A DNA stretch of 64,000 nucleotides from a virus. Positions 1 to 64,000 of this stretch are shown piece by piece. Location: the IMG/VR virus record IMGVR_UViG_3300042346_000326, positions 33,381 through 97,380 of that record; one strand, 5' to 3'. The notes below the pieces were generated by a model, which saw only the letters and a list, made by a program, of their open reading frames with translations, searched no databases and was not told the DNA's origin. How positions within the stretch are numbered: the first letter of the stretch is position 1; each line of letters begins with the position of its first letter. The position numbers were made by a program, and so were the translations under genes.

Positions 1-2
1 CA

Positions 3-398
3 TGGGAGAAGGCTGCACAACGTGACAAGACTATGGCTTCAGACATCGTTACTCGTTACTCTAGGGCGTTAACAGAAATGCAGTCTGCTCCTAACGATGC
101 TGCACGTCGTAATGCTGAATTTAAGTTAGAGCAGGCTCTTGAACATGGTTCGATGTTATTTGAAGACATTCATCGTTCTCGAAAACTTGCTTTTACAGAA
201 TTTGGTAGGGGATACGATGACTTTTATAACTACCGTTGGCAAGCAGGAAAGAAATACGGAACTGTACCCGCATTACGCAAGATGCATGACTATCTCAAAG
301 CACGTCAAGAAGAACAGGCCGTTGAAACTTATGGCGTAGAGTTACCAGATACACAGACGCTCATAAGGAGAGCAGCAACTTATAGAGTAAAGGAATAA
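3..398 (+). CDS. Hypothetical protein, 5' end cut by window edge
   Basis: The frame is open to the left edge: codons from position 3 read WEKAAQRDKT before the first ATG at 33, so the true start is probably outside the window. The visible part is about 130 residues, charged, mostly helical in character and rich in Arg/Glu, with a YDDFYNYRW segment. I do not recognise the family. The stop at 396-398 is followed at once by the next gene's TTG start at 400, so the two are probably co-transcribed and translationally coupled. Confidence 0.7.
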   Translation, partial: WEKAAQRDKTMASDIVTRYSRALTEMQSAPNDAARRNAEFKLEQALEHGSMLFEDIHRSRKLAFTEFGRGYDDFYNYRWQAGKKYGTVPALRKMHDYLKARQEEQAVETYGVELPDTQTLIRRAATYRVKE

Positions 399-399
399 C

Positions 400-888
400 T
401 TGAACATACTTCTATCACTAAACGGGGTACTACGGGCGGAATCTGGAGAACCAAACAGAGCAGGGGTAATCCTGTACTACGCTCTTAATGCTGCACACCG
501 TGTTGCCATCATTACAAAAGATGATAAAGACAATGCAAAACATTGGTTACAGTCTCACGGCATAATCGGCTACGATGATTTGCTGGATAACTCTGTTGAT
601 TTAGCGGGCGAAGACTTAAAGAAGCGTCAGTTTCTTCTCAGCAGAGGAAAATCTCCTGTTGAAATGTACATTGACTCTGACCCAGAGATGTGTGCGTGGG
701 TATTTGAGCACCAGAATGTTCCTACTCTCCTGGTCAGTCATCCAAGTTACTTGCCAGTAGAACATCGACCAGATGCTCCTCGCAAGGTTCGTGCATGGAA
801 TGAGATTGAAGAGGCTGTTACAAGAGTTAACATTGCTAAATCAAAGTTTGCATCACAACCAAAAGATGTAACTCTGTGGGATGACTGA
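400..888 (+). CDS. HAD-like protein with degenerate motif I
   Basis: 162 aa from a TTG start directly after the previous stop. The N-terminus (ILLSLNGVL) sits where a haloacid dehalogenase-fold phosphatase has hhhDxDG(T/V), but both aspartates are replaced (Ser6, Asn8). A motif IV-like YIDSDPEMC is present near residue 90, and the central part (TKDDKDNAKHWL) fits a small HAD. HAD catalysis needs the first Asp as nucleophile, so this copy is probably a binding or regulatory protein, or a pseudo-enzyme. The stop overlaps the ATG of the next gene (TGATG). Fold call is from pattern only. Confidence 0.6.
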   Translation: MNILLSLNGVLRAESGEPNRAGVILYYALNAAHRVAIITKDDKDNAKHWLQSHGIIGYDDLLDNSVDLAGEDLKKRQFLLSRGKSPVEMYIDSDPEMCAWVFEHQNVPTLLVSHPSYLPVEHRPDAPRKVRAWNEIEEAVTRVNIAKSKFASQPKDVTLWDD

Positions 889-2390
889 TGATTATTTTCT
901 CAGGTACAGAGGTTGGCAGTAATCGCACCCTTCTAGAGGGTATGAAGGTCGAGTCGATGGGGCTCAACTATTGGGGTTTGCGTAAACGGGGACTACCAAA
1001 AACAAAGACATGGTTGATATCTGAACATTTTGATGACAATACAAAAGTTTACATTGAATCAGGTGCATCACAAGCGGACAAGTCTGGTCTGTCCAAAACA
1101 GAGTTAGAAGACCTTGCCGCTGACTACCAGGAGTTTCTGGTTAACAACGCTGACAGGGCCGCAGCCTTCTTAGAGTTTGACTCACAGACTCTGGGCAAAG
1201 AATGGGTCGCCCAACAACGTTCCTTTTTCAGTAATGACCCTAAGTTATGGGTAATCTGGCATCAAGAGTACGGGATACAGAACCTCAAAGAACTATCAGA
1301 GCAATTCCAAAATGTTGCAATACCCAATGAAGAGATTGAATCGGTAACTAACCTTGCAGGTATTGTGAGGTCATACCAGAGACAGTATGGAACCCATTAT
1401 CATGGCATTGGATGTGCCAAGCCAGACAACTTGAGACAGATACCATTTGCCACAGCCAGCACATTGTCATGGATATCGCCTATGAGACGAGGCGAAACAA
1501 TCATCTGGGATGGAACAAAGTTAGTTAGATATCCCAAGAAGATGAAGGACCAAGCCAGACCTCGCTATAAGGCGATTGTAGAGAAAGCAGGACTGGACTA
1601 TTTAGAGTTTGTCAACGATAGTACCCTTGAAGCCACTAAGGTAGCGGTGTGGTCATACCTACGATTGGAAGAGTCAATGGATAAGAAGAGACCCGATTTA
1701 CACATCATTGATGGTGGAAAAAAAGAAGAAGTATCTGATAACAGCGATACGCCCCTTATGTCGGGTTTGATGGAATTAGGGGGGTACCTTTCTGATAACA
1801 GTGGAGCAGAAGGGAGGAAAGTGGAGCGAAGTGAAGTGGTTCCACGAGCCCCTGAAGAGATGCAGAATTTACCTGTCTTTGGCTTTAAAACAAAAACTGT
1901 AGTAGAAACAGATGAAGATGGAAAGGACATTCTTAAAGATGTACCCGTCATTCAAACGCAGAGTAGTTCAATTCGTCAGTGCAACACTTGCTTTGTCGCT
2001 GCTAATTGCCCTGCTTTCAAGCCTGATAATTCTTGTGCCTTCAATCTTCCAGTAGAAGTTAAGACCAAGGAACAACTAAAAGCCCTGCTCACAGCCATAA
2101 TTGAGATGCAAGGACAGCGTGTAGCGTTCATGCGTTTTGCCGAAGAAGTGAACGGTGGGTATGCAGACCCTAACGTTTCACAAGAGATAGACCGACTATT
2201 TAAGTTAGTCAATCAGGTCAAGGAGATGGAATCTAACAAGGAGTTTATACAGATTACAGCCCAACGCCAGAGCGCTGGTGGCGTTCTTTCAGCCATCTTT
2301 GGAGACCGTGCTCAAGCATTACGTGAGTTGCCAGAAACGCTAAAAGAAGATACGGTTACAAAAATAATCACAGAATCTATTGAAGAGTGA
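888..2390 (+). CDS. Conserved-looking phage protein, unknown function, Cys cluster
   Basis: 500 aa. The N-terminal 230 residues look like an alpha/beta barrel: KVYIESGAS near residue 55 and HGIGCAKPDNLRQIPF near 170 vaguely resemble the DSGA and H-G-G segments of tRNA-guanine transglycosylase/DpdA-type barrels, but I cannot establish this. A low-complexity linker (about 270-330) leads to a Cys cluster, C-x2-C-x5-C-x8-C, near residue 365, likely metal binding, then a helical C-terminus. It shares the TGATG junction with the HAD-like gene, suggesting a joint function. No confident family. Confidence 0.65.
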   Translation: MIIFSGTEVGSNRTLLEGMKVESMGLNYWGLRKRGLPKTKTWLISEHFDDNTKVYIESGASQADKSGLSKTELEDLAADYQEFLVNNADRAAAFLEFDSQTLGKEWVAQQRSFFSNDPKLWVIWHQEYGIQNLKELSEQFQNVAIPNEEIESVTNLAGIVRSYQRQYGTHYHGIGCAKPDNLRQIPFATASTLSWISPMRRGETIIWDGTKLVRYPKKMKDQARPRYKAIVEKAGLDYLEFVNDSTLEATKVAVWSYLRLEESMDKKRPDLHIIDGGKKEEVSDNSDTPLMSGLMELGGYLSDNSGAEGRKVERSEVVPRAPEEMQNLPVFGFKTKTVVETDEDGKDILKDVPVIQTQSSSIRQCNTCFVAANCPAFKPDNSCAFNLPVEVKTKEQLKALLTAIIEMQGQRVAFMRFAEEVNGGYADPNVSQEIDRLFKLVNQVKEMESNKEFIQITAQRQSAGGVLSAIFGDRAQALRELPETLKEDTVTKIITESIEE

Positions 2391-2408
2391 TATCTGATAA
2401 CAGGTAAA

Positions 2409-3137
2409 ATGGGGAGTAAAATCATTAAGATTTTAAAGTTTATACCAGATTTAAAAACTACTTCTATAGAAATCTCTTCTCCAGTCCCTGCCATCACGAC
2501 CATACCAAATTGGTACAGGACTATACCTCAGTTTATGAATGGTGAAAAGAAACTTAAAGTAATTCCTGGTGAAAGAAGCGTAAATACTACTGTAAAACGT
2601 TGCACCCCCTTTTTGGATGGAATGACCATAGGTTATATGCTGGTTTTGTCAGACGATATTCAAGTTGTAATAGATACTCAAACAGGTTTTCAAGGTCTTT
2701 GGTGGAGAACTTCTTCTACATTAGTTACTGAACATGCTTCAGAACAACATCCAAATCTTTACATTTCAGAAGAATATTCAAATAAAGTTTTTAAATGGGC
2801 AAATGAATGGCAGTTACAAACTCCTCCAGGTTACAGTCTCTATTGTTCTCATCCTTCTAACAGGCTAGACCTTCCCTTTCATACTTTTACAGGAGTTGTT
2901 GATTCAGACCTTTACCCGTTGTCTACTCAATTTCCTTTTGTGATTAAAAAAGACTTTGAAGGTATTATTGAACGAGGAACGCCTGTTGCTCAACTAATCC
3001 CAATAAAGAGAGATTTATGGAAGTCTCAAGTTGAACTTTACGATGAAACAAGTCACCCACGAAGAATGCGTCAATTTTTTGGAAAAATAGACAGGGCATA
3101 CAAAAACAACTTTTGGTCTAAAAAGGTTTATCAATAG
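2409..3137 (+). CDS. 'TPPGYS' family protein, paralogue 1 of 5 (DUF6065-like)
   Basis: 242 aa. It shares an ordered motif set with four other proteins in this window (50.8-54.2 kb): IPxWYR near residue 35, KRCTPFLDGMTIGY near 67, TPPGYS near 139, HPSNRLDLPFHTFTGVVDSD near 148-168, and FEGIIERGTPVAQLIPIKRDLW near 185-205. The pattern resembles phage proteins annotated DUF6065, from memory and not checked. Function unknown; the beta-rich, Gly/Pro-rich layout would suit a jelly-roll fold. It stands alone, 48 kb from the other copies, with its own short upstream gap. Confidence 0.75.
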   Translation: MGSKIIKILKFIPDLKTTSIEISSPVPAITTIPNWYRTIPQFMNGEKKLKVIPGERSVNTTVKRCTPFLDGMTIGYMLVLSDDIQVVIDTQTGFQGLWWRTSSTLVTEHASEQHPNLYISEEYSNKVFKWANEWQLQTPPGYSLYCSHPSNRLDLPFHTFTGVVDSDLYPLSTQFPFVIKKDFEGIIERGTPVAQLIPIKRDLWKSQVELYDETSHPRRMRQFFGKIDRAYKNNFWSKKVYQ

Positions 3138-3247
3138 TTTAACAACCTGCATTAACTTTTGAACTTTTTGCTATTGATAGGTGCATGATAGGATTTTGAA
3201 CATAACAATGTTCCTCCCTTTTTAGGGGTATTTAACAATTATATGAA

Positions 3248-5272
3248 ATGGTAGGGGATATGAATTATTTTTCTTTTAAGTTGGCTGAAGACTTTGTTAC
3301 TCAATACAAAGGCAAGAAGTCACCTTTTGGTTATCAAGACGCTGGCGGGAATTCTGTAGGAGAGATTACCTTTCTTCGTACCTATTCTCGTCTAAAGGAA
3401 GATGGTCGCAAAGAGACGTGGGTTGATGTATGTGAGCGGGTTATCAATGGCATGTACTCTCTACAGAAGGACCACGCTAAGAGTCAACGTCTTCCATGGT
3501 CTGATGCCAAAGCAGCAGCCTCCGCTAAGGAAGCATTTGACCGCCTCTTCAATCTAAAGTGGACACCACCTGGACGTGGTCTGTGGGTCATGGGCACGCC
3601 TCTTGTGAATGTCCAACGAAACTCCGCAGCATTACAAAACTGTGCATTCGTCTCGACTGGTTCCATGACAAAGACAGACCCAGCAAAACCATTTGCTTTC
3701 TTAATGGAAGCATCGATGCTGGGAGTTGGTGTTGGTTTTGATGACAAGGGCGCAGACAAAGACTTCACTATCTATGCACCACAAGGAGAACTCGATTATG
3801 AAATCCCTGATACAAGAGAAGGCTGGGTTGAATCAACTGCATCACTTATTAATGCCTACCTACGACCAGACTCTAAGGCTCCAAAGTTTGATTATTCAAA
3901 GGTTCGCCCAGCAGGAGAACCAATTAAGATATTTGGTGGAACAGCAGCAGGACCAGACCCGTTAATTAAACTTCACGACTTGATTCGTGGAATGTTCGAT
4001 AGTCGTGCAGGTCAGAAATTAACTCGCAGAGACATCGCAGACATCGGCAACATGATTGGTGTCTGTGTTGTATCTGGAAATGTTCGTCGTTCTGCTGAGT
4101 TGCTTATGGGCAGACTTGATGATGAAGAGTTTCTAAACCTTAAGAACTACGACAAACACCCAGAGCGCCTTGCTCATGGCTGGATGTCAAACAACTCTGT
4201 TGAGGTATCTGTTGGTCAAGACCTATCGCCAATCATTGATGGTATTGCTCGCAACGGTGAGCCAGGAGTTATCTGGATGGATGTCACTCGCAAGTATGGT
4301 CGCCTTGCTGACCCTGAGAACAACAAGGATTGGCGTGCTGTTGGCTACAACCCATGCGCTGAACAGTCACTTGAATCCTACGAATGCTGCACACTAGTTG
4401 AGACCTACCTCAATCGCCACGAGAACCTAGAAGACTTTTTGCGCACCCTAAAGTTTGCATATCTTTATGCAAAGACTGTAACGCTTCTTCCTACTCACTG
4501 GGAAGAGACCAACGCCATCATGCAGCGCAATCGTCGTATTGGAACTTCTATATCTGGCGTTGCAAACTTTGCAGATAACAGGGGCTTGCCAACTCTTCGT
4601 GAGTGGATGGATAAAGGCTATTCAGTAATTCAAAGTTATGACAAGAACTACTCTGAGTGGCTAGGTATCCGTGAGTCAATCAAGACTACAACTGTTAAGC
4701 CAAGCGGAACAGTCTCTATCCTTGCTGGTGAATCTCCTGGAGTTCACTGGTCTGTTGGTGGCAAATACTTTATGCGTGCTATTCGTTTTGCAAACAATGA
4801 CCCAATGCTTCCATTGTTTAAGATGGCGAATTACAGAGTAGAACCCGCCAATGAATCTCCTGATACGACTTCTGTTGTCTTCTTCCCTGTAAAGTCAGAT
4901 GCTATACGTTCTGAGAAGGATGTAAGTATCTACGAGAAGATGGCACTTGCTGCTACTGCACAAAGATATTGGTCAGATAACTCTGTAAGTGTGACTATCT
5001 CATTTGACCCTGAAAAAGAGTCTTCGGCTATTGGAACTGTGCTTCACATGTATGACGGACAGTTAAAGACAGTCTCATTCTTACCAAGTGGTAACCATAT
5101 CTATCCTCAAATGCCTTACACACAGATAGGTGAAGAGTTCTACAACGATGCAACTATGGAAATCTTCCCGATTGATTTTAGTGGCGTTTATGCTGGAATG
5201 GCAGCCGATGCAATTGGTGAAGCGTATTGCACAACTGATGCGTGTGAGATAAAGTTAATCTCAAACACATAA
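3248..5272 (+). CDS. Adenosylcobalamin-dependent (class II) ribonucleoside-triphosphate reductase
   Basis: 674 aa, somewhat shorter than the about 740 aa of the monomeric Lactobacillus enzyme. It reduces ribonucleotides to deoxyribonucleotides for phage DNA synthesis using B12. Visible family features: QNCAFVST with Cys132 (first redox Cys), VSGNVRRSAEL, NPCAEQSLESYECCT (thiyl-radical Cys, its redox partner and the catalytic Glu), KPSGTVSILAGESPGVH, and a C-terminal C-x4-C (YCTTDACE) for re-reduction. All key cysteines are present, so it should be active. The start could also be the ATG at 3260, where MNYFSFKLAEDF begins and an AGGGGA lies just upstream. A strong terminator follows. Confidence 0.95.
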   Translation: MVGDMNYFSFKLAEDFVTQYKGKKSPFGYQDAGGNSVGEITFLRTYSRLKEDGRKETWVDVCERVINGMYSLQKDHAKSQRLPWSDAKAAASAKEAFDRLFNLKWTPPGRGLWVMGTPLVNVQRNSAALQNCAFVSTGSMTKTDPAKPFAFLMEASMLGVGVGFDDKGADKDFTIYAPQGELDYEIPDTREGWVESTASLINAYLRPDSKAPKFDYSKVRPAGEPIKIFGGTAAGPDPLIKLHDLIRGMFDSRAGQKLTRRDIADIGNMIGVCVVSGNVRRSAELLMGRLDDEEFLNLKNYDKHPERLAHGWMSNNSVEVSVGQDLSPIIDGIARNGEPGVIWMDVTRKYGRLADPENNKDWRAVGYNPCAEQSLESYECCTLVETYLNRHENLEDFLRTLKFAYLYAKTVTLLPTHWEETNAIMQRNRRIGTSISGVANFADNRGLPTLREWMDKGYSVIQSYDKNYSEWLGIRESIKTTTVKPSGTVSILAGESPGVHWSVGGKYFMRAIRFANNDPMLPLFKMANYRVEPANESPDTTSVVFFPVKSDAIRSEKDVSIYEKMALAATAQRYWSDNSVSVTISFDPEKESSAIGTVLHMYDGQLKTVSFLPSGNHIYPQMPYTQIGEEFYNDATMEIFPIDFSGVYAGMAADAIGEAYCTTDACEIKLISNT

Positions 5273-5276
5273 GGAA

Positions 5277-5302
5277 AAAGCCCCTCGTAATTGAGGGGCT
5301 TT
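5277..5302. terminator. Rho-independent terminator, probably bidirectional
   Basis: AAGCCCCTC / GAGGGGCTT stem with a 6-nt loop, followed by a T-rich run on the plus strand and preceded by an A-run, so it can act on both strands. It lies between the converging RNR (+) and transglycosylase (-) genes. Confidence 0.9.
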
Positions 5303-5316
5303 CTCTTTTGGTATTG

Positions 5317-5336
5317 CTTTTGGTATGACTTTGCTT
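5317..5336. repeat. 20-nt repeat, copy A
   Basis: CTTTTGGTATGACTTTGCTT, outside any gene, just downstream of the transglycosylase stop. Two near-identical copies lie inside the integrase gene (6226-6244 and 6402-6421). Confidence 0.85.
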
Positions 5337-5365
5337 TTTAAGCCTTTACCTATTGCTTTACCTAT

Positions 5366-5941
5366 TTAGTTCTTGCCTTTGCCTTTTGCTATTGCTTTGG
5401 CTTTTGGCTTGGTATCAGGGAACTTTGCTATCCATTCTTGGGTTCTAGCGGTCATTCCCTTCCACGCACTCCAATTCTCGCCCCCATTGCTCATGTGATA
5501 AGCAATCTGAGCGTTTACCACAGGGTTTAGCAGTTCGGCATTGGAATCCAATCCAAACTTCGCTCTTCTGTCTGCACCCAACTCTCCTAGCATGTTTATC
5601 TGAAACAAGCCGTATGAGTTGTCGCCTGTTGAGGCGTTCCCATTATGTGCGAGCGGTCTACCCGATGATTCTTTCTTCGCAACTGCCCATGCTTCTCGTA
5701 GGTCTTGCCCTTCGAACCCAACTGCTTTCAGTAGGGCTACTAGTTCTAGGTCACTCAACTTGTGAGAGTTCTCGAACTTGGCAAGCAACTTGTCGCTGGA
5801 CTCTTGCTCGACTTGGGCTTCCAACGCCTCTGCCTTTGTGGGGCTAAACGCTGGAGTGATTCTCCCTACTCCGAATGTTCCTGAAAGGAACGCGGTAGTT
5901 AGAATCAACACTACAAGCCGATTTTGTGTTTCTAGTTTCAT
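5366..5941 (-). CDS. Secreted lytic transglycosylase-like protein
   Basis: 191 aa. An N-terminal hydrophobic segment (residues about 9-27) fits a signal peptide or anchor. The core has the SLT/goose-lysozyme signature: AVAKKESSGRP with the likely catalytic Glu, then NASTGDNSYGLFQINM, then NPVVNAQIAYHMSNGG and NWSAW. It should cleave peptidoglycan glycan strands. The C-terminus is Lys/Ala/Gly-rich. An AGGAG lies 6 nt before the ATG, and the integrase stop lies just upstream at 5950, so the two are likely one transcript. It may be a virion entry enzyme or a second lysin; the CHAP endolysin is at 24.3 kb. Confidence 0.85.
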   Translation of the reverse strand: MKLETQNRLVVLILTTAFLSGTFGVGRITPAFSPTKAEALEAQVEQESSDKLLAKFENSHKLSDLELVALLKAVGFEGQDLREAWAVAKKESSGRPLAHNGNASTGDNSYGLFQINMLGELGADRRAKFGLDSNAELLNPVVNAQIAYHMSNGGENWSAWKGMTARTQEWIAKFPDTKPKAKAIAKGKGKN

Positions 5942-5949
5942 CAGTTCTC

Positions 5950-7227
5950 CTAACCCAGAAAGTCATTGACAATTTCACTCGCCTTTGATTTCTGGTGTCG
6001 AACGCGGTGTAAGTAGCGTTCGGTAGTTTTTATGGATTGATGACCCAATCGCTCTTTTACTTCATGGACATCAACGCCGTTTTTAAGTAACTGCGTTGCG
6101 TTCGCATGTCGTAAGTCGTGAGTTCTTGGACTCCAACCCATGCCTGATTTGGCTATTGCTTTGTTCCAAATGGTTCTCCATGTATCTCGTGGCAGGTGAC
6201 TCGGTTCGTCAAGTATGACTTCACCCTTTTGGTATGACTTTGCTCTTTGCGACCTTCGATACTCTCGAACTATCGCTTTACAATCGTCACACCTACAAGA
6301 CCCACTTGCGTAAGCCCTGAGCGTGCCATGTTGGAACAGTTTTCCGTCTTTCACGAATGGTCGTAAAGACTTTGCTGTGCCACGAGAATCTTTAATTTTA
6401 CCTTTTGGTATGACTTTGCTTCTCTCAAAGACTAACTCTTCTTTTGCTATTCGATTTGCCCTGACAAACGCCTTTATCTCTAGTAACAGGGCTTCGGGCA
6501 ATACAACTGAACGCTTGTAACCTGACTTAGTGGCATCTACGACTAAGAATCTACTTCCGTTATTGCGTGCTTTGCCTAACTCACTCACTCGCCTCTGTAT
6601 AAAAACTTCTTTTGTATTGAAATTAAAATCTTTTAATCGAATCTCTGTGGCTTCTCCGAAGCGTGCGCCCGAAGCAACAAGGAACTTCGCAAACAACTTC
6701 GCACCCTCTGTCGGTAAGTGACTAACAATCTTCTTGAACTCGTCAGGCTCGACCACATTGGAAATGTCCGATTTGCCTACTTTGACCTTTATGCCACGAG
6801 TCGGGTTGGTTTGGGCTATTTGCCCCTCTTGTAACCATTTGTAGAGAGAGCCTAGACACGCCTTGATTTGAGCCAGCGTTGCGCCACCGACCCCCTGAGC
6901 CTTCAATTCGCCCAAGAGTTCTCGGACTTCAAGCGTGGATACCTCAGAAACGCGTTTAGAGCCGATTTGAGGGGCTAGATACCTGCCCCAAAGGGATTCA
7001 TACCCCTTCTTCGTGATAGGCAGTAATTCGGCGGTTCTAAGCCATTTTTCGGCATACTCAGAAAGGGTCAAATTAGCCCTTGAAGGGCTCTCTGAGCCCC
7101 CATTCTCCATGCGTAGGGCTTGATACCGAGCCTCACTCTCGGAAGCCCAAGTGCCAGCAGACAGGCGTTTAGAGCCCTGCCTGTAATAGCCTGTGAAGCG
7201 TGAGCCACGCCTGACCACATACGCCAC
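5950..7227 (-). CDS. int: Tyrosine recombinase (integrase) with Cys-rich insertion
   Basis: 425 aa from a GTG preceded by a GAGGGGG ribosome site. N-terminal arm-binding-like region (MAYVVRRGSRFTGYYR), SAM-like core-binding domain (about 53-145), catalytic domain with Arg189, Lys234, His370-x2-Arg373, His396 and nucleophile Tyr405, so the full catalytic set is present. Between Lys234 and the HxxR box lies an insertion (about 280-335) with HGTLRAY...CRCDDC and a basic helix, a zinc-like segment seen in other actinobacterial and phage proteins. Predicted role: site-specific integration and, with the xis-like protein at 7.4 kb, excision. Two copies of the 20-nt repeat lie inside the gene in different reading frames. 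Confidence 0.93.
   Translation of the reverse strand: MAYVVRRGSRFTGYYRQGSKRLSAGTWASESEARYQALRMENGGSESPSRANLTLSEYAEKWLRTAELLPITKKGYESLWGRYLAPQIGSKRVSEVSTLEVRELLGELKAQGVGGATLAQIKACLGSLYKWLQEGQIAQTNPTRGIKVKVGKSDISNVVEPDEFKKIVSHLPTEGAKLFAKFLVASGARFGEATEIRLKDFNFNTKEVFIQRRVSELGKARNNGSRFLVVDATKSGYKRSVVLPEALLLEIKAFVRANRIAKEELVFERSKVIPKGKIKDSRGTAKSLRPFVKDGKLFQHGTLRAYASGSCRCDDCKAIVREYRRSQRAKSYQKGEVILDEPSHLPRDTWRTIWNKAIAKSGMGWSPRTHDLRHANATQLLKNGVDVHEVKERLGHQSIKTTERYLHRVRHQKSKASEIVNDFLG
6226..6244. repeat. 20-nt repeat, copy B (inside int)
   Basis: CTTTTGGTATGACTTTGCT. On the minus strand it is read as AKSYQK within the integrase. Confidence 0.85.
6402..6421. repeat. 20-nt repeat, copy C (inside int)
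   Basis: CTTTTGGTATGACTTTGCTT. On the minus strand it is read as SKVIPK, a different frame from copy B, so the DNA rather than the peptide is what is conserved. Confidence 0.85.
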
Positions 7228-7229
7228 GA

Positions 7230-7324
7230 AAGCCCCCTCTACTCGTGAGTAACATTACTGATGAGTAAGTTACTGACGAGTAACATCTAGGTCAAATCCG
7301 AAGCCCCCTCTACTGATGAGTAAC
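7230..7324. repeat. Four 13-nt iterons and a 14-nt direct repeat upstream of int
   Basis: The pattern ACT[CG][AG][TC]GAGTAA[CG] occurs at 7241-7253, 7257-7269, 7272-7284 and 7312-7324. AAGCCCCCTCTACT occurs at 7230-7243 and 7301-7314. These lie in the 190-nt gap between int and the terminator of the long minus operon. They could be integrase arm-type, excisionase or repressor sites controlling int. Confidence 0.75.
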
Positions 7325-7333
7325 TTATGGGCA

Positions 7334-7370
7334 TAAAAAAGACCCCCATTCCTGATACGGAATGAGGGTC
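7334..7370 (-). terminator. Rho-independent terminator of the minus-strand operon
   Basis: A 12-bp stem with one mismatch (GACCCTCATTCC / GGAATGGGGGTC on the minus strand) and a 6-nt loop, followed on the minus strand by TTTTTT. It ends transcription coming from the xis-like gene and separates that operon from int. Confidence 0.9.
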
Positions 7371-7413
7371 GGTCACATAATGACTAAGTGCTTAGACGAG
7401 TTGAGTTATTCGC

Positions 7414-7629
7414 TTATGTGTTTTCGGATTCAGAAACTACTTCAAGTTCTGATTCTTTTCGATTCTGATTCCATTCTTCGATTGTTTTCTTTTTCCATAC
7501 AGGAGTTCTTCCTATGTATGTATCGGGTTCGGGAAGGGTGTTTCTTCTTCGATAAGTGTAAAGAGTTGAATACTTTAATCCTAACAACTCGCTTACTTGG
7601 TCGTTCGTTAGCCATTCGTTCTCACTCAC
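7414..7629 (-). CDS. Excisionase / MerR-like helix-turn-helix protein
   Basis: 71 aa. LTNDQVSELLGLKYSTLYTYRRRNTLPEPD...GRTPVWKKKTIEEW is the winged-helix pattern of excisionase and AlpA-type DNA-binding proteins. The acidic tail (ESELEVVSESENT) is unstructured. It is the last gene of the minus operon, next to int, which fits a recombination directionality factor; a small repressor is the alternative. ATG overlaps the upstream gene's stop (ATGA). Confidence 0.8.
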   Translation of the reverse strand: MSENEWLTNDQVSELLGLKYSTLYTYRRRNTLPEPDTYIGRTPVWKKKTIEEWNQNRKESELEVVSESENT

Positions 7630-8069
7630 TTTGTTTCCTTTACATAAAGTTGTTGTGATTCATTGTTGAACCACAAGTAAGGTAAATCATTTTCAATGTT
7701 GAAGTGATAGTAAGTTGAATCTTTGCGATTCAGATTACTCTGATGTGAATTGTGAAAGTTTGGATTGCCAAACCACTTTGGTAATTCACAATCAGGATAC
7801 ATTGAATGAAGTGCTACAAACTTTTCACGCATTGTGTCTTTGTAACCACGAACAATCCATTCATCACAGATTGCGATTCCGTATTCACAAAGTAACTTCT
7901 CGTGACCGCGCCACAGATTCGTAGCAGGGTGATTGCGCCAACCTTTTGTTTCGCCACGAAGCGCACGAAGTATCTGCCACGCTTCTACGCGTTGCTTACC
8001 TAGTCGCTTGTAATCGAGAGCCTGAGCCGACTTAACAAAGTCGGGATAAGGCAGGAATGTATTAACCAT
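7626..8069 (-). CDS. Pyrimidine-dimer DNA glycosylase family protein
   Basis: 147 aa. The N-terminal MVNTFLPYPDFVKSAQALDYKRLGKQRVEAWQIL and GWRNHPATNLWRGH match the actinobacterial MSMEG_6728-like branch of the T4 endonuclease V/pyrimidine-dimer glycosylase family. Predicted role: excision of UV photoproducts, sensible for a phage of sunlit waters. The stop overlaps the xis-like ATG, and its own ATG overlaps the preceding small ORF (TAATG). Activity is inferred from the family; the short catalytic N-terminus appears intact. Confidence 0.8.
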   Translation of the reverse strand: MVNTFLPYPDFVKSAQALDYKRLGKQRVEAWQILRALRGETKGWRNHPATNLWRGHEKLLCEYGIAICDEWIVRGYKDTMREKFVALHSMYPDCELPKWFGNPNFHNSHQSNLNRKDSTYYHFNIENDLPYLWFNNESQQLYVKETK

Positions 8070-8236
8070 TAGAATCCGTCACTTTCTAAAGTAGAAACAG
8101 TTATAGAAGTTTTTATTGCGCTATCGTCTGAGTATTCAGCACTCTCTAACGCTTCATACGCTTCCTCTTCTGAGGTCGCATAAGCAACAACTGAATGTGT
8201 AGTTACAACTTCCACAATCGCTTTGTATCTAATCAT
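8069..8236 (-). CDS. Small acidic protein, unknown
   Basis: 55 aa reading MIRYKAIVEVVTTHSVVAYA at the start, then TSEEEAYEALESAEYSDDSA. Beta-alpha-beta-like with an acidic middle. It overlaps the WhiB stop by 4 nt and the glycosylase start by 1 nt, as a real operon gene would. No family recognised. Confidence 0.75.
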   Translation of the reverse strand: MIRYKAIVEVVTTHSVVAYATSEEEAYEALESAEYSDDSAIKTSITVSTLESDGF

Positions 8237-8562
8237 TGGGATTTACTCCTTTCGGCTTTGCGGATTAGTTTGTGTCGTTCTGACTCAGTAGTGCCACCCC
8301 AAATCCCATAACGAATCCGATTCGTTACCGCAAAGGAAAGACACTTAGTTGTTTCGTGGCATTGAGAACATAAAGATTTCGCCATTGAAATCTTTTCAAT
8401 GTCTTCGGGGATTGTTTGGCCACTAGGAAACCAAATCTCAGGGTCGTTCTGTTGGCAGGGTGTCTTGTCATAGTCACGAGCCATTGGCACTTTGAGATTG
8501 AAAACAGGATTGTTAGTCGCTCTCTTTGGTTGTGCCGAAGGTAATCGTTTGATGTAAGTCAT
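8233..8562 (-). CDS. WhiB-family Fe-S transcription regulator
   Basis: 109 aa. Four cysteines in the WhiB order: Cys36, Cys65-x2-Cys68-x5-Cys74, followed by GIWGGTT (86-92) and a basic C-terminal tail that contacts DNA. WhiB proteins bind a 4Fe-4S cluster and act with the principal sigma factor. They are restricted to Actinobacteria and their phages, which is the best host clue in the window. It could repress or redirect host or phage promoters. ATG overlaps the upstream stop (ATGA). Confidence 0.93.
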   Translation of the reverse strand: MTYIKRLPSAQPKRATNNPVFNLKVPMARDYDKTPCQQNDPEIWFPSGQTIPEDIEKISMAKSLCSQCHETTKCLSFAVTNRIRYGIWGGTTESERHKLIRKAERSKSQ

Positions 8563-9215
8563 GCGTTTATCTCCTTTCGTTGCTCTTTGTTAGTGAATTG
8601 GGGAAGTTCATTATTGTTTTGGTGGTCGTTGTCGTTACAATCTGAACAGATTGTCTGTTGCGTAGTCTGCTCACAACCACATTCGCAATCACAACTTCCA
8701 CAATCTTCACAACCTTCATAACATTCTCCCCATTTCTGTATGCGCCATTCACAATTCATCTCGCCTTCTTCTCGTGAAACTAACTTTCCTTTTTCGTATT
8801 CAAGTTCTCCGTAATAACCCATTCCCTCTTCTTGGTATTTAAGAGTTATAGAAGTGAATGGATACTTCTCCGCAATCGCTTCAACGATAGGAGTTGGCGG
8901 TGACCATGCGGTATTAAATGAGATTGAAACTTCTGTTGGAGATTCAATTCGCAATTCAACATCACAGGCGTTCCACTTAGTTCCCCACTTGGCGCAACGA
9001 AAGTTATACCAATCCTCGTATCCGTATTTATCTTTCATCTCTTGTGGGTTAGTTCTATTTGGCGAACTTGAATCAAGAAGTTCTTGTGGAGTAGGAATAA
9101 TCCGATTGAAGTCGAATGGTTGGTCTGAATCGTTTGTAATGCCCTGAATCAACTTTGTAAATTGTTTTGGGGTCTTTGTTGTAATAGTTAAATCGTTAGA
9201 ACACCAATTTGGCAT
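8559..9215 (-). CDS. Api92-like / DUF1281-type protein
   Basis: 218 aa from the ATG at 9215, which has an AAAGGAG 7 nt upstream and gives the family's typical MPNWCSNDLTI N-terminus. The ferredoxin-like body includes PFDFNRIIPTPQELL, YNFRCAKWGTKWNA and ISFNTAWSPPTPIVEAIAEKYP. A Cys-rich tail (CYEGCEDCGSCDCECGCEQ near residue 170, then CSDC) is unusual and may bind metal. Function of the family is unknown; it is common in phages and plasmids. The frame stays open upstream to an ATG at 9389, so a longer form is possible but less likely. Confidence 0.8.
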   Translation of the reverse strand: MPNWCSNDLTITTKTPKQFTKLIQGITNDSDQPFDFNRIIPTPQELLDSSSPNRTNPQEMKDKYGYEDWYNFRCAKWGTKWNACDVELRIESPTEVSISFNTAWSPPTPIVEAIAEKYPFTSITLKYQEEGMGYYGELEYEKGKLVSREEGEMNCEWRIQKWGECYEGCEDCGSCDCECGCEQTTQQTICSDCNDNDHQNNNELPQFTNKEQRKEINA

Positions 9216-9389
9216 AACTAACTCCTTTCTTTGTAATAGGAATCGAATGAGGGCAGATACAACTCGCAACGCGTGGTCGAAAGGAGTTCTGTAAGCCCCA
9301 CGAGTGGTCATGGTTGCTCTTAGCGTTGATAGGTCGTAGGGAATGAAAGAACCTACAAGGTCAATCGCTTTGACCCTCACTCGATACAT

Positions 9390-9941
9390 TTATTTAGTTA
9401 ATTGTTTGTGAGCGTGGTATCTCCAATTACGAGAACGCTTCACAGTAATAATGTCGTGGCAATTATGACAACGCACTACACACTTTTGTATTTCTTTTTT
9501 AATCTTGTGTAATGGTTGTATGTCACGAATCATGTCAGCGATTGTGTGTTCCTTTTCGCCCCTTGTATGTAGGTGGTCAAAGGTAAGTGAGCGAATGTCG
9601 GAATCTAAAGTCTTTATCACTTGGTTAATTGTCGAAGTTGGAACTTTGCCAGCAAGTAACTTCTTAATGCGAAGTTTCTTTTTGGCGCAATCAACGCAGG
9701 TGTGTTTAGCAAAGTAATTCGCCAAGAACTTATGAATCTCTTTCTTACGGATTCTTCGGTTCTTATACATTCTTTGTAATTGAGCCTTAGTGTTCTTTCG
9801 ATAGTAAGCCTTCTGTCGCTCGCTTTGGCAGGGTCGGCAATAGGGTTGTGTATTGCCGACAACGCCACGAGTCGAACGCTTACGATTGAAAGCGGTAAGT
9901 GATTTACGAGTTTTACAATGACTACAAACTTTTGTTTTCAT
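9390..9941 (-). CDS. HNH endonuclease-like protein with N-terminal zinc finger
   Basis: 183 aa. The N-terminus has CSHCKTRKSLTAFNRKR and YCRPCQSERQKAYYRKN, a zinc-ribbon pattern common before phage HNH domains. The C-terminus has LTFDHLHTRGEKEHTI and CVVRCHNCHDIITVKR, consistent with a beta-beta-alpha metal nuclease (His of FDH, Asn and His of NCH, structural Cys pairs). Its role could be a homing endonuclease or packaging nuclease. AAAGG precedes the ATG. Confidence 0.75.
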   Translation of the reverse strand: MKTKVCSHCKTRKSLTAFNRKRSTRGVVGNTQPYCRPCQSERQKAYYRKNTKAQLQRMYKNRRIRKKEIHKFLANYFAKHTCVDCAKKKLRIKKLLAGKVPTSTINQVIKTLDSDIRSLTFDHLHTRGEKEHTIADMIRDIQPLHKIKKEIQKCVVRCHNCHDIITVKRSRNWRYHAHKQLTK

Positions 9942-9954
9942 TTATTAACCTTTC

Positions 9955-10068
9955 TCAATCTAAAGTTCCACCTTTGTCTAGCCATTCAGCGAAACAAATT
10001 GGGCAACCTAAACTGATTGCTTTTTCTGCTGGATACTCGTGACCTCTAAAACATTTTTTATTAGTCAT
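9955..10068 (-). CDS. Small zinc-binding protein
   Basis: 37 aa: MTNKKCFRGHEYPAEKAISL then GCPICFAEWLDKGGTLD. Cys6, His10, Cys22 and Cys25 could hold one zinc ion. TTAGGAG lies 5 nt before the ATG. Short, but the ribosome site and operon context support it. Confidence 0.65.
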   Translation of the reverse strand: MTNKKCFRGHEYPAEKAISLGCPICFAEWLDKGGTLD

Positions 10069-10075
10069 AACTCTC

Positions 10076-10237
10076 CTAACTAAGAACTTTCTGAACGCAG
10101 TTAAAGCAGAACCATAAAACAGATTCGTTATACGAATCCTTTATGTCTTTGCCTGATGTAGTCAATCCTTCCTGATTACAAGAATCGCAAAGCGATAATT
10201 GGTCAGGTGTAACTCTGATTATTTCTACATAACCCAC
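10076..10237 (-). CDS. Small zinc-ribbon protein
   Basis: 53 aa from a GTG: VGYVEIIRVTPDQLSLCDSC near the start and LWFCFNCVQKVLS at the end. Two CxxC pairs 26 residues apart make a zinc ribbon likely. The GTG follows the preceding gene's stop by 2 nt, with GGGGGA as a possible ribosome site. Confidence 0.6.
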   Translation of the reverse strand: MGYVEIIRVTPDQLSLCDSCNQEGLTTSGKDIKDSYNESVLWFCFNCVQKVLS

Positions 10238-10239
10238 AG

Positions 10240-10332
10240 TTATTCCCCCTCTCCTTCAATCATTGAGAATGAAGTTCCAATAGCGACCCCGATAAGAGTC
10301 GCTATTGTTACTAATACAAAGAATGTAATCAC
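10240..10332 (-). CDS. Tiny single-span membrane protein
   Basis: 30 aa from a GTG that overlaps the previous stop (GTGA). Residues about 2-23 are continuous hydrophobic (ITFFVLVTIATLIGVAIGTS), followed by an acidic tail. AGGTGA lies upstream. Function unknown; holin- or toxin-like size. Confidence 0.55.
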   Translation of the reverse strand: MITFFVLVTIATLIGVAIGTSFSMIEGEGE

Positions 10333-10508
10333 TTTGTCACCTCATCTATCATCTTTTGGCATGAGCCATAGCCCAAGAAGTTTGCGTAGGGTTTATCGCC
10401 CACATAACAAACATCACGAGTTATGTATGACATAAAGATAAGTAGAAGAGTGGCAGGAATTATTACAAGAACAATCCAACCTCTTCTAGTTAGTTTTGTT
10501 CCACTCAT
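10329..10508 (-). CDS. Small membrane protein with Cys pair
   Basis: 59 aa. A basic N-terminus (SGTKLTRRGW) precedes one transmembrane segment (about 12-28) and a soluble tail with DVCYVGDKPYANFLGYGSCQ, two Cys that could form a disulfide outside the cell. ATG overlaps the upstream stop (CATGAG in ATGA fashion) and GAGG precedes it. Confidence 0.65.
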   Translation of the reverse strand: MSGTKLTRRGWIVLVIIPATLLLIFMSYITRDVCYVGDKPYANFLGYGSCQKMIDEVTK

Positions 10509-11146
10509 GGCGTTACCTCTTTCGGATACAAGTTAGTCAATGGCAAAGTTTTGTAATGAACATCATTAGCGTTGCTAGGAGTCATGTAAGAAACAATGAA
10601 TCTGCTTCCTGTCGTTGCGACAATCTTGCCTAGTCGTGTTCTACCAAAGGCACGAATCGCAACAACATCACCAATACCAGCATTGAATACATGACTATCA
10701 TCATGGCGAATACTTTGACGATAAGTGATTGCCAACGCTCGCAATTCATCTTTGATTGAATACATAGAAGCAAGTAAGTCAATCTTCTTACGAACTTTCT
10801 TTAGAGCAATTTCAAGATTGTGTGAGCCCCAACCTGTTGTAACGCACCCCTGAGAAAGCCAAGCGAGATTGTATAAATGGTCAAAGAAACCGCCGACTTC
10901 CCAAACGAATGATTCGTATTTAGAAGTTGTGACTCCGTTTGTTGGAGTTGAGAAGTCACGCTTCCACACAACGATTGCGAATCCTTTATAGATTTCACAA
11001 TGGTAATCAGAATCAACGAGCCGACCATGATTCAACCAATTTCCGTCAATTATCTTTCTCTTGAATCTCTCTAAATAAAAAGATTCATCATTTGGAATTG
11101 GCGTTGCGGTAACAACGCCATTCTCTTCTGTAATTGTGTGTGCCAT
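10505..11146 (-). CDS. Hypothetical protein
   Basis: 213 aa, soluble. The centre is Trp/aromatic-rich (FAIVVWKRDF, YESFVWEVGGFFDHLYNLAW). A C-terminal segment (GIGDVVAIRAFGRTRLGKIVATTGSRFIVSYMTP) reads as an SH3-like/KOW-like small beta barrel. No family recognised. It sits downstream of the AAA-VWA pair and overlaps both neighbours by 1-4 nt, so it may belong to the same complex. Confidence 0.65.
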   Translation of the reverse strand: MAHTITEENGVVTATPIPNDESFYLERFKRKIIDGNWLNHGRLVDSDYHCEIYKGFAIVVWKRDFSTPTNGVTTSKYESFVWEVGGFFDHLYNLAWLSQGCVTTGWGSHNLEIALKKVRKKIDLLASMYSIKDELRALAITYRQSIRHDDSHVFNAGIGDVVAIRAFGRTRLGKIVATTGSRFIVSYMTPSNANDVHYKTLPLTNLYPKEVTP

Positions 11147-11754
11147 TACGCCACCAAGTCCTTTGCTTCGAGAACCTTCTCGATAAGAGTTTCCATTAGG
11201 GAGAGTTCAACTTGAACAACCGCAAGAGTTTTGTATTCATTATTAACTCTTACATTATTTGTATCGAATTGAACTGATTGTGGAGTTACACGATTGCCAA
11301 GAATCCCTGTCAATGTGTCACGCAAAGAAGTTTCCATACGCTCTTTGTTTGCCTGAGCAATTCGGCGTTCCTCTTCACGCTTTAATTGTTCCTGCTCTGC
11401 TTTCTTGCGTTCTTCTTCCTCTTGGCGTTTCTCTTCATTCCAGCGTGGTTCAAGAGTTGCCCACAACGCAACAATGTCTTGTGGTCGTGCGAGCCAATAC
11501 ATGTCTTGATTGTTTTCCTTAGCAACAACAAGATAGCCAACTGCTCGCTCTCCCTGTTTTGCTTTAACGAATCCTGAATCATCAGGTTGATGTGACCTAA
11601 AAACTTTGTATTCATACTTTGTTAATGACACAAGGTTTGCTTTTACAACATCATTCTTACGAACTCTGTCGGGGTCTTTCTTATCGCGTGATGAGTATTG
11701 CCATGACGGAATGATTGCGTAGTCATGTCCAGCAATTAAATCGGAGAACTTCAT
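11146..11754 (-). CDS. Hypothetical coiled-coil protein
   Basis: 202 aa from the ATG at 11754 (GAGAG upstream). The N-terminal about 90 residues form a beta-rich domain (HDYAIIPSWQYSS, VKANLVSLTKYEYKVF); residues about 105-150 are an E/K/R/Q coiled coil (NEEKRQEEEERKKAEQ); the tail is helical. No family recognised. A longer frame reaches 11844 but would overlap the inverted repeats of the intergenic region. Confidence 0.65.
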   Translation of the reverse strand: MKFSDLIAGHDYAIIPSWQYSSRDKKDPDRVRKNDVVKANLVSLTKYEYKVFRSHQPDDSGFVKAKQGERAVGYLVVAKENNQDMYWLARPQDIVALWATLEPRWNEEKRQEEEERKKAEQEQLKREEERRIAQANKERMETSLRDTLTGILGNRVTPQSVQFDTNNVRVNNEYKTLAVVQVELSLMETLIEKVLEAKDLVA

Positions 11755-11802
11755 TTGTATTACTCTCTTTCTTATTTGTATTTGTTTATTTGTATTTGGA
11801 AT

Positions 11803-11857
11803 GTGGGGCGTATAAATCTCGTAGATACGCCCCACACTTGTCACCTAGAGAGTGACA
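11803..11857. promoter_or_regulatory. Two inverted repeats between the VWA gene and the coiled-coil gene
   Basis: GTGGGGCGTA (11803-11812) pairs perfectly with TACGCCCCAC (11826-11835). TGTCAC (11839-11844) and GTGACA (11852-11857) form a second, spaced palindrome that contains the TTGTCACC motif seen elsewhere. No T-run follows, so these look more like operators or an attenuator than a terminator. Confidence 0.6.
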
Positions 11858-11861
11858 TTTG

Positions 11862-13790
11862 TTAGTTGGATACAACTCTTCTGCCAATCGCATTACGAAC
11901 GATTGTGCGAGCCATACCAACAAGGTCGAATGGATTACGAATCACCGCACCAACTTCGCAGAAGTGAGCCTTCTCGTGAGTTAGTTCAACTGATTCGTGT
12001 TGGTCAGGAATGTATGCGAACGCAGTTAATACGCCAGCATTATTCATCTTCTTGATTTCAGGGTCACACAAGTTTGTGTCACTCCATTCTCCGTCAGTAA
12101 TTGCGAAGAAAAGTTTGACAGGCTTTTGTGACTCAGCAAGAAGTTTCGTTGAGTATTTGACCGCATACTCAGCAAGAGTGCCACCTGTTGTTCCACAATC
12201 TCTAACAGAATTGTTCGCCCTATCAGAAGCGCGATACAAAGTTGTTGTATGAGAATTGAAAACAATTACAGAGCAGTTAGCACCGATTCTGTCGAGTGCG
12301 AACTTAATCGCATACATGGCGCGATAAGCGTTGCTCGCTTTATCGCCACTCATAGAACCTGAATTGTCGAGAGCGATTACACATTCAATCTCTGTAACAT
12401 CTTCTCTGCCCTCACTCCATTGGTCGAATACTGTGTCTAAATCATCACCACGCATAAAGCGTGAAGCGTTTAATTTGCCACGAGATTCGTATTTATCCCA
12501 AGCAGGGTCGAACTTTGCTTTCAATCTCTCTAACTCACGAGCGAATGAAAGTGAAGCCGATTGTGTTTTGGAATCAGGAAGAACAGAACGATAGCGAGCG
12601 AGTTCAGGCTCTTCTAGTTTGTTAGTAGATAATGCTGATTGACCATTAACAATACGAATCGTGTTCTCAATCTCCTGACGAACAGAATCCTTATCAAGAA
12701 TGTCTGTAATAGCAGTATTAAGAATTGCGATTGTTTTGGTTGTGTCATTACCAGCACTATTACTAGGTGAATCAGATTGCGATTGAGATTGCGATTGAGA
12801 TTGTGAATCAGATTTAGATTGCGATTTAGTTTCGTCAATCGTGGTCTTATCTAATTGTTTAGCGCGTTCGCTATCGCGTGTCTGTTGCTTGGCAGGTTGT
12901 GGGCGCGAGTTGATAGAAGACTCAATGCCTTCTGTTGGTCGCTCACCATGACCCATTGGGCAATTAAGAATGATGTCACCTTTGCCATTTGGATTATTGC
13001 TAGGTGTTGATTCACCTAACAATTCTTTTTCCCAATCAGCAAGGTCAGAGTAATCACGAACATTCTGTTCGCCACTCTCACCTTGTTCGCCACCATTACC
13101 GCCTTCACCATGTCCTGACTTTGGAAGTAAGTTGTAGAAGCGTTCAATAAGTTTCTTACCGAGTTCTGTATCGCGTGGATAAATAAGTGTTCTGTATTCA
13201 TCAACGATTTCAGTTATCTCAGCAACTAATTCCTGATAAGGAAATAGTCGTAGCGATTCTTCACGAATCTCTAGCGGTAAGTATTTGCGCCCACGAAGTA
13301 ATGGATAAGAACTCTTAAATGCGTTCTCATCATTAACAAAGTAAGTCGCAATAGTTACTACGAACCAATCAACAGTTGAAGGGAATCGTGAAGTAAATAA
13401 GGTTTCAATACGCTGGTCTTCTAACGCATTAAACGCCTTGAAGTAATCATTCTCTTTGACCCAAGTAACAATCTCTGAGCCTTGTCGTGGAGTATAAAGA
13501 ATGTGTGACAACTCGTGGAAATTAAGACCACGAAGATTCGCAACACTTACGCCATTGTTAAGGTCGTTGATTAAACGAGAGTTAAGAGTGATGTCACTCG
13601 CACCTGACCAAGCAGGTGCTTCAAGTGAAGCGTGTTCTACTTTGACAGTAATCGGTCTGAAAGTCAGAGCCGAATTAACGCGAGCAAAGTAACGAGTCAA
13701 TCGCTCAACGCGTTGGCGATTGCGCTCATCTTCTTCCTCTTGGATTTTGCGAGCCCGACTAGCGAACTCTTCAATGAATGGAAGTGTCAT
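11862..13790 (-). CDS. HExxH metallopeptidase-like / VWA protein (DUF2201 or CobT-like)
   Basis: 642 aa. The N-terminal domain has FHELSHILYT (His92, Glu93, His96) and a downstream NALEDQRIE that can supply the third ligand, the pattern of the putative metallopeptidase domain found before VWA domains. A long acidic, Ser/Gln-rich linker (about 220-345, including an SQSQSQ run) follows. The C-terminal VWA domain keeps the MIDAS: CVIALDNSGSMSG, a later Thr (TTGGT) and ITDGEWSD. This type works with the adjacent MoxR/CobS ATPase, six nt upstream, to remodel protein complexes or insert metal. Target unknown. Confidence 0.85.
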   Translation of the reverse strand: MTLPFIEEFASRARKIQEEEDERNRQRVERLTRYFARVNSALTFRPITVKVEHASLEAPAWSGASDITLNSRLINDLNNGVSVANLRGLNFHELSHILYTPRQGSEIVTWVKENDYFKAFNALEDQRIETLFTSRFPSTVDWFVVTIATYFVNDENAFKSSYPLLRGRKYLPLEIREESLRLFPYQELVAEITEIVDEYRTLIYPRDTELGKKLIERFYNLLPKSGHGEGGNGGEQGESGEQNVRDYSDLADWEKELLGESTPSNNPNGKGDIILNCPMGHGERPTEGIESSINSRPQPAKQQTRDSERAKQLDKTTIDETKSQSKSDSQSQSQSQSQSDSPSNSAGNDTTKTIAILNTAITDILDKDSVRQEIENTIRIVNGQSALSTNKLEEPELARYRSVLPDSKTQSASLSFARELERLKAKFDPAWDKYESRGKLNASRFMRGDDLDTVFDQWSEGREDVTEIECVIALDNSGSMSGDKASNAYRAMYAIKFALDRIGANCSVIVFNSHTTTLYRASDRANNSVRDCGTTGGTLAEYAVKYSTKLLAESQKPVKLFFAITDGEWSDTNLCDPEIKKMNNAGVLTAFAYIPDQHESVELTHEKAHFCEVGAVIRNPFDLVGMARTIVRNAIGRRVVSN

Positions 13791-13796
13791 GGTTTC

Positions 13797-15158
13797 CTAA
13801 CCAATTAGTGATTCGTTATTAACAACATTTGTAATGCCTAAATCTTCTTTTAGATTGTAAGCATTTGCTTCTAACAACATACGAACCGCAGGGCGTTCGT
13901 TTTGGTCGAAGTTATTAACAAAGACTTCGCAAGCGAAATCAAAGTTAAGACCTGTCGCTAACTTCTCAAAGGTTTTGAGAATACGAGTTGAAACAGGTGT
14001 ATCGAAGATTGTGTTGCTATCAGTAATAGCAATTTCGTCAGCACCACGAGAGCGTGACCTCATGCCATAAGCAAGTTCGAGTAATGATTCTGATTTAAGA
14101 ATCTTCTTCTCAATGCTCTTGTCGTAGTTGTAGTTCAACTTAATCTCGAAGCGGTCTTTCCATGCTTCGTTAAGTAATGAAGTGCCACGATAATTTGGAT
14201 TCATGTCAGCGATAATCAACAAGTTGTCATTTGCTTTTACAACTTCGTTGCCATTCTCCATGATTGTAATTGAACGCCGATAATCAAGTAGTGGCATTAG
14301 GAATTGCTGAACATTCTTAGCGAGTGTATTTACTTCACCGATAAGAAGAACACCACCATTACGAACCAATCGTGTAACCGCGCCATCAACCCACGATAAA
14401 GAACCATTAGCGTTTGGAACATAACCGCCAACAATTTGTGTGTAATCAAGAGCAGAGTTAGAAGGAATCGCAAAGTATTGAACGCCAAGTAATGAAGCAA
14501 TCCACATTGAAGATGAAGTCTTACCTGTTCCAGCGTCACCATAAAGAAGAACATTTAGTTTGTTCTTCAATGCGAACTGATACATAGTGAGTTCATCAAC
14601 ATCACCAGCGAATGTGCGTTGAATGTAGTGCGAGAACTCTTCAATCTTTGGAATGAATAGCGAACGCTCTTCAATCGCAACCGATTGAGCAACCTGTGTA
14701 GTAACAGGTTGAATACGGATAACTGAATCGTGAGATACAACAGAGCCTTTAGTAGCGCGTTGCCCACGATTGTCGGTGTAGAACTTTCCTAACTCAGAAG
14801 GATTGTTCTTTACAGTATCGAATAGTGAATCAGCGACAACGATTGCTTCATCACCGAGTGTTTGGTCTGAGAGTGAGTGCTTACGAATTAGTTTCTGTAT
14901 TAGCACTCTTGGAAAACCATTGTCATTGAAATCTTCAATGTCATTAGGTGAAACAGGAATTGCGACAGGCTCGCCAATTAGTTGCTCGCCACTATCGAAT
15001 TGAAACGCGCCCTCTTGCCACGCGTTCTGTTTGCCTTGCTTACCATTTGTGAATCTCCAACGAGTAACAACAGAGTCGTTGAAGTTTGCGATAAATACCT
15101 GACGAGTAACTGATACATCAGCAGGTTGTGACACGATAAGTGTTCCGTAGTTTGTCAT
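13797..15158 (-). CDS. AAA+ ATPase, MoxR/CobS-like, with altered Walker B
   Basis: 453 aa. About 180 residues of unique N-terminus, then the AAA+ core: Walker A GDAGTGKTSS (about 207-216), substrate/sensor segments TQIVGGYVPNANG and LLIIADMNPNYRGTSLLNEAWKDRFE. The Walker B reads VLLIGEVN: Gly274 replaces the usual Asp while Glu275 remains. It partners the VWA protein downstream. Relatives in T4-like cyanophages are annotated cobS, and this phage also has a B12-dependent RNR. A cobaltochelatase role is possible but unproven; a generic MoxR chaperone role is the safer reading. Confidence 0.85.
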   Translation of the reverse strand: MTNYGTLIVSQPADVSVTRQVFIANFNDSVVTRWRFTNGKQGKQNAWQEGAFQFDSGEQLIGEPVAIPVSPNDIEDFNDNGFPRVLIQKLIRKHSLSDQTLGDEAIVVADSLFDTVKNNPSELGKFYTDNRGQRATKGSVVSHDSVIRIQPVTTQVAQSVAIEERSLFIPKIEEFSHYIQRTFAGDVDELTMYQFALKNKLNVLLYGDAGTGKTSSSMWIASLLGVQYFAIPSNSALDYTQIVGGYVPNANGSLSWVDGAVTRLVRNGGVLLIGEVNTLAKNVQQFLMPLLDYRRSITIMENGNEVVKANDNLLIIADMNPNYRGTSLLNEAWKDRFEIKLNYNYDKSIEKKILKSESLLELAYGMRSRSRGADEIAITDSNTIFDTPVSTRILKTFEKLATGLNFDFACEVFVNNFDQNERPAVRMLLEANAYNLKEDLGITNVVNNESLIG

Positions 15159-15187
15159 TTCTTTTCTTTCTCTAGGTGATTGGTTTG

Positions 15188-15472
15188 TTAGTTGTATTCG
15201 TTGATAGGTGTATCGGGATTGCTGATTACTGATTGAGATTTATTTTCTACATCAGTAAGTGTTTCAATGAGTGACTCGAATTGTTCTTCATTAACAATTC
15301 TTAGTCTGATTACTTCATTCATCTTTTCGATAACAGATTCGAGAGTTTCAATAAAGCCGACAGGTGGCTCGCTTCCATTCTCTACTACTTCTTTTGTTGA
15401 TTGTGCGATTCCCATTAGCCCCATTTGTAAGAAGCCAAGTTCATCTTTTGTGAAGTCGTATAACGGATTCAT
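15188..15472 (-). CDS. Hypothetical helical protein
   Basis: 94 aa, almost entirely alpha-helical with heptad-like spacing of Leu/Ile/Val (FTKDELGFLQMGLMGIAQ, ESVIEKMNEVIRLRIVNEEQFESLIETL). Its ATG overlaps the stop of the tiny gene upstream (ATGA). Family not recognised. Confidence 0.65.
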   Translation of the reverse strand: MNPLYDFTKDELGFLQMGLMGIAQSTKEVVENGSEPPVGFIETLESVIEKMNEVIRLRIVNEEQFESLIETLTDVENKSQSVISNPDTPINEYN

Positions 15473-15561
15473 TTGTTTTCCTTTCGTGGTTCTAACTCAT
15501 TGTGAATCAAGCAGAACCATGACTCTTTGTCGTATGCGACAAGTGTGTGTTCAGTATTCAT
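15469..15561 (-). CDS. Tiny hypothetical protein
   Basis: 30 aa: MNTEHTLVAYDKESWFCLIH then NELEPRKENK. It overlaps both neighbours by 4 nt in ATGA fashion, the main reason to accept it. The WFCLIHNELEP ending resembles the C-H stretches of very small phage proteins. Confidence 0.55.
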   Translation of the reverse strand: MNTEHTLVAYDKESWFCLIHNELEPRKENK

Positions 15562-15680
15562 TTAACGAGCCTTTCTTTGTGGTCTTTACGGACATGATTG
15601 GTAAGAGTTTCAGAAGCGAAACCGCTACGAACCTCTAGTTCTTTGTCGCATACAGGGCATTGAACAATTCTTTGCGCCAT
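15558..15680 (-). CDS. C2H2 zinc-finger mini-protein
   Basis: 40 aa. Cys8-x2-Cys11-x17-His29-x4-His34 (QCPVCDKELEVR ... TNHVRKDH) fits a single C2H2 finger. AAAGGAG lies 10 nt before the ATG. It could bind DNA or RNA near the start of the operon. Confidence 0.7.
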   Translation of the reverse strand: MAQRIVQCPVCDKELEVRSGFASETLTNHVRKDHKERLVK

Positions 15681-15737
15681 GTAAGTAACTCCTTTTCTCT
15701 GTAATGGGTATTCGGTATTAAGTTGTTTATTCAGTTG

Positions 15738-15911
15738 TTATTTAGTTGTATCTCGATAAGGAGTCCATGTAGTCCAGCGAGATTCGCCTTCTACATTTAT
15801 CCGTAACTTAACTAGGTCGTTGCGAACAGGAACTATCTCTTCAATGATTCCTGTAATGCGTGACTTAGTAGAAGTGAATAAGTCACCGATTGCGTATTTA
15901 TCTTTTTCCAT
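15738..15911 (-). CDS. Small hypothetical protein, probable first gene of the minus operon
   Basis: 57 aa: MEKDKYAIGDLFTSTKSRIT, then GIIEEIVPVRNDLVKLRINV and ESRWTTWTPYRDTTK. Beta-rich, possibly an SH3-like barrel (IGDLFTSTKSRITGIIEEIV). AAAGAGG precedes the ATG. The large inverted repeat 15927-16003 lies directly upstream, so this gene's leader is likely regulated. Confidence 0.7.
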   Translation of the reverse strand: MEKDKYAIGDLFTSTKSRITGIIEEIVPVRNDLVKLRINVEGESRWTTWTPYRDTTK

Positions 15912-15926
15912 TGTGTTGCCTCTTTC

Positions 15927-16003
15927 CTTATGTAACCACCGCGATTGTCACCGAATCTCATTCACAGAATCGGTATCGGTGACAATCACAGAAAACACAT
16001 AAG
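15927..16003. promoter_or_regulatory. Large inverted repeat with 28-nt arms
   Basis: The arms 15927-15954 and 15976-16003 begin and end with exact complements: outer 7 bp (CTTATGT/ACATAAG) and inner 12 bp (GATTGTCACCGA/TCGGTGACAATC), with a 9-nt unpaired stretch in each, around a 21-nt centre. It sits just upstream of the first minus-operon gene: either a dimeric operator pair or a leader RNA hairpin. Confidence 0.75.
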
Positions 16004-17283
16004 CGAAATTACTAAGTATGAATAACTCGTTTATTCAATTACTGTCATTGTTCTTGGAACAGATTGGTTACTGTCGGCACTAACTATTGTTAGCAATCCA
16101 TAGGTAATGAATAACTGAGTTACACAACTTTCCGTAACTCGTCTAAGCCTTCTGCTATTCACAATAACTTTCGTTAATGTTGATTACGATTTATTAGGAG
16201 TGCGCTCTGCTCGCTTGTAACTTTTGTCGCTCGTAATTCGATACGCGGTAAGTTTGAGTATCGAATTAGTTATCGCGGATACAAGGTCTTCGCATAGAAG
16301 TCACTTCGTGCGTTCCGTTATTCGTAATTTAATTTAGTCGCGTAATGCGTAAATCATTTTGCCAATTTAATTTTGAGTATCACTCGCGGTCTTATGACCT
16401 ATTAAGTAAATTGAATAACTGCCGATAGTAAATTGGGATAATCACAATTACTAAATCGTCATAACAGTTTTTGCGTAATGAATCTAAATCGCAGATTCTT
16501 AGTCACTATGTAATTTTCTAAGTTCGAGTGGGTTCTTTGGAGAGCCTCTCGGCTCTACCTCTGACCACGCCCCAAGTATGCCATAGATTGACCGACTCAG
16601 TTTGCCACCCCTATTAAGAGCGTGTTTATGGGGCTTTTAGCCCCTAGAGCCCCTGCCCCCCAAGTAACCCACCTGCTATCACCACCGCTTCAGAAGAGTT
16701 AGTTAGTGAATGAGCGTGAGCCCCCACATAACTAATCGCGCCAAAGAGTTTTTCTTTTCAGTAATGACTAATACAAAGATAGTAATAGATAGATAGAAGT
16801 TAATAATAGAGATAGATAAATACCCACATAAGTAACTCGGTAACTACACTCAATTAGTCAATAATCAAATAAACACATAACAAAGTTTGTAATAGCAAAT
16901 AATTAAGTAACTTCTGACCTTCTGCTGTCGTATCTAAGCGTAGAAGAGTAAAAAGTAAGTAACTCCGCCGTTTAATTCTGGAAGTTACTTACTGACTAAC
17001 TCAGATAGCCCGTAACTAACTAGCCACCACCACCGCCATAACCGCCACCTGATACATCTTGTCGTTACAAGGAGAAGTGACTCATCTACCTACTAGGGAA
17101 TAACTGAGTTAGTCATAGTGATAGAAGATAATTGAAACAATTAGTAATAGATACATAACAACACATAACTAATAACGCGTTGCGTTACTAATGCGTGATT
17201 ATGTGATAACAACTGACTAGGTGACTCGTTGGCTTGGTGGTATCCGCACAGACCATGTTGCTAAATAAACAGTAGCCGAAGTG

Positions 17284-17303
17284 TTGTCACCAAAGTTGTC
17301 ACC
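17284..17303. repeat. Tandem TTGTCACC boxes
   Basis: TTGTCACCAA occurs twice 12 nt apart (17284 and 17296). The core TTGTCACC is also in both arms of the 15.9-kb inverted repeat and at 11838. A helical-turn spacing suggests cooperative protein binding. Confidence 0.6.
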
Positions 17304-17347
17304 AAGTTATTTGTTACACCTGATAACAACGCATGAGTTGAACAACA

Positions 17348-17372
17348 ACCACCTGATTAGTAGTCAGGTGGT
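17348..17372 (-). terminator. Terminator-like hairpin downstream of the small minus gene
   Basis: ACCACCTGA / TCAGGTGGT, 9 bp perfect with a 7-nt loop; on the minus strand it is followed by a T-rich TTGTTGTT. It lies about 120 nt past the stop of the 17492-17743 gene. Confidence 0.55.
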
Positions 17373-17454
17373 AGGTGTTCTCATGTGTAACTAACAACAA
17401 CCCCCCCACCATTAAACGGAAAACGCCAAATGAACAGCCAGGTGAGACACATGG

Positions 17455-17483
17455 TTGAGGGGTTGGGGCCAGGGCAGTAGCCA
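17455..17483 (+). promoter_or_regulatory. Promoter-like repeat, orphan copy
   Basis: TTGAGG-N17-TAGCCA, with a spacer nearly identical to that of the promoter at 17772 (shared TGGGGCCA then GGCAG). It points into the 3' end of the minus gene rather than at a plus-strand start, so it would make an antisense or long leader RNA, or is a duplicated remnant. Confidence 0.5.
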
Positions 17484-17491
17484 AAAGACGG

Positions 17492-17743
17492 CTAGTGGCC
17501 CTCGTCAATGGTCCACGCCTTATGGGTAGGAGAGTCCTTTATCATCTTTACGGTCTTATAGCCTGTAAGCCATTTAAGGGCATCCTTTAACGCCTGGTCT
17601 GATGTCTTAGATTGCCCTTTCATATACGTATAAGGCTGCTGTATCTCTGGATTAGTGGGGTATTCATGCCAACAGTCAGTTCTGATTCCCCAATGCCACA
17701 CAGATTTACGGTTTGTAACGAGGATTGTAAATTGGCCATTCAC
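17492..17743 (-). CDS. Small hypothetical protein
   Basis: 83 aa from a GTG at 17743: VNGQFTILVTNRKSVWHWGI, with DQALKDALKWLTGYKTVKMI near the C-terminus. The GTG is chosen because a TACACT hexamer lies exactly 6 nt upstream and no ribosome site exists, matching the leaderless pattern of this genome; an in-frame ATG at 17761 is the alternative. It is divergent from the GNAT gene. Family not recognised. Confidence 0.6.
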   Translation of the reverse strand: MNGQFTILVTNRKSVWHWGIRTDCWHEYPTNPEIQQPYTYMKGQSKTSDQALKDALKWLTGYKTVKMIKDSPTHKAWTIDEGH

Positions 17744-17771
17744 ACATTTAGTGTAGTACATGCTAGTGCGG

Positions 17772-17806
17772 TTGACGATGTGGGGCCAAGGCAGTAGCCG
17801 TAAACT
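17772..17806 (+). promoter_or_regulatory. Promoter of the effector island, probably leaderless
   Basis: TTGACG at 17772-17777. Two candidate -10 boxes follow: TAGCCG after 17 nt, or TAAACT (17801-17806) after 23 nt. TAAACT ends 6 nt before the ATG at 17813, which has no ribosome site, so transcription could start at the A of ATG. Confidence 0.6.
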
Positions 17807-17812
17807 AGCCAC

Positions 17813-18118
17813 ATGGCAGACTTTCTTAGCAGAGTGCAGTTCAAAAATCACTCTACTCCCTATGAGGACAAGATTGGGGCCCATTTAGGCAAGCAGCAGG
17901 TTGGATGGCTAGACCTTGATAAAGATACGGGTGTAGTTAATGAGGTATATGTTAAGGAGCAGCACCAGGGTAAGGGTATCGCCACAGGCATGTGGAAGCA
18001 CGCCCAGGAGTCTGGCTTAAATCCAAGACATTCTGATACTCGTTCCGAGTCTGGAGATGCTTGGGCGCAATCTCTTTATCAAAAGGGACTGGCTCCAGAA
18101 CCAGAGAGTATGGAATAA
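17813..18118 (+). CDS. GNAT N-acetyltransferase, compact
   Basis: 101 aa. The acetyl-CoA loop is clear: VNEVYVKEQHQGKGIATGMWKHA (written in part: EQHQGKGIA), with the Q-x-x-G-x-A/G signature near residue 50. The N-terminus MADFLSRVQFKNH carries the LSxxQF element shared by most proteins of this island. Short for a GNAT (usually about 140 aa), so it may be a minimal or partial fold. It should transfer an acetyl group to an amine; the target is unknown. First gene of the island; stop overlaps the next ATG (TAATG). Confidence 0.8.
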   Translation: MADFLSRVQFKNHSTPYEDKIGAHLGKQQVGWLDLDKDTGVVNEVYVKEQHQGKGIATGMWKHAQESGLNPRHSDTRSESGDAWAQSLYQKGLAPEPESME

Positions 18119-18444
18119 TGAGCAATCTAGGCCCTCAATTCGACCCCTTACAAGAGGCTAGGAGTATCAAGAACAATAAGAGCCGCCTAACTAGGACCCT
18201 AAAGGCCGTAGGACTAGAGCCACGGAGACGATTTAAGTCAAGAAGCGGAAAGGTATCGATGCAATCTGCAGGATTGGTATACACCGCTACAGATAGCAAC
18301 AGTACAACGGTCCACTACGCCACTGGTAGTCCTGGAGATAACAACGTGGAACCATATCATCAGCGGATACTAAAGGCCCTTATCGATGCCGACTACAACG
18401 CTTCAATGAAGGATGGCAAAATTCACGTACAGCACTCTATGTGA
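18118..18444 (+). CDS. Basic hypothetical protein of the effector island
   Basis: 108 aa starting MSNLGPQFDPLQEARSIKNN, closely like the MSNLGRQW start of the papain-like protein at 19.7 kb. The middle is Lys/Arg-rich (KNNKSRLTRTLKAVGLEPRRRFKSRSGK); the C-terminus reads as a small alpha/beta domain (PYHQRILKALIDADYNASMKDGKIHV). Function unknown. Translationally coupled to the GNAT before it. Confidence 0.7.
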   Translation: MSNLGPQFDPLQEARSIKNNKSRLTRTLKAVGLEPRRRFKSRSGKVSMQSAGLVYTATDSNSTTVHYATGSPGDNNVEPYHQRILKALIDADYNASMKDGKIHVQHSM

Positions 18445-18450
18445 TAGGCT
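18422..18450 (+). promoter_or_regulatory. Leaderless promoter for the 53-aa gene
   Basis: TTCACG-N17-TAGGCT, then 6 nt to the ATG at 18457. It overlaps the end of the previous coding sequence. Confidence 0.6.
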
Positions 18451-18456
18451 CTGTCT

Positions 18457-18618
18457 ATGAGCATCGAGAAGCGAATCGGCAAGGTATGGATATATTTTGG
18501 TTGGAACTTTAGAAGAGTTGCATTTGGAATCTCAGTAGACCGCTTTGAGATAGCGTTTGATTTTCTATTCTGGTACTTCACAATTGAATTTTGGCCAATA
18601 TTTTCCAGTAACGACTAG
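18457..18618 (+). CDS. Small aromatic-rich protein
   Basis: 53 aa, unusually rich in Phe/Trp/Tyr (WIYFGWNFRRVAFG, then FEIAFDFLFWYFTIEFWPIF). The C-terminal half may sit in or on the membrane. No ribosome site; the TAGGCT hexamer 6 nt upstream suggests a leaderless message. Function unknown. Confidence 0.6.
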   Translation: MSIEKRIGKVWIYFGWNFRRVAFGISVDRFEIAFDFLFWYFTIEFWPIFSSND

Positions 18619-18640
18619 TACCTCCCCTAGCAGATAAGAT

Positions 18641-18669
18641 TTCACGCTATCTTTTTTAGGCAGTAGCCT
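18641..18669 (+). promoter_or_regulatory. Promoter with GGCAGTAGCC element
   Basis: TTCACG-N17-TAGCCT, carrying the same AGGCAGTAGCC string at the same position as in the 17772 promoter. A second hexamer, CATAAT, lies 7 nt before the ATG at 18683. CTCATAA/TTATGAG forms an inverted repeat over that ATG. Confidence 0.6.
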
Positions 18670-18682
18670 CATAATACTCTTT

Positions 18683-18799
18683 ATGAGTAGCCTGTCTGCA
18701 AACCAATTCGTAATGCCTAAAGAGCAGTATGTAAATGTCGCCATGCAGATGATGCCTCCATCAGGGGCCACTAACACAGCAAGTAGCACCAAGGCATGA
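18683..18799 (+). CDS. Small protein of the effector island
   Basis: 38 aa: MSSLSANQFVMPKEQYVNVA then MQMMPPSGATNTASSTKA. Accepted because its stop overlaps the next ATG (ATGA) and a promoter lies directly upstream. The MSSLSANQF start is the shared island motif with almost nothing after it, as if a bare tag or leader peptide. Confidence 0.65.
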   Translation: MSSLSANQFVMPKEQYVNVAMQMMPPSGATNTASSTKA

Positions 18800-19329
18800 G
18801 CAGATACGCAGAGTTCAGTGATTCAGCAGGTCGCCACTATGTAGAAGGCGAGATGCCCGAACAAGTCAAATATCGTCACAAGTTATCTAACTTTGGAGAA
18901 CCTAGGCGCATCTCGGTCTATGACCCTAGTGACTCAACGCCACGTCGTGCTAGTGAACAGGGCCATATAGAAGAACATCCAAAAGGTGAACCTGGTCTTG
19001 TGGGATATGCAGATATCTATCGTGAAAAAGGCGGCGAACAATTCGGCACTCTAACAAATGCAGAGGGAAAGAAAGAGCCACTCATTAGTAAGGCCCATAC
19101 CAATATCGGCTTTGTAACAGTAGAACCCAAACATCGTGGTGGCGGCATATCAAAACAACTAATTAACTATGTAGATAAGACCACACCAAAAGATGCCCAA
19201 GTAAATTTTGGTGAGATTGCACACATCGGCATGGCCAAGATTGCTTCAAAGATGCAGGCAGAAAACCCAAGTCGTATTCATGCAAAAGACTTGTGGTACT
19301 ACAAAGACAAACTTAAGGAAGGCCAATGA
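18796..19329 (+). CDS. GNAT N-acetyltransferase-like protein
   Basis: 177 aa. The acetyl-CoA motif is IGFVTVEPKHRGGGISKQLI, with H-R-G-G-G-I-S around residue 116. The N-terminal region (RYAEFSDSAGRHYVEGEMPEQVKYRH) lacks the LSxxQF element. Full-length for the fold. Substrate unknown. It overlaps both neighbours by 4 nt. Confidence 0.75.
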   Translation: MSRYAEFSDSAGRHYVEGEMPEQVKYRHKLSNFGEPRRISVYDPSDSTPRRASEQGHIEEHPKGEPGLVGYADIYREKGGEQFGTLTNAEGKKEPLISKAHTNIGFVTVEPKHRGGGISKQLINYVDKTTPKDAQVNFGEIAHIGMAKIASKMQAENPSRIHAKDLWYYKDKLKEGQ

Positions 19330-19721
19330 AGAAGACGCCTCCTCCTAAAAATCCTAATGACAGAAGAAACCTGTCGGGGGTTCAGTTTAGATACTTTCCA
19401 CCTGAAGATAAGTACTCATTTCATGAACTACATGCCATCTCTCCAGATGCTTATAACAAGAACAGCAGAACAGGAAAAGGATTAGTCGTCGGGCGGTTGC
19501 AGTGGCATCCAAAGTCTGGTGAGGTCAATTGGGTGCGCACACACGAGAACTATCGAGGCCTAGGTGTCGCATCTACGTTATGGGAAAAGGCTAATAAGTT
19601 ATCTGCCGATACTGGAATAAGAGCACCCAAACATTCTAAGCACCGCACTGACCAGGGCGATGCGTGGGCAAAATCTGTCGGGGGCGTTACGCCATCACGA
19701 GCCAACTATGAGGAGTGGTGA
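19326..19721 (+). CDS. GNAT N-acetyltransferase-like protein
   Basis: 131 aa. Motif: VNWVRTHENYRGLGVASTLW (R-G-L-G-V-A). The part after the motif (APKHSKHRTDQGDAWAKSVGG) is strikingly like the same part of the 17.8-kb GNAT (PRHSDTRSESGDAWAQSLYQ), so the two are paralogues. NLSGVQFRYF near residue 16 carries the island motif. Overlaps both neighbours. Confidence 0.8.
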   Translation: MKKTPPPKNPNDRRNLSGVQFRYFPPEDKYSFHELHAISPDAYNKNSRTGKGLVVGRLQWHPKSGEVNWVRTHENYRGLGVASTLWEKANKLSADTGIRAPKHSKHRTDQGDAWAKSVGGVTPSRANYEEW

Positions 19722-20224
19722 TGAGTAACCTAGGTCGCCAGTGGAAACAGGACCCACTCATCATGACGCCAAAAGAATTAGAAGGCCATGTTCAAGATAC
19801 TCTAAAGTCAAATCCATTTAAAACAACTACAGAGAGAATTACAGATAACCCACATGGCGCTTGCTATGACGCTTCCTGTTTAATTCATGGCTATCTGCCA
19901 CATGGCTCACACGTCGCTGTCTATGGTGGAAAGCACCACGACCCAAAGTCTACAAATCCAGGAGACTGGTACAGCAATCACTTTGTACATCACGTACCTA
20001 CTACAGAGGGTATGCACGCTGTTGATTTGACGCATCGTCAATTTGATTCATCAGAGAAGACTCCCCTAGTAGAGCCACTACAGAAGTTTCAAGATAGAAA
20101 CGTAATGAAGGGCTTTAGAACTCTGCGCACTGATGCAGAGCACGCAAAGTTATACACAGAGGGTAGAAAGACCAAGCCTCTAGGTAAGAAGATGGCTAGA
20201 GAATTGCGCAGGGATGTCACATGA
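19721..20224 (+). CDS. Papain-like / transglutaminase-like fold protein
   Basis: 167 aa from the ATG at 19721 (AGGAG upstream; TGATG with the previous stop). GACYDASCLIHGYLPHG supplies a candidate nucleophilic Cys at a helix start; YSNHFVHHVPT supplies the His; MHAVDLTHRQFD supplies the Asp, all in the papain-fold order. It might be a protease, deamidase or acyltransferase acting on a host protein. The MSNLGRQW start matches the 18.1-kb protein. Fold call by motif only. Confidence 0.6.
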   Translation: MSNLGRQWKQDPLIMTPKELEGHVQDTLKSNPFKTTTERITDNPHGACYDASCLIHGYLPHGSHVAVYGGKHHDPKSTNPGDWYSNHFVHHVPTTEGMHAVDLTHRQFDSSEKTPLVEPLQKFQDRNVMKGFRTLRTDAEHAKLYTEGRKTKPLGKKMARELRRDVT

Positions 20225-20502
20225 GTGCATCAGATAACCTATCAAGCCAATTGTTTCATGGAACAAGGGCAAAGATAAAGGGACAGATAATTAACCCAGG
20301 TCCATCTGGATTTGCGTATGCAACAACTGACAGAGGTTCTGCAGAATTATTCGGCAAAACAAAGATGCCAGAAGGTGAACTAGGAGATAACAAGGTCTAT
20401 CGCGTTATGTCATTAGGAGAAACGACTACCAAGCCAGGTAACTTTAAGGGTGAGACTCACCACATCTCCGACACTGGCTTCTTGATATTAGGTGAAGCAT
20501 GA
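20221..20502 (+). CDS. Mini ADP-ribosyltransferase-like protein
   Basis: 93 aa. SSQLFHGTRAKIKGQIINPG followed by FAYATTDRGSAELFGK is the H-G-T ... A-Y-A-T layout of the small rifampin-ADP-ribosyltransferase-like group (H-Y class NAD-binding). The third catalytic position is unclear (HHISDTGFLILGEA). It could ADP-ribosylate a host protein, RNA or small molecule. Overlaps its neighbours by 4 nt. Confidence 0.7.
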   Translation: MSASDNLSSQLFHGTRAKIKGQIINPGPSGFAYATTDRGSAELFGKTKMPEGELGDNKVYRVMSLGETTTKPGNFKGETHHISDTGFLILGEA

Positions 20503-20927
20503 GCGCCCTATCTAACGAGTTATTTTTTGAAGCACATCGCGGACTTCGTCTAAAGGGCAAAGAAAAAGTTAATAAAGACGAATTAGGTATGCACTGGTCT
20601 GCAGATAGAGATAAAGCAGATGAGTTTGCAACAAAGCACATAAATTGGCCTGAGTGGGAACATGGCAAGACTTATCATGCCCAGATACCTGTATCTGCTG
20701 TAGAGACTGGATTCACTCGTCTACGTGACAGTGGCTTCGCTAACTTTGCTGGTAAAGACCCATTAGGTGAAAAGGAAGTGCCAGTAAAAGAGGGCGCTAC
20801 AGTAAAGGTCACAGGCGTTACTAGCCATCGTAGAACATACCTAGGACCTAACAAGACCGTTAATCAGGGAACGGCATTGAAGTCACGTACCCGTCGTTAC
20901 AACCCACCAAGAGAGATGAAGGCATGA
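20499..20927 (+). CDS. Divergent ADP-ribosyltransferase-like protein
   Basis: 142 aa. ELFFEAHRGLRLKGKEKV then GMHWSADRDKADEFATKH follows the ART order, but HGT is replaced by EAH and the Tyr by Trp, so NAD binding would be altered. QIPVSAVET and EVPVKEGATVKVTGV are the usual late strands. It starts MSALSNELF like its neighbours. Enzymatic status uncertain. Confidence 0.6.
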   Translation: MSALSNELFFEAHRGLRLKGKEKVNKDELGMHWSADRDKADEFATKHINWPEWEHGKTYHAQIPVSAVETGFTRLRDSGFANFAGKDPLGEKEVPVKEGATVKVTGVTSHRRTYLGPNKTVNQGTALKSRTRRYNPPREMKA

Positions 20928-21109
20928 CTTGTCGTCATGTCTATGAATATGTTGGGGCGGCAATATGTCCCGCGTGCGGGCGCGATACGCACGAACCAGA
21001 CACCGAACTTCATAACAAGTTGTTCAAAGAGCATTACGAGCAGGGCCGTCATCTGGTATACAAGTGTCCTGTAGAGGGCGGCACTATACGAGGTTGGTGG
21101 AGCATATGA
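20924..21109 (+). CDS. Small zinc-finger protein
   Basis: 61 aa: MTCRHVYEYVGAAICPACGR, HEPDTELHNKLFKEHYEQGR, then VYKCPVEGGTIRGWWSI. Cys3, His5, Cys15, Cys18 and Cys50 could coordinate zinc. It lies between two ART-like genes and overlaps both by 4 nt. Confidence 0.7.
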   Translation: MTCRHVYEYVGAAICPACGRDTHEPDTELHNKLFKEHYEQGRHLVYKCPVEGGTIRGWWSI

Positions 21110-21537
21110 GTGCACCTTTATCTGAACCGTTGTTTCATGGTTCAAGCCATCCCTTTAACAAGGGCGACATTATTAAGCCTATGGAGATGGACCACGCACA
21201 TGCCACAACAGATAAGGCATATGCCAATAACTACTCGACATTAGATGCAGAACGAGATTACAGTAGAGACCCAAAGTCTTTATTTACATATACCTACAAA
21301 GTCAGTCCTGTAGATGAAAAAGAGATGCACTCAGAGACAGAACCGTGGAGAACTGACCCAGTTAAAAAGAACCTACGTCTTGCTAAAGACATTCCTAATA
21401 TCTATGTGTCCAAAAAAGGATTTAAAGTAGAGGGCATCGAGTCAATGAGGGCGCACCCACAGATAGTTACAGATAACAAGGTTCTAGAGAACGCTCTGAG
21501 CGCTTGGAGACGAAAACGTGACAGAGAAGAGTCCTAA
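21106..21537 (+). CDS. ADP-ribosyltransferase-like protein
   Basis: 143 aa from the ATG at 21106. PLFHGSSHPFNKGDIIKP then DHAHATTDKAYANNYS, and FTYTYKVSPVDEKEMHSE, which offers a Glu near the expected C-terminal catalytic position. NIYVSKKGFKVEGIES is the closing strand. More canonical than the 20.5-kb copy. Likely a mono-ADP-ribosyltransferase acting on the host, by analogy with T4 Alt/Mod in role only. Confidence 0.7.
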   Translation: MSAPLSEPLFHGSSHPFNKGDIIKPMEMDHAHATTDKAYANNYSTLDAERDYSRDPKSLFTYTYKVSPVDEKEMHSETEPWRTDPVKKNLRLAKDIPNIYVSKKGFKVEGIESMRAHPQIVTDNKVLENALSAWRRKRDREES

Positions 21538-21661
21538 TCCTGCTAGGGTCAAGAAGGTCCAGGAATTAAGGCGCTCTAACGCTGCTACCCCTGTCCCCTC
21601 TAAAAAGGTCTATACAAGGAAGAAAAAGCATTCAAAGGGCGCAAATCGGGCATCTCTTTAG
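21518..21661 (+). CDS. Small basic protein
   Basis: 47 aa from a GTG inside the end of the ART gene, in another frame. Lys/Arg-rich (ARVKKVQELRRSN, KKVYTRKKKHSKGANR), so likely nucleic-acid binding. The overlap and the absence of a clear ribosome site lower confidence. Confidence 0.5.
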   Translation: MTEKSPNPARVKKVQELRRSNAATPVPSKKVYTRKKKHSKGANRASL

Positions 21662-21719
21662 GCTCAAACCCAAGTTGACCCCTTTGGTATCCTTGGGTAC
21701 TGGAGGCGAAGGGGAGACC

Positions 21720-22271
21720 ATGACAACAATCATTGGAGTTCAGTACGAAGACCACTGCCTATTTATGGCAGATAATCAAGTTACATTAGATGGTGGTCGT
21801 CGTTACAAACACCCCGATATGAAAAAGATTAGCAAGGTAGGCGAATACCTTGTTGCAGGTTCTGGCGAAGTTGCACCATGCGATATTGCGCAACATCTAT
21901 GGACGCCACCTGCTATGTCTGCCAAAGACAGAAAAGATACTTATCACTTTGTTATTGCTAAGTTGATGCCATCGCTACGCAAATGTCTTGAAGACAATGG
22001 CTACGATTTCGATGAAGGCAAATCTGACGGCAAGTCAGGTGAATCACGATTCAATCTGCTTGTTGCCGCTAATGGTCAGATATTCGACATTGCCGATGAT
22101 ATGTCGGTCTGTATGTCAGATGCTGGCTTCTATGGCGTTGGCTCTGGCTCTCCATATGCATTAGGTGCTCTCTATGGTGGTGTTAAGCCAGAAAAGGCTA
22201 TGGCTGTTGCTGAGAAGATAGATGTCAATACTTCTGGGCCGTTTCAGAAAGAAGTTCAGTACAAGAAGTAA
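21720..22271 (+). CDS. HslV/proteasome-like Ntn hydrolase
   Basis: 183 aa from the ATG at 21720 (GGGGAG upstream). MTTIIGVQYEDHCLFMADNQ, with QVTLDGGRRYKHPDMKKISK next and VGEYLVAGSGEVAPCDIAQHLW after it, follows HslV: an N-terminal Thr after Met removal, the GDGQVT-like strand (ADNQVT), the Lys33-like position and the GG-AD loop. DDMSVCMSDAGFYGVGSGSPYALGALYGG matches the later G-x-G-S-P-xA helix. It should form rings and cleave peptides with Thr2; no ATPase partner is adjacent. It may process virion or host proteins. Confidence 0.75.
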   Translation: MTTIIGVQYEDHCLFMADNQVTLDGGRRYKHPDMKKISKVGEYLVAGSGEVAPCDIAQHLWTPPAMSAKDRKDTYHFVIAKLMPSLRKCLEDNGYDFDEGKSDGKSGESRFNLLVAANGQIFDIADDMSVCMSDAGFYGVGSGSPYALGALYGGVKPEKAMAVAEKIDVNTSGPFQKEVQYKK

Positions 22272-22274
22272 CTT

Positions 22275-22303
22275 TTGTGAAATAAATCACACTCTGATAT
22301 AGT
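22275..22303 (+). promoter_or_regulatory. Sigma70-type promoter for hsp20
   Basis: TTGTGA-N17-TATAGT, about 59 nt before the hsp20 ATG. Unlike its neighbours this gene has a leader with a good ribosome site (AAGGAGAG). Confidence 0.65.
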
Positions 22304-22361
22304 TACATATACGGCTTGCCATTCGGGAGCCATTAAACCTAGTCTCGTCTAAGGAGAGATT

Positions 22362-22847
22362 ATGACACCCTATGAAGTTATGAAAAAGAAATCTACGTAT
22401 CCTGATTACGCACATAAAATGGAAACCCCAAAGGACCCCTTTACAACACTTGAACCCTTTTTAAATTCATGGACTATCGGTTTTGACCGACACTTCCAAC
22501 TACTTGAGGAGTTGCGCAATGCATCAAAGTCAACCTATCCCCCATACAACATCGTACAAGTTGATGACGGAGAGACCTACATCATCGAGATTGCAGCGGC
22601 TGGCTTCACCAAAGAGGATATCGAAGTCTCTTTTAGAGAGAACCAACTTATCGTCACTGGAAAGATGGAAGATGATTCAGCCCAGTATCTCCACAAAGGC
22701 ATAGCATCACGGGACTTCGAACAGTCCTTTGCCCTTGCCGATGATGTAAGGGTAGTAGACGCATCTATGCAGGATGGAATTCTGTCCATTCGTCTAGAGC
22801 GAGAAATTCCTGAACATAAGAAACCACGAACAATTACTATCAAGTAA
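22362..22847 (+). CDS. Small heat-shock protein (Hsp20/alpha-crystallin family)
   Basis: 161 aa. The alpha-crystallin domain spans about 60-160: YNIVQVDDGETYIIEIAAAGFTKEDIEVSF (A-x-x-x-n-G-f class), LIVTGKMED, ASRDFEQSFALADDVRVVDASMQDGILSIRLER, then a C-terminal IxI (ITIK). It is an ATP-independent holdase chaperone; similar genes are frequent in cyanophages, probably helping virion assembly. Confidence 0.92.
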   Translation: MTPYEVMKKKSTYPDYAHKMETPKDPFTTLEPFLNSWTIGFDRHFQLLEELRNASKSTYPPYNIVQVDDGETYIIEIAAAGFTKEDIEVSFRENQLIVTGKMEDDSAQYLHKGIASRDFEQSFALADDVRVVDASMQDGILSIRLEREIPEHKKPRTITIK

Positions 22848-22914
22848 TATACGTCACACAATTTAATACGAGGCTCCTGGGCATGAGCACGCAAAAACTG
22901 CCCATTCAATCTGC

Positions 22915-22920
22915 TAGGCT
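22915..22920 (+). promoter_or_regulatory. Leaderless -10 hexamer TAGGCT
   Basis: TAGGCT ends 6 nt before the ATG at 22927; no ribosome site and no convincing -35 box. Confidence 0.45.
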
Positions 22921-22926
22921 TTTCGT

Positions 22927-23433
22927 ATGATTGTTAGCCTTAGTAAAGAAGAAGTCCGTGCATGTGCGGACATTGCGTTAAATCGTTGGATGATGAAGTG
23001 GGGCTCTATTGACCGCCCTAATTATGCTGGCGATAATAAAGCAAAACTAGAACCAGAAATTGCAGCCAACGTTAGAACTATCGTTGCAGAATACGCTGTG
23101 GCAAAACTTTATAAAATGCCACTAACATTTCCGTTCTATCCAAATGAAGAACATCCATTTAGACAGCACATTCCTGATGTTGGCTCTAATGTTGAGGTTA
23201 AGAGTGTTAGAACACGAGATGAGATTCCAGTCTTTCCTAAAGACATTAAACCTGGTCGCCTTCTCGTGGGCGCACGCGTACTCGACCGCGACTACTACTC
23301 AGAGGTAGAGGTATACGGTTGGCTACGAATGGAAGATGTGCAACGAGATGAATGGAAATACGTACCAGAGGGTTCATGGCGTATTCCATTGACTGAGTTC
23401 AACGACTCAATACCAGAGGTCGTGTATGTCTAA
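22927..23433 (+). CDS. PD-(D/E)XK nuclease-like protein
   Basis: 168 aa. IVAEYAVAKLYKMP provides the helix with the conserved Glu, and PDVGSNVEVKSVRT gives the D-x(n)-E-x-K core near residue 80, the order of restriction-endonuclease-like folds. KPGRLLVGARVLDRDYYSEVEVYGWL is the following beta hairpin. It could be a nuclease in recombination or host DNA degradation. Starts without a ribosome site (leaderless pattern). Confidence 0.6.
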   Translation: MIVSLSKEEVRACADIALNRWMMKWGSIDRPNYAGDNKAKLEPEIAANVRTIVAEYAVAKLYKMPLTFPFYPNEEHPFRQHIPDVGSNVEVKSVRTRDEIPVFPKDIKPGRLLVGARVLDRDYYSEVEVYGWLRMEDVQRDEWKYVPEGSWRIPLTEFNDSIPEVVYV

Positions 23434-23689
23434 GACACAGGATAAGAGAAAGCAGAAAAAAATAGAACACGCAGAATTTATATGGAGGCAAGCGCAACTA
23501 AAGGCTGCCCTTGCCAAAACAGAGTTAGACCTAGCCATAGAGACGTTTAAGGAATTTACAGGAGAAATGACAGAAGAACAGATAAAACAGACCGAAGAGA
23601 AGACCCAAGAGCAGTACAAGCGCATCGAGGAGTACCTCATGAGCGAAAAAGAATTGTATTTAGAACGTATGGGTATCCAACACGACTGA
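23426..23689 (+). CDS. Small coiled-coil protein
   Basis: 87 aa, highly charged and helical throughout (DKRKQKKIEHAEFIWRQAQLKAAL, then MTEEQIKQTEEKTQEQYKRIEEYL in register). Overlaps the nuclease-like gene by 8 nt. Unknown role; possible scaffold or lysis-timing partner, since lysis genes follow. Confidence 0.7.
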   Translation: MSKTQDKRKQKKIEHAEFIWRQAQLKAALAKTELDLAIETFKEFTGEMTEEQIKQTEEKTQEQYKRIEEYLMSEKELYLERMGIQHD

Positions 23690-23693
23690 TAAT
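23688..23693 (+). promoter_or_regulatory. Leaderless -10 hexamer GATAAT
   Basis: GATAAT ends 6 nt before the GTG start of the lipoprotein gene at 23700. Confidence 0.45.
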
Positions 23694-23699
23694 TGTCCT

Positions 23700-23900
23700 G
23701 TGCTAAAACTTACTCTTGCTCTAGTGACCTCTGCAGCACTTTTGACTGGCTGCGGGTATGACGGTCACTTTAGATACCCTTGCCAAGACCCTACAAATTG
23801 GGAAACAGCAGAATGCAAGCCACCTATCTGTACTGCTTCAGGAACCTGTCCTGTAGACTTAGTAAAGACCCCTCAACCAAAAGGCCCACCAAATGAGTAA
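23700..23900 (+). CDS. Small lipoprotein
   Basis: 66 aa from a GTG. A signal peptide LKLTLALVTSAALLTGC ends in the lipobox LTGC (Cys18 would be lipidated and become the mature N-terminus). The mature part has four more Cys (CQDP, ECKPPICTASGTCP) likely in disulfides. Position ahead of a membrane protein and the endolysin suggests a spanin-like or superinfection-exclusion role. Its stop overlaps the next gene. Confidence 0.75.
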   Translation: MLKLTLALVTSAALLTGCGYDGHFRYPCQDPTNWETAECKPPICTASGTCPVDLVKTPQPKGPPNE

Positions 23901-24303
23901 AGAACGCTTATCACCACAAGACCTAGACGCTAGATTAAAGTTTATTTTAGGAATCACACTAGGAACAATTCTTCTATGCACATCATTAGGCATTCTTTAC
24001 GGCCTCCTATTTGTGACACAGCCAATAGGTGCTCAGTCTGAGAACGACAAGATGTTCTTTAACGTTCTAGGAAGCGTAGCAACGTTTATCACAGGTACCC
24101 TGGCTGGTCTTCTTATTGGTCAGAGCGGTGCCAAAGATGTCATGAAAGCAGTTCAAGACAATAAAGAAATTGATGCCAAGAATACAAGAGAAGACAAGAA
24201 ATTAGAAGCAGAGATTGATGCTACAGCAGCACGTCTAGCAGCAAAGCCAGATGGCGCAATGCCAGAGGAACAGCCTGTTGATACAGATTGGGACAAAGAC
24301 TAA
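23893..24303 (+). CDS. Two-span membrane protein, holin candidate
   Basis: 136 aa. Two hydrophobic segments (about 17-41 and 57-79, the second GSVATFITGTLAGLLIGQSG) and a long charged C-terminal tail rich in Lys/Glu. This topology and the TAATG junction with the endolysin gene make it the best holin candidate in the window. Confidence 0.7.
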   Translation: MSKERLSPQDLDARLKFILGITLGTILLCTSLGILYGLLFVTQPIGAQSENDKMFFNVLGSVATFITGTLAGLLIGQSGAKDVMKAVQDNKEIDAKNTREDKKLEAEIDATAARLAAKPDGAMPEEQPVDTDWDKD

Positions 24304-24854
24304 TGGCAGACCAAGGAACAGCAGCACGCCTTATTGAAGTTGCTAAAGCAGAAATTGGCGTTATCGAAGGACCAAAAGATAATGAGACTAAGTACGGTGC
24401 TTATACTAAAGCCAACTTCCAACCATGGTGTGGTTCTTTTGTTATGTGGTGTGGCAACGAGGCTGGAGTAAAGATTCCTAACACTGTATACACACCAAGT
24501 GGAGCAGCGGCATTTAAGAAGGCTGGTGCATGGATTGACGGAGATGTTGCAGACCCAGAACCAGGAGATATAGCCTATTTTGATTTCCCATCAGATGGCG
24601 TCGATAGGATTTCTCACGTAGGTATTGTTATTAAAGACAATGAAGATGGCACTGTTTGGTGTATCGAAGGCAACACATCTTCTAAGAAGTCTGGAAGTCA
24701 AAGAAATGGTGGAGAGGTCTGCAAACAACTTCGGGCCTATAAGAAGAACAAGGCTAACGTAATGATTTCAATTGTTGGTTTTGGTCGTCCAAAGTTTAAA
24801 AAGACAGCAGAAAAAACTGAATCTTCTACCAAGTGTCCTACTTGCGGTAAGTAA
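24303..24854 (+). CDS. CHAP-domain endolysin
   Basis: 183 aa from the ATG at 24303. CHAP amidase/peptidase features: FQPWCGSFVMWCGNEAG with the nucleophile Cys, DRISHVGIVIKD with the His, and WCIEGNTSS with the polar third residue. PGDIAYFDFPSD is the usual linking strand. The C-terminal KCPTCGK is a possible zinc or binding tail. It should cut the peptide part of peptidoglycan at lysis. Confidence 0.85.
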   Translation: MADQGTAARLIEVAKAEIGVIEGPKDNETKYGAYTKANFQPWCGSFVMWCGNEAGVKIPNTVYTPSGAAAFKKAGAWIDGDVADPEPGDIAYFDFPSDGVDRISHVGIVIKDNEDGTVWCIEGNTSSKKSGSQRNGGEVCKQLRAYKKNKANVMISIVGFGRPKFKKTAEKTESSTKCPTCGK

Positions 24855-24897
24855 CAATGACTCTTCCTACCAAGAAGAAAAAAATAATAGCCCGTAT

Positions 24898-25029
24898 TTA
24901 AGGTTTAGTTGCCGCTAACCGTTTTCCACACGAAGCACACATTGTGTAGGTATATCCTGTAAATGGACAGGCTATGGCTTCTTTAACTCTGTGTCTACAA
25001 AAAGTCTGTTTTATAAGTTGTTTGAACAT
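24898..25029 (-). CDS. Small zinc-binding protein, divergent strand
   Basis: 43 aa: MFKQLIKQTFCRHRVKEAIA, then CPFTGYTYTMCASCGKRLAA. Cys11, His13, Cys21, Cys31 and Cys34 make a treble-clef or ribbon plausible. No ribosome site; a TATGGT hexamer sits exactly 6 nt before the ATG. It is the only minus-strand gene in the 17.8-45.6 kb stretch. Confidence 0.65.
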   Translation of the reverse strand: MFKQLIKQTFCRHRVKEAIACPFTGYTYTMCASCGKRLAATKP

Positions 25030-25032
25030 GGG

Positions 25033-25067
25033 TTGACCATAACATACTCGTTTTTATAGGGCAAACT
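25033..25067. promoter_or_regulatory. Overlapping divergent promoters
   Basis: Plus: TTGACC (25033-25038), then TATAGG after 16 nt or CAAACT after 23 nt, the latter ending 6 nt before the GTG at 25074. Minus: TTGCCC-N17-TATGGT, then 6 nt to the ATG at 25029. The two promoters share the same 30 bp, so only one can fire at a time. Confidence 0.6.
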
Positions 25068-25073
25068 AGTAGG

Positions 25074-25277
25074 GTGACTGTTACAAGTGCTAAGGTAAGC
25101 CTAAAAGTAAACGACCGTTGTGACAAATGCGGTGCTCAGGCAATGATTCGTGCTACTTTACTTACTGGAGAGTTGTACTTCTGTGGGCACCACGCTCGTC
25201 AGATTGCAACTCCTCTTGTACTTAAATCAATTGAAGTCTATGACCCACAAGGTGTGTTTAATTATGGAAAACAATAG
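25074..25277 (+). CDS. Zinc-ribbon protein, DUF7455-like
   Basis: 67 aa. LKVNDRCDKCGAQAMIRATL then GELYFCGHHARQIATPLV has the C-x2-C ... C-x-H-H pattern of a small actinobacterial/phage zinc-ribbon family. GTG start without a ribosome site. Likely nucleic-acid or protein binding; frequent in actinophages. Confidence 0.75.
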   Translation: MTVTSAKVSLKVNDRCDKCGAQAMIRATLLTGELYFCGHHARQIATPLVLKSIEVYDPQGVFNYGKQ

Positions 25278-25620
25278 ATATGTGCTTGGTCAGGGGATTT
25301 TTGGAGGAATTAAGGGAAGTTATGGTAGATATAGCGTGGGACCTCGTGTGAACAGTCTTTCAACACAGTTTAATGATTACATGGATACTGTAGAAGAAAG
25401 TAAACGTCGTCGTTTCAAGAGAAAAAAAGAATCAGGTTATTCAGGCGCAGGTTTCTGGTTTGGTCTTTACCCAAACATGGTTGCAGGTATGGGCTCAGGA
25501 ACAGGTGTGATGAATCCTGACCAAGTCCCTGCAGATGCTGGTTCTGGACAAACTGCTGCAACAACAGATGGTATGGGAATGGGTGGAACATCTTTTAATG
25601 GCGCTGGTGGTGTTAGTTAA
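25264..25620 (+). CDS. Hypothetical Gly-rich protein
   Basis: 118 aa from the ATG at 25264 inside the end of the previous gene. Gly-rich ends (LGQGIFGGIKGSYGRYSVG; GMGMGGTSFNGAGGVS) around a basic helix (ESKRRRFKRKKES). Stop overlaps the next ATG (TAATG). Probably a minor virion component; not recognised. Confidence 0.6.
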   Translation: MENNRYVLGQGIFGGIKGSYGRYSVGPRVNSLSTQFNDYMDTVEESKRRRFKRKKESGYSGAGFWFGLYPNMVAGMGSGTGVMNPDQVPADAGSGQTAATTDGMGMGGTSFNGAGGVS

Positions 25621-25853
25621 TGGATGAAGTATTTGGTTCTCCTAAAATGCAACGACAAACATTACGTGTTAATCAACGTCGTGGAATTAAACAACACTTT
25701 GGGTACAACACTAATTTAGGTTACAAATCAAAAGCAGAACCAAGTGTTGTTTCTTGGAACAATCGTGGTCGTGGTGTACAGGGTGAATCTGTTAACTCAC
25801 ACAATCCTGCTGCGTCTAAATTTATAGTGCGAAGAAATTGGAAACCAGTATAA
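25620..25853 (+). CDS. Hypothetical basic protein
   Basis: 77 aa, Arg/Asn-rich (MQRQTLRVNQRRGIKQHFGY ... SWNNRGRGVQ). Coupled to the Gly-rich gene before it. Unknown role. Confidence 0.65.
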   Translation: MDEVFGSPKMQRQTLRVNQRRGIKQHFGYNTNLGYKSKAEPSVVSWNNRGRGVQGESVNSHNPAASKFIVRRNWKPV

Positions 25854-25897
25854 TTTAAGTCTTGAGGGGTACAAGATAAAAGATTCCGAGGGGTTTC

Positions 25898-28567
25898 TTG
25901 AAATTGCTGCGTGCATCCGCAGAACAATATGGTTTCTTTAGTCGTTTAAACTTTTTACTAGGAGCAGGATTTATTTATCTGCTTCTTTCGATTCTTCCTG
26001 CTTATGCAGAGGAAACAACTTCTGCACCACCTGCGCCACAAGAAACAACAGCGCCAACCCCAGAGCCCACACAAAGTCCAACGTCATCTACTTCTTCTCC
26101 TGAACCTTCTCCAACGCCAACAGCCGAACCTTCACCGAGCGAAGCATCACCTTCACCAACACAAAGTCCAGAGCCAAGCCCAACCCCAACCCCAACAGAA
26201 ACCACAGCGCCTGAGACATCTCCTACTCCTTCCACATCCACTTCGACTGAGCCCGCTCCAAGTCCAACTCCAACGCCAGAATCTTCGCCTGCTTCCACTT
26301 CAACTCCGACTCCAACTCCTGAACCTTCTCCAACTCCAACCGCGACCTCGACTCCAGCGCCAACACCCGCTCCATCTTCTGAGCCGAGTCCAACTCAATC
26401 ACCGACTCCAGAGCCTTCACCTTCCGCTTCAGTGGCTCCGACGCCCATATCCAGCCCAGAACAATCCCCGTCCCCAAGCAATACAACACAAACGCCGACT
26501 GCCACCACACCTGAAACACCTACAGTCACCTCCGTACAAGCAAAAATTGAGACGGCAACTGTAACGCTAAATGCTGCAATTGAATCGTCAACTGTCACAC
26601 AACAAGCGGCTGCTGCTACTCAAATAACTGAGGCTCAAACTGCTATCACTGTGGCAGAGAGCGCCACGGTCACTGCTGTTGCTGCGCAGGCTACTGTTAA
26701 TGCTCTTTTAGATGCGCCAGAAAACACAAAAGTGTACACAACTGATGGTTATGTGGCTCCCGTTGCTCCGCAAACACCCACAGTTACAACAACAACTTTG
26801 CCTGTGATGTACGACGCATCAACTAAAATTCAAACTCCTTTTGATATAAAAATGGGTGATGTGGTATACAACGGTCAGGGTGCAGATAGCCAAATTTATG
26901 TAACTTCAAAGGCAACTATTACCTTTGGCACTGGAAACCATATCTGGTGGGATTTCCCTGCTGGACCAAGCATTTCAGTATTTGCCAGCGACTATATGAA
27001 TGCTGGTCAAGGCACATCTACTGTAGTAACTACCACAGATACAACTTTAGAAGTTGATTGGAACCTTAAAAAGTTTGGTGACAACAACAGCCCTATAACT
27101 AACATTAATTGGAAAATGACTGTCAACCCTACAACTGGGGAATGGACTGGTATAGGAACTGTTGCTGGCAATACTACTAATCTTTGGTATCCGCAACGCA
27201 CTGGTGTTAGAGAAACTGCAGGCGAGCCTATAAAACCAATGACAAATGTAACTAATGAGACCATTGCTGCGGCTCAAGAAACAGCGGCAACAAAACTTGC
27301 TACCGCAAATGCTTTAGCAAATACTGCAGTAGAAAAAGTAGAAACCGCTGTTACAGTTCTTCAAACTCCGATTCCTCAAACTCCGCCGACTCCAACACCT
27401 GAGCCAACTCCCGCACCGCAGCCAGAGCCAACACCACAACCACAGCCAGAGACGCAACCACAGCCAACACCACAACCCGAACCTTCACCTGAACCTCCTA
27501 CAAATCCGTCAACCGACCCTGCGCCAACCAATCCAACTCCTGAGCCCACGGTTCCAGGACCTCAACCTGAGCCTCAACCTCAACCAGAGCCTGTTGTACC
27601 GCAACCCGAACCAGAGCCTGAGCCTCCTGTGACGGAAGAGGATGACCCTGAAGAACCTGAAGTTGCTCCAGAGAATCCTGAAGAGTCTTCTGAAGAGGAA
27701 ACAGAAAGTCAGGAAGAGGCTCCAGAGGATTCTCCTGAAGATGACACTCCCGAAGACACTCAAGACGATTCAGAGAGTCCTCAAGACACTCCTGAATCTT
27801 CCGATAATCAACAGCCAGACTCATCAGAAGACCCTACAGACTCAGAAACAGAACCGACCCCAACAGAAGAAGAGACACAGCCCATATCGCCTGAAGAAGG
27901 CGACGAAACTGACGAGTCTTCTGTCGAACCCCAACCTGAAGAATCAGAAGAGCCAGAAACAGACAACCAAGAGCAATATAATCAGTCGGAAGAAACACAA
28001 GATACTCCTATCGTTGAACCAAGTAACCCAGAGCCTACACCAGAAACAGTTATCTCCGACGCACTTTCTGACGGTCAATTAACAACCGAAGAAAAAGAAG
28101 TCATAGTTACTGCTTTGGTCGCTAGTCTAGCACCAGGTGAGGCTATCTCTAGCGAAACTTTAATAGAGGCTGGAATTACTTATGAAGACTTACCTCCACA
28201 AACACCTGTTGACGTTAGAACCGATGAGAACGGTAATGCAGTTATTATTACTGCAGAAGTTGCAGCCGCCCTTGAACTAATCGAAAATCCATCTGAATTA
28301 ATTGGCGAATTATTTACTGACCCAGGTCAAGTTCTTCTTGCACTGGGAAGTATCGGTGCAGATATGTCAGAAGAAGAACGAGAAGAAGCAACAAAGATGG
28401 TCGTAGCAACTGTAGTCGCTGCAGGTGCTGCTATTAATGCTGCAACAACCGCAGCAGCCGCAGCAGCCGCTGCTGCAACAACAACGGGAGGGTCAACTGG
28501 AGGCAGTAGTTCAGGTGGCGGAGCGCCAACTGGAGATAGCAAGGCAGTTAGGAGACGCCGCAAATGA
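25898..28567 (+). CDS. Large secreted Pro/Thr/Glu-rich protein
   Basis: 889 aa from a TTG with GAGGGG upstream. A signal peptide (about 15-38, ending AYAEE) is followed by a Ser/Thr/Pro-rich stalk (40-210), a helical Ala/Thr segment, a folded domain (about 295-445: TKIQTPFDIKMGDVVYNGQG, HIWWDFPAGPSISVFASDYM, WYPQRTGVRETAG), a second Pro/Glu/Asp stalk (480-700), an acidic helical part and an Ala-rich hydrophobic stretch before RRRRK at the end. The layout is that of a wall-spanning surface protein made in the infected or lysogenic host; a virion spike is the alternative. No LPxTG seen. Confidence 0.75.
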   Translation: MKLLRASAEQYGFFSRLNFLLGAGFIYLLLSILPAYAEETTSAPPAPQETTAPTPEPTQSPTSSTSSPEPSPTPTAEPSPSEASPSPTQSPEPSPTPTPTETTAPETSPTPSTSTSTEPAPSPTPTPESSPASTSTPTPTPEPSPTPTATSTPAPTPAPSSEPSPTQSPTPEPSPSASVAPTPISSPEQSPSPSNTTQTPTATTPETPTVTSVQAKIETATVTLNAAIESSTVTQQAAAATQITEAQTAITVAESATVTAVAAQATVNALLDAPENTKVYTTDGYVAPVAPQTPTVTTTTLPVMYDASTKIQTPFDIKMGDVVYNGQGADSQIYVTSKATITFGTGNHIWWDFPAGPSISVFASDYMNAGQGTSTVVTTTDTTLEVDWNLKKFGDNNSPITNINWKMTVNPTTGEWTGIGTVAGNTTNLWYPQRTGVRETAGEPIKPMTNVTNETIAAAQETAATKLATANALANTAVEKVETAVTVLQTPIPQTPPTPTPEPTPAPQPEPTPQPQPETQPQPTPQPEPSPEPPTNPSTDPAPTNPTPEPTVPGPQPEPQPQPEPVVPQPEPEPEPPVTEEDDPEEPEVAPENPEESSEEETESQEEAPEDSPEDDTPEDTQDDSESPQDTPESSDNQQPDSSEDPTDSETEPTPTEEETQPISPEEGDETDESSVEPQPEESEEPETDNQEQYNQSEETQDTPIVEPSNPEPTPETVISDALSDGQLTTEEKEVIVTALVASLAPGEAISSETLIEAGITYEDLPPQTPVDVRTDENGNAVIITAEVAAALELIENPSELIGELFTDPGQVLLALGSIGADMSEEEREEATKMVVATVVAAGAAINAATTAAAAAAAAATTTGGSTGGSSSGGGAPTGDSKAVRRRRK

Positions 28568-28731
28568 TAAAGTTCCTTAAAGATATGCTAGACCAACTTT
28601 GGACACTTTTGGGTATGTTTATTGCTTGGATTGTGCTCGATGGAAGTGCAAAAGACGTGGTTGGTTGGGCAACAATCGGAACTCTCGTTGCATGGATTGC
28701 AACGTATCCCCTGCGCAACCGCGAAGATTAA
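28564..28731 (+). CDS. Small two-span membrane protein
   Basis: 55 aa: MIKFLKDMLDQLWTLLGMFI, AWIVLDGSAKDVVGWATIGT, LVAWIATYPLRNRED. Two short hydrophobic spans around a turn, charged ends. ATG overlaps the stop of the secreted protein (ATGA). Possible holin or anchor. Confidence 0.7.
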   Translation: MIKFLKDMLDQLWTLLGMFIAWIVLDGSAKDVVGWATIGTLVAWIATYPLRNRED

Positions 28732-28773
28732 GAGATTATTTACCTTGAGAAGGGCATCTCATTTAGGAGATAT

Positions 28774-28968
28774 ATGGATAAGAAAGCACTAGAAGCAGCA
28801 GCAGCCACGTACTTACGTGCCGCTGCAGCAGCAGTTGCCGCTCTGTACATGAGCGGTATCACAGACCCAAAGACTTTGCTCAATGCATTTATTGCAGGTC
28901 TTCTCGGCCCATTGGCTAAAGCACTAAATCCAAAAGACCCGTCATACGGGTTCGGCAAGAAGAAATAA
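28774..28968 (+). CDS. Small Ala-rich membrane-associated phage protein
   Basis: 64 aa. A first Ala-rich helix (ALEAAAATYLRAAAAAVAALYMSG) and a second hydrophobic helix (LLNAFIAGLLGPLAKALNPKDPSYGFGKKK). TAGGAGA precedes the ATG. The pattern, ending NPKDPxYGFGK, looks like a conserved actinophage small protein next to lysis genes; a holin role is possible. Confidence 0.7.
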   Translation: MDKKALEAAAATYLRAAAAAVAALYMSGITDPKTLLNAFIAGLLGPLAKALNPKDPSYGFGKKK

Positions 28969-28983
28969 CACTGAGGTAGATAG

Positions 28984-29367
28984 ATGGCGCTTGAGGCAAT
29001 TGCTGGTGTAGTAATTCTTTTTGCATCAGTCTTTACAGCCTTGGGCGTCATCTTTCGCCCAGGCTACATAAGGATTAAAGAATTAGGAGAATGGTTCGAC
29101 CATTTTAAGAGAGATTGGATGGGCGAAGAAGAGGCTCCTGGTAGAGACGCTGTTCCTGGGGTTATGGAGAGGCTAAATAAACTCGATGGCGAATTAAGCC
29201 AGAATAGTGGGAAGTCTACAAAAGACGTAGTCAACAAAATGCTCTATAAACAAGAAAAGATGGAAGAGAAGGTCGACATAATGCTTGAGGCCTTCGTAGA
29301 GATGGGCGAGCGTCTTATCAAGATTGAAGACCACGTAGCCAAAAGCCATCCTGAAGATACCAAATAA
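28984..29367 (+). CDS. N-anchored coiled-coil protein, DUF2746-like
   Basis: 127 aa. One N-terminal transmembrane helix (AIAGVVILFASVFTALGVIF) then a charged region and a C-terminal coiled coil (LYKQEKMEEKVDIMLEAFVEMGERLIKIEDHV). Similar phage proteins sit beside holins. GAGG lies upstream. Role unknown. Confidence 0.7.
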   Translation: MALEAIAGVVILFASVFTALGVIFRPGYIRIKELGEWFDHFKRDWMGEEEAPGRDAVPGVMERLNKLDGELSQNSGKSTKDVVNKMLYKQEKMEEKVDIMLEAFVEMGERLIKIEDHVAKSHPEDTK

Positions 29368-29396
29368 ACTATCTAACTTTACGAGAAGATTAGGTC

Positions 29397-29807
29397 ATGG
29401 TAGATATTCCTTCACGTGATTGGAATCCCTTTCTTTGGGCTGGAAGTAAGTTAAGAACACCAACAAAGCCTGTAAAGAAGACTAACGAAACTGCAGGATT
29501 GCGCTCTCAACAAAGTTCAGAGACTCAATCAACTGCAAGTAAGGCTGGTGGAGTTCTTGATGTTCATTTTCAAGGAACATTAACTGCTCCATCTCAAAAG
29601 GGTGCGGGACACAAGGCATGGCTTGGACCTGTTGTTCCTCCAAAACCAAAAAGTTTAGAAGGAGTTCCATCTGTACGCAGAGGAAAGAGTGGACTTGAGG
29701 CAAACCCTGAATATCGAGAAGTTAAACGTAAGATTCAGCACTTCGAAGAAGCAGTAAACGCTGCAAAGGGTAACCCTCATCGTATTGAATTTACGGGTGG
29801 AATATAA
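29397..29807 (+). CDS. Hypothetical protein
   Basis: 136 aa, mostly disordered, rich in Ser/Thr/Lys/Gly (KTNETAGLRSQQSSETQSTASKAGG), with a short C-terminal helix (EYREVKRKIQHFEEAVNAAKG). Stop overlaps the next start by 1 nt. Likely a minor structural or assembly factor. Confidence 0.65.
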   Translation: MVDIPSRDWNPFLWAGSKLRTPTKPVKKTNETAGLRSQQSSETQSTASKAGGVLDVHFQGTLTAPSQKGAGHKAWLGPVVPPKPKSLEGVPSVRRGKSGLEANPEYREVKRKIQHFEEAVNAAKGNPHRIEFTGGI

Positions 29808-30142
29808 TGCCAGCCTTCTTAAATAAAGACGATATGTCATACGAACACTTTAATATTGGTTCTGACTCTCAAGTTTCTCCTTTAACAGAAAAGGACAGAG
29901 ATATCATTCGGTTTTCTGCTCGTAAATTTAAGAGCGTAATCGACAGAGACACCGCTATTAATACAAAGTTTGGATTAAGTTCTGTAGACTACTTTAGAAA
30001 GTTAGAGGCGGTTAAAGACCATCCACATTTGAGTAAACGAGTACGTGGAAGAGTCGGAGAACTATTCTCTACTCCTGGTCCCATGACTGGAGGCACTCCT
30101 ATCATGGACAGCAAACAATTCTCACATGGAGTGAACTGGTAA
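29807..30142 (+). CDS. Hypothetical protein
   Basis: 111 aa, helical (LTEKDRDIIRFSARKFKSVI; FGLSSVDYFRKLEAVKDHPHL). FDR/LSSVDYF spacing recalls a small phage protein with a DUF3263-like helix-turn-helix (RDIIRFERQ...GLSxxRYYQ), which is a plausible, unverified assignment and would mean DNA binding. One-nt overlaps with both neighbours. Confidence 0.6.
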   Translation: MPAFLNKDDMSYEHFNIGSDSQVSPLTEKDRDIIRFSARKFKSVIDRDTAINTKFGLSSVDYFRKLEAVKDHPHLSKRVRGRVGELFSTPGPMTGGTPIMDSKQFSHGVNW

Positions 30143-30420
30143 TGGCAAAAAAAGTGGAAGCATGGCAACGTAAAGAAGGTAAGAACCCTAAAGGTGGCCT
30201 CAATGAAAAGGGCCGTAAGTCATACGAACGAGCAAACCCTGGTTCTGACCTCAAACCTCCTGTAAAGCGTGAACAGGCAAAGAAGTCCAAGAAGTCTGCT
30301 GCGCGACGTAAATCATTCTGCGCTAGGATGGAAGGCATGAAGAGAAAGAACACCTCTTCAAAGACTGCTAGAGACCCTAACAGTCGGATTAATAAATCAC
30401 TACGAGCATGGGACTGTTAA
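30142..30420 (+). CDS. DUF6321-like basic protein
   Basis: 92 aa. KKVEAWQRKEGKNPKGGLNE, KGRKSYERANPGSDLKPP, RRKSFCARMEGMKRKN and DPNSRINKSLRAWDC are in the fixed order of a short family frequent in marine phages (DUF6321, from memory). Very basic, single conserved Cys pairs (C60 region and C-terminal C). Probably DNA- or virion-associated; function unknown. Confidence 0.75.
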   Translation: MAKKVEAWQRKEGKNPKGGLNEKGRKSYERANPGSDLKPPVKREQAKKSKKSAARRKSFCARMEGMKRKNTSSKTARDPNSRINKSLRAWDC

Positions 30421-30597
30421 ATGTTTACAAAACTACTTATTAAACTTGGCTTAAAGAAAGACCCAAAAGCAATTGTTGCAAATCTATTGAAAGAACTTGA
30501 TGCAATAGAATCTGTAAAGGTAATTCCAGCAAAAAAGAAGGCTACAGCAAAGAAGACGGCTCCTGCCAAAAAGAAGACGGCAAAGAAGGCTAAATAA
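30421..30597 (+). CDS. Histone H1-like Lys/Ala-tailed protein
   Basis: 58 aa. A short amphipathic N-terminus (FTKLLIKLGLKKDPKAIVANLLKELDAIES) then an H1-like tail (PAKKKATAKKTAPAKKKTAKKAK). Starts right after the previous stop and shares 1 nt with the next gene. Likely binds and condenses DNA. Confidence 0.7.
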   Translation: MFTKLLIKLGLKKDPKAIVANLLKELDAIESVKVIPAKKKATAKKTAPAKKKTAKKAK

Positions 30598-30848
30598 TGA
30601 AATGCGCTAACTGCGATTCTGGTGCTCTTTTTGTCTATCAAATAACGGCAGAAAAAGAGATACTGTATTGCGGTAAGCATTTACCAAAGTTCTTAGAGTC
30701 CCGCAGGCGTGCAGGAAACTTAAAGACTACTGATGCCTTCGCTGAGGAACGAAAAACAGCCTTAGAAACTGTCGCATCTCCTGCAGAACCTGCAGCCCCT
30801 AAAAAGCGCAAGAAGAAGGCAGCAGAAAATAATGAAGGTAATTCGTAA
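30597..30848 (+). CDS. Zinc-ribbon protein with basic tail
   Basis: 83 aa. CANCDSGALFVYQITAEKEILYCGKHLPKF (C-x2-C ... C-x2-H) is a ribbon close in style to the 25.1-kb protein. The tail PAAPKKRKKKAAENN is basic. Its end overlaps the next gene by 17 nt. Confidence 0.7.
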   Translation: MKCANCDSGALFVYQITAEKEILYCGKHLPKFLESRRRAGNLKTTDAFAEERKTALETVASPAEPAAPKKRKKKAAENNEGNS

Positions 30849-31068
30849 GTTCGCAGTACAAGGACATGCTGTACCATCATCCTCACACAGTCCAAGAGGA
30901 CCGTTTCCACCTGAAGTCCTAGCAGGACCTCAGAGAAGTTACGGCGATGACCATTCGGATTCCTTACATCCAGCACTAGACGAAGTACGCTTCTTCAAAT
31001 GTCGCGACTGCGAAGAGGTGCTTTTTGAGACTGAACTAGACAACCACACATGTGAGGAAGAAGAATAA
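30832..31068 (+). CDS. Small zinc-finger protein
   Basis: 78 aa. The C-terminal FFKCRDCEEVLFETELDNHTCEEEE has C-x2-C ... H-x-C, a zinc-finger set. The N-terminal half is Pro/Ser-rich (SSHSPRGPFPPEVLAGPQRSYGDDHSD). Overlaps both neighbours. Confidence 0.65.
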   Translation: MKVIRKFAVQGHAVPSSSHSPRGPFPPEVLAGPQRSYGDDHSDSLHPALDEVRFFKCRDCEEVLFETELDNHTCEEEE

Positions 31069-31712
31069 TGGCCGTAAATAACAATGGGAATCTACTTGAT
31101 TCCGCAGGAAACGTATGCGTCGACAGAGTTTGGGGCAATATGCCTATGCAGCCAAACGATGAGCGCGACGAAGCAGTTCAAGGAGACTTGAGCGCAACTC
31201 TTAATGACCATGTCATTGCTTATGCAGGATGGAATGGTTATCCACTTTATACACCAAACGATGATGGAGCAGGCGTTGGATATGTAAACGTCCCATCTGT
31301 TATTGGTGTAGTTACAGCAACCGCTGTAGATACTCTTGATGATGCTGGTCTTACAGTTACTACAGCATCTGCTGCAACTAACTCTGCAAAGACAATTACA
31401 GCAGTATCTCGTACAACTGGTTCAACAACTATCCGTTTTACTGCATCAACACACGGATATTCACTTAACCAGAAAGTAACTGTTTCTGGTCTTGACTCCG
31501 AGTTCAATGCTACTTGGACGATTGTTAACGTTCCAAACGGAAACGCGTTTGACGTTACAGGAACTTCAACAGCATCTTATGGTGCATCAGGACTTTCTGG
31601 TTCTGTAGTTGCAGTATCTGGAACAATCAAGACACAGTCTGTTGCTGCTGGTGGAGCAACGATTGCAGTAGGACAAGCAGTAACTATTACACCTTGGGCC
31701 ACAGCCTCTTAA
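31068..31712 (+). CDS. Virion surface protein with split PASTA-like domain
   Basis: 214 aa. VPSVIGVVTATAVDTLDDAGLTVTT is the first half of a PASTA domain and GTIKTQSVAAGGATIAVGQAVTIT its second half; about 75 residues that look like an Ig/fibronectin-type beta sandwich (TIRFTASTHGYSLNQKVTVSG) are inserted between. PASTA binds peptidoglycan stem peptides and beta-lactams, so this may be a head decoration or fibre touching the cell wall. Confidence 0.65.
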   Translation: MAVNNNGNLLDSAGNVCVDRVWGNMPMQPNDERDEAVQGDLSATLNDHVIAYAGWNGYPLYTPNDDGAGVGYVNVPSVIGVVTATAVDTLDDAGLTVTTASAATNSAKTITAVSRTTGSTTIRFTASTHGYSLNQKVTVSGLDSEFNATWTIVNVPNGNAFDVTGTSTASYGASGLSGSVVAVSGTIKTQSVAAGGATIAVGQAVTITPWATAS

Positions 31713-31717
31713 TATAA

Positions 31718-32551
31718 ATGGCTCGTATCAGAGGAGGAGGCGCAGCGGGTAAACGCCCTGCTGCCCTCCCTTCTGCTCAAGAATTGCTAGGCGCAATTGG
31801 AAAGCCATATGGCTTTGGTCCAAAACAAACATCAGGAATGATGAAAGCATTATCTACAGAGGGCGGATTTCAAAGCCCATTTGCTGCACTGCCTACAGCA
31901 GCGTCTACTGGTGAGTTTTTTGAAACAATCTCTTTATTAAACGCAACCGATACTATGCGTTATTACAATCCACAAAGCCCTGATGAAGTTGCATATCGCA
32001 ATCAGGCTGGTGAAGCAGTGTTTCCTACTCTAGGTGAAGACGTTTACTACGTAGACGCGCAAGGTAACTTTGTTGACCGTTCTGCTGGTCGCAAATATTA
32101 CGATGAAGACTTAGATACTGGTGAAGTTGTTATCCCTGGTGAAAAAGGACCTCAATTTGGTGAGTCGGATGCTCCTGCTCCTCTTTCTCTTGTACCAACC
32201 TCTTCAAGTAACCCAGACCGTCCTCGCACAGTTGCGGCTGGATATGACCGTAATCGTTCAGTGTTGACTGTTGTATTTCGTGATGGAACGTATTACAACT
32301 ACTATGAAGTAAACACTAATGAATGGCAAGACTTTAAAAAACGAGTGTCTAAAGGACAATACATCTATAAGTATTTAGACTACAAACCTCGTGGTGCAGC
32401 CAATGTAAATAGCCTTCCTTCGTATGCACGCACGGCTCTGTACAAACTTACTAGAACGTTGCAATTACAAAGAAGTGCAAAACAGTACGATAGGCTTGCC
32501 AAAAGTAATACTCCTAAAGCACCAAAGGCAAACAAACCAAGAAAGAGATAA
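31718..32551 (+). CDS. KTSC-domain-like virion protein
   Basis: 277 aa. Residues about 170-225 (TVAAGYDRNRSVLTVVFRDG, YYNYYEVNTNEWQDFKKRVSKGQYIYKYL) follow the KTSC pattern, a small domain found in phage and tail-associated proteins. The N-terminal half is disordered with a DVYYVDAQGNFVDRSAG repeat-like hairpin; the C-terminus is basic. Probably structural. Confidence 0.6.
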   Translation: MARIRGGGAAGKRPAALPSAQELLGAIGKPYGFGPKQTSGMMKALSTEGGFQSPFAALPTAASTGEFFETISLLNATDTMRYYNPQSPDEVAYRNQAGEAVFPTLGEDVYYVDAQGNFVDRSAGRKYYDEDLDTGEVVIPGEKGPQFGESDAPAPLSLVPTSSSNPDRPRTVAAGYDRNRSVLTVVFRDGTYYNYYEVNTNEWQDFKKRVSKGQYIYKYLDYKPRGAANVNSLPSYARTALYKLTRTLQLQRSAKQYDRLAKSNTPKAPKANKPRKR

Positions 32552-32953
32552 ATGCCCAAGGCTCACAATATCGGACCACTATTTGTACAAATAACCAAGT
32601 TCCCCTATGAATGGGACGGTAAGTTTGTAGTCAGAGGGTGGACTCAAGAGATTGAAGAGCCGTATAGAACGGCTAATCCATTTATATTTAGACTGCCCAA
32701 TTATAAGGCTATGGTTTTTGGACTATGGACTGGTGCAAAAGACGAAGAGGATGCGTTAAACTCAGCGCTAGAAAGGCGGGATGTAACTTACGATGATTTT
32801 ACGGAAAAAGCGGGCTGGACACCAGCCCCAGACTCGGATAGAGAAACGGGTAGCGACGATTTCCACCCCAGACTTGATAACTTGGATGGAACAGTCGATG
32901 TTCATAATTGGGAAACACATAACAGTATGGCAGAGACAACAGAGCGAGGCTGA
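32552..32953 (+). CDS. Hypothetical protein
   Basis: 133 aa. Trp-rich beta-type N-terminus (FVQITKFPYEWDGKFVVRGWTQEIEEPYRTANPF), helical middle (DEEDALNSALERR) and a His/Asp-rich tail. Directly follows the KTSC gene's stop. No family recognised. Confidence 0.65.
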   Translation: MPKAHNIGPLFVQITKFPYEWDGKFVVRGWTQEIEEPYRTANPFIFRLPNYKAMVFGLWTGAKDEEDALNSALERRDVTYDDFTEKAGWTPAPDSDRETGSDDFHPRLDNLDGTVDVHNWETHNSMAETTERG

Positions 32954-33035
32954 CCTTGATGAAGTTCTTATGGGTGCAGAAGCATTTCATGCAATTGCCA
33001 AAGAATTAAAACGACGCTCTAACCCTGTGCTATGA
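32886..33035 (+). CDS. Possible small helical protein
   Basis: 49 aa overlapping the previous gene in another frame; the part after its stop (QRQQSEADLDEVLMGAEAFHAIAKELKRRSNPVL) looks like a real amphipathic helix pair. Start uncertain, no good ribosome site. Confidence 0.4.
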   Translation: MEQSMFIIGKHITVWQRQQSEADLDEVLMGAEAFHAIAKELKRRSNPVL

Positions 33036-33067
33036 TTTCTATGCTTCGCCTCTCTACAGGTCTAGCG

Positions 33068-33102
33068 TTGACCCACCCAAAAGGTGGGTCACGCTGTTTA
33101 AT
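33068..33102 (+). promoter_or_regulatory. Promoter-like element and hairpin before terminase
   Basis: TTGACC (33068-33073) and TTTAAT (33097-33102) are 23 nt apart, the latter 8 nt before the ATG at 33111. GACCCACC/GGTGGGTC (33070-33090, 5-nt loop) forms a strong hairpin in between. It could be a terminator of the upstream operon, a promoter with an operator, or both. Confidence 0.5.
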
Positions 33103-33110
33103 GGGTGCAT

Positions 33111-34688
33111 ATGGAAGAAGATAAGTTTGAAGAAATAAATCCTGAATTCTATCTTCAGGATGAACAACCTGTTGAAGAAGATGTAGAGGAACCTCTTGAT
33201 GAGTTATCCCAACAGTTTGTAGACAAACTCATTGACAAGATGCTTGAGTTTCTTAAAGTACTTGTTGGGCATGACCTGCACCCTTATCAAAAGCCTCTTG
33301 CTCGTCGCATTATGGAATCAGTTATCATTAATGATGGCGAAGAAATAACAGCGTTAGCATCGCGTCAGTCAGGTAAGTCAGAGACGGTTGCAGACACGGT
33401 GGCTACTATGATGATTCTTCTTCCACGCCTTGCAAAGTTGTATCCAGACCTTCTTGGAAAATTTAAAGATGGAATTTGGGTTGGATTGTTTGCACCAACC
33501 GAAGCACAGGCTGAGACTCTCTTTGGTCGCACTGTTACTCGTTTAAGTTCAGAGCGTGCTGTTGAAATCATGGATGACCCAGAAATTGACGACACAGCCG
33601 CACGCGTAGGCGGGGTAACACGTCAGATTCGTTTAAAGAAATCTGGTTCTACTATCACAATGATGACCGCTAACCCAAGAGCAAAGATTGAGTCTAAGTC
33701 ATTCCATCTTGTAATCATTGATGAGTGTCAAGAAGCAGATGACTTTGTTGTGTCGAAGTCCATCTCTCCTATGTTGGCTTACTATGCAGGAACAATGGTT
33801 AAAACGGGAACGCCAACAACAAGTAAGAATAACTTCTATCGTGCTATACAGTTAAACCGTAGACGACAAACAGGACGCGCTGCAAGGCAAAACCACTTTC
33901 AATGGGATTGGAAAGACGTTGCTAAATTCAACCCAAATTATGAAAAGTTTATTCGTAAAGAAATGCTGCGTATTGGGGAAGACTCTGATGAATTTCAAAT
34001 GTCATATAATTGCAAATGGTTGCTAGAACGAGGAATGTTTGTTACGTCATCTATAATGGACGAACTAGGTGACACTTCACAAGAGTTAGTTAAGTCTTGG
34101 CACAAGACTCCTGTTGTTGTTGGAGTTGACCCTGCACGTAAGACTGACTCAACAGTTGTTACGATTGTGTGGGTTGATTGGGATAGACCTGATGAGTTCG
34201 GATACTTTGACCATCGCATTCTCAATTGGTTAGAGATGCAGGGAGATGATTGGGAAGAGCAGTACTATCAAATAGTTAACTTCCTTGAGAACTACGACGT
34301 ACTTGCTGTTGGTGTTGATGCTAACGGTGTAGGTGATGCAGTCGCACAACGACTTAAGTTACTCTTACCAAGAGCAGAGGTTATGTCCTTGACATCTAGC
34401 CCATCAGAACAGTCGAAGCGTTGGAAACACCTACAAGCACTACTCCAACGCAAAATGATTTCTTGGCCTGCCCATGCTAAAACTAGGCGCCTAAGAACAT
34501 GGAAACGGTTCTATCAACAGATGGTTGACGCAGAGGTTCAGTACAAAGGTCCTAACTTCCTTGTAGCCGCTCCTGATGAGTCTTACGCACACGATGACTT
34601 TGTAGACTCCCTTGCTATAGCCTGTTCCTTAACTCAGGACCTCGTTATGCCAGAAGTTGTGGCTTCAAGTAATCCTTTCTTTGGTTAG
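33111..34688 (+). CDS. terL: Terminase large subunit
   Basis: 525 aa from the ATG at 33111 (a GTG at 33105 is an alternative). ATPase: adenine-binding/Walker A ALASRQSGKSETV, Walker B FHLVIIDECQEAD, coupling TGTPTTSKN. Nuclease: VGVDPARKTDSTVV supplies the first Asp, GVDANGVGD the second and YAHDDFVDSLA the third acidic cluster of the RNase H-like fold. It packages DNA into the prohead through the portal and cuts it. No small terminase subunit was recognised nearby. Confidence 0.93.
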   Translation: MEEDKFEEINPEFYLQDEQPVEEDVEEPLDELSQQFVDKLIDKMLEFLKVLVGHDLHPYQKPLARRIMESVIINDGEEITALASRQSGKSETVADTVATMMILLPRLAKLYPDLLGKFKDGIWVGLFAPTEAQAETLFGRTVTRLSSERAVEIMDDPEIDDTAARVGGVTRQIRLKKSGSTITMMTANPRAKIESKSFHLVIIDECQEADDFVVSKSISPMLAYYAGTMVKTGTPTTSKNNFYRAIQLNRRRQTGRAARQNHFQWDWKDVAKFNPNYEKFIRKEMLRIGEDSDEFQMSYNCKWLLERGMFVTSSIMDELGDTSQELVKSWHKTPVVVGVDPARKTDSTVVTIVWVDWDRPDEFGYFDHRILNWLEMQGDDWEEQYYQIVNFLENYDVLAVGVDANGVGDAVAQRLKLLLPRAEVMSLTSSPSEQSKRWKHLQALLQRKMISWPAHAKTRRLRTWKRFYQQMVDAEVQYKGPNFLVAAPDESYAHDDFVDSLAIACSLTQDLVMPEVVASSNPFFG

Positions 34689-34758
34689 CCACACAAAGTA
34701 TCAAAAAGGGTGGAAACTATTACCAGGTATACCTAAACCTAGAAACAAGGAGTCTCCA

Positions 34759-35154
34759 ATGGCTATTTCACCAGCACCTCGCTTTCCAGAGCGTGCACCT
34801 AATGTCTACGAACGCAAGATGAGCGACAACCCAGTACGCCGTGGACCACTACGCTTTGAAGAAGGCGTTGCAACAGATACCGATGTTCCAACTGATTTCC
34901 AAAAGGGAATGGCACAGGGTTCCGCTGTAGCAGCAGGTCGTCCAAATCGTAATGCACCTGTATGGCAGAAGCCTGCCGCTGAAACTCTTTCAGAGCGTGC
35001 ACATGTCGGTTCCGCTGCTTGGATTGAAGCACCTACAATGTTAGGTGAGTTTGCGCATGGCACATACACAGACCGTGCAGAGCAGACAATTGAGACTGTT
35101 GTACGTTCAGGTGGACGTCAACAGCGCCCAGCACCAACAGTCGTAAACGACTAA
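34759..35154 (+). CDS. Hypothetical structural protein
   Basis: 131 aa from the ATG at 34759 (AAGGAG upstream). Largely disordered and Pro/Arg/Ala-rich (PAPRFPERAPNVYERKMSDNPVRRG, RPNRNAPVWQKP). Lies between terminase and portal. Not recognised. Confidence 0.65.
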   Translation: MAISPAPRFPERAPNVYERKMSDNPVRRGPLRFEEGVATDTDVPTDFQKGMAQGSAVAAGRPNRNAPVWQKPAAETLSERAHVGSAAWIEAPTMLGEFAHGTYTDRAEQTIETVVRSGGRQQRPAPTVVND

Positions 35155-35172
35155 TTAATTTAGCAACCTGAC

Positions 35173-35200
35173 CCCGCTCATACGGTAGTGTATGGGCGGG
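35173..35200 (+). promoter_or_regulatory. Intergenic hairpin
   Basis: CCCGCTCATAC / GTATGGGCGGG, 11 pairs (one G-T), 6-nt loop. No T-run; lies 24 nt before the next start, so it may shape translation or RNA stability. Confidence 0.5.
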
Positions 35201-35223
35201 AACAGGCTATCTGGAGGAGTTCA

Positions 35224-35481
35224 GTGAGAAAACCCGCTAATCCAAAACTGTATGCAATGTTTGTTGCACAGGCAAAGGCTAAGTATTCAACATGGCCTAA
35301 TCCTGGTGCAAGTGCATGGGTTGCTAAAAAGTATCAACAAGCAGGCGGTCAATACGTAGAAACAACTGAAGCAGACCGTCGTAAAAAAATGGCAATAAAG
35401 AAACAACAGCATGAACAAGAAAAGAAACGTTCTGTAAAAAAAGATAATAAAAAATCCGAAAAGGATAAAGGCAAGAAGTAA
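35224..35481 (+). CDS. Small basic phage protein
   Basis: 85 aa from a GTG with GGAGGAG upstream. NPKLYAMFVAQAKAKYSTWPNPGASAWVAKKYQQAGGQYVE resembles the 57.1-kb protein (WSARKAQLLASEYKKAGGGYKN), so both belong to one small family. The tail is almost all Lys/Glu. Stop overlaps the portal ATG. Confidence 0.75.
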   Translation: MRKPANPKLYAMFVAQAKAKYSTWPNPGASAWVAKKYQQAGGQYVETTEADRRKKMAIKKQQHEQEKKRSVKKDNKKSEKDKGKK

Positions 35482-37217
35482 TGTCATTTCTAGATTTCAC
35501 GCCACCGTCTTATAGAGCGGCGTCATCTGACCTTACGATTTCTATTTCACCTCTTGGTCTTGTAGAACTTGCTGACGAAGAATTTGAGGTTCACGGTCCT
35601 CGTCTAAACCGTTATTCGCTCAACTGGGCAATGTACTTAGGGCATCACTGGGGTTATCGTCGTGAACAAGGCGAAATGCAAATTGCCGTTAATTACTATC
35701 GCGCTTTCAATGATTATCTTGCAAGGTTTGTCTTTGGTCGTGGAGTTCATTTTCGTTCTCCTAAATCGACTGAAGCAATTATTCCAGACCGCTTAGAGCG
35801 CATTTGGGAAATTGACAATGACAAGATGCGTGTTCTACTTGAGATGGGACAGCAGGGCGGTATTACTGGCGATGTTTTTGTAAAAGTAGCATACGAAGAG
35901 CCATGGACAGACTCTGCTGGCATGTTCCATCCTGGACGTGTTCGCATTCTTCCTATGAACTCATCTTTCTGCTTCCCTGAATTTCATCCACACGACAGAA
36001 CACGCCTACTTCGCTTTAAGCAGAAGTATCGTTTCTGGGGAACTTCTCTTGAAGGTACTCGCCAAGTATTTACTTACACTGAAATTTTGACTGACGATGT
36101 TATTGAAGAGTACATCAACGATGAACTCATTGATTCACGCCCAAATCCACTAGGACTTATTCCAGTGGTACATATTCCTAACGTTCCTGTTTCAGGTTCA
36201 CCGTGGGGTCTCTCGGACGCACACGACATCATCACTATCAACCGTGCATATAACGAAATTAGCACTGATGTTGCAGACATCATTAACTATCACGCTTCTC
36301 CTGTGACAGTTATCGTTGGTGCTAAAGCCTCTAACCTTGAGAAAGGTGCTAAGAAGGTTTGGGGCGGTCTTCCAAAAGACGCCCAAGTCTTCAATCTTGA
36401 AGGTGGCGCATCAGGTATTGATGGCGCTTTGAAATATCTTGAGTTATTAAAACGCTCAATGCACGAAATCATGAACATTCCAGAAACTGCGCTTGGACAA
36501 GTCCAGCCAATTTCTAATACATCAGGTGTTGCTCTTTCTATTCAGTATCAGCCACTGATGAATCGCTACTCTCAAAAGGTAGCCCAGTATGGCAAGGGAC
36601 TAGAGCGAATCAATGAACTTGCACTTCGCACCCTTGCTATCAAGGAACCACAAACATTTTTATATAATCCAAATGAAGATGGGCCAATCAAGGAAGGTCA
36701 ACTAGACCGTCTTGACCCAAATGACCCACTTTCATATATGAACTATGTACAGTTCCCACCTCCATTACCATTAGACAAACTAATTGTGCTTAACGAAATT
36801 CAGACCAAACTTGGTATGGGTCTTGAGTCTAAAGAGGGGGCACTTCGTACTCTTGGTGAAGAATTCCCAGAAGAGAAGTTACAAGAGATTCGTCGTGAAC
36901 TTGTTGAAGATGCTAAGGCAGACGGAGCCCTCACTCTTGTCCGCGTTCAGATTCAAAAGCAGATTCAAGACATGACAGGTATGATGCCAGGACCTGATGG
37001 AACAAGCGCAGTTCCGCTCCAACCTACTGAACTAGGTGATGGAGATATCATGGGAGATGGCGTAGAAGGCGCTCCTTCACCTGAGAATATCGAAAACCCA
37101 GTCAATCAAGAGGCTGAGGCTATTAATTCACAGGCAGAAGCCGCTATCCGTGAAACGCTACTAACCCAAGCCTATGGAACAAAGATTCCACAGAGAAGGG
37201 CAGTAGATAGAGAATAA
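35481..37217 (+). CDS. Portal protein
   Basis: 578 aa, typical portal length. The recognisable blocks are NWAMYLGHHWGYRREQGEMQ and VNYYRAFNDYLARFVFGRGVHF near the N-terminus, GDVFVKVAYEEPW (wing), TINRAYNEISTDVADIINYHASPV, the MNIPETALGQVQPISNTSGVALSIQYQPL clip/stem region, and an acidic disordered tail. It forms the dodecameric DNA gate at one capsid vertex. Placed between terminase and scaffold as expected. Confidence 0.88.
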   Translation: MSFLDFTPPSYRAASSDLTISISPLGLVELADEEFEVHGPRLNRYSLNWAMYLGHHWGYRREQGEMQIAVNYYRAFNDYLARFVFGRGVHFRSPKSTEAIIPDRLERIWEIDNDKMRVLLEMGQQGGITGDVFVKVAYEEPWTDSAGMFHPGRVRILPMNSSFCFPEFHPHDRTRLLRFKQKYRFWGTSLEGTRQVFTYTEILTDDVIEEYINDELIDSRPNPLGLIPVVHIPNVPVSGSPWGLSDAHDIITINRAYNEISTDVADIINYHASPVTVIVGAKASNLEKGAKKVWGGLPKDAQVFNLEGGASGIDGALKYLELLKRSMHEIMNIPETALGQVQPISNTSGVALSIQYQPLMNRYSQKVAQYGKGLERINELALRTLAIKEPQTFLYNPNEDGPIKEGQLDRLDPNDPLSYMNYVQFPPPLPLDKLIVLNEIQTKLGMGLESKEGALRTLGEEFPEEKLQEIRRELVEDAKADGALTLVRVQIQKQIQDMTGMMPGPDGTSAVPLQPTELGDGDIMGDGVEGAPSPENIENPVNQEAEAINSQAEAAIRETLLTQAYGTKIPQRRAVDRE

Positions 37218-37236
37218 GTTTCCAACTATAAAAAGT

Positions 37237-37266
37237 TTGGAATATATCGAGACAATTGCGTATAAA
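37237..37266 (+). promoter_or_regulatory. Sigma70-like promoter before the scaffold gene
   Basis: TTGGAA-N18-TATAAA, about 75-80 nt before the scaffold start. AATTGC/GCAATT around it forms a short palindrome. The 121-nt gap is the longest in the head operon, consistent with strong capsid expression. Confidence 0.55.
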
Positions 37267-37338
37267 TGTACTGCAATTATCTCATAATAACTAAGGGACA
37301 CGCCGCAAGGCATACGGACAACGACATAAGAAAGATAA

Positions 37339-38103
37339 GTGACTACTATGGAAAACGCAGTAGACGAAACAAATATTACTGAGATGCAAATCCCAGTAGA
37401 TGTACAAATGAGTGGAGATATGCCTACCTATTCTGCTGATGACATTGCGAAAGCACGTGAGCAGGAAAAGGCAAAACTTTATCCTCAGTTAGAAAAGATG
37501 AAAGAAGAACTCGCTTCTCTGAAAAGAGAGCGTGAAGAAGTGGCAGCCCGTGAAGCAGAGCGTCAATCACGCATTGCTGATGAGGAAGCCCGTGCAGCAC
37601 AGTTGAAGAAGGAACAGGAAGAAAACGAACTGTCCTTCAAAGACCTTCTCAAAAAGAAGGAGCAAGAATTTCAATCTCAGTTAGAGAATGAGCGTCTTGA
37701 AAGAGAACGTGCTATCGCACTCCTTGAACAGGAACGCAAGTTCCAAGAGTTGATGAACTATCGTCAATCTCGATTAGAGCAGGAAAGAGATAACATCATT
37801 CCTGAACTTATTGATTTAATTGAAGGTGGTTCACAAGATGAAATAGAGCAGAGCATCTCAACTCTGAAAGACAAATCTGCTCGAATTTTAGACTCCGCTC
37901 AACAGGCTATGCAGTCTGCTAGAGCACAAATGGCAGGACCACGCGTTACAGCGCCTGCCGCAGGACCCCTCGATAATGACTCGTCACAACAATCGTTTAC
38001 TCCTGATTCAATCAGGGATATGTCATTGGCAGACTATGCGAAACAAAGAGCCAAATTACTTGGCAATGCAGCATCAAATCGTGGTCAGGGACTGTTCGGT
38101 TAA
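37339..38103 (+). CDS. Capsid scaffolding protein
   Basis: 254 aa. After a short N-terminus, residues about 35-160 form one long Glu/Lys/Arg/Gln coiled coil (EKMKEELASLKREREEVAAREAERQ...). The C-terminus (SLADYAKQRAKLLGNAASNRGQGLFG) is the usual capsid-binding end. Position just before the major capsid gene supports the role. GTG at 37339 or ATG at 37348 may be the start. Confidence 0.85.
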   Translation: MTTMENAVDETNITEMQIPVDVQMSGDMPTYSADDIAKAREQEKAKLYPQLEKMKEELASLKREREEVAAREAERQSRIADEEARAAQLKKEQEENELSFKDLLKKKEQEFQSQLENERLERERAIALLEQERKFQELMNYRQSRLEQERDNIIPELIDLIEGGSQDEIEQSISTLKDKSARILDSAQQAMQSARAQMAGPRVTAPAAGPLDNDSSQQSFTPDSIRDMSLADYAKQRAKLLGNAASNRGQGLFG

Positions 38104-38136
38104 TCCACACAACTATCTAGAAAGGACTTGACCTAA

Positions 38137-39264
38137 ATGGCAAGTGCAATTACAGGTACTGGTCAACTAGCCAGCGCCCCTACCGCTTATTCAGGCTCCA
38201 ATACAAGCCTTAATCAAGCAATTCAAACAATCTGGTCGAAGGAAATCCTCTTCCAGGCAATGCCAATTCTTCGTTTTGAACAGTTTGCAGTTAAGAAGAC
38301 TGAACTAGGAGTTGCTCCTGGTCTTCGTGTGAACTTCCTTCGTTACAAGAACTTTGCAGTAGACCCATCTCCTCTAACAGAAGGTGTTCGTATGACAACG
38401 AACGCTCTTACTGCAGAGCAGATTGCTATTACTGTTGCAGAACACGGCTACGCAGTAGCAGTTTCTGAACTTCTTCTAAATGCATCCTTCGATGACGTGA
38501 TGGCTTCTGCTTCACGTCTTCTTGGTCGCCACATGGCACAGTACCTAGATGTACAGGCACGTAACACACTTTCTGCAGCAACTTCTGCAGTATTTGGTTA
38601 TGACCGTTCTGCACTTCAGGGTGTTAATGACTGGTACAACGAAGGAAGCGCTGCAACACAGTTCTCAGACCTCGATGGTAACTACAAGTTATCTACAGGT
38701 GCTGTCAAGGATGCTGCTCTTACCCTTGCTGGTAAGAACATCCCACGCCTTGGTGAGACATACGTACAGTTCGTACATCCAAAGCAGTCACGTGATATCC
38801 GTTCGAACCCAGAGTTCATCGAGGTAACAAAGTACGCTGCTCCAGGAAACTTCATGCTCGGTGAAATCGGACGTCTCTATGACGTAGTATTCATCGAAAC
38901 AACACAGGTTAAGAAGTTGGCTGTTAACGCTTCTTATACAACTTCAACAAGCGTAGGAGTTCCTGCGTCTCAGATTGAAGTACCTGTTAAGGCTAACACT
39001 CGCCCAGGTTCAGGCGGTAACCCAGAGTCTGCAGATTTCACTGCTGAAAAGGGTTATTTGACTTCTGCAACTGGAAACGGTGCTGAGGTTTACGAGTCCA
39101 TCATGATTGGTGACAATGCATTTGGTCACGCAATCTCCCTCCCAGTTGAACTCCGCGATGGTGGCGTTCTCGACTTCGGTCGTGAGCACGCTCTTGCTTG
39201 GTATGCAATTTGGGGTCTTGGTGTTATCACAGACCAGGCTATCGTCAAGGTCTACACCAACTAG
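38137..39264 (+). CDS. Major capsid protein (HK97 fold)
   Basis: 375 aa with AAAGGAC before the ATG. N-arm (IQTIWSKEILFQAMPILRFEQFAVKK), E-loop region (GLRVNFLRYKNFAVDPSPLTEGVRM), spine/P-domain (QIAITVAEHGYAVAVSELLLNASFDDVM), and a late A-domain part (YVQFVHPKQSRDIRSNPEFIEVTKYAAPG), the order of N4gp56-type major capsid proteins. Forms the icosahedral shell. Confidence 0.9.
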   Translation: MASAITGTGQLASAPTAYSGSNTSLNQAIQTIWSKEILFQAMPILRFEQFAVKKTELGVAPGLRVNFLRYKNFAVDPSPLTEGVRMTTNALTAEQIAITVAEHGYAVAVSELLLNASFDDVMASASRLLGRHMAQYLDVQARNTLSAATSAVFGYDRSALQGVNDWYNEGSAATQFSDLDGNYKLSTGAVKDAALTLAGKNIPRLGETYVQFVHPKQSRDIRSNPEFIEVTKYAAPGNFMLGEIGRLYDVVFIETTQVKKLAVNASYTTSTSVGVPASQIEVPVKANTRPGSGGNPESADFTAEKGYLTSATGNGAEVYESIMIGDNAFGHAISLPVELRDGGVLDFGREHALAWYAIWGLGVITDQAIVKVYTN

Positions 39265-39277
39265 TTTCACCTTATGT

Positions 39278-39308
39278 CTGGGAGCCATACTCCTTCTTTG
39301 GCTCCCAG
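39278..39308 (+). terminator. Hairpin after the major capsid gene
   Basis: CTGGGAGCC / GGCTCCCAG, 9 bp with a 13-nt loop, 14 nt past the stop. No T-run, so likely a partial terminator or an RNA stabiliser of the capsid message. Confidence 0.55.
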
Positions 39309-39344
39309 GCATAAACAATCACACAACTTAGGAGAATAAACACC

Positions 39345-39728
39345 GTGGCAAATAAAGCAACAAGTCCATTGGATGCAACAGGAGTTGCAGCCGAAAGAGC
39401 AGCAAAAAAGAACGCTACTGAAGTAAAAAAGCGTCAAGAAGAAATTTCTATCGCTAATCAGTTAGAGGCAGAGTCTCTTGAAAGAGACATCTTCGACCCA
39501 AAGAAACCAGATGCTCCACTCGTCTTGGACGAAATTGAAAGTGTTGGAGTCTCAGTGTCGAATGAGTACGTAGTCATTCGAACAATTACCGACATTGATG
39601 ACATGACATTTGGAGTCGTTAACGGGACCCCTCAAAGTTACTCATTCAAATCAGGAGTTAAGTACCGTGTCCCACGACACCTCTCTGATTATCTAGAGCA
39701 ACTTGGGTACATTTGGCGGCCTAACTAA
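39345..39728 (+). CDS. Small head protein
   Basis: 127 aa from a GTG with TTAGGAGA upstream. N-terminal charged helix (AAERAAKKNATEVKKRQEEIS), then a compact beta domain (YVVIRTITDIDDMTFGVVNG, YSFKSGVKYRVPRHLSDYLEQLGYIW) of a kind usually found directly after phage capsid genes. Probably a head-completion or decoration protein. Confidence 0.7.
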   Translation: MANKATSPLDATGVAAERAAKKNATEVKKRQEEISIANQLEAESLERDIFDPKKPDAPLVLDEIESVGVSVSNEYVVIRTITDIDDMTFGVVNGTPQSYSFKSGVKYRVPRHLSDYLEQLGYIWRPN

Positions 39729-39746
39729 GCCGTCGCTAGTAGTCCT

Positions 39747-39795
39747 CCCTCAACTGGTTCCCGCCCTCCTCCCAGTTGAGGGTTGGACCTTTTTT
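39747..39795 (+). terminator. Rho-independent terminator
   Basis: CCCTCAACTGG / CCAGTTGAGGG, 11 bp perfect, 14-nt loop, followed 7 nt later by TTTTTT. Ends the head gene transcript. Confidence 0.88.
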
Positions 39796-39854
39796 GTGCT
39801 GTTTATTTGTAAGTTACAAGAGAGAATAACAACACTTGAGTTCTCGGAGGTTTT

Positions 39855-40919
39855 GTGGCGACGTTATCTAGCCTAGGAAGCAGGCTTCGCACTGAAATAG
39901 GCGATATCGGCAAATCTTTTGTGTATCAATTTACAGCCGATGGAACCACCAATCGATTCTTAGTTCCATACTCACCTCTTGATGGATTAAACCTGTCAAT
40001 ATTACAAGATGGCGTCAACGTATCTGACGATGTTGCAGTTGAAGAAGCCACAGGATATATAGTCTTTGACACAACACCATCAGCAGATGACGTAATAATT
40101 GTTGCTGGTAATTATTATAGATATTTTACCGACACAGAAACTGAACAATTTGTTAGCACTGCATTTACTGAACACAGTGCGTATCACACGGACGCGTACG
40201 GGCGAAGCGTTTCTCTACAAAATCTTCCTGTTCTTGAAGAGTACCCAGTAGTTATTTATGCAGCAACACTGGCTCTCTATGCGTTAGCCAATGATGCTGC
40301 ATTTGATATTAACGTGTTTGCTCCAGATGGCGTAACTATTCCTCGTTCTGAACGATATCAGCAGTTGATGCAAATGGTTCAGGCTCGTCAAAGCCAGTAC
40401 AAAGAACTTTGTTCACAACTTGGTATTGGTCTTTACAAGATTGATGTATTTAGTTTGCGCCGAATTTCAAAAACTACAAATCGTTATGTACCAATCTTTC
40501 AACCTATGGAAGTCGATGATAGAGAGACTCCAACACGGGTTTACGTACCTATCCCAACTTACGGTGGAGTTGATGCTCCTGTTACAACTATTGTTCAAGA
40601 CCTGTTTGTGTATGAAGGCGATGACTATACCTTCAATGTAGTTTTTGATTTTGAACTTGATACATACACGGCAACCTCCGAAATACGTGCGCTTCCTGGA
40701 AGTTCTGCCTTAATAACTTCTTTCAATATTACAAAACCTGATGTTGGTTCAGGTGATGGAGCAGGGCTTCGTACTTTACAGTTGGACCTTACTGAAGTCC
40801 AAACCCGTCTCCTTCCAAAAACGTCGTACTACGACATTCAAATGGTGGATTCAAACGGCGTTACAAAAACGTATGTTACGGGTAAAATCTTCTTGACTAA
40901 AGAGGTGACTACTGAATGA
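39855..40919 (+). CDS. Head-tail connector-like protein fused to an Ig-like domain
   Basis: 354 aa from a GTG with GGAGG upstream. The first about 200 residues (LSSLGSRLRTEIGDIGKSF, VVIYAATLALYALANDAAFD, RQSQYKELCSQLGIG) resemble a phage adaptor/neck protein with a short beta domain; the last about 120 (IVQDLFVYEGDDYTFNVVFD, KTSYYDIQMVDSNGVTKTYVTGKIFLTKEV) look like an Ig-like beta domain common in baseplate upper proteins. Overlaps the next ATG by 4 nt. Confidence 0.6.
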   Translation: MATLSSLGSRLRTEIGDIGKSFVYQFTADGTTNRFLVPYSPLDGLNLSILQDGVNVSDDVAVEEATGYIVFDTTPSADDVIIVAGNYYRYFTDTETEQFVSTAFTEHSAYHTDAYGRSVSLQNLPVLEEYPVVIYAATLALYALANDAAFDINVFAPDGVTIPRSERYQQLMQMVQARQSQYKELCSQLGIGLYKIDVFSLRRISKTTNRYVPIFQPMEVDDRETPTRVYVPIPTYGGVDAPVTTIVQDLFVYEGDDYTFNVVFDFELDTYTATSEIRALPGSSALITSFNITKPDVGSGDGAGLRTLQLDLTEVQTRLLPKTSYYDIQMVDSNGVTKTYVTGKIFLTKEVTTE

Positions 40920-41236
40920 GCCAATACGTAAGACCAGGGGCTAACTCAACGACGTATGTAAACGACGTCATTAGTATTACAACGCCTTCAGGAACTGCCT
41001 CTTATGGAACTTCTGGGTCAGTAACAGAGGTAGTAGTTCCAGACCTTGCATATGCTCATAATCAGGCCACTTCCAGTTCTACCTGGACAATTGTTCATAA
41101 TTTAGATTTTTATCCTAACGTTACGGTTGTAGACTCTGCTGGTACAATCGTTGAGGGCGAAATCGCCTACACAAATCGAAATCAAATCGTGCTCACATTC
41201 TCAGCAGCATTTAGCGGTAAAGCCTATTTATCATAA
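40916..41236 (+). CDS. Small fibre-associated protein
   Basis: 106 aa. STWTIVHNLDFYPNVTVVDS and IVLTFSAAFSGKAYLS form the common phage 'HNL..P.V...D..G..V' beta domain, also present in spirit at the C-terminus of the collagen-like protein that follows (THNFNTRGVVVSVYN). Probably the base or cap of the fibre. Confidence 0.7.
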   Translation: MSQYVRPGANSTTYVNDVISITTPSGTASYGTSGSVTEVVVPDLAYAHNQATSSSTWTIVHNLDFYPNVTVVDSAGTIVEGEIAYTNRNQIVLTFSAAFSGKAYLS

Positions 41237-41247
41237 GGAGACATTGA

Positions 41248-44067
41248 GTGGCACGTAAATATTTAACCCCAATTGATTTAACTAAGTTAGAACTTCAGAA
41301 TGCCCGCATTCAGAACCTAGCAACAGCCCCAGGAAGCCCAGTAGTAGGTCAAATCTATTTTGACACTGTACTTGGTTATCTTCGTGTTTGGAATGGCAGT
41401 GCATGGGTTAATACAAGCCAAGGTGCTCAAGGTACGCAAGGCACTCAAGGTACAACTGGTGCTCAAGGTACACAAGGAACACAGGGAACCGCAGGTGCGC
41501 AAGGTCTTGACGGTGCTAATGGTTCGCAAGGTACACAAGGAACACAAGGTACACAAGGTACTGTTGGTGCGCAAGGAACTCAAGGAACACAGGGCACCGA
41601 AGGTGCGCAAGGCGCAGAAGGTGCACAAGGTACAACTGGTGAGACTGGTGCTCAAGGTACGCAAGGAACACAAGGTGTTGAGGGACAACAGGGTGTACAG
41701 GGAACTCAAGGCACGCAAGGCGTTCAAGGTACTGAAGGACAGCAAGGAGTTCAAGGAACTGTTGGTTCTCAAGGCACACAAGGAACTGTTGGTTCTCAAG
41801 GCACACAAGGAACTGTTGGTTCTCAAGGCACCACAGGAGCGCAAGGTGCGGAAGGTGCACAAGGAACGGCTGGTGCGCAAGGTACAGAAGGCGCCCAAGG
41901 AACACAGGGAACACAAGGTACTCAAGGTGTTCAAGGTAAAGAAGGTTCCTTTGGTGGTATTTCATTTGAGTATAACTATGACAACTCAACCACTATGGCA
42001 GACCCAGGCGATACATACATTCGCCTTAATGCTTCTCCTTCTTCAGCAACAGCACTTGCAATTGATGACGTAAACGCTGCTTCAGTAGACATTCATCCAT
42101 ATCTACAAACAATTGATGACTCTACTTCAACAATTAAGGGTCACGTAAAGATTTCTCTAAAGTCAGATAGCAACACGTTTGCTCTCTACACAATTAGCAA
42201 CCTAACAGATAATGCAACATGGTTTCAAATAACAATTGCATATGTATCTGGTAATGGTTCATTCACAGATGAAGATGATGTAATTTTAACTTTTGCTCGT
42301 ACTGGTGATGTTGGTGCACAGGGTGCTCAAGGTACAACGGGTGCTCAAGGCGTACAGGGCACTACAGGTGCTCAGGGAGCAGAAGGTGCTCAAGGTACAG
42401 AGGGCGCTCAAGGTACAGAAGGTGCACAGGGAGTTCAAGGTACTGAAGGACAACAGGGTACTCAAGGAACTTTAGGTGCTCAGGGTACTCAAGGTACCGA
42501 AGGAGCCCAAGGCGTCGAAGGACAACAGGGCGTTCAGGGCGTTCAGGGAACTCAGGGCGTTCAAGGTACTCAAGGTGCAGACGGTATTCAAGGTCTAGAC
42601 GGTGCTAACGGTACCCAAGGTACAGTCGGTGCACAGGGTACAGTCGGTTCACAAGGAACAACTGGAGCCCAAGGTACTCAAGGTACAGCAGCACTTTGGA
42701 ACTTTACTGGTGCTTATAACATCGGATTACCATATGCAGTTGGCGATGTAGCAACTTACCAAGGACAGACTTGGTACCGCAAAAATGCTAATGGCGGTAA
42801 CGTTGGAGATACTCCTTCAGAAGGAACCTTCTGGACATTGCTTTCTGCGCAAGGCGTTCAAGGCACTGTAGGTTCACAGGGCACTGCGGGAACTCAGGGT
42901 ACTCAAGGTACACAGGGTGCTACTGGTACAACTGACCCAATCACTGCTGGCTATGCATTAACTAAGGTCGGAGACCAGGTCTCATTTGATGCCTTCGTCG
43001 CAAGTACTGGAGCAGGATTCGAAGGCGCTCAGTACACAACAACACTAAAGGCAATTGCTCCAACTGACAACAACGTAATTAACTTGCCAGATGCAGCAGG
43101 TACTATCGCTCTTACCAGCGATATCACAGCGACAATTGCTGATACTGATGATGTTCCAGAAGGTACTACAAACCTCTACTACACTGATGAGCGTGTAGAT
43201 GACCGTGTTAACGACCTTATCGTTGATGGTACTGGTATTCAAACCACCTACAACGATGGCGCTCAAACACTAACTATCGCTGTTGACACGACAGTCATCG
43301 CAACTCGTGCATACGTAGACTCAACAGCACAAGGTCTTGATGTCAAGGCTTCTGTTAAAGTTGCAACGACAGCAGCATTAGCAACCTACGCCTTCTCTAA
43401 CACAGGTGGCGGAACTCTTACGGCAAGTGCTAATGGCGCCCTAACAATTGATGGTGTAAATCTTGCGCAAGGTAACCGTGTTCTTGTAAAGAATGAAGCA
43501 GGTGCTAACGAGAAGTACAACGGTGTCTACTCCGTAGCAACTGCTGGTGATGGAAGCACTCCATGGGAGTTGATGCGTGCAGACGATGCAAATGCTTCTG
43601 CAGATGTCACAGCAGGCCTCTTCACATTCGTTGAGCAAGGCACAACAAATGCTGATACTGGCTGGGTATTAACAACTAATGACAGCATCACCCTTAACAC
43701 TACAGCGCTAACCTTCACACAGTTCTCTGGTGCAGGAACATACATCGCTGGTGGCGGTCTAACTCTTACTGGTAACACATTTGCAGTGGGCGCTGGAACA
43801 GGTATCACCGTAAACGCTGATGATGTTGCAGTAGACACAACCACAGTTGCTAGAAAGTACACAACCACAGTTGGTGACAACAGCGCAACATCCTTTACAA
43901 TCACACACAACTTCAATACACGTGGAGTCGTTGTTTCGGTTTACAACGCAGCCTCCGCTTATGAAGAGGTAGTTGTAGATGTTGAAAAGACAACCGTCAA
44001 CACCGTTACTGTGAAGTTTGCTGAAGCCCCAGCAACTAATGCTTACGTCGTGGCGGTCATTGGCTAA
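41248..44067 (+). CDS. Collagen-like tail fibre protein
   Basis: 939 aa from a GTG with AAGGAGA upstream. An N-terminal attachment segment (LTPIDLTKLELQNARIQNLA, WNGSAWVNTS), then Gly-X-Y repeats (GTQGTQGAQ style, about 58-235, 355-485 and 535-560) broken by globular domains, then a C-terminal domain with repeats (TDERVDDRVNDLIVDGTGIQ) and a receptor-type tip. Bacterial collagen repeats form rigid triple helices; this is a host-recognition fibre. Repetitive DNA makes it prone to length change. Confidence 0.88.
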   Translation: MARKYLTPIDLTKLELQNARIQNLATAPGSPVVGQIYFDTVLGYLRVWNGSAWVNTSQGAQGTQGTQGTTGAQGTQGTQGTAGAQGLDGANGSQGTQGTQGTQGTVGAQGTQGTQGTEGAQGAEGAQGTTGETGAQGTQGTQGVEGQQGVQGTQGTQGVQGTEGQQGVQGTVGSQGTQGTVGSQGTQGTVGSQGTTGAQGAEGAQGTAGAQGTEGAQGTQGTQGTQGVQGKEGSFGGISFEYNYDNSTTMADPGDTYIRLNASPSSATALAIDDVNAASVDIHPYLQTIDDSTSTIKGHVKISLKSDSNTFALYTISNLTDNATWFQITIAYVSGNGSFTDEDDVILTFARTGDVGAQGAQGTTGAQGVQGTTGAQGAEGAQGTEGAQGTEGAQGVQGTEGQQGTQGTLGAQGTQGTEGAQGVEGQQGVQGVQGTQGVQGTQGADGIQGLDGANGTQGTVGAQGTVGSQGTTGAQGTQGTAALWNFTGAYNIGLPYAVGDVATYQGQTWYRKNANGGNVGDTPSEGTFWTLLSAQGVQGTVGSQGTAGTQGTQGTQGATGTTDPITAGYALTKVGDQVSFDAFVASTGAGFEGAQYTTTLKAIAPTDNNVINLPDAAGTIALTSDITATIADTDDVPEGTTNLYYTDERVDDRVNDLIVDGTGIQTTYNDGAQTLTIAVDTTVIATRAYVDSTAQGLDVKASVKVATTAALATYAFSNTGGGTLTASANGALTIDGVNLAQGNRVLVKNEAGANEKYNGVYSVATAGDGSTPWELMRADDANASADVTAGLFTFVEQGTTNADTGWVLTTNDSITLNTTALTFTQFSGAGTYIAGGGLTLTGNTFAVGAGTGITVNADDVAVDTTTVARKYTTTVGDNSATSFTITHNFNTRGVVVSVYNAASAYEEVVVDVEKTTVNTVTVKFAEAPATNAYVVAVIG

Positions 44068-44069
44068 CG

Positions 44070-44351
44070 ATGAGCAGCAGAGCACTAGTACCACTGAACG
44101 TACTGGCTACCGTTACGGAGCCAGTAGGTCAGCATGCTGGTGACCTCTACTTTAATCCAGACAATCACAACCTCTATGTATTTGATGGAGTATTCTGGGT
44201 CGAGATATCGACAGTACCTACTTTCGACATCATAGAGGGTGGCGACGAAGCAAGCGGAAGCGACACCTATCTGTCAACAGCAGAAGGTGGAGACGAAGCA
44301 GGTGGCAGTGATTCTTATACCAGTTCCTATGATGGTGGAGGAGTAATCTAA
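44070..44351 (+). CDS. Small virion protein between the two fibres
   Basis: 93 aa. PVGQHAGDLYFNPDNHNLYVFDGVFWVEI is a short hub-like beta domain; the tail has two imperfect copies of GGDEA(S/G)GSD(T/S)Y. Overlaps the next start by 1 nt. Possibly a connector for the second fibre. Confidence 0.65.
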   Translation: MSSRALVPLNVLATVTEPVGQHAGDLYFNPDNHNLYVFDGVFWVEISTVPTFDIIEGGDEASGSDTYLSTAEGGDEAGGSDSYTSSYDGGGVI

Positions 44352-45643
44352 TGGCAGTAACAATCAAATTACGTCGTGGAACAGCAACGAACTGGTCAAC
44401 GAATAATCCAACTTTAGCCGCTGGTGAAGTCGGCATTGAAACCGATACTGGAAAATTAAAGATTGGTAATGGCTCTACCTCTTGGAACTCTCTTCCATAT
44501 GGCGGATTACAAGGTACTCAAGGAACTCAAGGTGTTCAGGGCGTTCAAGGTACACAGGGAGTCCAAGGAGTAGGGGGTGCTCAAGGAACCACTGGAGATA
44601 CTGGAGCCCAAGGTACTCAGGGAACACAAGGTACTCAAGGAACTCAAGGTACTCAGGGAACTCAGGGAACAGTTGGAGCCCAAGGTACTCAGGGAACACA
44701 AGGCGCTGAAGGTTCACAGGGTGCTGAAGGACAACAAGGTACTCAAGGAACGCAGGGTACGCAAGGCGTACAGGGAACTATTGGTTCTCAAGGTGTACAG
44801 GGTGTTCAGGGTACACAGGGTGTGCAAGGAAGCGAAGGACAACAAGGAACTCAAGGAACGACAGGCTCTCAGGGAGTTCAAGGTACCCAAGGCACTCAAG
44901 GAACCCAAGGAACCCAAGGAACTCAAGGTTCAATAGGAGCCCAAGGTGTTCAAGGTCTTGCTGGTCAAAGCGGTTCGTCATCTAGCATTTTTGAGTTTAA
45001 AGCAGACGCAAATAGCCAAGCAGACTCTGCTCCATCCAATGGACATCTTCGTTGGAACAACGCCACTCAAAAGAATGCTTCTTTTATATATATAAGCCAT
45101 CTCGACACTCTTGGTAATGACAATGATGTGATTTTTTCACTCATTAAACAAGGCGATGTAATCACTGTTCAGAAAAAAGACAATTCAGATGATTATCAAA
45201 CATTTAATGTTAGTGGCGCTATAACAGTTATTTCGAACAGTTACATAAAGATTCCAGTATCAAATACTGGTTCTGGTGGTGTTGGAGCGACTAATTTTTC
45301 TCAAAATGACACTCTGTTATTCGTTATTACAAGCGTCGGTGTTCAAGGTCCAACTGGTGCGCAAGGCGTTCAAGGAACCGTCGGTGCACAAGGAACAGTT
45401 GGTTCACAGGGTGTACAAGGAACGCAGGGAACACAGGGTGTACAAGGAACCATCGGTGCTCAAGGAGCCCAAGGAACGACAGGCTCTCAGGGAGTTCAAG
45501 GTGTTCAAGGCACAGTTGGTACTGGTACACAGGGAACTCAAGGTGTGCAAGGAACTGCAGGTACCACAGGTACTCAAGGAACAGCAGGAACTGCAGCAGC
45601 AGGCGGTTCTATCCCAGATATCCTGATGCTAGGTGGTATGTAG
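44351..45643 (+). CDS. Collagen-like fibre with Mtd-type N-terminal hub domain
   Basis: 430 aa. The first 50 residues (IKLRRGTATNWSTNNPTLAAGEVGIETDTGKLKIGNGSTSWNSLPY) match the N-terminal beta-prism-like hub domain of many tail fibres. Then Gly-X-Y repeats (about 52-205), a globular domain (about 210-330), and a second repeat block ending in a short tip. The stop lies 15 nt inside the convergent glycosyltransferase gene. Confidence 0.85.
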   Translation: MAVTIKLRRGTATNWSTNNPTLAAGEVGIETDTGKLKIGNGSTSWNSLPYGGLQGTQGTQGVQGVQGTQGVQGVGGAQGTTGDTGAQGTQGTQGTQGTQGTQGTQGTVGAQGTQGTQGAEGSQGAEGQQGTQGTQGTQGVQGTIGSQGVQGVQGTQGVQGSEGQQGTQGTTGSQGVQGTQGTQGTQGTQGTQGSIGAQGVQGLAGQSGSSSSIFEFKADANSQADSAPSNGHLRWNNATQKNASFIYISHLDTLGNDNDVIFSLIKQGDVITVQKKDNSDDYQTFNVSGAITVISNSYIKIPVSNTGSGGVGATNFSQNDTLLFVITSVGVQGPTGAQGVQGTVGAQGTVGSQGVQGTQGTQGVQGTIGAQGAQGTTGSQGVQGVQGTVGTGTQGTQGVQGTAGTTGTQGTAGTAAAGGSIPDILMLGGM

Positions 45644-46369
45644 TAGTTCTGTACTGCCCCAGTGAATTTGGCTTTTACGGGCTGCATCTAAATTAAACTT
45701 TACTGGTCTATACGCATTTGGCTTTAGAGTGTAAGTTGCAAATCTCATTTGGTCTGGTTCTTGTTTCATTCTAAAATTAAATACATACCAATCTACTGGC
45801 GCTGTTATGCCACGTGTGGCTACATCATTCAGAGCCTTTTCTGCCCCACGTCTACTCACTGCATACGCAGCACATGACCACTGTTGATATGACCTACAAA
45901 TGTGCTGTTCATAAATATCGTGCTGTTCTTCGTTATAGGCAAACAGCGAGTCATCAGGAACAAAGATAGAGAAGAAGTCCCAGGTAGGCATCAACTCCTG
46001 CATATAAAAGTTTGTAATCATTTGAAAGTTTGCACTTAGTTCAACATCATCTTCAAAAATGAGTAGCACATCCTTATCAGTTTGCAAGAAGTTTTTATAT
46101 GCCAACCAGTTACTTGCCCAGACTCCAACTACTCCTGATGATGGAGGGAAGGTCTCTCCTGGCTGTGCATAGTCTTCTACAGTGTTTACTTTAAAGTCAG
46201 GATTATCGTTGATGAAGTCCTCAGCCTTATCTATAGTGTTTAAGTATTGAGTTGGAGAACCAAGCCTTGGAAGAAAATCAAGCCTCTTTAAAATTTTTTC
46301 ATAGGCTCTATTACGTATTTCATTTCCAGTATCAGTATGAAAGACCTCAAAGCAGGCATTGTTTAACAT
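45629..46369 (-). CDS. Glycosyltransferase, GT25 (LPS-type) family
   Basis: 246 aa. GVVGVWASNWLAYKNFLQTD and VLLIFEDDVELSANF (with the E-D-D metal/nucleotide motif), then WSCAAYAVSRRGAEKAL and PVDWYVFNF, are the GT25 order. It would add a hexose to a glycan or protein. Last gene of a minus operon starting at 48.4 kb; overlaps the methyltransferase by 7 nt. Confidence 0.8.
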   Translation of the reverse strand: MLNNACFEVFHTDTGNEIRNRAYEKILKRLDFLPRLGSPTQYLNTIDKAEDFINDNPDFKVNTVEDYAQPGETFPPSSGVVGVWASNWLAYKNFLQTDKDVLLIFEDDVELSANFQMITNFYMQELMPTWDFFSIFVPDDSLFAYNEEQHDIYEQHICRSYQQWSCAAYAVSRRGAEKALNDVATRGITAPVDWYVFNFRMKQEPDQMRFATYTLKPNAYRPVKFNLDAARKSQIHWGSTELLHTT

Positions 46370-46893
46370 TTCTGTATCCAGACTTGATAGCCAGACTCAA
46401 TAAGGCTGTATTGCCCCTTGCAGACCTCTAGAACGGCATCTACGCCTCTCTTTGGCTCTAGGAATGGATTGCCGTTGTAATTCCATAGGTAATCATCAAA
46501 GGCCATTACACCGCCCTTCTCTAGCCATTTAAAGGCATTGAGGCCATCTAGAGCGGTCTGTAGCGCTGTATGGTCTCCATCTATATAAATGAAGTTAAAT
46601 GTCATGGCATTGATTGTAAAAAACTCATCACTTGTCATCTTGCACTTGACTACTCGGTCATCGTTAAATCGAGAGTCGTAGTACTGCTCAACAGTTTGAA
46701 AGTCAAGATTCTCGTGGGCCTTTTCTTCACTACCCTGCCAGGTGTCAACATCGTGGAGCCGTTCTATTTCTCGGTTGTTGAGCAACCACTCCGTTGCATC
46801 ACCTGTATATGTTCCAATTTGTAGAGCACGAAGTGGCACATTAGGAACATGACGAAAATATTTCTCAACATCTTTGAACCAGTTAGGAAACAT
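46363..46893 (-). CDS. SAM-dependent methyltransferase (class I, Methyltransf_24-like)
   Basis: 176 aa. LRALQIGTYTGDATEWLL (SAM-binding motif I), RLHDVDTWQGSEEKAHE, FNFIYIDGDHTALQTALDGL (IDGDH motif) and GGVMAFDDYLWNYN are all characteristic. Likely methylates a sugar or its precursor in the surface-glycan block. Shares 1 nt with the TPR gene. Confidence 0.85.
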   Translation of the reverse strand: MFPNWFKDVEKYFRHVPNVPLRALQIGTYTGDATEWLLNNREIERLHDVDTWQGSEEKAHENLDFQTVEQYYDSRFNDDRVVKCKMTSDEFFTINAMTFNFIYIDGDHTALQTALDGLNAFKWLEKGGVMAFDDYLWNYNGNPFLEPKRGVDAVLEVCKGQYSLIESGYQVWIQKC

Positions 46894-47453
46894 TAGAACA
46901 ACTTCATATTATTAAGGCACCCGTATACATATTCAGGTGACATTTTGTGGTCATCTAGCAGATGCTGAAATAAGGCTTTGCTTTCTTCTTTTCGCCCAAT
47001 CCACCATCCAGATACAGCCTTTTCAAACATCAAACAGTACGGGCCGTTATATTCCACATAACCAGGTAGCGGGTTATTCTGCGTGGCTATCGTGAATTGA
47101 AGACCTAATTCTGAAAATGTAAATGCCTTCTGGTATTCCTTATTGCGTTCATAGTGTCTGGCTAACAAGAAGTAGGCTTCTGGTCTACCTGGCATAAATG
47201 CAATCGCATGATGCATCGTGTTTATTACTGTGGCGTTTCTGTCGCTCTGTCTAGACCAGCAGAGAGCCATCTTTAATAGCGAGGTATAGGTAAGTAATGG
47301 CTGGCTTTTATAACCATAATCTGCAGACCGTAGAAAGAATCCAGCAGCAGAAGCATGCTGTTTTAAGCGTTCATACTCTTCGCCTAATGCAAAGTTTTTA
47401 ATTGGGTCACTCGTATTAGACGCAAGGTCTATAACTAGGCTTTCAACCGACAT
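46893..47453 (-). CDS. TPR-like helical repeat protein
   Basis: 186 aa. Repeating helix pairs: FALGEEYERLKQHASAAGFFLRSADYG, HHAIAFMPGRPEAYFLLARHYERNKEYQKAFTFSELGLQ. TPRs bind partners; between a methyltransferase and a glycoside-type protein it may organise the glycan enzymes or be the substrate-binding half. Overlaps the upstream gene by 11 nt. Confidence 0.75.
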   Translation of the reverse strand: MSVESLVIDLASNTSDPIKNFALGEEYERLKQHASAAGFFLRSADYGYKSQPLLTYTSLLKMALCWSRQSDRNATVINTMHHAIAFMPGRPEAYFLLARHYERNKEYQKAFTFSELGLQFTIATQNNPLPGYVEYNGPYCLMFEKAVSGWWIGRKEESKALFQHLLDDHKMSPEYVYGCLNNMKLF

Positions 47454-48444
47454 ATGCTAGAGCCTCCGTAATCATCTCATTAACCACATGACGAGGTGTC
47501 CGTAATACAAAGGCTGCATTGTCAGCCACTGAGAAACTTATCAACAGGTCATCTTCATAAACAGCAGCGCCTACACAAAACTCAATCTTTACATCAAGGA
47601 ATGAAAACTCTTTGCTCAAGCCTTTGAAGTTAAAGTCTTTATCCCAAACAATAAGGCGATGTCTGTATACAGAATCCTTTTGATTTAAATAGTTGCGCCA
47701 TAAAGCAACTTCGTGAGTAAAGCAGATGTAGAAATCGCCCCAACGAATTATCTGTGAACCACCACGTTGGTCTTTAGGAGAAGAAGGAGTTTCTCTATTA
47801 AAGGCTTGTTTACATTCAGGAGCATCAGGATTTGCCCAAACAACTTCTGTAGGCATAGTCCACTTAACAAAGTGATAAGGATTGTCAAGAATCGGCATCC
47901 AGTTCTTCTCACAATATGATGTGTCCTCGTCCACGGGCGCGGGCACGCGTACGCGAGAGACCTCTGTAGCAGTCCATTTGTCTTTGTCTAAATCTATTTT
48001 GGAGTACTCCATACGACCTTGACCATTAGGCGTGGTATCACGGCGCACACCAATCATGTACAGGTCTCCATTCCATCTAACAACACGGGCATCTTCAAGG
48101 CCGTGAAATTCCCAAATAGGTTTATGTAGTTCCAGCATCTTGACCTGTGTAGAGTTTTGTAGATTGAAGTTCTTGTCAAGACGGCAGAAGTAATTTGTGG
48201 TTGTTAAACGCTGGTCTCTTTCTGGATGAAGATACGACAATGGCCCCCAAGGGCTGAAGAACCGCTCATCGTTCTCGGAGATATAGAGGGTGTAGTTGAC
48301 ACATCTGACATTGACTAGGATATCGCCATCATCGTCTATAAAAACCGATGGGTTCATAATCCCCGTGTTATCAGGAAGATTGTGGGGAACTATAAGGGGG
48401 GATATTTTACCGCCTTGAGATACCGATTTATGCACCAAATTCAC
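47443..48444 (-). CDS. GH130/GH43-like five-bladed propeller protein
   Basis: 333 aa from a GTG. MNPSVFIDDDGDILVNVRCV, WEFHGLEDARVVRWNGDLYM and GVRRDTTPNGQGRMEYSK follow the beta-propeller of glycoside phosphorylase/hydrolase families, with GLEDAR as the signature. IICFTHEV-type strand (DFYICFTHEVALWR) and SFSVADNAAFVLRTP close it. It likely binds or cleaves a glycan. First gene of its operon, with a leaderless-type start (TAAAGT 6 nt upstream). Confidence 0.75.
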   Translation of the reverse strand: MNLVHKSVSQGGKISPLIVPHNLPDNTGIMNPSVFIDDDGDILVNVRCVNYTLYISENDERFFSPWGPLSYLHPERDQRLTTTNYFCRLDKNFNLQNSTQVKMLELHKPIWEFHGLEDARVVRWNGDLYMIGVRRDTTPNGQGRMEYSKIDLDKDKWTATEVSRVRVPAPVDEDTSYCEKNWMPILDNPYHFVKWTMPTEVVWANPDAPECKQAFNRETPSSPKDQRGGSQIIRWGDFYICFTHEVALWRNYLNQKDSVYRHRLIVWDKDFNFKGLSKEFSFLDVKIEFCVGAAVYEDDLLISFSVADNAAFVLRTPRHVVNEMITEALAYVG

Positions 48445-48450
48445 GTAGCC

Positions 48451-48456
48451 ACTTTA
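48451..48456 (-). promoter_or_regulatory. Leaderless -10 hexamer TAAAGT
   Basis: Minus-strand TAAAGT ends 6 nt before the GTG at 48444. No ribosome site is present. Confidence 0.5.
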
Positions 48457-48555
48457 GCCCACATACTCAAAAAATACGAACTAATCTATGCATGTTTAGT
48501 CGTACAGGTAAGGGTTTTATCTGTACCTTACTGATACTGCTACATAAGGAGTCTC

Positions 48556-48882
48556 ATGGCAACAACCTATAAGGTTCTGGGTCAATCTAACCCAGCAGCA
48601 ACTACGGAAACTACCCTACTAACTACAACAGCAGCCACCGTAGTTTCAACACTCGCTGTCTGCAATCAAGCAGGCACAGCAGCAACATATCGAATTGCAA
48701 TTCGTCCATCTGCTGATGGAGCCACTGCAGCAAAACATTTTATTGTTTATGGGGCAACTGTTGGCGCTTCTGATGCAATTATGCTTACGCTTGGTGTTAC
48801 GCTTGCTTCTGGCGATAAAATACAGGTCTTTGCATCATCAGCAAACGTCTCCTTCACTGCATTTGGAAGTGAGATTTCCTAA
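48556..48882 (+). CDS. Small fibre or decoration protein
   Basis: 108 aa, Thr/Ala-rich beta sandwich: TTTAATVVSTLAVCNQAGTAATYRIAIRP and GVTLASGDKIQVFASSANVSFTAFGSEIS. This is a common phage pattern found beside fibres. AAGGAG before the ATG. Its stop shares 1 nt with the glycine-rich fibre. Confidence 0.75.
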   Translation: MATTYKVLGQSNPAATTETTLLTTTAATVVSTLAVCNQAGTAATYRIAIRPSADGATAAKHFIVYGATVGASDAIMLTLGVTLASGDKIQVFASSANVSFTAFGSEIS

Positions 48883-50354
48883 TGTCAGTACGTAAAGCAA
48901 GCGAATCTGGTGTTCAACCAGCAGTTACAATTCCAGATGTTCCAGATGCTCCAACAATTGGTGCCGCTACAGATGTAGGTACCTCTCGTGCGTACAATAA
49001 CGGTGCAGCAACTGTTGCTGTAACTGCAGCCGCTACTGGAGGCGCCCTTTCTTTTTATCAAGCAACTTCAAGTCCTGGTGGATTTACAGCAACTAGTGCA
49101 TCCTCTCCCGTAACTGTTACAGGTCTTGCCGCAGGAACTTCATACACTTTTATTGGTCGTGCTGGAAACTCAACAGCAGTAAGCACAACCACTTCAGCAT
49201 CAAATAGCATTACAGCAACAACTATTCCTCAAGCACCTACAATTGGTGCCGTCACTTCTTCTGCCTCACAAGAAGCAACAGTCAATTTTACTGCTGGAGC
49301 AACTGGCGGAAAAGCAGTTTCACATTTTACTGCAACTTCTAGCCCTGGTTCTATAACAAAAACTGGAGCATCTAGTCCCATCACTGTAACTGGACTTACA
49401 AATGGAACTGCGTATACATTTACCGTTACTGGAACTAACGCAAATGGAACATCTAGTGCATCTTCAGCAAGTTCATCTGTAACGCCAGTATCACCTGCAC
49501 CATCATCTGTTGAAGTCTTAATTGTTGCTGGTGGCGGTGGTGGGGGAGTTGGGTTTAATTATTCCTCTGGTGGTGGCGGCGGCGGCGCAGGTGGCTATAG
49601 AACAACTACTTCTTACGCAGTTTCTGGTGCAACTTCCTACGCTGTGGCTGTTGGAGGCGGCGGCGCAGGAGGAGCAGCAAGTGCTAGTATTGGAAGTAAC
49701 GGTGGAACAAGCACATTCGGTGCATTAAACTCATCAGGTGGTGGCGGTGGAGCAGGTAACACTGGACAAAACATTACACGTTCTGGTAACGCTGGTGGTA
49801 GCGGCGGAGGATGCGGCGCTTGGGACCCTCAATTAGGTGGCAGTTTTCAAGCAGGTGGCGCTGGCAACGCTGGTGGTTATTCTCCAGCAGAAGGATACGC
49901 TGGACGTGGTGTGACAAGTTTTGGTGGTGCACGCGCAACTGGTGGTGGTGGAGCAGGAACTGCTTCTCCTGGAACTGATGGTAATGGTAACCAAAATGGA
50001 ACTGCTGGCGAAGCAGGTGCTGCATCATCTATTACGGGTTCTTCTGTCACCCGCGCTGGTGGTGGTGGCGGTGGTGCAGGAACTAATGGCGGTGGCGCAG
50101 GCGGTGGTGGAACTGGAAATGTTGCAGATGTAATTGGTGGCGCAGGAAGTGCAAACACTGGTGGTGGAGGTGGCGGTTGTCGTCACAATGCTGTTGGAGG
50201 TGCAGGAGGTTCTGGAGTTGTAATTCTTGCTTATTCAGACACAAATCCACTCCCTACAATTGGTGCTGGGTTAACCTACACATCAAGCACTACAAGTCGC
50301 GCTGGTTACAGAGTGGTTACTTTCTTATCTGGCAGTGGAAACATTAATTGGTAG
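48882..50354 (+). CDS. Fibronectin-III / glycine-rich tail fibre protein
   Basis: 490 aa. Two FN3-like domains (about 20-105 and 115-205, each ending in a TSxxNSIT-type strand), then a glycine-rich domain (205-440: LIVAGGGGGGVGF, SGGGGGGAGGY ... GGGGGGC) and a closing strand (GSGVVILAYSDTNPLPT). Such poly-Gly sandwiches form receptor-binding tips in T-even-like phages. A probable host-recognition adhesin. Confidence 0.85.
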   Translation: MSVRKASESGVQPAVTIPDVPDAPTIGAATDVGTSRAYNNGAATVAVTAAATGGALSFYQATSSPGGFTATSASSPVTVTGLAAGTSYTFIGRAGNSTAVSTTTSASNSITATTIPQAPTIGAVTSSASQEATVNFTAGATGGKAVSHFTATSSPGSITKTGASSPITVTGLTNGTAYTFTVTGTNANGTSSASSASSSVTPVSPAPSSVEVLIVAGGGGGGVGFNYSSGGGGGGAGGYRTTTSYAVSGATSYAVAVGGGGAGGAASASIGSNGGTSTFGALNSSGGGGGAGNTGQNITRSGNAGGSGGGCGAWDPQLGGSFQAGGAGNAGGYSPAEGYAGRGVTSFGGARATGGGGAGTASPGTDGNGNQNGTAGEAGAASSITGSSVTRAGGGGGGAGTNGGGAGGGGTGNVADVIGGAGSANTGGGGGGCRHNAVGGAGGSGVVILAYSDTNPLPTIGAGLTYTSSTTSRAGYRVVTFLSGSGNINW

Positions 50355-50364
50355 AGGAGACTTT

Positions 50365-50772
50365 GTGGCACATTATGCATTTTTAAACGAAGACAATATA
50401 GTAGTAAACGTCATTGTTGGACGCAATGAAGATGAGGTTGTAGACGGAATCTCTGACTGGGAAGCGCACTATGCAGAGGTAGTCGGAATGACCTGTAAAC
50501 GTACTTCGTACAATACTCATAACAATCAACACCTATTAGGTGGAACACCTTTTAGATATAACTATGCTCAAATTGATGGCACTTACGACCCTGTTAAAGA
50601 CGGGTTTATTCCAGTTAGAACTTATAAAGCCTGGACAGTTGACCCTGAAACATTGAACTGGATTCCACCAGTGCCCATGCCAGACAGCAGCACCTTAAAT
50701 GAAGGTGAGTCATACTATTGGAATGACCTTACTGATGAATGGCTTATTGCGACAGAAATGATTACAGATTAA
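50365..50772 (+). CDS. Conserved small phage protein (cyanophage-like)
   Basis: 135 aa from a GTG with GAGGAGA upstream. AHYAFLNEDNIVVNVIVGRNEDE, MTCKRTSYNTHNNQHLLGGTPFRYNYAQIDGTYD and FIPVRTYKAWTVDPETLNWIPPVPMP are a fixed order I know from many marine phages as an unassigned structural protein. Probably part of the fibre or baseplate. Its stop abuts that of the convergent gene. Confidence 0.8.
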   Translation: MAHYAFLNEDNIVVNVIVGRNEDEVVDGISDWEAHYAEVVGMTCKRTSYNTHNNQHLLGGTPFRYNYAQIDGTYDPVKDGFIPVRTYKAWTVDPETLNWIPPVPMPDSSTLNEGESYYWNDLTDEWLIATEMITD

Positions 50773-51462
50773 TTATTTGTAGTTTTTTCTTTGCCAAAAT
50801 ACAGTTCTATAAGCGTCAAAAAATACTGTCTTTATTTTGACAACTTGATTTTCAATAGTTTCTTTCATTTTTGTTGTTGTTGATTCCCAAGAGTCTCTTT
50901 TAAAGGGTATTACTTGAACAAAAGGAGTTCCTTTTGAAATTATTCCTTCAAATTTTGGATTTGACAAAGTAAAAGGAAAATTAGTAGGAACGTGGTATTT
51001 ATCTGTATCTACAACTCCAGGAAGAATAACAATTAAGTTATCTCGGTGCAAAGGCGGTACAAACAAACACGAGTATCCTGATGGAGTTTTTATCCCCCAA
51101 TAATTATTTATTTTAGGAGTGTCAACTCCACTTGATACGGGATGTAGATAAAGTTGAGAGTTTCCATGAAAAGAAATATAATCTCCAGCAGGCCAGTGAA
51201 ACCAGGGTCTTCCATCAATTTGTTCTACGTAAATATCAACAGCAGTAGTAATTAAGTATCCTGTAGAAAGAGAGTCCAGAACAGGAACGCAGCGCTTTAT
51301 GGATGCCGTTGTTGCGGAATCTTTATGAGGTCTTTTTTTTCCTTGAACTTGTAAAGAATAAGATGGCATGTTTTTATACCATTCAGGCAAAACTTTTATT
51401 GCTGATATTGGCGGGTCTGTCTCAAATGGGCCATGGTCTATAAACTCTATGTTTTTAGTCAT
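50773..51462 (-). CDS. 'TPPGYS' family protein, paralogue 2 (DUF6065-like)
   Basis: 229 aa from the ATG at 51462 (GGAGAAAG upstream), giving an MTKNIEF start like paralogue 4. Motifs: LPEWYKNMP, IKRCVPVLDSLSTGYL, KTPSGYSCLFVPPLHRDN, LPGVVDTDKYHVPTNFPF and FEGIISKGTPFVQVIPFKRDSW. It is the shortest copy and has Ser for Pro in TPPGYS. Overlaps paralogue 3 by 8 nt. Confidence 0.78.
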   Translation of the reverse strand: MTKNIEFIDHGPFETDPPISAIKVLPEWYKNMPSYSLQVQGKKRPHKDSATTASIKRCVPVLDSLSTGYLITTAVDIYVEQIDGRPWFHWPAGDYISFHGNSQLYLHPVSSGVDTPKINNYWGIKTPSGYSCLFVPPLHRDNLIVILPGVVDTDKYHVPTNFPFTLSNPKFEGIISKGTPFVQVIPFKRDSWESTTTKMKETIENQVVKIKTVFFDAYRTVFWQRKNYK

Positions 51463-52150
51463 AGTTTTTCTTTCTCCAAAATGTTTGTTTATAAAACCCA
51501 GATACTTTTCTAGTTGAAAAATATCTATTTCTTTCTCCAATTTCAATAATATCTTTGTTTTCTTTTGAAGTCCAGTTCTCTCTTTTAAAAGGAAGTATTT
51601 GGAGTATAGGGGTTCCTTGGGGCACTATTCCTTCCCAATCTTTTTCAAAAACAAAAGGTACGTTTCCTGCGTTCACCCCGCAGTCTGAGTCTATTACTGC
51701 TGACAAAGTTTGGAACGGAAGGTCTATTCTGTTAAATGGATGACTAACAAAAGAACTATATCCTGGAGGTGTTCTAAAGTAATAAGGAAATTTCCATGCA
51801 TAAACATCGTGACCATACCTTTTAGAGATAGGCATTCCCTGAACAATTTCAGCAGGTCTTCCTTCTAAAATATCTGGTTTTTGATTCCAAGTAAAGTTAG
51901 GCACACCACCTATTTGACGAACTTGAAGGTCTTGCCAAAGTTCTGCAATGTATCCACTGGTTAGTGAGTCTAAATACGGGGCACATAGTTTTACAGTTTG
52001 ATGTCCTTCTACAGTGTCTGAATTTAATATTGATTTTCCACCAACAAATCTTTCTGCTTTTTTATACCATTCAGGAATATACTTCTTAGATGAAGCGGGC
52101 AGGTCTAGGTAAGGATGGCCAACGGCAAACTCAATGAGTCTATACTTCAT
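51455..52150 (-). CDS. 'TPPGYS' family protein, paralogue 3
   Basis: 231 aa. Motifs: IPEWYKKAE, VKLCAPYLDSLTSGYI, RTPPGYSSFVSHPFNRIDLPF, SAVIDSDCG and WEGIVPQGTPILQILPFKRENW. A leaderless-type promoter lies just upstream (TTGAAG-N17-TAGGTT-N6-ATG), although AAGGA also precedes the ATG. Diverges from the 2OG dioxygenase gene. Confidence 0.78.
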   Translation of the reverse strand: MKYRLIEFAVGHPYLDLPASSKKYIPEWYKKAERFVGGKSILNSDTVEGHQTVKLCAPYLDSLTSGYIAELWQDLQVRQIGGVPNFTWNQKPDILEGRPAEIVQGMPISKRYGHDVYAWKFPYYFRTPPGYSSFVSHPFNRIDLPFQTLSAVIDSDCGVNAGNVPFVFEKDWEGIVPQGTPILQILPFKRENWTSKENKDIIEIGERNRYFSTRKVSGFYKQTFWRKKNYD

Positions 52151-52156
52151 TCCTTA

Positions 52157-52185
52157 AACCTATCAAATAACCTAAGCATCTTCAA
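52157..52185 (-). promoter_or_regulatory. Promoter of the minus-strand paralogue pair
   Basis: On the minus strand TTGAAG-N17-TAGGTT, ending 6 nt before the ATG at 52150: the best -35/-10 match among the leaderless-type starts. Confidence 0.6.
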
Positions 52186-52227
52186 CCCCTAAATTAGTAC
52201 CTTAATCTAGGGTAGGATAAAGGGTGA

Positions 52228-52233
52228 TAGGCT
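52228..52233 (+). promoter_or_regulatory. -10 hexamer TAGGCT before the dioxygenase gene
   Basis: GTGATAGGCT, the same string as before the 18457 gene, 33 nt ahead of the ATG at 52267; here a ribosome site (AAAGGAG) follows, so a leader is present. Confidence 0.45.
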
Positions 52234-52266
52234 GTCTCACAGTAACAAAAATAAAGGAGAGAACAT

Positions 52267-52761
52267 ATGGGGTATCAAATTTATGATAACTTTTTACCTG
52301 AAAAACAGTTTAAAGACATGCAGCATTTTTTGTTAAAAGACGGCCTTTGCCCTTGGTATTACAACTCGTTCATAGTTAATGACAATCAAGACACCTTTGC
52401 ATTTCAATTTACCCATACATTTTTACGAGGAAGTGACGACTACATTAGTCCCTATGTTTCAAAGATAGAGCCTCTTATTCATAAAGTAAACCCATCATCT
52501 ATCTTTAAGATAAAAGCAAATCTTGGGGGAAGAACTCCTACGAACGAAGAGGGCGGTTATCACACAGACTTTTCTTTTGATTGTAAAACTGCGGTCTATT
52601 ATGTGAACACAAATAATGGGTATACTTTATTTAAAGATGGTACAAAAATTGACAGTATAGAAAATCGTTTTGTAGTATTTGACTCATCTATGGAACATAC
52701 GGGAGTTTCTCAAACAGATACAAAAGTACGTTGTTTAATAAACTTAAATTATGTTTTGTAA
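52267..52761 (+). CDS. 2-oxoglutarate/Fe(II)-dependent dioxygenase
   Basis: 164 aa. The double-stranded beta-helix iron site is complete: His99-x-Asp101 (GYHTDF), His144 (SSMEHTG), and Arg155 for 2-oxoglutarate (KVRCLINL). FEDNRFVVFDS-like strand (ENRFVVFDSS) precedes the last His. Such phage enzymes hydroxylate proteins, nucleobases or sugars; surrounded by glycan genes and the paralogue family, the substrate may be one of these. Strong AAAGGAG ribosome site. Confidence 0.85.
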   Translation: MGYQIYDNFLPEKQFKDMQHFLLKDGLCPWYYNSFIVNDNQDTFAFQFTHTFLRGSDDYISPYVSKIEPLIHKVNPSSIFKIKANLGGRTPTNEEGGYHTDFSFDCKTAVYYVNTNNGYTLFKDGTKIDSIENRFVVFDSSMEHTGVSQTDTKVRCLINLNYVL

Positions 52762-52762
52762 A

Positions 52763-53491
52763 ATGACAAAAAATATCAAGTTCATTGCTCGTGACCCGTA
52801 TGGTTGGGAAGTCTATCCAAAACCATATCCAGCGGCTACTGCAGTGCCTTCTTGGTGGAAAGATTCTACTCCTTATAAAATTACTGACAATAATCCTGAT
52901 GGTAAAAAATTTTTGGTTGAAAATTTAGGTGCTAATACCACGTTTAAAAAATGTACTCCTATGTTAGACGCTCTTACTGCTGGGTATATTGTTCCTCTTT
53001 ATACAGACGTCCAAATGCGGTGGACACCAAATGGACCATTAGTTACATGGAGAGTGAAAGGTTCTGACGTATTTTCACCTCATGGGCCAGAAGGAAAAGT
53101 TCCTGGACTTGAAATTCCAACAGGGTATTCAGACTATATTTTTAAATATAACAATACTTGGATACCTAAAACTCCACCTGGATATTCTGTTCTCATTACA
53201 TCTCCTTTTGGTTATAGAAACCTTCCTTTTTACGCTATTCCAGCCATAGTAGACTCAGACAAAAGTTCTCTAGAGATTGTTCCTCCAATGTGGATAAAAC
53301 AAAACTTTGAAGGAATAATCTCAAAAGGAACTCCTATGTTTCAAGTAATACCCTTTAAAAGAGAAAATTGGAAAACAGAGTTTGATTTTTATTCTGAAAA
53401 TGAATACCAAAAAATAACTGATAAAACGTTTAACTCAACACTTGTAAATCACTACATTAAAAATGTATGGAGTAGAAAGACCTTCAAATGA
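52763..53491 (+). CDS. 'TPPGYS' family protein, paralogue 4
   Basis: 242 aa from the ATG at 52763 (MTKNIKF, like paralogue 2); an ATG at 52751 overlapping the dioxygenase is the alternative. Motifs: VPSWWKDSTP, FKKCTPMLDALTAGYIVPL, KTPPGYSVLITSPFGYRNLPF, PAIVDSDKSS, FEGIISKGTPMFQVIPFKRENW. Coupled to the dioxygenase, so perhaps its partner or substrate. Confidence 0.78.
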   Translation: MTKNIKFIARDPYGWEVYPKPYPAATAVPSWWKDSTPYKITDNNPDGKKFLVENLGANTTFKKCTPMLDALTAGYIVPLYTDVQMRWTPNGPLVTWRVKGSDVFSPHGPEGKVPGLEIPTGYSDYIFKYNNTWIPKTPPGYSVLITSPFGYRNLPFYAIPAIVDSDKSSLEIVPPMWIKQNFEGIISKGTPMFQVIPFKRENWKTEFDFYSENEYQKITDKTFNSTLVNHYIKNVWSRKTFK

Positions 53492-54213
53492 AAAAAATAA
53501 CTTTTACAGCATTAACAGACCGTACTTTAAAACTTGAACCAAATCCAACACCAGCAAGTATGCATAGTCCAGCATGGTACAAAAAAACACCCAAATATGA
53601 ATCTGCAAACGGCGGTTCGCAGTCAATAGTTGAGTTTTTAAAAATTGACAACTTTCATATGACATTTAAAATGTGTCAACCATTTACCGATGCTTTAGTT
53701 TCTGGTTATATGATTACTCTTCCAGCGACAATTGTGGTTACACAAACACTTAATTCTGAAGGAGTTTTTTCTCCAAATATAAGATGGAACACCAATTGGG
53801 ATATTGTTGATGCTCAAAGCCCTTTTGTAGCAAGTAAGTTACCAAAACCAGAGGGGTACTCTTCTAATTTATTTAGATGGATTTCAAATTGGAAAATTGA
53901 AACCCCATTAGGTTATAGCGCATTGTTTATGCATCCTATATATAGGTATGACCTTCCATTTCATACCTTGACTGGGTTTGTAGATACTGATAAAAATCCT
54001 AATCCTCTTCTACTTCCTTTTTTTGTAAAAGAAAATTTTGAAGGAGAAATACCTTTGGGAACACCTATTGCACAAGTGTTTCCTATCAAAAGAGATTCTT
54101 GGGAAAGTAATATATCACAAAACATTTTGGACCCTTACGGACCCATGAGAGTAAAGCAAACTTTTCAAAGAGCGTATAAAAAATTGTACTGGTCTAAAAA
54201 ATCTTACAAATAG
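53488..54213 (+). CDS. 'TPPGYS' family protein, paralogue 5
   Basis: 241 aa. Motifs: SPAWYKKTPKY, FKMCQPFTDALVSGYM, ETPLGYSALFMHPIYRYDLPF, TGFVDTDKNPNPLLLPFFV, FEGEIPLGTPIAQVFPIKRDSW. Leu replaces Pro in TPPGYS. Overlaps paralogue 4 by 4 nt; its stop abuts the convergent glycosyltransferase stop. Confidence 0.78.
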   Translation: MKKITFTALTDRTLKLEPNPTPASMHSPAWYKKTPKYESANGGSQSIVEFLKIDNFHMTFKMCQPFTDALVSGYMITLPATIVVTQTLNSEGVFSPNIRWNTNWDIVDAQSPFVASKLPKPEGYSSNLFRWISNWKIETPLGYSALFMHPIYRYDLPFHTLTGFVDTDKNPNPLLLPFFVKENFEGEIPLGTPIAQVFPIKRDSWESNISQNILDPYGPMRVKQTFQRAYKKLYWSKKSYK

Positions 54214-55116
54214 TTACAAACTTTTAGAAAACTCTATCCAAGATTTTTTAAAAACATCCAAAGAAAAACGAGAGTTTATGTGTTGTGCAGCATCTTTAGG
54301 GTCATACAGGTTTGACTGTACTCTTTTAATTGCATCATTCATAGTTTTTGCAAAAACCTCAACATGATTATTGTTTTCAATTTTATAAACCATACCCTGC
54401 TGTTGCCCAACCTCAACCAAAGCATCTTGGTCACTGTGAACTGGGATGCAGTTTGCACTAATGGCTTCTCCTAATGAAATGCAAAAAGTTTCATCAAAAG
54501 AACAGGGATAAGAAAAAATATGAGATTCTGAAAGAACTTTTCTTACAGTTGTATGAGGAGTAAGGCCATAGAACACTACTCTTGAATCAAACTCAATACC
54601 TGGAGCAGAAATATCTGGGTAAAAATTGCTAAAAACATTGACTTCAATATTGCCTTCAATCAAGGGCATTGCATTTAAAAGAACTTCTAATCCCCTATCT
54701 GCACTTGAAGTATATATGGCTTTTACTTTATTTACATTTTTAAATCTTAATACGTCATTTTCTACTGGTTCTATTACATTTGAAATAACAACTACTTTAT
54801 TTCTGTCTATTCCTAAATCTTTAACTACAGAGTTTTTTAAATGGTTAGAGACTACAACTACTGCTTTTAATTTTTTTAAAAATAAAGGATGACTAAATTC
54901 ATACAATAAATTGTAATTAAACTGATTAAATGGATTGTGTAACCATAAAATTGTATCTTTGTCATCTTTTAAAAGAGATTCAACAGAAGGCATGTAACCA
55001 GGCGCTATCATGCAGTTAAACTTGTTTAATGTTGGAACTAATGACTCTACATGAGTTTTAAACAGTCTTGCCATGTGTTCAGTTCCGCCATAGACTTCAG
55101 AGTTAACTTGAAACAT
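54214..55116 (-). CDS. Glycosyltransferase, GT4/GT-B type
   Basis: 300 aa from the ATG at 55116 (TAATG with the upstream gene). N-terminal QVNSEVYGGTEHMARLF, middle DTILWLHNPFNQFNYNLL and KAVVVVSNHLKNSVVKDLGIDRNKVVVISNVI, C-terminal KAIYTSSADRGLEVLLNAMPLI, FYGLTPHTTVRKVLSESHIFSYPCSFDETFCISLGEAISANC (the E-x7-E donor-sugar motif: DETFCISLGEA). It transfers a nucleotide sugar. Confidence 0.85.
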   Translation of the reverse strand: MFQVNSEVYGGTEHMARLFKTHVESLVPTLNKFNCMIAPGYMPSVESLLKDDKDTILWLHNPFNQFNYNLLYEFSHPLFLKKLKAVVVVSNHLKNSVVKDLGIDRNKVVVISNVIEPVENDVLRFKNVNKVKAIYTSSADRGLEVLLNAMPLIEGNIEVNVFSNFYPDISAPGIEFDSRVVFYGLTPHTTVRKVLSESHIFSYPCSFDETFCISLGEAISANCIPVHSDQDALVEVGQQQGMVYKIENNNHVEVFAKTMNDAIKRVQSNLYDPKDAAQHINSRFSLDVFKKSWIEFSKSL

Positions 55117-55808
55117 TACTTTTCTCCAAACTGAGCCCACCAATGCTCATAGTATTCTTTGTCTAAATAAACTTTTTTAATATGTCGTGCAATAGCGCCT
55201 GTGTGAGCAAAAACTGGAATTTCTTGTTCTCTTAGTTTCTCAAAAAAAGAAATGTCCTCACTTTTTATAGGCTTAATCAAACTAACATCGAAAAGATTGC
55301 CTTTTTTGTAAACTTTATACAAAGCATCTATTACAGACCTATGAATTAAAAGTAATCCCATACCAGCAGCATCTACTTGAACTAACGCATTATCAGGTAA
55401 AGGATGTACTGACTTATAGTCTTCTTCTTTTTTGTCATATAAAAAAATACATGGAAAAGGCATCCTTAAAACCCCATCAGTAGCCTTATAAGTCATGTAC
55501 ACACCAGTAATGACTGGAAATTTATCTTTATCTGCCACATCCCACAAATTATCAAAAATGTCTGGAGTTATGATTATGTCGCTGTCTAGCCAAAGCAACC
55601 AATCAGCAGTCTCATCTTCATACCATGAGTCCAATAAGTCTTGTCTTTGCCTAAAGATTTCGTTGCCCATCCTGTGTGTTACTGAGTACAAAGGGATATT
55701 ACGCTGTTGAAGGCGCAGCATCACTGCTATTACGCTGCTCATAAACGGACTTTCAACTGTGGAAGGGTCACACCAAGCGATGGTTATTGTTTCTTCAGGA
55801 GAGTGCAT
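55116..55808 (-). CDS. Glycosyltransferase, GT-A type
   Basis: 230 aa from the ATG at 55808, chosen because TATGTT ends 6 nt upstream (ATGs at 55826 and 55832 are alternatives). ITIAWCDPSTVESPFMSSVI, TADWLLWLDSDIIITPDIFD with the D-x-D metal motif, PVITGVYMTYKATDG and VDAAGMGLLLIHRSVID are GT-A features. SEDISFFEKLREQEIPVFAHTG ends the catalytic region. Works with the GT4 gene downstream. Confidence 0.8.
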   Translation of the reverse strand: MHSPEETITIAWCDPSTVESPFMSSVIAVMLRLQQRNIPLYSVTHRMGNEIFRQRQDLLDSWYEDETADWLLWLDSDIIITPDIFDNLWDVADKDKFPVITGVYMTYKATDGVLRMPFPCIFLYDKKEEDYKSVHPLPDNALVQVDAAGMGLLLIHRSVIDALYKVYKKGNLFDVSLIKPIKSEDISFFEKLREQEIPVFAHTGAIARHIKKVYLDKEYYEHWWAQFGEK

Positions 55809-55814
55809 GAGAAA

Positions 55815-55860
55815 AACATACCACATTGACACCGCTTTGAGGTAAGTCCCACCCTACAAT
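55815..55860. promoter_or_regulatory. Divergent leaderless-type promoters
   Basis: Minus: TATGTT (55815-55820) 6 nt before the ATG at 55808. Plus: TTGACA (55826-55831), 23 nt, TACAAT (55855-55860), 7 nt, ATG at 55868. Neither gene has a ribosome site. Confidence 0.55.
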
Positions 55861-55867
55861 TGTCACT

Positions 55868-56401
55868 ATGCGTGGAACTAAAGTTCAGGGTCGATTTAAA
55901 ATAGACTTCGAAACCAAGTCTATGGATGAGGGCATGATTGATGAACTACGCGACCCTGTAGGAACCATAGTCAACTGGTGGCTCTGGAACCCAACAGAGT
56001 TTGATGAGAACTATGAAGACTTTACAGACCCTATATACGATGTAAGTAATCAGACCGATGGTCTTGGTCGTCGCTGGGATGAGCCTTTTGATTTGCCCGT
56101 TATTTTGGCGCAACAAATTCGTGGCAATAACGTAATGAATGAACGCGGTTTTTATACAGTAGATACTTTGCGCCTAGTAGTTGCAGTCGATGATATAAAC
56201 AGACTTCTTCCAGCAATGATTAGCGACCCAACGGCCCATATTAAGGACCGACTAATTTTCCAGAACACCGTGTTTACCCCTACCCGTGTAAACCCACGAG
56301 GAAGGTACAAAGAACGCTATTCTGTTGTTACAATTGACTGTAACCAGGTCAATGCTGAAGAGTTGGTCAATGACCCACAATTCCAGCAGTACGCAGAATA
56401 G
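55868..56401 (+). CDS. Neck / head-tail joining-type protein
   Basis: 177 aa. IDFETKSMDEGMIDELRDPV, TIVNWWLWNPTEFDENYEDFTDPIYD and RFIFQNTVFTPTRVNPRGRYK-like strand (IFQNTVFTPTRVNPRG) form a beta-rich protein of neck size. First gene of the tail block. Assignment is positional; leaderless-type start. Confidence 0.55.
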   Translation: MRGTKVQGRFKIDFETKSMDEGMIDELRDPVGTIVNWWLWNPTEFDENYEDFTDPIYDVSNQTDGLGRRWDEPFDLPVILAQQIRGNNVMNERGFYTVDTLRLVVAVDDINRLLPAMISDPTAHIKDRLIFQNTVFTPTRVNPRGRYKERYSVVTIDCNQVNAEELVNDPQFQQYAE

Positions 56402-56408
56402 GAGCAAC

Positions 56409-56546
56409 ATGACTTTTGAACCAGAAATCGACGTAGACCTCTTTGACGAAGATTTGGTAGAAGAAATTGACCATGAATTTGATATGGCCGAAGACTATGA
56501 TGACCATGCTTGGGACGAAGAAGAACTAGTAGAAGAGGAAGAGTAA
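56409..56546 (+). CDS. Tiny highly acidic protein
   Basis: 45 aa, about half Asp/Glu (MTFEPEIDVDLFDEDLVEEI, then EFDMAEDYDDHAWDEEELVE). AGGAG precedes the ATG, and the stop overlaps the next start. It is the only acidic member in a row of basic mini-proteins and might neutralise them or mimic DNA. Confidence 0.7.
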   Translation: MTFEPEIDVDLFDEDLVEEIDHEFDMAEDYDDHAWDEEELVEEEE

Positions 56547-56728
56547 TGGCAAATAAAAAAGCAACAGCAAAACAAAAGGGCAAGGTTGAAACCGTCATGC
56601 GGGAGTACAAGTCTGGCAAATTAAAGTCAGGAAAAAAGGGACCTGGTAAAGGACCTGTAGTTAAGTCACGTAAGCAGGCCGTTGCTATCGCTATGAGCGA
56701 AGCAGGAATGTCTAAAAAGAAAAAATAA
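56546..56728 (+). CDS. DUF6496-like basic protein
   Basis: 60 aa: KGKVETVMREYKSGKLKSGK, GPVVKSRKQAVAIAMSEAGM, KKKK. The V-M-x-E-Y/F-K-x-G-x-L-x-S-G ... S-R-K-Q-A-x-A-I-A-x-S-E-A pattern is that of a small family common in phages (DUF6496, from memory). Function unknown. Confidence 0.8.
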   Translation: MANKKATAKQKGKVETVMREYKSGKLKSGKKGPGKGPVVKSRKQAVAIAMSEAGMSKKKK

Positions 56729-56913
56729 TGAAAAGACGTAAAAGAACGCCTGGTGCTCGCGCAGGAAAAGCCCCCTCTAAACAAGTAAGAACAACTTTAA
56801 CTGAAGCAAAATACTCTTCAGGTGGCGCTAAATTAAAGAGGAAGAAAGGCGGCTTCGTACGCAAGCCAAAGCCCCCAATACATTACAAACGTAAGAAAGT
56901 GACCTTTGACTAA
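56728..56913 (+). CDS. Small basic protein
   Basis: 61 aa, Lys/Arg-rich with no acidic stretch (MKRRKRTPGARAGKAPSKQV; RKKGGFVRKPKPPIHYKRKK). One-nt overlaps on both sides. Likely DNA-binding. Confidence 0.65.
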   Translation: MKRRKRTPGARAGKAPSKQVRTTLTEAKYSSGGAKLKRKKGGFVRKPKPPIHYKRKKVTFD

Positions 56914-57143
56914 TGGCAAAGACAATTAAGGTTCAAGGAACAAAACACACCGTTAAGAAGAACAAGAAAGGCGATGTGATTGTCGACCACGAAGCCAAGG
57001 CTAAGGCTGGTAAGTGGGACAAGATTAACTTGACCAAGAAGGGCGGCTCTAAGACCGTTGAAGAGGGCGTCAAGGCTGTAAAAGATTGGCACAAGAAGAA
57101 TCCTCACAAGAAGGTGAAACGTGGCAGCAAAAAAGACAAGTAA
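56913..57143 (+). CDS. Small basic protein
   Basis: 76 aa. IKVQGTKHTVKKNKKGDVIVDHEAKAKAGKWDKINLTKKGGSKT has a beta-hairpin core (IKVQGTKHTV... DVIVDH) and TVEEGVKAVKDWHKKNPHKK a helix. Found in order in other phages in my recollection, without a function. Overlaps the next start by 23 nt. Confidence 0.7.
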   Translation: MAKTIKVQGTKHTVKKNKKGDVIVDHEAKAKAGKWDKINLTKKGGSKTVEEGVKAVKDWHKKNPHKKVKRGSKKDK

Positions 57144-57312
57144 GTCAAAAGTAAACCAAGCAGGTAACTACACCAAGCCTGGTATGCGCAAAGCGCTCTT
57201 TAATAAGATTAAGGCTGGCTCCAAGGGTGGAGACCCAGGAGAATGGAGCGCAAGAAAAGCACAACTTCTTGCCTCTGAATATAAGAAGGCAGGCGGAGGG
57301 TACAAGAACTAG
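57121..57312 (+). CDS. Small basic protein (same family as the 35.2-kb protein)
   Basis: 63 aa from a GTG. YTKPGMRKALFNKIKAGSKG, EWSARKAQLLASEYKKAGGG end in YKN. The last third parallels the 35.2-kb protein (AWVAKKYQQAGGQY). Overlaps the previous gene. Confidence 0.7.
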   Translation: MAAKKTSKSKVNQAGNYTKPGMRKALFNKIKAGSKGGDPGEWSARKAQLLASEYKKAGGGYKN

Positions 57313-57313
57313 A

Positions 57314-57550
57314 ATGGCCCTTGCTAAATCACAGAAGTCCTTAAAGAAGTGGTCACAAGAGAAGTGGCGTACTTCCGATGGGAAAGAGTCTAAAGGTAAA
57401 AAGAGATACCTGCCAGATAAAGCATGGGATAGTCTTTCTCCTTCAGAAAAGGCTGCTACTAACCGCGCTAAAGCCGAAGGCAATAGCAAAGGAAAGCAGT
57501 TTGTAAAACAACCCAAAAAAATTGCCGCAAAGACGGCAAGACACCGATAG
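57314..57550 (+). CDS. DUF5872-like basic protein
   Basis: 78 aa. SLKKWSQEKWRTSDGKESKG, KKRYLPDKAWDSLSPSEKAA, TNRAKAEGNSKGKQFVKQPK: the W-x4-W-x-T-S ... Y-L-P-x-x-A-W-x-x-L ... E ... T-x-x-K pattern of a short phage/giant-virus family (DUF5872, from memory). Function unknown. Confidence 0.75.
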   Translation: MALAKSQKSLKKWSQEKWRTSDGKESKGKKRYLPDKAWDSLSPSEKAATNRAKAEGNSKGKQFVKQPKKIAAKTARHR

Positions 57551-57559
57551 GAGATACCC

Positions 57560-57676
57560 ATGTGTAGCACTTGTGGCTGTATGAAGCCGAAAGATAAGCA
57601 CGGAGAGAAGACTCTAGCCGCTGCTAACAAGAAGTATGCCAAGAAGAAGAACGACAAGAAGAAGGAGAAAAAGTAA
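57560..57676 (+). CDS. Cys-headed Lys-rich mini-protein
   Basis: 38 aa: MCSTCGCMKPKDKHGEKTLA, then AANKKYAKKKNDKKKEKK. Cys2, Cys5 and Cys7 (plus His14) suggest metal binding at the N-terminus; the rest is basic. AGGAG upstream; TAATG into the next gene. Confidence 0.65.
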   Translation: MCSTCGCMKPKDKHGEKTLAAANKKYAKKKNDKKKEKK

Positions 57677-57741
57677 TGGCTCTCTCCTGTAATATGAAGA
57701 ATTGTAAGTGTAAATGCAATGTTTGCAAAGGAAAGAAATAA
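57676..57741 (+). CDS. Metallothionein-like 21-residue protein
   Basis: 21 aa with five Cys, reading MALSCNMKNCKCKCNVCKGK plus a final Lys. Cys-x-Cys-x-Cys-x2-Cys spacing is metallothionein-like. Very short, but the TAATG overlaps at both ends and its position in an unbroken gene series support it. Confidence 0.55.
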   Translation: MALSCNMKNCKCKCNVCKGKK

Positions 57742-57887
57742 TGGCGCTAAAAGGTAAACAAACCAAACTTGACTTAAACAAGAACGGCAAACTTGATAAG
57801 GAAGACTTCTCAATGCTACGTGGCAAGAAGGGCGCTGCTAAAGCCAAAGGCAAGAAGCAGGCTATGCCAAGAAAGAAGGGCATGTAG
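57741..57887 (+). CDS. EF-hand-like mini-protein
   Basis: 48 aa. LDLNKNGKLDKEDFSMLRG contains a canonical 12-residue calcium loop (Asp, Asn, Asn, Gly, Leu, Asp at positions 1, 3, 5, 6, 8, 12), then a Lys-rich tail. Similar single-EF-hand proteins occur in marine phages. A GTG overlap joins it to the next gene. Confidence 0.75.
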   Translation: MALKGKQTKLDLNKNGKLDKEDFSMLRGKKGAAKAKGKKQAMPRKKGM

Positions 57888-58171
57888 TGAAGAAGCCACC
57901 TATGAAGGGCAAGTACACCAAGAAGTCCGATGAAAAGATGGACTCCTACTTGACCAAGAAGGCTGGTCTTGACAAAGAAGAAAAAGAAGAGTTTGAGAAG
58001 AAAGACAAGGCTCACGGAAAAAAGAAGAAACCGAAGACTCTTCAAGAGGATGTCAAGATTGATAAGAAGATTATCAAGGGCATAAAGAAGAAAGAAAAGG
58101 CCCACGAAAAGAAGGAAGGCAAGAAGGGCGAGAAGGCCGAAGAAAAGCGGGAGAAGAAAGAAAAGAAGTAG
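57887..58171 (+). CDS. Highly charged Lys/Glu protein
   Basis: 94 aa from a GTG, over half Lys and Glu, helical (KKSDEKMDSYLTKKAGLDKEEKEEFEKK; KIDKKIIKGIKKKEKAHEKKEGKK). The N-terminal PPMKGKYTKKSDEKMDSYL has some fold signal. Last gene before a terminator. Confidence 0.65.
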   Translation: MKKPPMKGKYTKKSDEKMDSYLTKKAGLDKEEKEEFEKKDKAHGKKKKPKTLQEDVKIDKKIIKGIKKKEKAHEKKEGKKGEKAEEKREKKEKK

Positions 58172-58178
58172 CAAGTTG

Positions 58179-58205
58179 GAGCCCCGAAAGGGGCTCTTCT
58201 TGTTT
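58179..58205 (+). terminator. Rho-independent terminator
   Basis: GAGCCCC-gaaa-GGGGCTC stem-loop with a tetraloop, followed by TTCTTGTTT. Ends the basic mini-protein operon 8 nt past its last stop. Confidence 0.92.
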
Positions 58206-58274
58206 ATCCTAGCCTTATCGGAAATCCGTGCGGACTCCGTGTAGCACCCACTACTTGCGATAAAGGGGATATAA

Positions 58275-58448
58275 ATGGCTTGGAAGCCTTGGTATGAACG
58301 TGCCGCTGAAATGAACGGCAAAGAAGTTGAAGAGTTCATGCGTGGCGTTTTTGGTTGGAAACCAAAAGATAAACGCCCAATTATTACTGGTCTTATCGCA
58401 GGCTACGTTGGTGGCAAAGTCGCTGCGAAGGACCTAAAGAAGAAGTGA
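58275..58448 (+). CDS. Small hypothetical protein
   Basis: 57 aa: MAWKPWYERAAEMNGKEVEE, FMRGVFGWKPKDKRPIITGL, IAGYVGGKVAAKDLKKK. A Gly-rich hydrophobic stretch near the end could be a short membrane or capsid anchor. AAAGGGG precedes the ATG; GTG of the next gene overlaps its stop. Confidence 0.75.
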   Translation: MAWKPWYERAAEMNGKEVEEFMRGVFGWKPKDKRPIITGLIAGYVGGKVAAKDLKKK

Positions 58449-58762
58449 ATCGACAAAAATTAAACAGCGCCCTTAATCAAGCCAGTCACGAAACGACCAG
58501 GCTTCTTTCCGCACACCTGCGCACGGAGGCTCGCAAGAGCGGATGGTCAGATGATGTCGTGCGCTCTATGAACGTTACCTACGACAAAGATGGCTTTGCA
58601 GCGCATGTAGACGCTCGTAATCACGTCAAAGCCTTAGATTTAGAGTACGGAACTCCTACTACTCAACCAACTGCTGCAGTTCGCCGTTTTAGTAATCGAA
58701 CAGCAGAGGCTCAACATTTCTTTGTAAACCGTCTCTTCAAGCATATCGAGGATGACCTATGA
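58445..58762 (+). CDS. HK97 gp10-like neck / tail-completion protein
   Basis: 105 aa from a GTG. LLSAHLRTEARKSGWSDDVVRSMNV then ALDLEYGTPTTQPTAAVRRFSNR is the order of gp10-type proteins (amphipathic helix, then LE-YG-T ... P-x-P-x-x-R). It connects head completion to the tail. Overlaps the next gene by 4 nt. Confidence 0.75.
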   Translation: MNRQKLNSALNQASHETTRLLSAHLRTEARKSGWSDDVVRSMNVTYDKDGFAAHVDARNHVKALDLEYGTPTTQPTAAVRRFSNRTAEAQHFFVNRLFKHIEDDL

Positions 58763-59481
58763 GTTTCCTACTTGATGAAGATGAAGCGATTCGTGACCTA
58801 CTACTCGGTATGACTGTTACAGACCAAAAGCAGAATACCTCCCGCAATGTCGGTGTATGGTTTGGACAACCTGACCAAGAGTTACGTGAGCAGAAGTATC
58901 CCTACATAACTATAGATATGATTGATGTTGCTGAAGATTTCACACGTGCTATGCGTGGCAAGGTTCGCCCTGCATATATCCAAGACCCAACCGTCATGGT
59001 TACTGGTGTACAAGGAACTCAGTCAGTTCAGTTTGTTCAACAAGTAAACTTTAATAATAATGACCATGCCTGGGAAATTGATTACCCAATTCCCGTAAAC
59101 ATCGACTATCAAATAACTACATACTCACGTCAACCACGTCATGACCGCCAAATTCTGGCGCAATTACTATACACAAAGATTCCACTTCGATACGCTGTTC
59201 TATTGACGGGACCAAACACTGTCTATGGTACACATCGTCGCTTGGATGTTCTGGATATTGCAAAACGCGATGTTTCAGAAAATGGCAAACGGTTGTTTGT
59301 CAATGCAATCACTGTGCGTATCTCATCCGAGATTGCACAAGAAACCTTCACCAAACTCTATAAGGCGCAAGAACTTACTATCACTGGTGTTACAGACGAC
59401 GAAGGCAATACTGATGGAAGTCAGGTTATTGGTCGTGGTCAATTCACTGCAATTCAAGGCATAACTATTACGGCACCATAA
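58759..59481 (+). CDS. Tail terminator / completion-type protein
   Basis: 240 aa. DEAIRDLLLGMTVTD, YPYITIDMIDVAEDFTRAMRG, PIPVNIDYQITTYSRQPRHDRQILAQLLY and FVNAITVRISSEI form an alpha/beta protein of tail-terminator type placed right before the sheath. Function assigned by position and general layout. Confidence 0.6.
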   Translation: MSFLLDEDEAIRDLLLGMTVTDQKQNTSRNVGVWFGQPDQELREQKYPYITIDMIDVAEDFTRAMRGKVRPAYIQDPTVMVTGVQGTQSVQFVQQVNFNNNDHAWEIDYPIPVNIDYQITTYSRQPRHDRQILAQLLYTKIPLRYAVLLTGPNTVYGTHRRLDVLDIAKRDVSENGKRLFVNAITVRISSEIAQETFTKLYKAQELTITGVTDDEGNTDGSQVIGRGQFTAIQGITITAP

Positions 59482-59511
59482 GGAACAACCTCAACTTAGT
59501 TAGGAGAAAAG

Positions 59512-61023
59512 ATGTCATTTAGTCGCCCAGGCGTTTATATTACAGAACGCCTATTACCAGCAACACTTCCGCAAGGACCAAGTGCTGATGCTGCTGGTGC
59601 AGTAGTTGCGCCTTTTGCACAGGGACCAGAAACGGTAACTCGTGTAACTTCTTGGTATGACTTTACCAAGTACTTTGGTGGATATAACGCTTCTTATCCA
59701 GCAACATTTCAGGTAGCAGCATTCTTCCAAAACGGTGGACGCGAACTTTATGTTCAACGTCTACTTGCATCAAACGCTGTAAAAGCCGATACCGACCTAG
59801 TCGACAGTGGTAGCGCAGCACAAGTTAACATTCAATCAAAAAATGCTGGAACTGATGGAAACAGCCTTCGTGTTGTTCTTTCAGCAGGTCAGGTAGCCAG
59901 CACATACACACTTACTTTGTACAAAGAGTCAGGTGTAGCAAATGATATTTCTGACGACATTCTTCTTGAGCGATATGAAAACATCGTTTTTGATGATGAC
60001 ACGTCAAGTGATTACGCAGAAACAGTTATAAACGTTGTTTCACCTAACATCACAGTAGCAGTTGATTCAGGTTATGCAGGACAGTCTTTGACTTCTGCAA
60101 CCTATCCACTTGCAGGTGGTTCAAACGGAACTGCAACAGCATCTACTGATTACACCAACTACAAGGCTGGTGGTTCATCAGTATTTACTAGATTCTCAAA
60201 TCTTGAGCGTCCACTTGTAATGTTTCTTCCAGTTGTTAACGCTCTTGCTTCTGGAACAACAGCAGTATTTGATGCAGCAACTTCTTGGGCAGAAGATAAC
60301 AACGGATTCGTTGTTGTTGATACTGACCCAGATTTAACTCCAGCAAACGCTGTTAGCGCTGCTGCTGCTCTTGCAGATACCAGTTTTGCTGCTGTCTATT
60401 ACCCGCAATACTTCATTGCTGACCCACTAGGACGTGGCGCTGGTGCGCTTCGTAAAATTGGGCCATCAGGTGCTCTTGCAGGTATCTACCTTGCAAACGA
60501 TGCATCACGTGGTGTATTTAAGGCTCCAGCAGGTGTAGGAGTTGTTCTTCAAGGTGCAGTTGTTATGGAGAGAACCTTCACATCAACTGAACTCGATACA
60601 ATGAACGCAAGCACATCGCCAGTCAACGCAATTCGTGCTCTTCCAGGTGCAGGCATCTGCGTCATGGGCGCACGCACGCTCAAGCAGGATGGAACAGCAA
60701 ACAAGTATGTCAACATGCGTCGTTCGCTTATCTACATTCGCAAGCAATTAAAGAACCTCACAGAGTTTGCAATATTTGAAAACAATGATGAAAAACTATG
60801 GGCATCACTGCGCACCGTAATCTCTTCATTCTTAGTTGAATATAAGAATCAGGGTGGTTTACGAGGTGCTACAAACACTGATGCTTTCTTTATCAAGTGT
60901 GATGGTGAAAATAACACCGCACAATCAATTGCAAACGGAGAGGTACGCATCCAAGTGGGTGTCGCACTCCAGTATCCAGCAGAATTCGTTGTCATTGACC
61001 TAAGTCAAAAGACCGCGAATTAA
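59512..61023 (+). CDS. Contractile tail sheath protein
   Basis: 503 aa. RPGVYITERLL at the N-terminus, FTKYFGGYNASYPATFQVAAFFQNGGRELYVQRLL (the G-x-x-x-x-Y-V-R/Q-R signature), IGPSGALAGIYLANDASRGVFKAPAGVG, and a C-terminal IYIRKQLKNLTEFAIFENNDEKLWASLRTVISSFL, all classic sheath features. Proves a myovirus-type tail. TAGGAG before the ATG. Confidence 0.95.
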   Translation: MSFSRPGVYITERLLPATLPQGPSADAAGAVVAPFAQGPETVTRVTSWYDFTKYFGGYNASYPATFQVAAFFQNGGRELYVQRLLASNAVKADTDLVDSGSAAQVNIQSKNAGTDGNSLRVVLSAGQVASTYTLTLYKESGVANDISDDILLERYENIVFDDDTSSDYAETVINVVSPNITVAVDSGYAGQSLTSATYPLAGGSNGTATASTDYTNYKAGGSSVFTRFSNLERPLVMFLPVVNALASGTTAVFDAATSWAEDNNGFVVVDTDPDLTPANAVSAAAALADTSFAAVYYPQYFIADPLGRGAGALRKIGPSGALAGIYLANDASRGVFKAPAGVGVVLQGAVVMERTFTSTELDTMNASTSPVNAIRALPGAGICVMGARTLKQDGTANKYVNMRRSLIYIRKQLKNLTEFAIFENNDEKLWASLRTVISSFLVEYKNQGGLRGATNTDAFFIKCDGENNTAQSIANGEVRIQVGVALQYPAEFVVIDLSQKTAN

Positions 61024-61043
61024 TTCGAAGGAGAAATACATAA

Positions 61044-61676
61044 ATGCCAACAATAATCAATAACCGCTCGACACTGGTAACCGACCCGTTACGTAATTTT
61101 CGGTTCCTTGTCCAGTTCAAACCTCTAACGGGATTCCCAGGAGCACTGGGCGGAACGTTACGCAGTGGAGCCGTAAACTCTGTTTCTTTTGGGTTTACCT
61201 CTGTATCAGGTCTGTCAGTAACTACAGACTCTATCCCTTACCGTGAGGGTGGGTACAACACAACCGTTCACCAGATTCCTGGTCAAACCACATTTACGCC
61301 GCTCACACTACAGCGTGGTGTAATGCTTGGAACAAATCAGAACTGGGAATGGATGCGCCTTCTGTTTGCAACAGTTGCAGCAGGTGGCAGCACACGTTCA
61401 ATTGCAGAAAACTTCCGTTGCAATATTGAAGTATCTGTTCTTTCACATCCAATTCCTGCTTCAGGTGCTGGAGACCCAAATGCTGCTGCTACTGACCATG
61501 TAGCAAAACGTATTGAGGTCTACAACGCATGGCCTACATCTGTGGCATACTCTGACCTCAACGCAGGTGACAATGCACTTCTAGTTGAACAAGTTACCTT
61601 CGTACACGAAGGCTTTGATATCAACTGGGGTACAGCGCTTACAGCAGCAGGACAAGCACCAGACTTCGCAGACTAA
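61044..61676 (+). CDS. Tail tube protein (T4 gp19-like family)
   Basis: 210 aa. DPLRNFRFLVQFKPLTGFPG, VNSVSFGFTSVSGLSVTTDSIPYREGGYNTTVHQIPGQTTFTPLTLQRG and NWEWMRLLF are the family's ordered motifs (F-x-V ... V-S-G-L ... Y-R-E-G ... P-G ... L-x-R-G). Assembles into the inner tube beneath the sheath. GAAGGAG upstream. Confidence 0.9.
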   Translation: MPTIINNRSTLVTDPLRNFRFLVQFKPLTGFPGALGGTLRSGAVNSVSFGFTSVSGLSVTTDSIPYREGGYNTTVHQIPGQTTFTPLTLQRGVMLGTNQNWEWMRLLFATVAAGGSTRSIAENFRCNIEVSVLSHPIPASGAGDPNAAATDHVAKRIEVYNAWPTSVAYSDLNAGDNALLVEQVTFVHEGFDINWGTALTAAGQAPDFAD

Positions 61677-61688
61677 CAAAGGAACATA

Positions 61689-62492
61689 ATGTCGAAAACA
61701 ATTAGTGCAGCGGCTAATCCCGCATTGGCAAATAAAATGTTAAGTGATGTTGTGGAAGAAAAACCACAGCAAAAAGAAATAAAGATTACTTCTCCTTCGA
61801 ACAATATCGTGACTCTCCCTGGTGGCTATATAACAGCCACTGGGGAAGTCATCGATGAAGCAGAGGTAAGAGAACTTACTGGCGCAGATGAAGAAGCAAT
61901 AGCAAAAGCCCCAAATGTGGGAAGAGCACTGTTAACTATTCTGCAAAGAGGTACTGTAAGAATAGGAGAAGAACGGGCAGACGATAAAGTCCTAGATGGT
62001 ATTTTATCTGCAGACCGTGATGTTCTTCTTCTTGCAATATTCAAAGCCACTTTTGGAAACACAACAGTGATTCCTGTTTACATTGATGGAGAGATGAAAG
62101 AAGTTGAAGTAGACCTTAATGTGGATATACCAATTAAGACTCTATCGGACAAAGTAAATGACCGCTATTTTACTGTAAAGGGCAAAAAGAACCTGTACAC
62201 CGTGCAACTTCCAACAGGCAAGACTCACAGAGAAATGATTAAAAACTCTGAGAAGTCATCTGCTGAATTGACTACTTTAATGTTAGAAGGAACTGTTACA
62301 GAAATAAATGGAACACCAGTCCTAAGTAAATCCCAGGTACAAACTCTCGGAATTCAAGACCGTAAAATCATCATTGATGAAATCAATAAAAGGCTTCCAG
62401 GGCCACAGTTCGACAATGTCACTGTGACTGACCCTGATACAGGAAAAGAGGTAAGTGTTCCCGTTAATTTCGGGACCTTATTTCGATTCTAA
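61689..62492 (+). CDS. Tail assembly chaperone, upstream (G-like) frame
   Basis: 267 aa. Disordered N-terminus, then a helical domain (AEVRELTGADEEAIAKAPNVGRALLTILQRGTVRIGEER and VLLLAIFKATFGNTTVIPVYIDGEMKEVEVDLN) as in tail-assembly chaperones. Sits between tube and tape measure, the chaperone position. Its last 13 codons overlap the next ORF in the +1 frame, with a TTT-CGA just before the stop. Confidence 0.75.
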   Translation: MSKTISAAANPALANKMLSDVVEEKPQQKEIKITSPSNNIVTLPGGYITATGEVIDEAEVRELTGADEEAIAKAPNVGRALLTILQRGTVRIGEERADDKVLDGILSADRDVLLLAIFKATFGNTTVIPVYIDGEMKEVEVDLNVDIPIKTLSDKVNDRYFTVKGKKNLYTVQLPTGKTHREMIKNSEKSSAELTTLMLEGTVTEINGTPVLSKSQVQTLGIQDRKIIIDEINKRLPGPQFDNVTVTDPDTGKEVSVPVNFGTLFRF

Positions 62493-62640
62493 CGTAACGA
62501 GTTATGAAACACTCATTGCGGAGTGGGCAGCGCTCACTAGGTCTTTTAAAGGCTGGACACTAACGGAGATAAAAACGTTATCTCCACGAGAACGTAAAAA
62601 CTGGCTAGAAGTAGCCCGTTATGTCAGGGAAAGGGATTAG
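62455..62640 (+). CDS. Tail assembly chaperone, downstream (T-like) frame, likely made by +1 frameshift
   Basis: 61 codons from a GTG with no ribosome site. SYETLIAEWAALTRSFKGWTLTEIKTLSPRERKNWLEVARYVRERD is a complete-looking helical domain of T-part type. It is in the +1 frame relative to the upstream gene. A slip at TTT-CGA (62481-62486), Phe-tRNA moving from TTT to TTC while the rare-looking CGA waits, would yield a fusion ...GTLFDSNVTSYETL. Independent initiation at the GTG is the alternative. Confidence 0.65.
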   Translation: MFPLISGPYFDSNVTSYETLIAEWAALTRSFKGWTLTEIKTLSPRERKNWLEVARYVRERD

Positions 62641-62641
62641 T

Positions 62642-64000
62642 ATGGCAAATAATAAAATGCTGTCTAATGTTCGTGACCTGACTACTGCCGTTGGTCAACT
62701 GCAACAAAAAATTGACGCCCTATATAACTCTCTAGATAAAGTTTCAGGTAAAGCAACTGAGGCTCTAGGGGGTGCGCAAGGCGTTCTACAATCTGGTGGG
62801 CAAATAGGCGTTGGTCAAGGCTCTACAACAATGAACCTTGGTTCAGACAACGCCAAATTCCCAACTTCACAACCATCTTCTGGCGGCAAGATGATGCCCT
62901 CAAGTCTTGGAAACTTTAGTTTCTCGTGGCAATTTAGACAGGGAAATCCAGAAGCAAGTTTAATGACTTCGCAGGCTGGTGGTGGAGGCGGAGGCGGTGG
63001 AGACACTGGAAAATTCTTTGGTCCAATTGATGCTTTTAAATACGGATTTAAAGGTGCAGCAAAAGTTGGATTAGGTGTTGCTGCAGGTATGTATGCTGCT
63101 GCGCCAGATGTGTCTCTTCTTGGACAACGAAGTATTGGGCTAGAGCAAGCACTGCGTCTTGGCACTGGTACTAGACAAATGCTTAATCAACAGTTAACTG
63201 GTGGATTAAGAAATGCAATGTCAAGCGTTGGTTCTGACGCAATAGTTGCTCCAATTCTTGCAAGCCGTGGCTTTATGCCAGGAACGTCTAACTATAAAAT
63301 GATGGTAGGTGAAACGGCTGGAGCGTTTAGGTATTTAGGAATTGACAATGCTGCTGCTGCAAGTGCGTTAGCCAGTTTGCGTTCTGCGCCTACAGGAGCA
63401 GCGCTTTATAACCTTGGAATTAATACATACGATGCTTCTACTGGAAAGTTTAAATCTACTGGTGCTATTGCTAAAGAGTTAATGAGTACATTAACTGCAG
63501 GTAGAGGAGCAACTCCAGAGCAAATTGCTTTTGCTATTCAATCAGGAACTTTATCAGGAACTTTAACAGATTTATTTGGAACAGGCGCTGAAAGAGACAT
63601 CATGCAAGTTGCCATGATGGATATTGCAAAAGGCAAAAATCCAGACCTTGCAATGCGTGGAGAAAAAGAAGCCATTCCTATTCTTGAAGGTGTTGGGCAA
63701 ATGAATTATGCTCAAACAAGGCTATATGAAGCCTCAGAAGATAGAATGGTTGAAGGATTTAACAGAGCAGCAAAAGTTGTTGACGCGTTCAACAAAGCAA
63801 TGGAAAAAGTAGTTGGTCCACTTGCAGAACTAAAGGGAGTTATTCAGGGCGCTGGTGGAACAAATGTAGGAGAAGCCGTATCTACTGGTGCTCCTCTTAT
63901 TGCTTTAGGGTTAAAAGATATGGCTAAATCATTAACCAGTCTTTTTCCAGGAATAGCAGGCGCAGGAATTGCTACTGGTCTTGCAACAGTTGCAGCAGGA
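62642..64000 (+). CDS. Tail tape measure protein, 3' end beyond window
   Basis: At least 453 residues, open to the right edge. Starts MANNKMLSNVRDLTTAVGQL with a coiled coil (VGQLQQKIDALYNSLDKV), then a Gly-rich linker and long Ala/Gly/Leu-rich helical and hydrophobic segments (AAKVGLGVAAGMYAAAP; VSTGAPLIALGLKDMAKSL; GIAGAGIATGLATVAAG). Such length, composition and position after the chaperones fit the tape measure, which sets tail length and leaves with the DNA. Confidence 0.8.
   Translation, partial: MANNKMLSNVRDLTTAVGQLQQKIDALYNSLDKVSGKATEALGGAQGVLQSGGQIGVGQGSTTMNLGSDNAKFPTSQPSSGGKMMPSSLGNFSFSWQFRQGNPEASLMTSQAGGGGGGGGDTGKFFGPIDAFKYGFKGAAKVGLGVAAGMYAAAPDVSLLGQRSIGLEQALRLGTGTRQMLNQQLTGGLRNAMSSVGSDAIVAPILASRGFMPGTSNYKMMVGETAGAFRYLGIDNAAAASALASLRSAPTGAALYNLGINTYDASTGKFKSTGAIAKELMSTLTAGRGATPEQIAFAIQSGTLSGTLTDLFGTGAERDIMQVAMMDIAKGKNPDLAMRGEKEAIPILEGVGQMNYAQTRLYEASEDRMVEGFNRAAKVVDAFNKAMEKVVGPLAELKGVIQGAGGTNVGEAVSTGAPLIALGLKDMAKSLTSLFPGIAGAGIATGLATVAAG

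What the first reader, a model, noticed from the sequence alone, without database searches (positions are those of the whole stretch)
17813..21537. Compact host-takeover island: GNAT, ADP-ribosyltransferase-like and papain-like enzymes sharing one N-terminal tag
Seen: three GNATs (17813, 18796, 19326), three ART-like proteins (20221, 20499, 21106), a papain-like protein (19721) and small partners, all with 1-4 nt overlaps. Eight of these unrelated folds carry a short element at or near the N-terminus: LSRVQF, LGPQF, LSANQF, LSGVQF, LGRQW, LSSQLF, LSNELF, LSEPLF. One gene (18683, 38 aa) is little more than this tag. Inference: the tag directs these proteins somewhere in common, for instance into the capsid as T4 internal proteins and Alt are by their targeting sequences, so they could be injected with the DNA. 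In the three ARTs the LF residues overlap the fold's own LFHGT motif, which weakens those cases.
Basis: partly seen in the sequence, partly recalled or inferred. Interest (0 to 1): 0.85.

Follow-up and report, generated by a model that had tools for sequence, protein, structure and literature searches.

The report
Shared address tag on phage enzymes
A family of freshwater phages, probably of actinobacteria, puts the same short "address label" (Asn-Leu-Ser-x-x-Gln-Phe) at the front of dozens of otherwise unrelated small enzymes encoded just before its lysis and head genes, most likely so that they are loaded into the virus particle and injected into the next host, but that last step is untested.

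Summary
The window is part of a 97-kb contractile-tail phage record. In about 100 related viral contigs the N-terminal element NLSxxQF / NLG[RK]Q[FW] recurs on unrelated protein families: GNATs, Arr-like ADP-ribosyltransferases, a papain-like (SseI/PMT-type) family, ParB-like proteins, an HExGH metallopeptidase and several small families. 127 of 1,492 non-redundant ORFs carry it in the first 30 residues, against 1.6 after shuffling. All six Leu and all six Ser codons are used, so the protein is conserved rather than the DNA. An unselected Asn precedes it in 40 of 49 representatives. Tags sit almost only in the island before the lysis and head genes; in L199 a tagged protein lies between terminase and portal. 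Related phages use a second label (MGRNNxDF) on the same ART and GNAT families. The best explanation is virion packaging, analogous to the T4 capsid-targeting sequence and delivering polyvalent-protein-type domains. No virion data exist, and a docking hub inside the infected cell remains possible.

The parts
17813..18118 (+). GNAT 1 (101 aa); tag LSRVQF at 17825-17842
   Evidence: Pfam Acetyltransf_7 2e-6, above cut-off; tag position
18118..18444 (+). small protein, start ATG 18118 (TAATG overlap); tag LGPQF at 18127-18141; body has no relative
   Evidence: sequence; weak DUF637 0.036 only; no homologue among window genes of 13 related genomes
18683..18799 (+). 38-aa mini-protein: tag LSANQF (18692-18709) plus conserved tail YVNVAMQMxPPSxATNTASSTKA
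   Evidence: 17 versions in related loci
18796..19329 (+). GNAT 2 (177 aa), no NLSxxQF tag; begins MSRYAEF, which fits the minor second N-terminal class
   Evidence: Pfam Acetyltransf_7 0.002, below cut-off; family of 9 without the tag; class B
19326..19721 (+). GNAT 3 (131 aa); tag LSGVQF at 19371-19388
   Evidence: Pfam Acetyltransf_1 1.4e-4, above cut-off; L16 S17 Q20 F21 invariant in 20 GNATs
19721..20224 (+). papain-like (SseI/PMT-type deamidase-like) protein, 167 aa; tag LGRQW at 19730-19744
   Evidence: A9 conserved C48, H87, D102; model with residues 1-10 disordered; Foldseek SseI; Tox-PLDMTX weak
20221..20502 (+). ART 1 (93 aa), Arr-like; merged tag NLSSQLF-HGT, LSSQLF at 20239-20256
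   Evidence: family A8: Arr-ms, ART-PolyVal, Arr structures; homologue L034 has NLSEQQF separate from MYHGT
20499..20927 (+). ART-like 2 (142 aa), fold not confirmed; LSNELF at 20508-20525
   Evidence: no Pfam/PDB hit; profile match to A8 prob 92; relatives carry NLGRQW or NLSPKQF before the domain
20924..21109 (+). 61-aa CxxC protein, untagged
   Evidence: sequence; 23 relatives, none tagged
21106..21537 (+). ART 3 (143 aa), Arr-like; LSEPLF at 21118-21135
   Evidence: member of A8
21720..22271 (+). HslV-like Ntn peptidase next to the island (context, not tagged)
   Evidence: phrog_1040 3e-27; not found in G001/G002, which still have tags
24288..24854 (+). endolysin downstream on the same strand (context)
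   Evidence: PHROG lysis families
33105..39264 (+). terminase, portal, scaffold, major capsid: conserved head module downstream (context)

Best explanation
The NLSxxQF / NLG[RK]Q[FW] element is a transferable N-terminal cargo label. A phage-encoded assembly component, not identified (scaffold, portal or inner capsid surface), binds it while the head is built. The small enzymes made from the island at the start of the lysis-head-tail gene block are thereby loaded into the particle and ejected with the DNA, to modify proteins or nucleic acids of the next host. The label stays constant while the enzymes behind it turn over rapidly. Shown: the shared element, its conservation at protein level, its separateness from the folds, its location, and a second label on the same enzyme families in related phages. 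Inferred: the receptor, packaging, ejection and targets.
For: Tag on 127/1,492 non-redundant ORFs versus 1.6 shuffled, with 21 body clusters in the first set. All six Leu and six Ser codons used. Extra Asn at -1 in 40/49, and unbiased residue-pair enrichment recovers N-L-S-x-x-Q-F. In GNATs of 31-76% identity only the tag and a few fold residues are invariant; in metallopeptidases of 28-42% identity L3 G4 Q6 F7 and HExGH are invariant. Tags cluster in the island before lysis, terminase and capsid genes, on their strand, in the genomes scanned closely. Tagged metallopeptidase between terminase and portal in L199. Capsid proteins are 87-100% identical in most tagged phages while island content differs. 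Domain set (ART, GNAT, ParB, metallopeptidase) is that of polyvalent proteins, predicted to be packaged and injected (PMC5512222). [quoted passage not shown] Tagged proteins are small, median 114 aa, and somewhat basic.
Against: No virion proteomics and no identified receptor. Late expression is inferred from gene order only; the island also lies next to a divergent intergenic region that could drive early genes, and promoter scans found nothing above chance. Cultured Streptomyces relatives with the same head module lack tags where searched, so the head does not require them. G001/G002 mix two labels although their capsid is 87% identical. Some island enzymes carry no label.
Confidence: 0.55

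Rival explanations
1. The tag is a docking motif used inside the infected cell: it binds one host or phage hub (for example RNA polymerase, the ribosome or a phage assembly) so that all these modifying enzymes act on the same neighbourhood.
For: A short N-terminal motif with a hydrophobic/aromatic pair (L...F/W) on many small modifying enzymes fits a docking motif; island genes may be expressed early from the divergent intergenic region 16.2-17.8 kb (gene map); ParB-like proteins and ARTs plausibly act in the cell.
Against: Position at the head of the lysis/head/tail block; tag also on low-complexity small proteins near the structural genes (F10, F12) and on a metallopeptidase inside a head module; second label on the same families in phages with 87% identical capsid.
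Confidence: 0.25
2. The tag is a degradation or processing signal, for example read by the adjacent HslV-like peptidase, controlling the amount of each enzyme.
For: An HslV-like Ntn peptidase lies immediately downstream in the window and in many relatives.
Against: HslV-like gene not found in G001/G002 (94.5 and 74.8 kb), which still carry LG[PK]QF and MGRNNxDF tags; HslV-like genes also occur in loci without tagged islands; no HslU was identified in the annotation done here.
Confidence: 0.07
3. The tag is a by-product: 5' ends duplicated with the ATGA-overlapping gene starts, or part of each fold, with no function of its own.
For: Initial 'MS' residues follow from ATGA overlaps; in the window's three ARTs the tag merges with the LFHGT strand.
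Against: Full synonymous codon diversity; tag sits at residue 3 in some families and 15-22 in others; insertion variants (LGRQW/LSKGQW) within one family; tag outside the modelled cores; retained at 28-42% body identity.
Confidence: 0.04
4. The ARTs are toxins aimed at eukaryotic grazers ('Trojan horse'), as proposed for freshwater phage ARTs, and the tag is a release or targeting signal for that.
For: PMC6802176 reports VIP2-like ARTs in 24 freshwater phages, some predicted on Actinobacteria.
Against: These ARTs are ~100-aa Arr-like domains with no room for secretion or translocation parts; the same tag is on GNAT, ParB-like and peptidase proteins.
Confidence: 0.04

Closest known systems
T4 capsid-targeting sequence (CTS) of internal proteins IPI-III and Alt
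   Same: Short N-terminal sequence shared by otherwise diverse small proteins encoded by a phage; diversity behind a constant label (PMC3012670).
   Different: Different sequence (NLSxxQF); more fold classes per genome; packaging and cleavage not shown; a second label exists in related phages.
Phage polyvalent proteins (P1 DarB/DdrB, N4 vRNAP-like)
   Same: Same domain repertoire: ART (ART-PolyVal hit), GNAT, ParB-like, metallopeptidase; often near late genes; predicted to be packaged and injected (PMC5512222).
   Different: There the domains are fused in one large polypeptide; here each is its own small gene and a short N-terminal label takes the place of fusion.
Encapsulin targeting / cargo-loading peptides
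   Same: A short peptide motif selects cargo for an HK97-fold shell (PMC8346489, PMC10960027; abstracts only).
   Different: Cellular compartment, few cargo types; no evidence here that the capsid itself is the receptor.
Streptomyces phages LuckySocke, BRock, GiJojo
   Same: Closest cultured head module: major capsid 59-62% identical; terminase, portal and scaffold in the same order.
   Different: No tagged island found in the regions searched.

Membership tests
T4-type capsid-targeting (CTS) internal proteins | short N-terminal sequence shared by unrelated proteins of one phage | tested here: met
T4-type capsid-targeting (CTS) internal proteins | incorporated in the prohead core and present in virions | not testable with these tools
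   no virion proteomics; literature search found none
T4-type capsid-targeting (CTS) internal proteins | cleaved by a prohead protease during maturation | not tested
   no prohead protease was recognised among the proteins scanned between portal and capsid, but no dedicated search was made
T4-type capsid-targeting (CTS) internal proteins | encoded among late genes | tested here: inconclusive
   same strand, start of the lysis/head/tail block; no expression data
Phage polyvalent proteins | several effector domains in one polypeptide | tested here: not met
   one domain per gene; so they work like, but are not members of, polyvalent proteins
Phage polyvalent proteins | domain types ART, GNAT, ParB-like, metallopeptidase | tested here: met
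   ParB-like support is weak (ParB_N 4.3e-5 in one member, below cut-off)
Arr-like ADP-ribosyltransferase | sequence profile match and HGT motif | tested here: met
   Arr-ms 15/34; 2hw2/9iaf E=1e-4 with HGT aligned; fold like KptA (weak). 20499 not confirmed
GNAT acetyltransferase | Pfam GNAT model above cut-off | tested here: met
   17813 and 19326 yes; 18796 below cut-off
Papain-like SseI/PMT-type deamidase | papain-like fold with Cys-His-Asp | tested here: inconclusive
   conserved C/H/D; Tox-PLDMTX 0.037; SseI prob 0.80 but E=0.1, TM 0.37
Encapsulin cargo-loading peptide | binds the inner face of an HK97-fold shell | not testable with these tools

The most novel reading that the evidence does not exclude
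A modular sorting code: several lineage-specific N-terminal labels (NLSxxQF, MGRNNxDF, MAAHExxSxxQF, and perhaps MSRxxxFDAGHG) each mark a set of unrelated effector enzymes for one receptor, so phages exchange effectors by re-labelling them. If packaging is confirmed, it would be the largest natural phage cargo-loading system known to me; if not, it is a new intracellular recruitment system.
Probability: 0.35. Interest if true: 0.87.

Novelty: new variant of a known kind. Interest (0 to 1): 0.76.

Why it matters
The tag gives a sequence-only way to pick out candidate injected effectors in uncultured phages, where most small genes have no known function. It makes an open question testable: how widely phages outside T4 pre-load enzymes by a short address peptide. 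It also suggests that polyvalent-protein effectors can be delivered as separate labelled proteins. A working minimal tag could be used to load proteins into HK97-type phage heads.

Tried and rejected
Phage records by megablast: no match. Cultured phages: no relatives of the ParB-like protein or the metallopeptidase; the Snenia ART and Phabba GNAT homologues carry no tag; LuckySocke, BRock and DSL-LC01 have no tagged genes in the parts searched. Bacterial genomes: no relative of the tagged GNAT. HslV degron idea: rejected as main explanation because the gene was not found in G001/G002. Terminase LSQQF (33204) and the ParB 'GGHHRVALSAEQF' stretch: judged chance, since homologues show other residues there. 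Receptor guess from divergence of scaffold or capsid in the MGRNNxDF phage: not specific, the whole phage is more distant. A complete tag swap in G001 was considered and rejected: it keeps LG[PK]QF on two proteins. Promoter/terminator scan gave no usable timing evidence. No paper found describing the tag.
Full report
What the window is. The window is positions 33,381-97,380 of a 97,380-bp IMG/VR virus record. PHROG matches show a contractile-tail phage with terminase, portal, major capsid, sheath and endolysin. The capsid protein is 59-62% identical to Streptomyces phages LuckySocke, BRock and GiJojo, so an actinobacterial host is likely (inference).

The observation. Two GNATs pass Pfam cut-offs and the third is below. 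The 20221/21106 proteins belong to a family of short ARTs: the window's own members give no Pfam hit at E<=0.1, but 15 of 34 relatives match Arr-ms and 4 match ART-PolyVal, and the profile finds rifampin ADP-ribosyltransferase structures. The model folds well (pLDDT 86) and its best PDB matches are KptA, another ART-like fold, although without a significant E-value. 20499 is only ART-like. The papain-like protein has an invariant Cys, His and Asp, a weak Tox-PLDMTX match, and SseI, a papain-fold effector domain, as best structural match (not significant).

Is the tag real? Using the HslV-like neighbour as bait, 80 related loci were fetched; further scans with GNAT, ART, ParB-like and metallopeptidase alignments added others. 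In 244 non-redundant island ORFs, 49 carry L[SG]x(1-2)Q[FW] in the first 30 residues, against a mean of 0.2 (maximum 2) in 200 shuffles, and the same motif is about 46 times rarer per residue in the rest of the same proteins. In the larger set 127 of 1,492 representatives at 60% identity carry the slightly wider motif, against 1.6 shuffled and 9 in an equal window further in. The statistics assume independence, which related sequences do not have; the family counts are the safer figure. Tagged bodies fall into 21 BLAST clusters, several of which are ARTs.

What kind of element? All six Leu and all six Ser codons and both Gln and Phe codons encode it, so it is kept at protein level. Two forms exist: NLSxxQF and NLG[RK]Q[FW]; both occur within one family (papain-like: NLGRQW and NLSKGQW). 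Among GNATs the tag is invariant while bodies are 31-76% identical; among metallopeptidases of 28-42% identity it is invariant together with HExGH. In ART relatives the tag stands apart from the core (NLSEQQFGP-MYHGT), while other ARTs, including the window's three, have a merged form NLSxxLFHGT or APLSxxLFHGT. The papain-like model is disordered over the tag; the ART model places it as a low-confidence N-terminal helix before the first strand.

Where it occurs. In the window phage, G003 and G006 tags lie almost only in the island, on the strand of and just before the lysis, terminase and capsid genes; outside it there are an ISPKQF protein at record position 30,926 and two small low-complexity proteins in G003. 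In L199 a tagged metallopeptidase lies between terminase and portal. Head proteins are strongly conserved (capsid 87-100%, terminase 82-97% in the main group) while island genes are often absent or below 50% identical. This is the pattern of variable cargo behind a constant label.

A second label. In G001/G002 (capsid 87% identical) three ARTs, two GNATs and a 61-aa structural-region protein begin with or near MG[RA]N[NK]xDF, while two other proteins, one the metallopeptidase, keep LG[PK]QF. L194/L195 also show MGR[NS]N[GS]DF. L150 uses MAAHE[SN][LI]S[DE]YQF. A loose class [SGA]Rx(2-3)[DEHN]F near the start was seen on 18 representatives against 1.4 shuffled; it was defined after the fact and is exploratory. 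It would include the window's untagged GNAT, MSRYAEF.

Mechanism. The simplest account is an address label for virion loading. T4 internal proteins are described as a highly diverse set sharing only a capsid-targeting sequence (PMC3012670). The enzymes here match the domains of polyvalent proteins, which are predicted to be packaged and injected (PMC5512222); here the label would replace fusion. This step is inferred: there are no virion data, gene order is the only timing evidence, and the receptor is unknown. A docking hub in the infected cell is the main rival. A degron read by the neighbouring HslV-like peptidase is disfavoured because that gene was not found in G001/G002.

Verdict. Observation confirmed and much strengthened; interpretation partly supported. 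My estimate that the tag is a real functional element is about 0.97; that it directs packaging, about 0.55.

Noticed in passing
L116:3817-4746, L117:2867-4335 (G001/G002), L194:10022-10896: A different shared N-terminus, MG[RAS][NS][NK]xDF, on ARTs, GNATs and a 61-aa structural-region protein in related phages.
   Followed up: partly
window:18683-18799; L024:4595-4720; L138:9984-10106: Mini-protein of 38-60 aa: the tag plus a nearly invariant tail YVNVAMQMxPPSxASNTASSTKA, not found on any other protein.
   Followed up: partly
L007:5411-5947 and L024:4053-4598 (C-terminal ends): Zinc-finger GNATs without an N-terminal tag end in LLS[PA]RQM, possibly a C-terminal form of the tag.
   Followed up: no
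L111:8359-9801, L095:7997-9511, L141:7505-9193, L199:6001-7920, L191:4277 and 6001: Large (375-650 aa) HExGH metallopeptidase-like proteins with an N-terminal M[PAT]LG[RKS]QFxNT tag; no significant Pfam family.
   Followed up: partly
window:25150-25620 and relatives (e.g. L028:9945-10355): Gly-rich protein in the lysis/head region with a mostly conserved internal (N/S)LSTQF at about residue 47-69 (NLAAQF in L007), a possible internal tag or adaptor.
   Followed up: no
window:21720-22271: HslV-like Ntn peptidase beside the island in most relatives, and between terminase and portal in L199.
   Followed up: partly
L003:12926-13108: Zinc-binding-looking 60-aa protein MAKISPKQF... far from the island, a tag variant outside the late block.
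   Followed up: no
L192, L193, L203: Several proteins share M[SA]R[RT]x[HN]FDAGHG-like N-termini, a further possible label.
   Followed up: no

Follow-up and report, generated by a model that had tools for sequence, protein, structure and literature searches.

A viral protein family with a predicted dUTPase-type fold, found in five divergent copies in one viral genome and near 2-oxoglutarate oxygenase genes

Five divergent proteins of one virus, belonging to a family without assigned function so far (PHROG 7084), are predicted to have a beta-clip domain of the dUTPase type, as found in the trimeric dUTPase/dCTP-deaminase superfamily and, on a judgement slightly better than even, would be divergent members of this superfamily binding, and probably cleaving, a nucleotide-like pyrophosphate with differing specificity. 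A widespread viral family would hence move into a well understood enzyme superfamily and residues to mutate can now be named, while a paired paralogue with an apparently lost site (DUF6065) is brought to light, a conserved multi-oxygenase cassette gives some phage 2-oxoglutarate (2OG) oxygenases a testable partner, and a propagated and probably wrong label, 'DNA endonuclease V', is flagged. The window, i.e. the whole stretch of DNA analysed, covers 64,000 bases of the IMG/VR record IMGVR_UViG_3300042346_000326; exactly five copies of the family are present in this 97,380-base source record. The relevant features of the window are as follows, with E-values for PHROG 7084 given in brackets for the family copies:

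2409-3137, plus strand: family copy 5 (3.2e-43), with a ribonucleotide reductase gene starting 111 bases downstream
3248-5272, plus strand: B12-dependent ribonucleotide reductase of class II, following immediately on copy 5 (matches Pfam RNR_Alpha at E 1.9e-29 and the RNR-II insertion domain at E 5e-15)
48882-50354, plus strand: fibronectin-III/glycine-rich tail-fibre-like protein, of the type that recurs most often among the named neighbours of the family
50773-51462, minus strand: family copy 1 (3.5e-51), start inferred at MTKNIEF, possible outermost start at 51546, 8-base overlap with the end of copy 2
51455-52150, minus strand: family copy 2 (2e-33)
52267-52761, plus strand: 2OG/Fe(II) oxygenase of the PHROG 274 family (H-x-D...H...R motif, hhalign, PHROG cross-matches)
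52763-53491, plus strand: family copy 3 (1.8e-41), in an open reading frame opening at 52751, with a likely ATG at 52763
53488-54213, plus strand: family copy 4 (6.3e-34), 4-base overlap with copy 3
54214-55143, minus strand: glycosyltransferase, group 1/GT4-like (profile matches)
55116-55832, minus strand: glycosyltransferase, PHROG 34859 (profile matches)

An earlier sequence-only reading had proposed five homologous genes sharing four ordered motifs and diverging strongly elsewhere, and this description holds: all five open reading frames exist, they align over their full length with 31-34% identity to copy 1, their PHROG 7084 matches span most of each protein, and the four motifs are among the 34 invariant columns of the alignment. 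The suggested resemblance to DUF6065 (PF19541) was likewise borne out, as that of a distant sister subfamily; copy 2409 alone passes the Pfam cut-off (28.7 bits vs. 26.6), copies 50773 and 51455 staying below it (21.8 and 22.9 bits) and copies 52763 and 53488 giving no match. No paper naming DUF6065 was found in literature searches. A genome-collection scan with the 5-row alignment returned four genomic relatives; more than 580 candidate family loci were collected in one scan, in bacterial as well as archaeal viruses. In multi-copy phages, the closest relative lies in the same contig for 0/62 copies and, as judged from such sequence comparisons, the window copies are five separate old lineages rather than recent duplicates. 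The proposed selection for variety consequently needs rewording: the copies are indeed strongly divergent, but as old lineages. Regarding expression, a promoter and terminator scan near the window cluster gave no clear excess over shuffled sequences.

The fold assignment comes from two models. The AF2 model of copy 2409 (pLDDT 95.9) has only dUTPases or dCTP deaminases among its best 50 matches in the PDB, the first being 3ecy (E 1.2e-4, target-normalised TM 0.73), and retrieves family relatives first and dUTPases next from a viral structure library. In addition, an independent AlphaFold model of DUF6065 proper (pLDDT 87) has best 50 PDB matches that are again all dUTPases or dCTP deaminases, with 36 matches at E<=1e-3. 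Profile search and structure prediction taken together thus upheld the kinship to DUF6065 and gave a dUTPase-like fold in place of the sugar-binding jelly-roll that had been suggested; since a dUTPase-like fold emerges in both models and the matches listed contain neither lectins nor jelly-rolls, and since glycosyltransferases show no enrichment around the family, virion-displayed jelly-roll proteins are a highly improbable reading, even though the family's neighbours in the window include glycosyltransferase and tail genes.

At the sequence level, a deep 81-member dUTPase profile was built because three-sequence templates are too shallow for hhalign; the family scored 26.5 against it (E 0.002), compared with a maximum of 16.7 for 60 column-shuffled controls. 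The motif core of the family, 'TPPGYS…VDSD…GTP.Q', aligns with dUTPase motifs III-IV, Asp165 falling on the catalytic Asp and Gln195 on the alpha-phosphate Gln; in E. coli Dut numbering, D165 corresponds to D90, Y169 to Y93 and Q195 to Q119. In dUTPases, the corresponding Asp activates water, the Tyr stacks on the deoxyribose and the Gln binds the alpha-phosphate (PMC3905902). In the region of motif I, which contributes a Mg-binding Asp in dUTPase, the family presents GY and Asp83 in the corresponding part, the profile alignment being of low confidence there. By sequence search of the PDB, the 5-row profile gave chance matches only and the 94-row profile reached dUTPases at E 1.3-2.2, which is not significant alone. 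As for dCTP deaminases and bifunctional DCD-DUT enzymes, they belong to the same superfamily and are retrieved as fold matches (2yzj, 2r9q, 4dhk), but no corresponding profile alignment was obtained; with a shallow 3-sequence template, hhalign gave a 24-column alignment, out of register, at E 0.15.

The family therefore resembles trimeric dUTPases (PF00692), enzymes of nucleotide sanitation, in its fold, its GVVDSD motif with the catalytic Asp and its motif IV Gln (GTPxxQ), but differs from them in having an extra N-terminal region and in giving no PF00692 match for any window copy in the Pfam search. Besides, both the phosphate-binding Arg-Ser-Gly of motif II and the glycine-rich C-terminal motif V are absent from the five-copy and profile alignments, so that the family is not a canonical dUTPase. 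PF00692 was found neither in the record of the window nor in 50 of the 51 family-bearing records. A role as plain dUTPase replacement was set aside as unlikely because HF2 carries a canonical dCTP-deaminase-type gene along with a family gene.

Conservation of the putative site is very high among 179 sequences, namely D165 and D167 (175 each), Q195 (178), K63 (177), D70 (175), K200 (175) and R201 (176). In the 88 paired DUF6065 paralogues, these seven residues are all lost together, which suggests that they form one predicted site in space and that DUF6065, though homologous, of the same predicted fold and often in tandem with a 7084 gene, is a paired paralogue whose site has apparently been lost. 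In the window, copies 1 and 5 keep D165, D167, Y169 and Q195, copy 2 keeps D165, D167 and Q195 but has no equivalent of Tyr169, copy 3 also lacks this Tyr equivalent, and copy 4 lacks it as well and has a Thr in place of Asp83.

Building on the predicted fold and the motif register, the proteins would add a helical region at the N-terminus and a tail at the C-terminus to the beta-clip fold, and would most likely assemble as trimers with sites between subunits. The ligand bound, and probably cleaved, at these intersubunit sites would be a nucleotide or a pyrophosphate resembling one; Asp165 would act as the base that activates water, Gln195 would contact the alpha-phosphate, and Lys63, Lys200 and Arg201 would stand in for phosphate motifs II and V, which are lost. 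The separate copies would be enzymes of separate specificity. The probable ligand of the family is thus a small molecule resembling a nucleotide, not a sugar at the virion surface. Its genes would be cargo located between tail-fibre and nucleotide-synthesis genes and, in many phages, part of an operon with several 2OG oxygenases oxidising this molecule or a similar one. The missing motifs II and V and the missing Tyr169 in 3/5 window copies sit uneasily with this scheme, as does the location of most family loci in the tail region.

Gene neighbourhoods agree with the proposed coupling to dioxygenases: in many aquatic phages, family genes share conserved gene rows with hydroxylase-like oxygenases and ribonucleotide reductase. 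2OG oxygenases account for 24/244 near vs. 2/125 distant neighbours (p=0.002), and each of the 32/32 non-redundant DUF6065 loci contains 2-6 2OG genes, often followed by a class II ribonucleotide reductase. The survey did not sustain the companion claim of a link to glycan genes: the two glycosyltransferases noted beside the window cluster are real, but glycosyltransferase families occur no more often among the near neighbours than among the distant ones. As a whole, a 2OG gene is present in 16/80 family loci, most family loci being in a tail region without one, and the linkage is not obligatory, since archaeal Hafunaviridae carry the family with no annotated 2OG gene nearby. Their single family copy lies beside a ribonucleotide reductase or thymidylate synthase gene. 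In the window, in loci L071-L073 and in L080, a class II ribonucleotide reductase follows 90-111 bases downstream of the family gene; in L100 it is likewise directly downstream, and in L061 a class I small subunit adjoins the family gene; this adjacency to nucleotide genes may, for its part, simply reflect the border between tail and replication modules.

A reading that we consider rather unlikely is that of non-enzymatic dUTPase-fold proteins serving the tail, as trimeric chaperones or tail-fibre accessory parts modified by the adjoining oxygenases. dUTPases are trimeric, as tail fibres usually are. Tail-fibre proteins are almost as frequent near the family as oxygenases, fibronectin-III/glycine-rich fibre proteins being enriched among near neighbours (18/244 vs. 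2/125 distant, p=0.026), two collagen-repeat fibre genes of the window adjoin a family-25 glycosyltransferase, and the Hafunaviridae gene is next to adhesin genes. However, a scaffold would not be expected to conserve the homologues of the dUTPase catalytic Asp and Gln at more than 97%, no tail genes surround a lone chromosomal copy in Bradyrhizobium, and copy 2409 is beside the ribonucleotide reductase, distant from tail genes.

Quite unlikely, in turn, is a role of the family proteins as carriers or substrates for the 2OG oxygenases, or for FAD halogenases in some loci, in which they would themselves be hydroxylated or halogenated; substrates of hydroxylation had been among the suggestions of the sequence-only reading. 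The operon-like DUF6065 cassettes speak for it, as do the halogenase one or two genes away in L016, L028 and L036 and the oxygenase placed directly before the family gene in L067 and in the window, where, as the sequence-only reading had it, a dioxygenase is coupled to copy 52763 (one base separates its end from the likely ATG). This oxygenase, 52267, matched nothing in Pfam or PDB sequence searches, but its residues H99, D101, H144 and R155 are conserved in 100, 98, 98 and 97 of 100 homologues, its profile aligns with PF13640-type 2OG oxygenases (hhalign E 4e-5), and its homologue in L067 has a weak PF13640 match (E 0.011). Like the cassette oxygenases, it carries the H-x-D...H...R motif of, or matches, the phage 2OG-Fe(II) oxygenases (PF13640, PHROG 61, PHROG 274), from which it differs in being too divergent for Pfam and in its PHROG being labelled 'DNA endonuclease V', probably wrongly and by propagation. 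Its family occurs in 267 phage records, the PHROG 7084 family being detected in a single cyanophage, S-RIM4, and only 1/80 of its loci has a PHROG 7084 family gene; a dependence of this oxygenase family on PHROG 7084 was consequently rejected, and these counts, like the Hafunaviridae, argue against a carrier or substrate role.

Very unlikely is a function as anti-defence nucleotide sponges, in which divergent copies would bind and remove immune signalling nucleotides or altered dNTP pools: the nucleotide-binding fold, the several old lineages per phage and the position in variable cargo islands would suit it, but the conserved putative catalytic pair suggests turnover, and biosynthetic oxygenases, like ribonucleotide reductase, accompany the family steadily.

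Within the preferred reading of nucleotide-like pyrophosphate enzymes, the cassette 2OG-2OG-DUF6065-7084-2OG-2OG-2OG-(ribonucleotide reductase) might, as a tentative and rather doubtful extension, represent an undescribed phage pathway where an enzyme with the dUTPase fold joins its inactive paralogue in a hetero-oligomer that presents or cleaves a nucleotide serving as substrate of the oxygenases. Literature searches found nothing on a phage dUTPase-fold/2OG cassette; if real, this pathway would give aquatic phages a new way of making modified nucleotides or metabolites derived from nucleotides. The gap from DUF6065 to the 7084 gene ranges from 0 to -32 bases in 23 of the 32 non-redundant DUF6065 loci. 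Regarding the suggested display on virions, the family homologue in HF2 is annotated as hypothetical only, whereas HF2_495 nearby is named virion protein VP1.

The five open reading frames picked out in the sequence-only reading are real and homologous, as they align with one another over their full length; all five match PHROG 7084, a family with no assigned function, and the suggested kinship with DUF6065 holds as that of a distant sister family by Pfam. Exactly five family copies are found in the 97,380-base record of this uncultured virus. The genes under discussion are:

2409-3137, plus strand, copy 5
41248-44067, collagen-repeat tail-fibre gene (Pfam Collagen, E 4e-48)
44351-45643, collagen-repeat tail-fibre gene with an Mtd N-terminal domain (Pfam Collagen, E 5e-36)
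45629-46369, family-25 glycosyltransferase, directly after the two collagen-repeat genes
50773-51462, minus strand, copy 1
51455-52150, minus strand, copy 2
52267-52761, plus strand, oxygenase
52763-53491, plus strand, copy 3
53488-54213, plus strand, copy 4

The likely starts of copies 1 and 3 are 51462 and 52763, respectively, since both proteins then open with MTKNI-F. On the minus strand, copy 1 is paired with copy 2 and the two share 8 bases; in the plus-strand run, the oxygenase is separated by 1 base from copy 3, which overlaps copy 4 by 4 bases. Downstream of this cluster, positions 56510-58171 (plus strand) hold a series of short, very lysine-rich ORFs, which could be DNA-binding or packaging proteins.

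By eye, the family string TPPGY...GVVDSD...GTPxAQL resembles dUTPase motifs II-IV. The AlphaFold model of the family, built on an alignment of 94 sequences from the window copies and IMG/VR loci, reached a pLDDT of 95.9, and the best 50 PDB matches listed were all dUTPases or dCTP deaminases (DCD); in a viral structure library, its own relatives came on top and dUTPases next. A second model, made independently for DUF6065 proper (34 sequences, pLDDT 87.2), likewise gave only dUTPase/DCD among the best 50 listed, 36 of them with E<=1e-3; the sugar-binding jelly-roll suggested previously is not supported. The family profile scored 26.5 against a profile of 81 dUTPases (60 column-shuffled controls, <=16.7), the alignment placing D165, Y169 and Q195 on E. 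coli D90, Y93 and Q119, which in solved dUTPases serve in water activation, stacking on deoxyribose and alpha-phosphate binding, respectively (PMC3905902). Unlike trimeric dUTPases, the family lacks motif II (RSG) and motif V, so the name dUTPase is not appropriate; no PF00692 dUTPase was found in the 97,380-base source record. The family can be read as a branch of the dUTPase superfamily in which the site has been rewritten, and its paired paralogue seems to have lost that site.

Among 179 family members, D165, D167, Q195, K63, C65, D70, K200 and R201 are some 98-99% conserved. In 88 DUF6065 proteins, W35, C65, P67, G75, D83, Y231 and K239 are retained, whereas D165, D167, Q195, K63, D70, K200 and R201 are all substituted (mostly by S, S, S/A, Y, L, S/N and L, in that order); this loss en bloc suggests a single putative site, present in PHROG 7084 and absent from DUF6065. 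Most members carry Tyr or Phe at position 169, and the lack of Tyr169 in copies 2, 3 and 4 hints at different ligands among the copies. A tree of 104 sequences puts the window's five copies at five places, each closest to copies of other phages, and 0/62 copies from multi-copy contigs have their nearest relative within their own contig; on this phylogenetic footing, the five are a collection of old, differentiated paralogues rather than a recent expansion. The two-gene tandems of the homologous loci L016/L036 and of L041/L051 each pair the same two lineages, hinting at fixed partners.

Nucleotide-synthesis genes adjoin the family repeatedly. A class II ribonucleotide reductase gene follows copy 5 at a distance of 111 bases, a junction recurring in L071-L073, L080 and L100, and in L061 a class I small subunit adjoins the family gene. 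By tblastn, 49 of the 50 phage records matched were Hafunaviridae (haloarchaeal viruses), at one place each; in the six examined for gene order, the family gene stands between adhesin/tail-fibre genes and either class II ribonucleotide reductase (HF2, HRTV-15, HRTV-17) or thymidylate synthase (HSTV-2, HRTV-7, HCTV-6).

Gene 52267-52761 has no Pfam match. Its H99-x-D101...H144...R155 is kept in 97-100 of 100 homologues and its profile matches PF13640-type cassette oxygenases (hhalign E 4e-5); by motif and profile, it is a 2-oxoglutarate (2OG)-Fe(II) oxygenase. Its PHROG (274) and many cyanophage homologues are labelled DNA endonuclease V, which looks like an annotation error because cassette oxygenases match PHROG 61 (2OG oxygenase) and PHROG 274 alike. 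Only 1/80 loci of this oxygenase's family carries a PHROG 7084 gene, so the oxygenase is independent of the family and its dependence is rejected. 2OG oxygenases are present in 80/80 DUF6065 loci, with 2-6 in each of 32 non-redundant loci, a common arrangement being tail fibre - 2OG - 2OG - DUF6065 - 7084 - 2OG - 2OG - 2OG - class II ribonucleotide reductase; the DUF6065-7084 junction has gaps of 0 to -32 bases in 23/32. This cassette is conserved across L185-L264, often with the reductase last.

In 80 IMG/VR loci, PF13640 oxygenases made up 24/244 of the proteins lying no more than two genes from a family copy vs 2/125 in a sample at least four genes away (Fisher p=0.002) and fn3 fibre proteins 18/244 vs 2/125 (p=0.026), while family-built HMMs counted oxygenases at 24/310 vs 8/327 (p=0.003), or 7/274 vs 1/300 (p=0.03) with eight oxygenase-rich loci removed, all p-values being optimistic because related contigs are non-independent. 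The gene-neighbour survey proposed in the sequence-only reading hence bears out the dioxygenase link but not that with glycan genes, glycosyltransferases being rare near and far; the original observation stands, and its interpretation in part for the dioxygenases, not for jelly-rolls and sugars. Since tail fibres also often adjoin the family, a non-enzymatic tail helper is the main rival. Homology, predicted fold, motif register, conservation and linkage are observed; under the enzymatic reading, the proteins would form a trimer whose Asp/Gln/Lys/Arg site, at subunit interfaces, would bind and probably split a nucleotide-like pyrophosphate, the ligand would differ from copy to copy, and the oxygenases may act on the same metabolite or on one next to it in the pathway.

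A lone member (L102:9932-10645) comes from a Bradyrhizobium contig, where no phage genes can be seen around it. Family-25 glycosyltransferases transfer sugar to collagen hydroxylysine in animals, and genes 41248-46369 are possibly a phage collagen glycosylation set. FAD tryptophan-halogenase genes occur near the family in L016, L028, L036, L049, L063, L067 and L183, and an uncharacterised PHROG 17480-like protein ('...YWACxENEWMRA...') in ten family loci.
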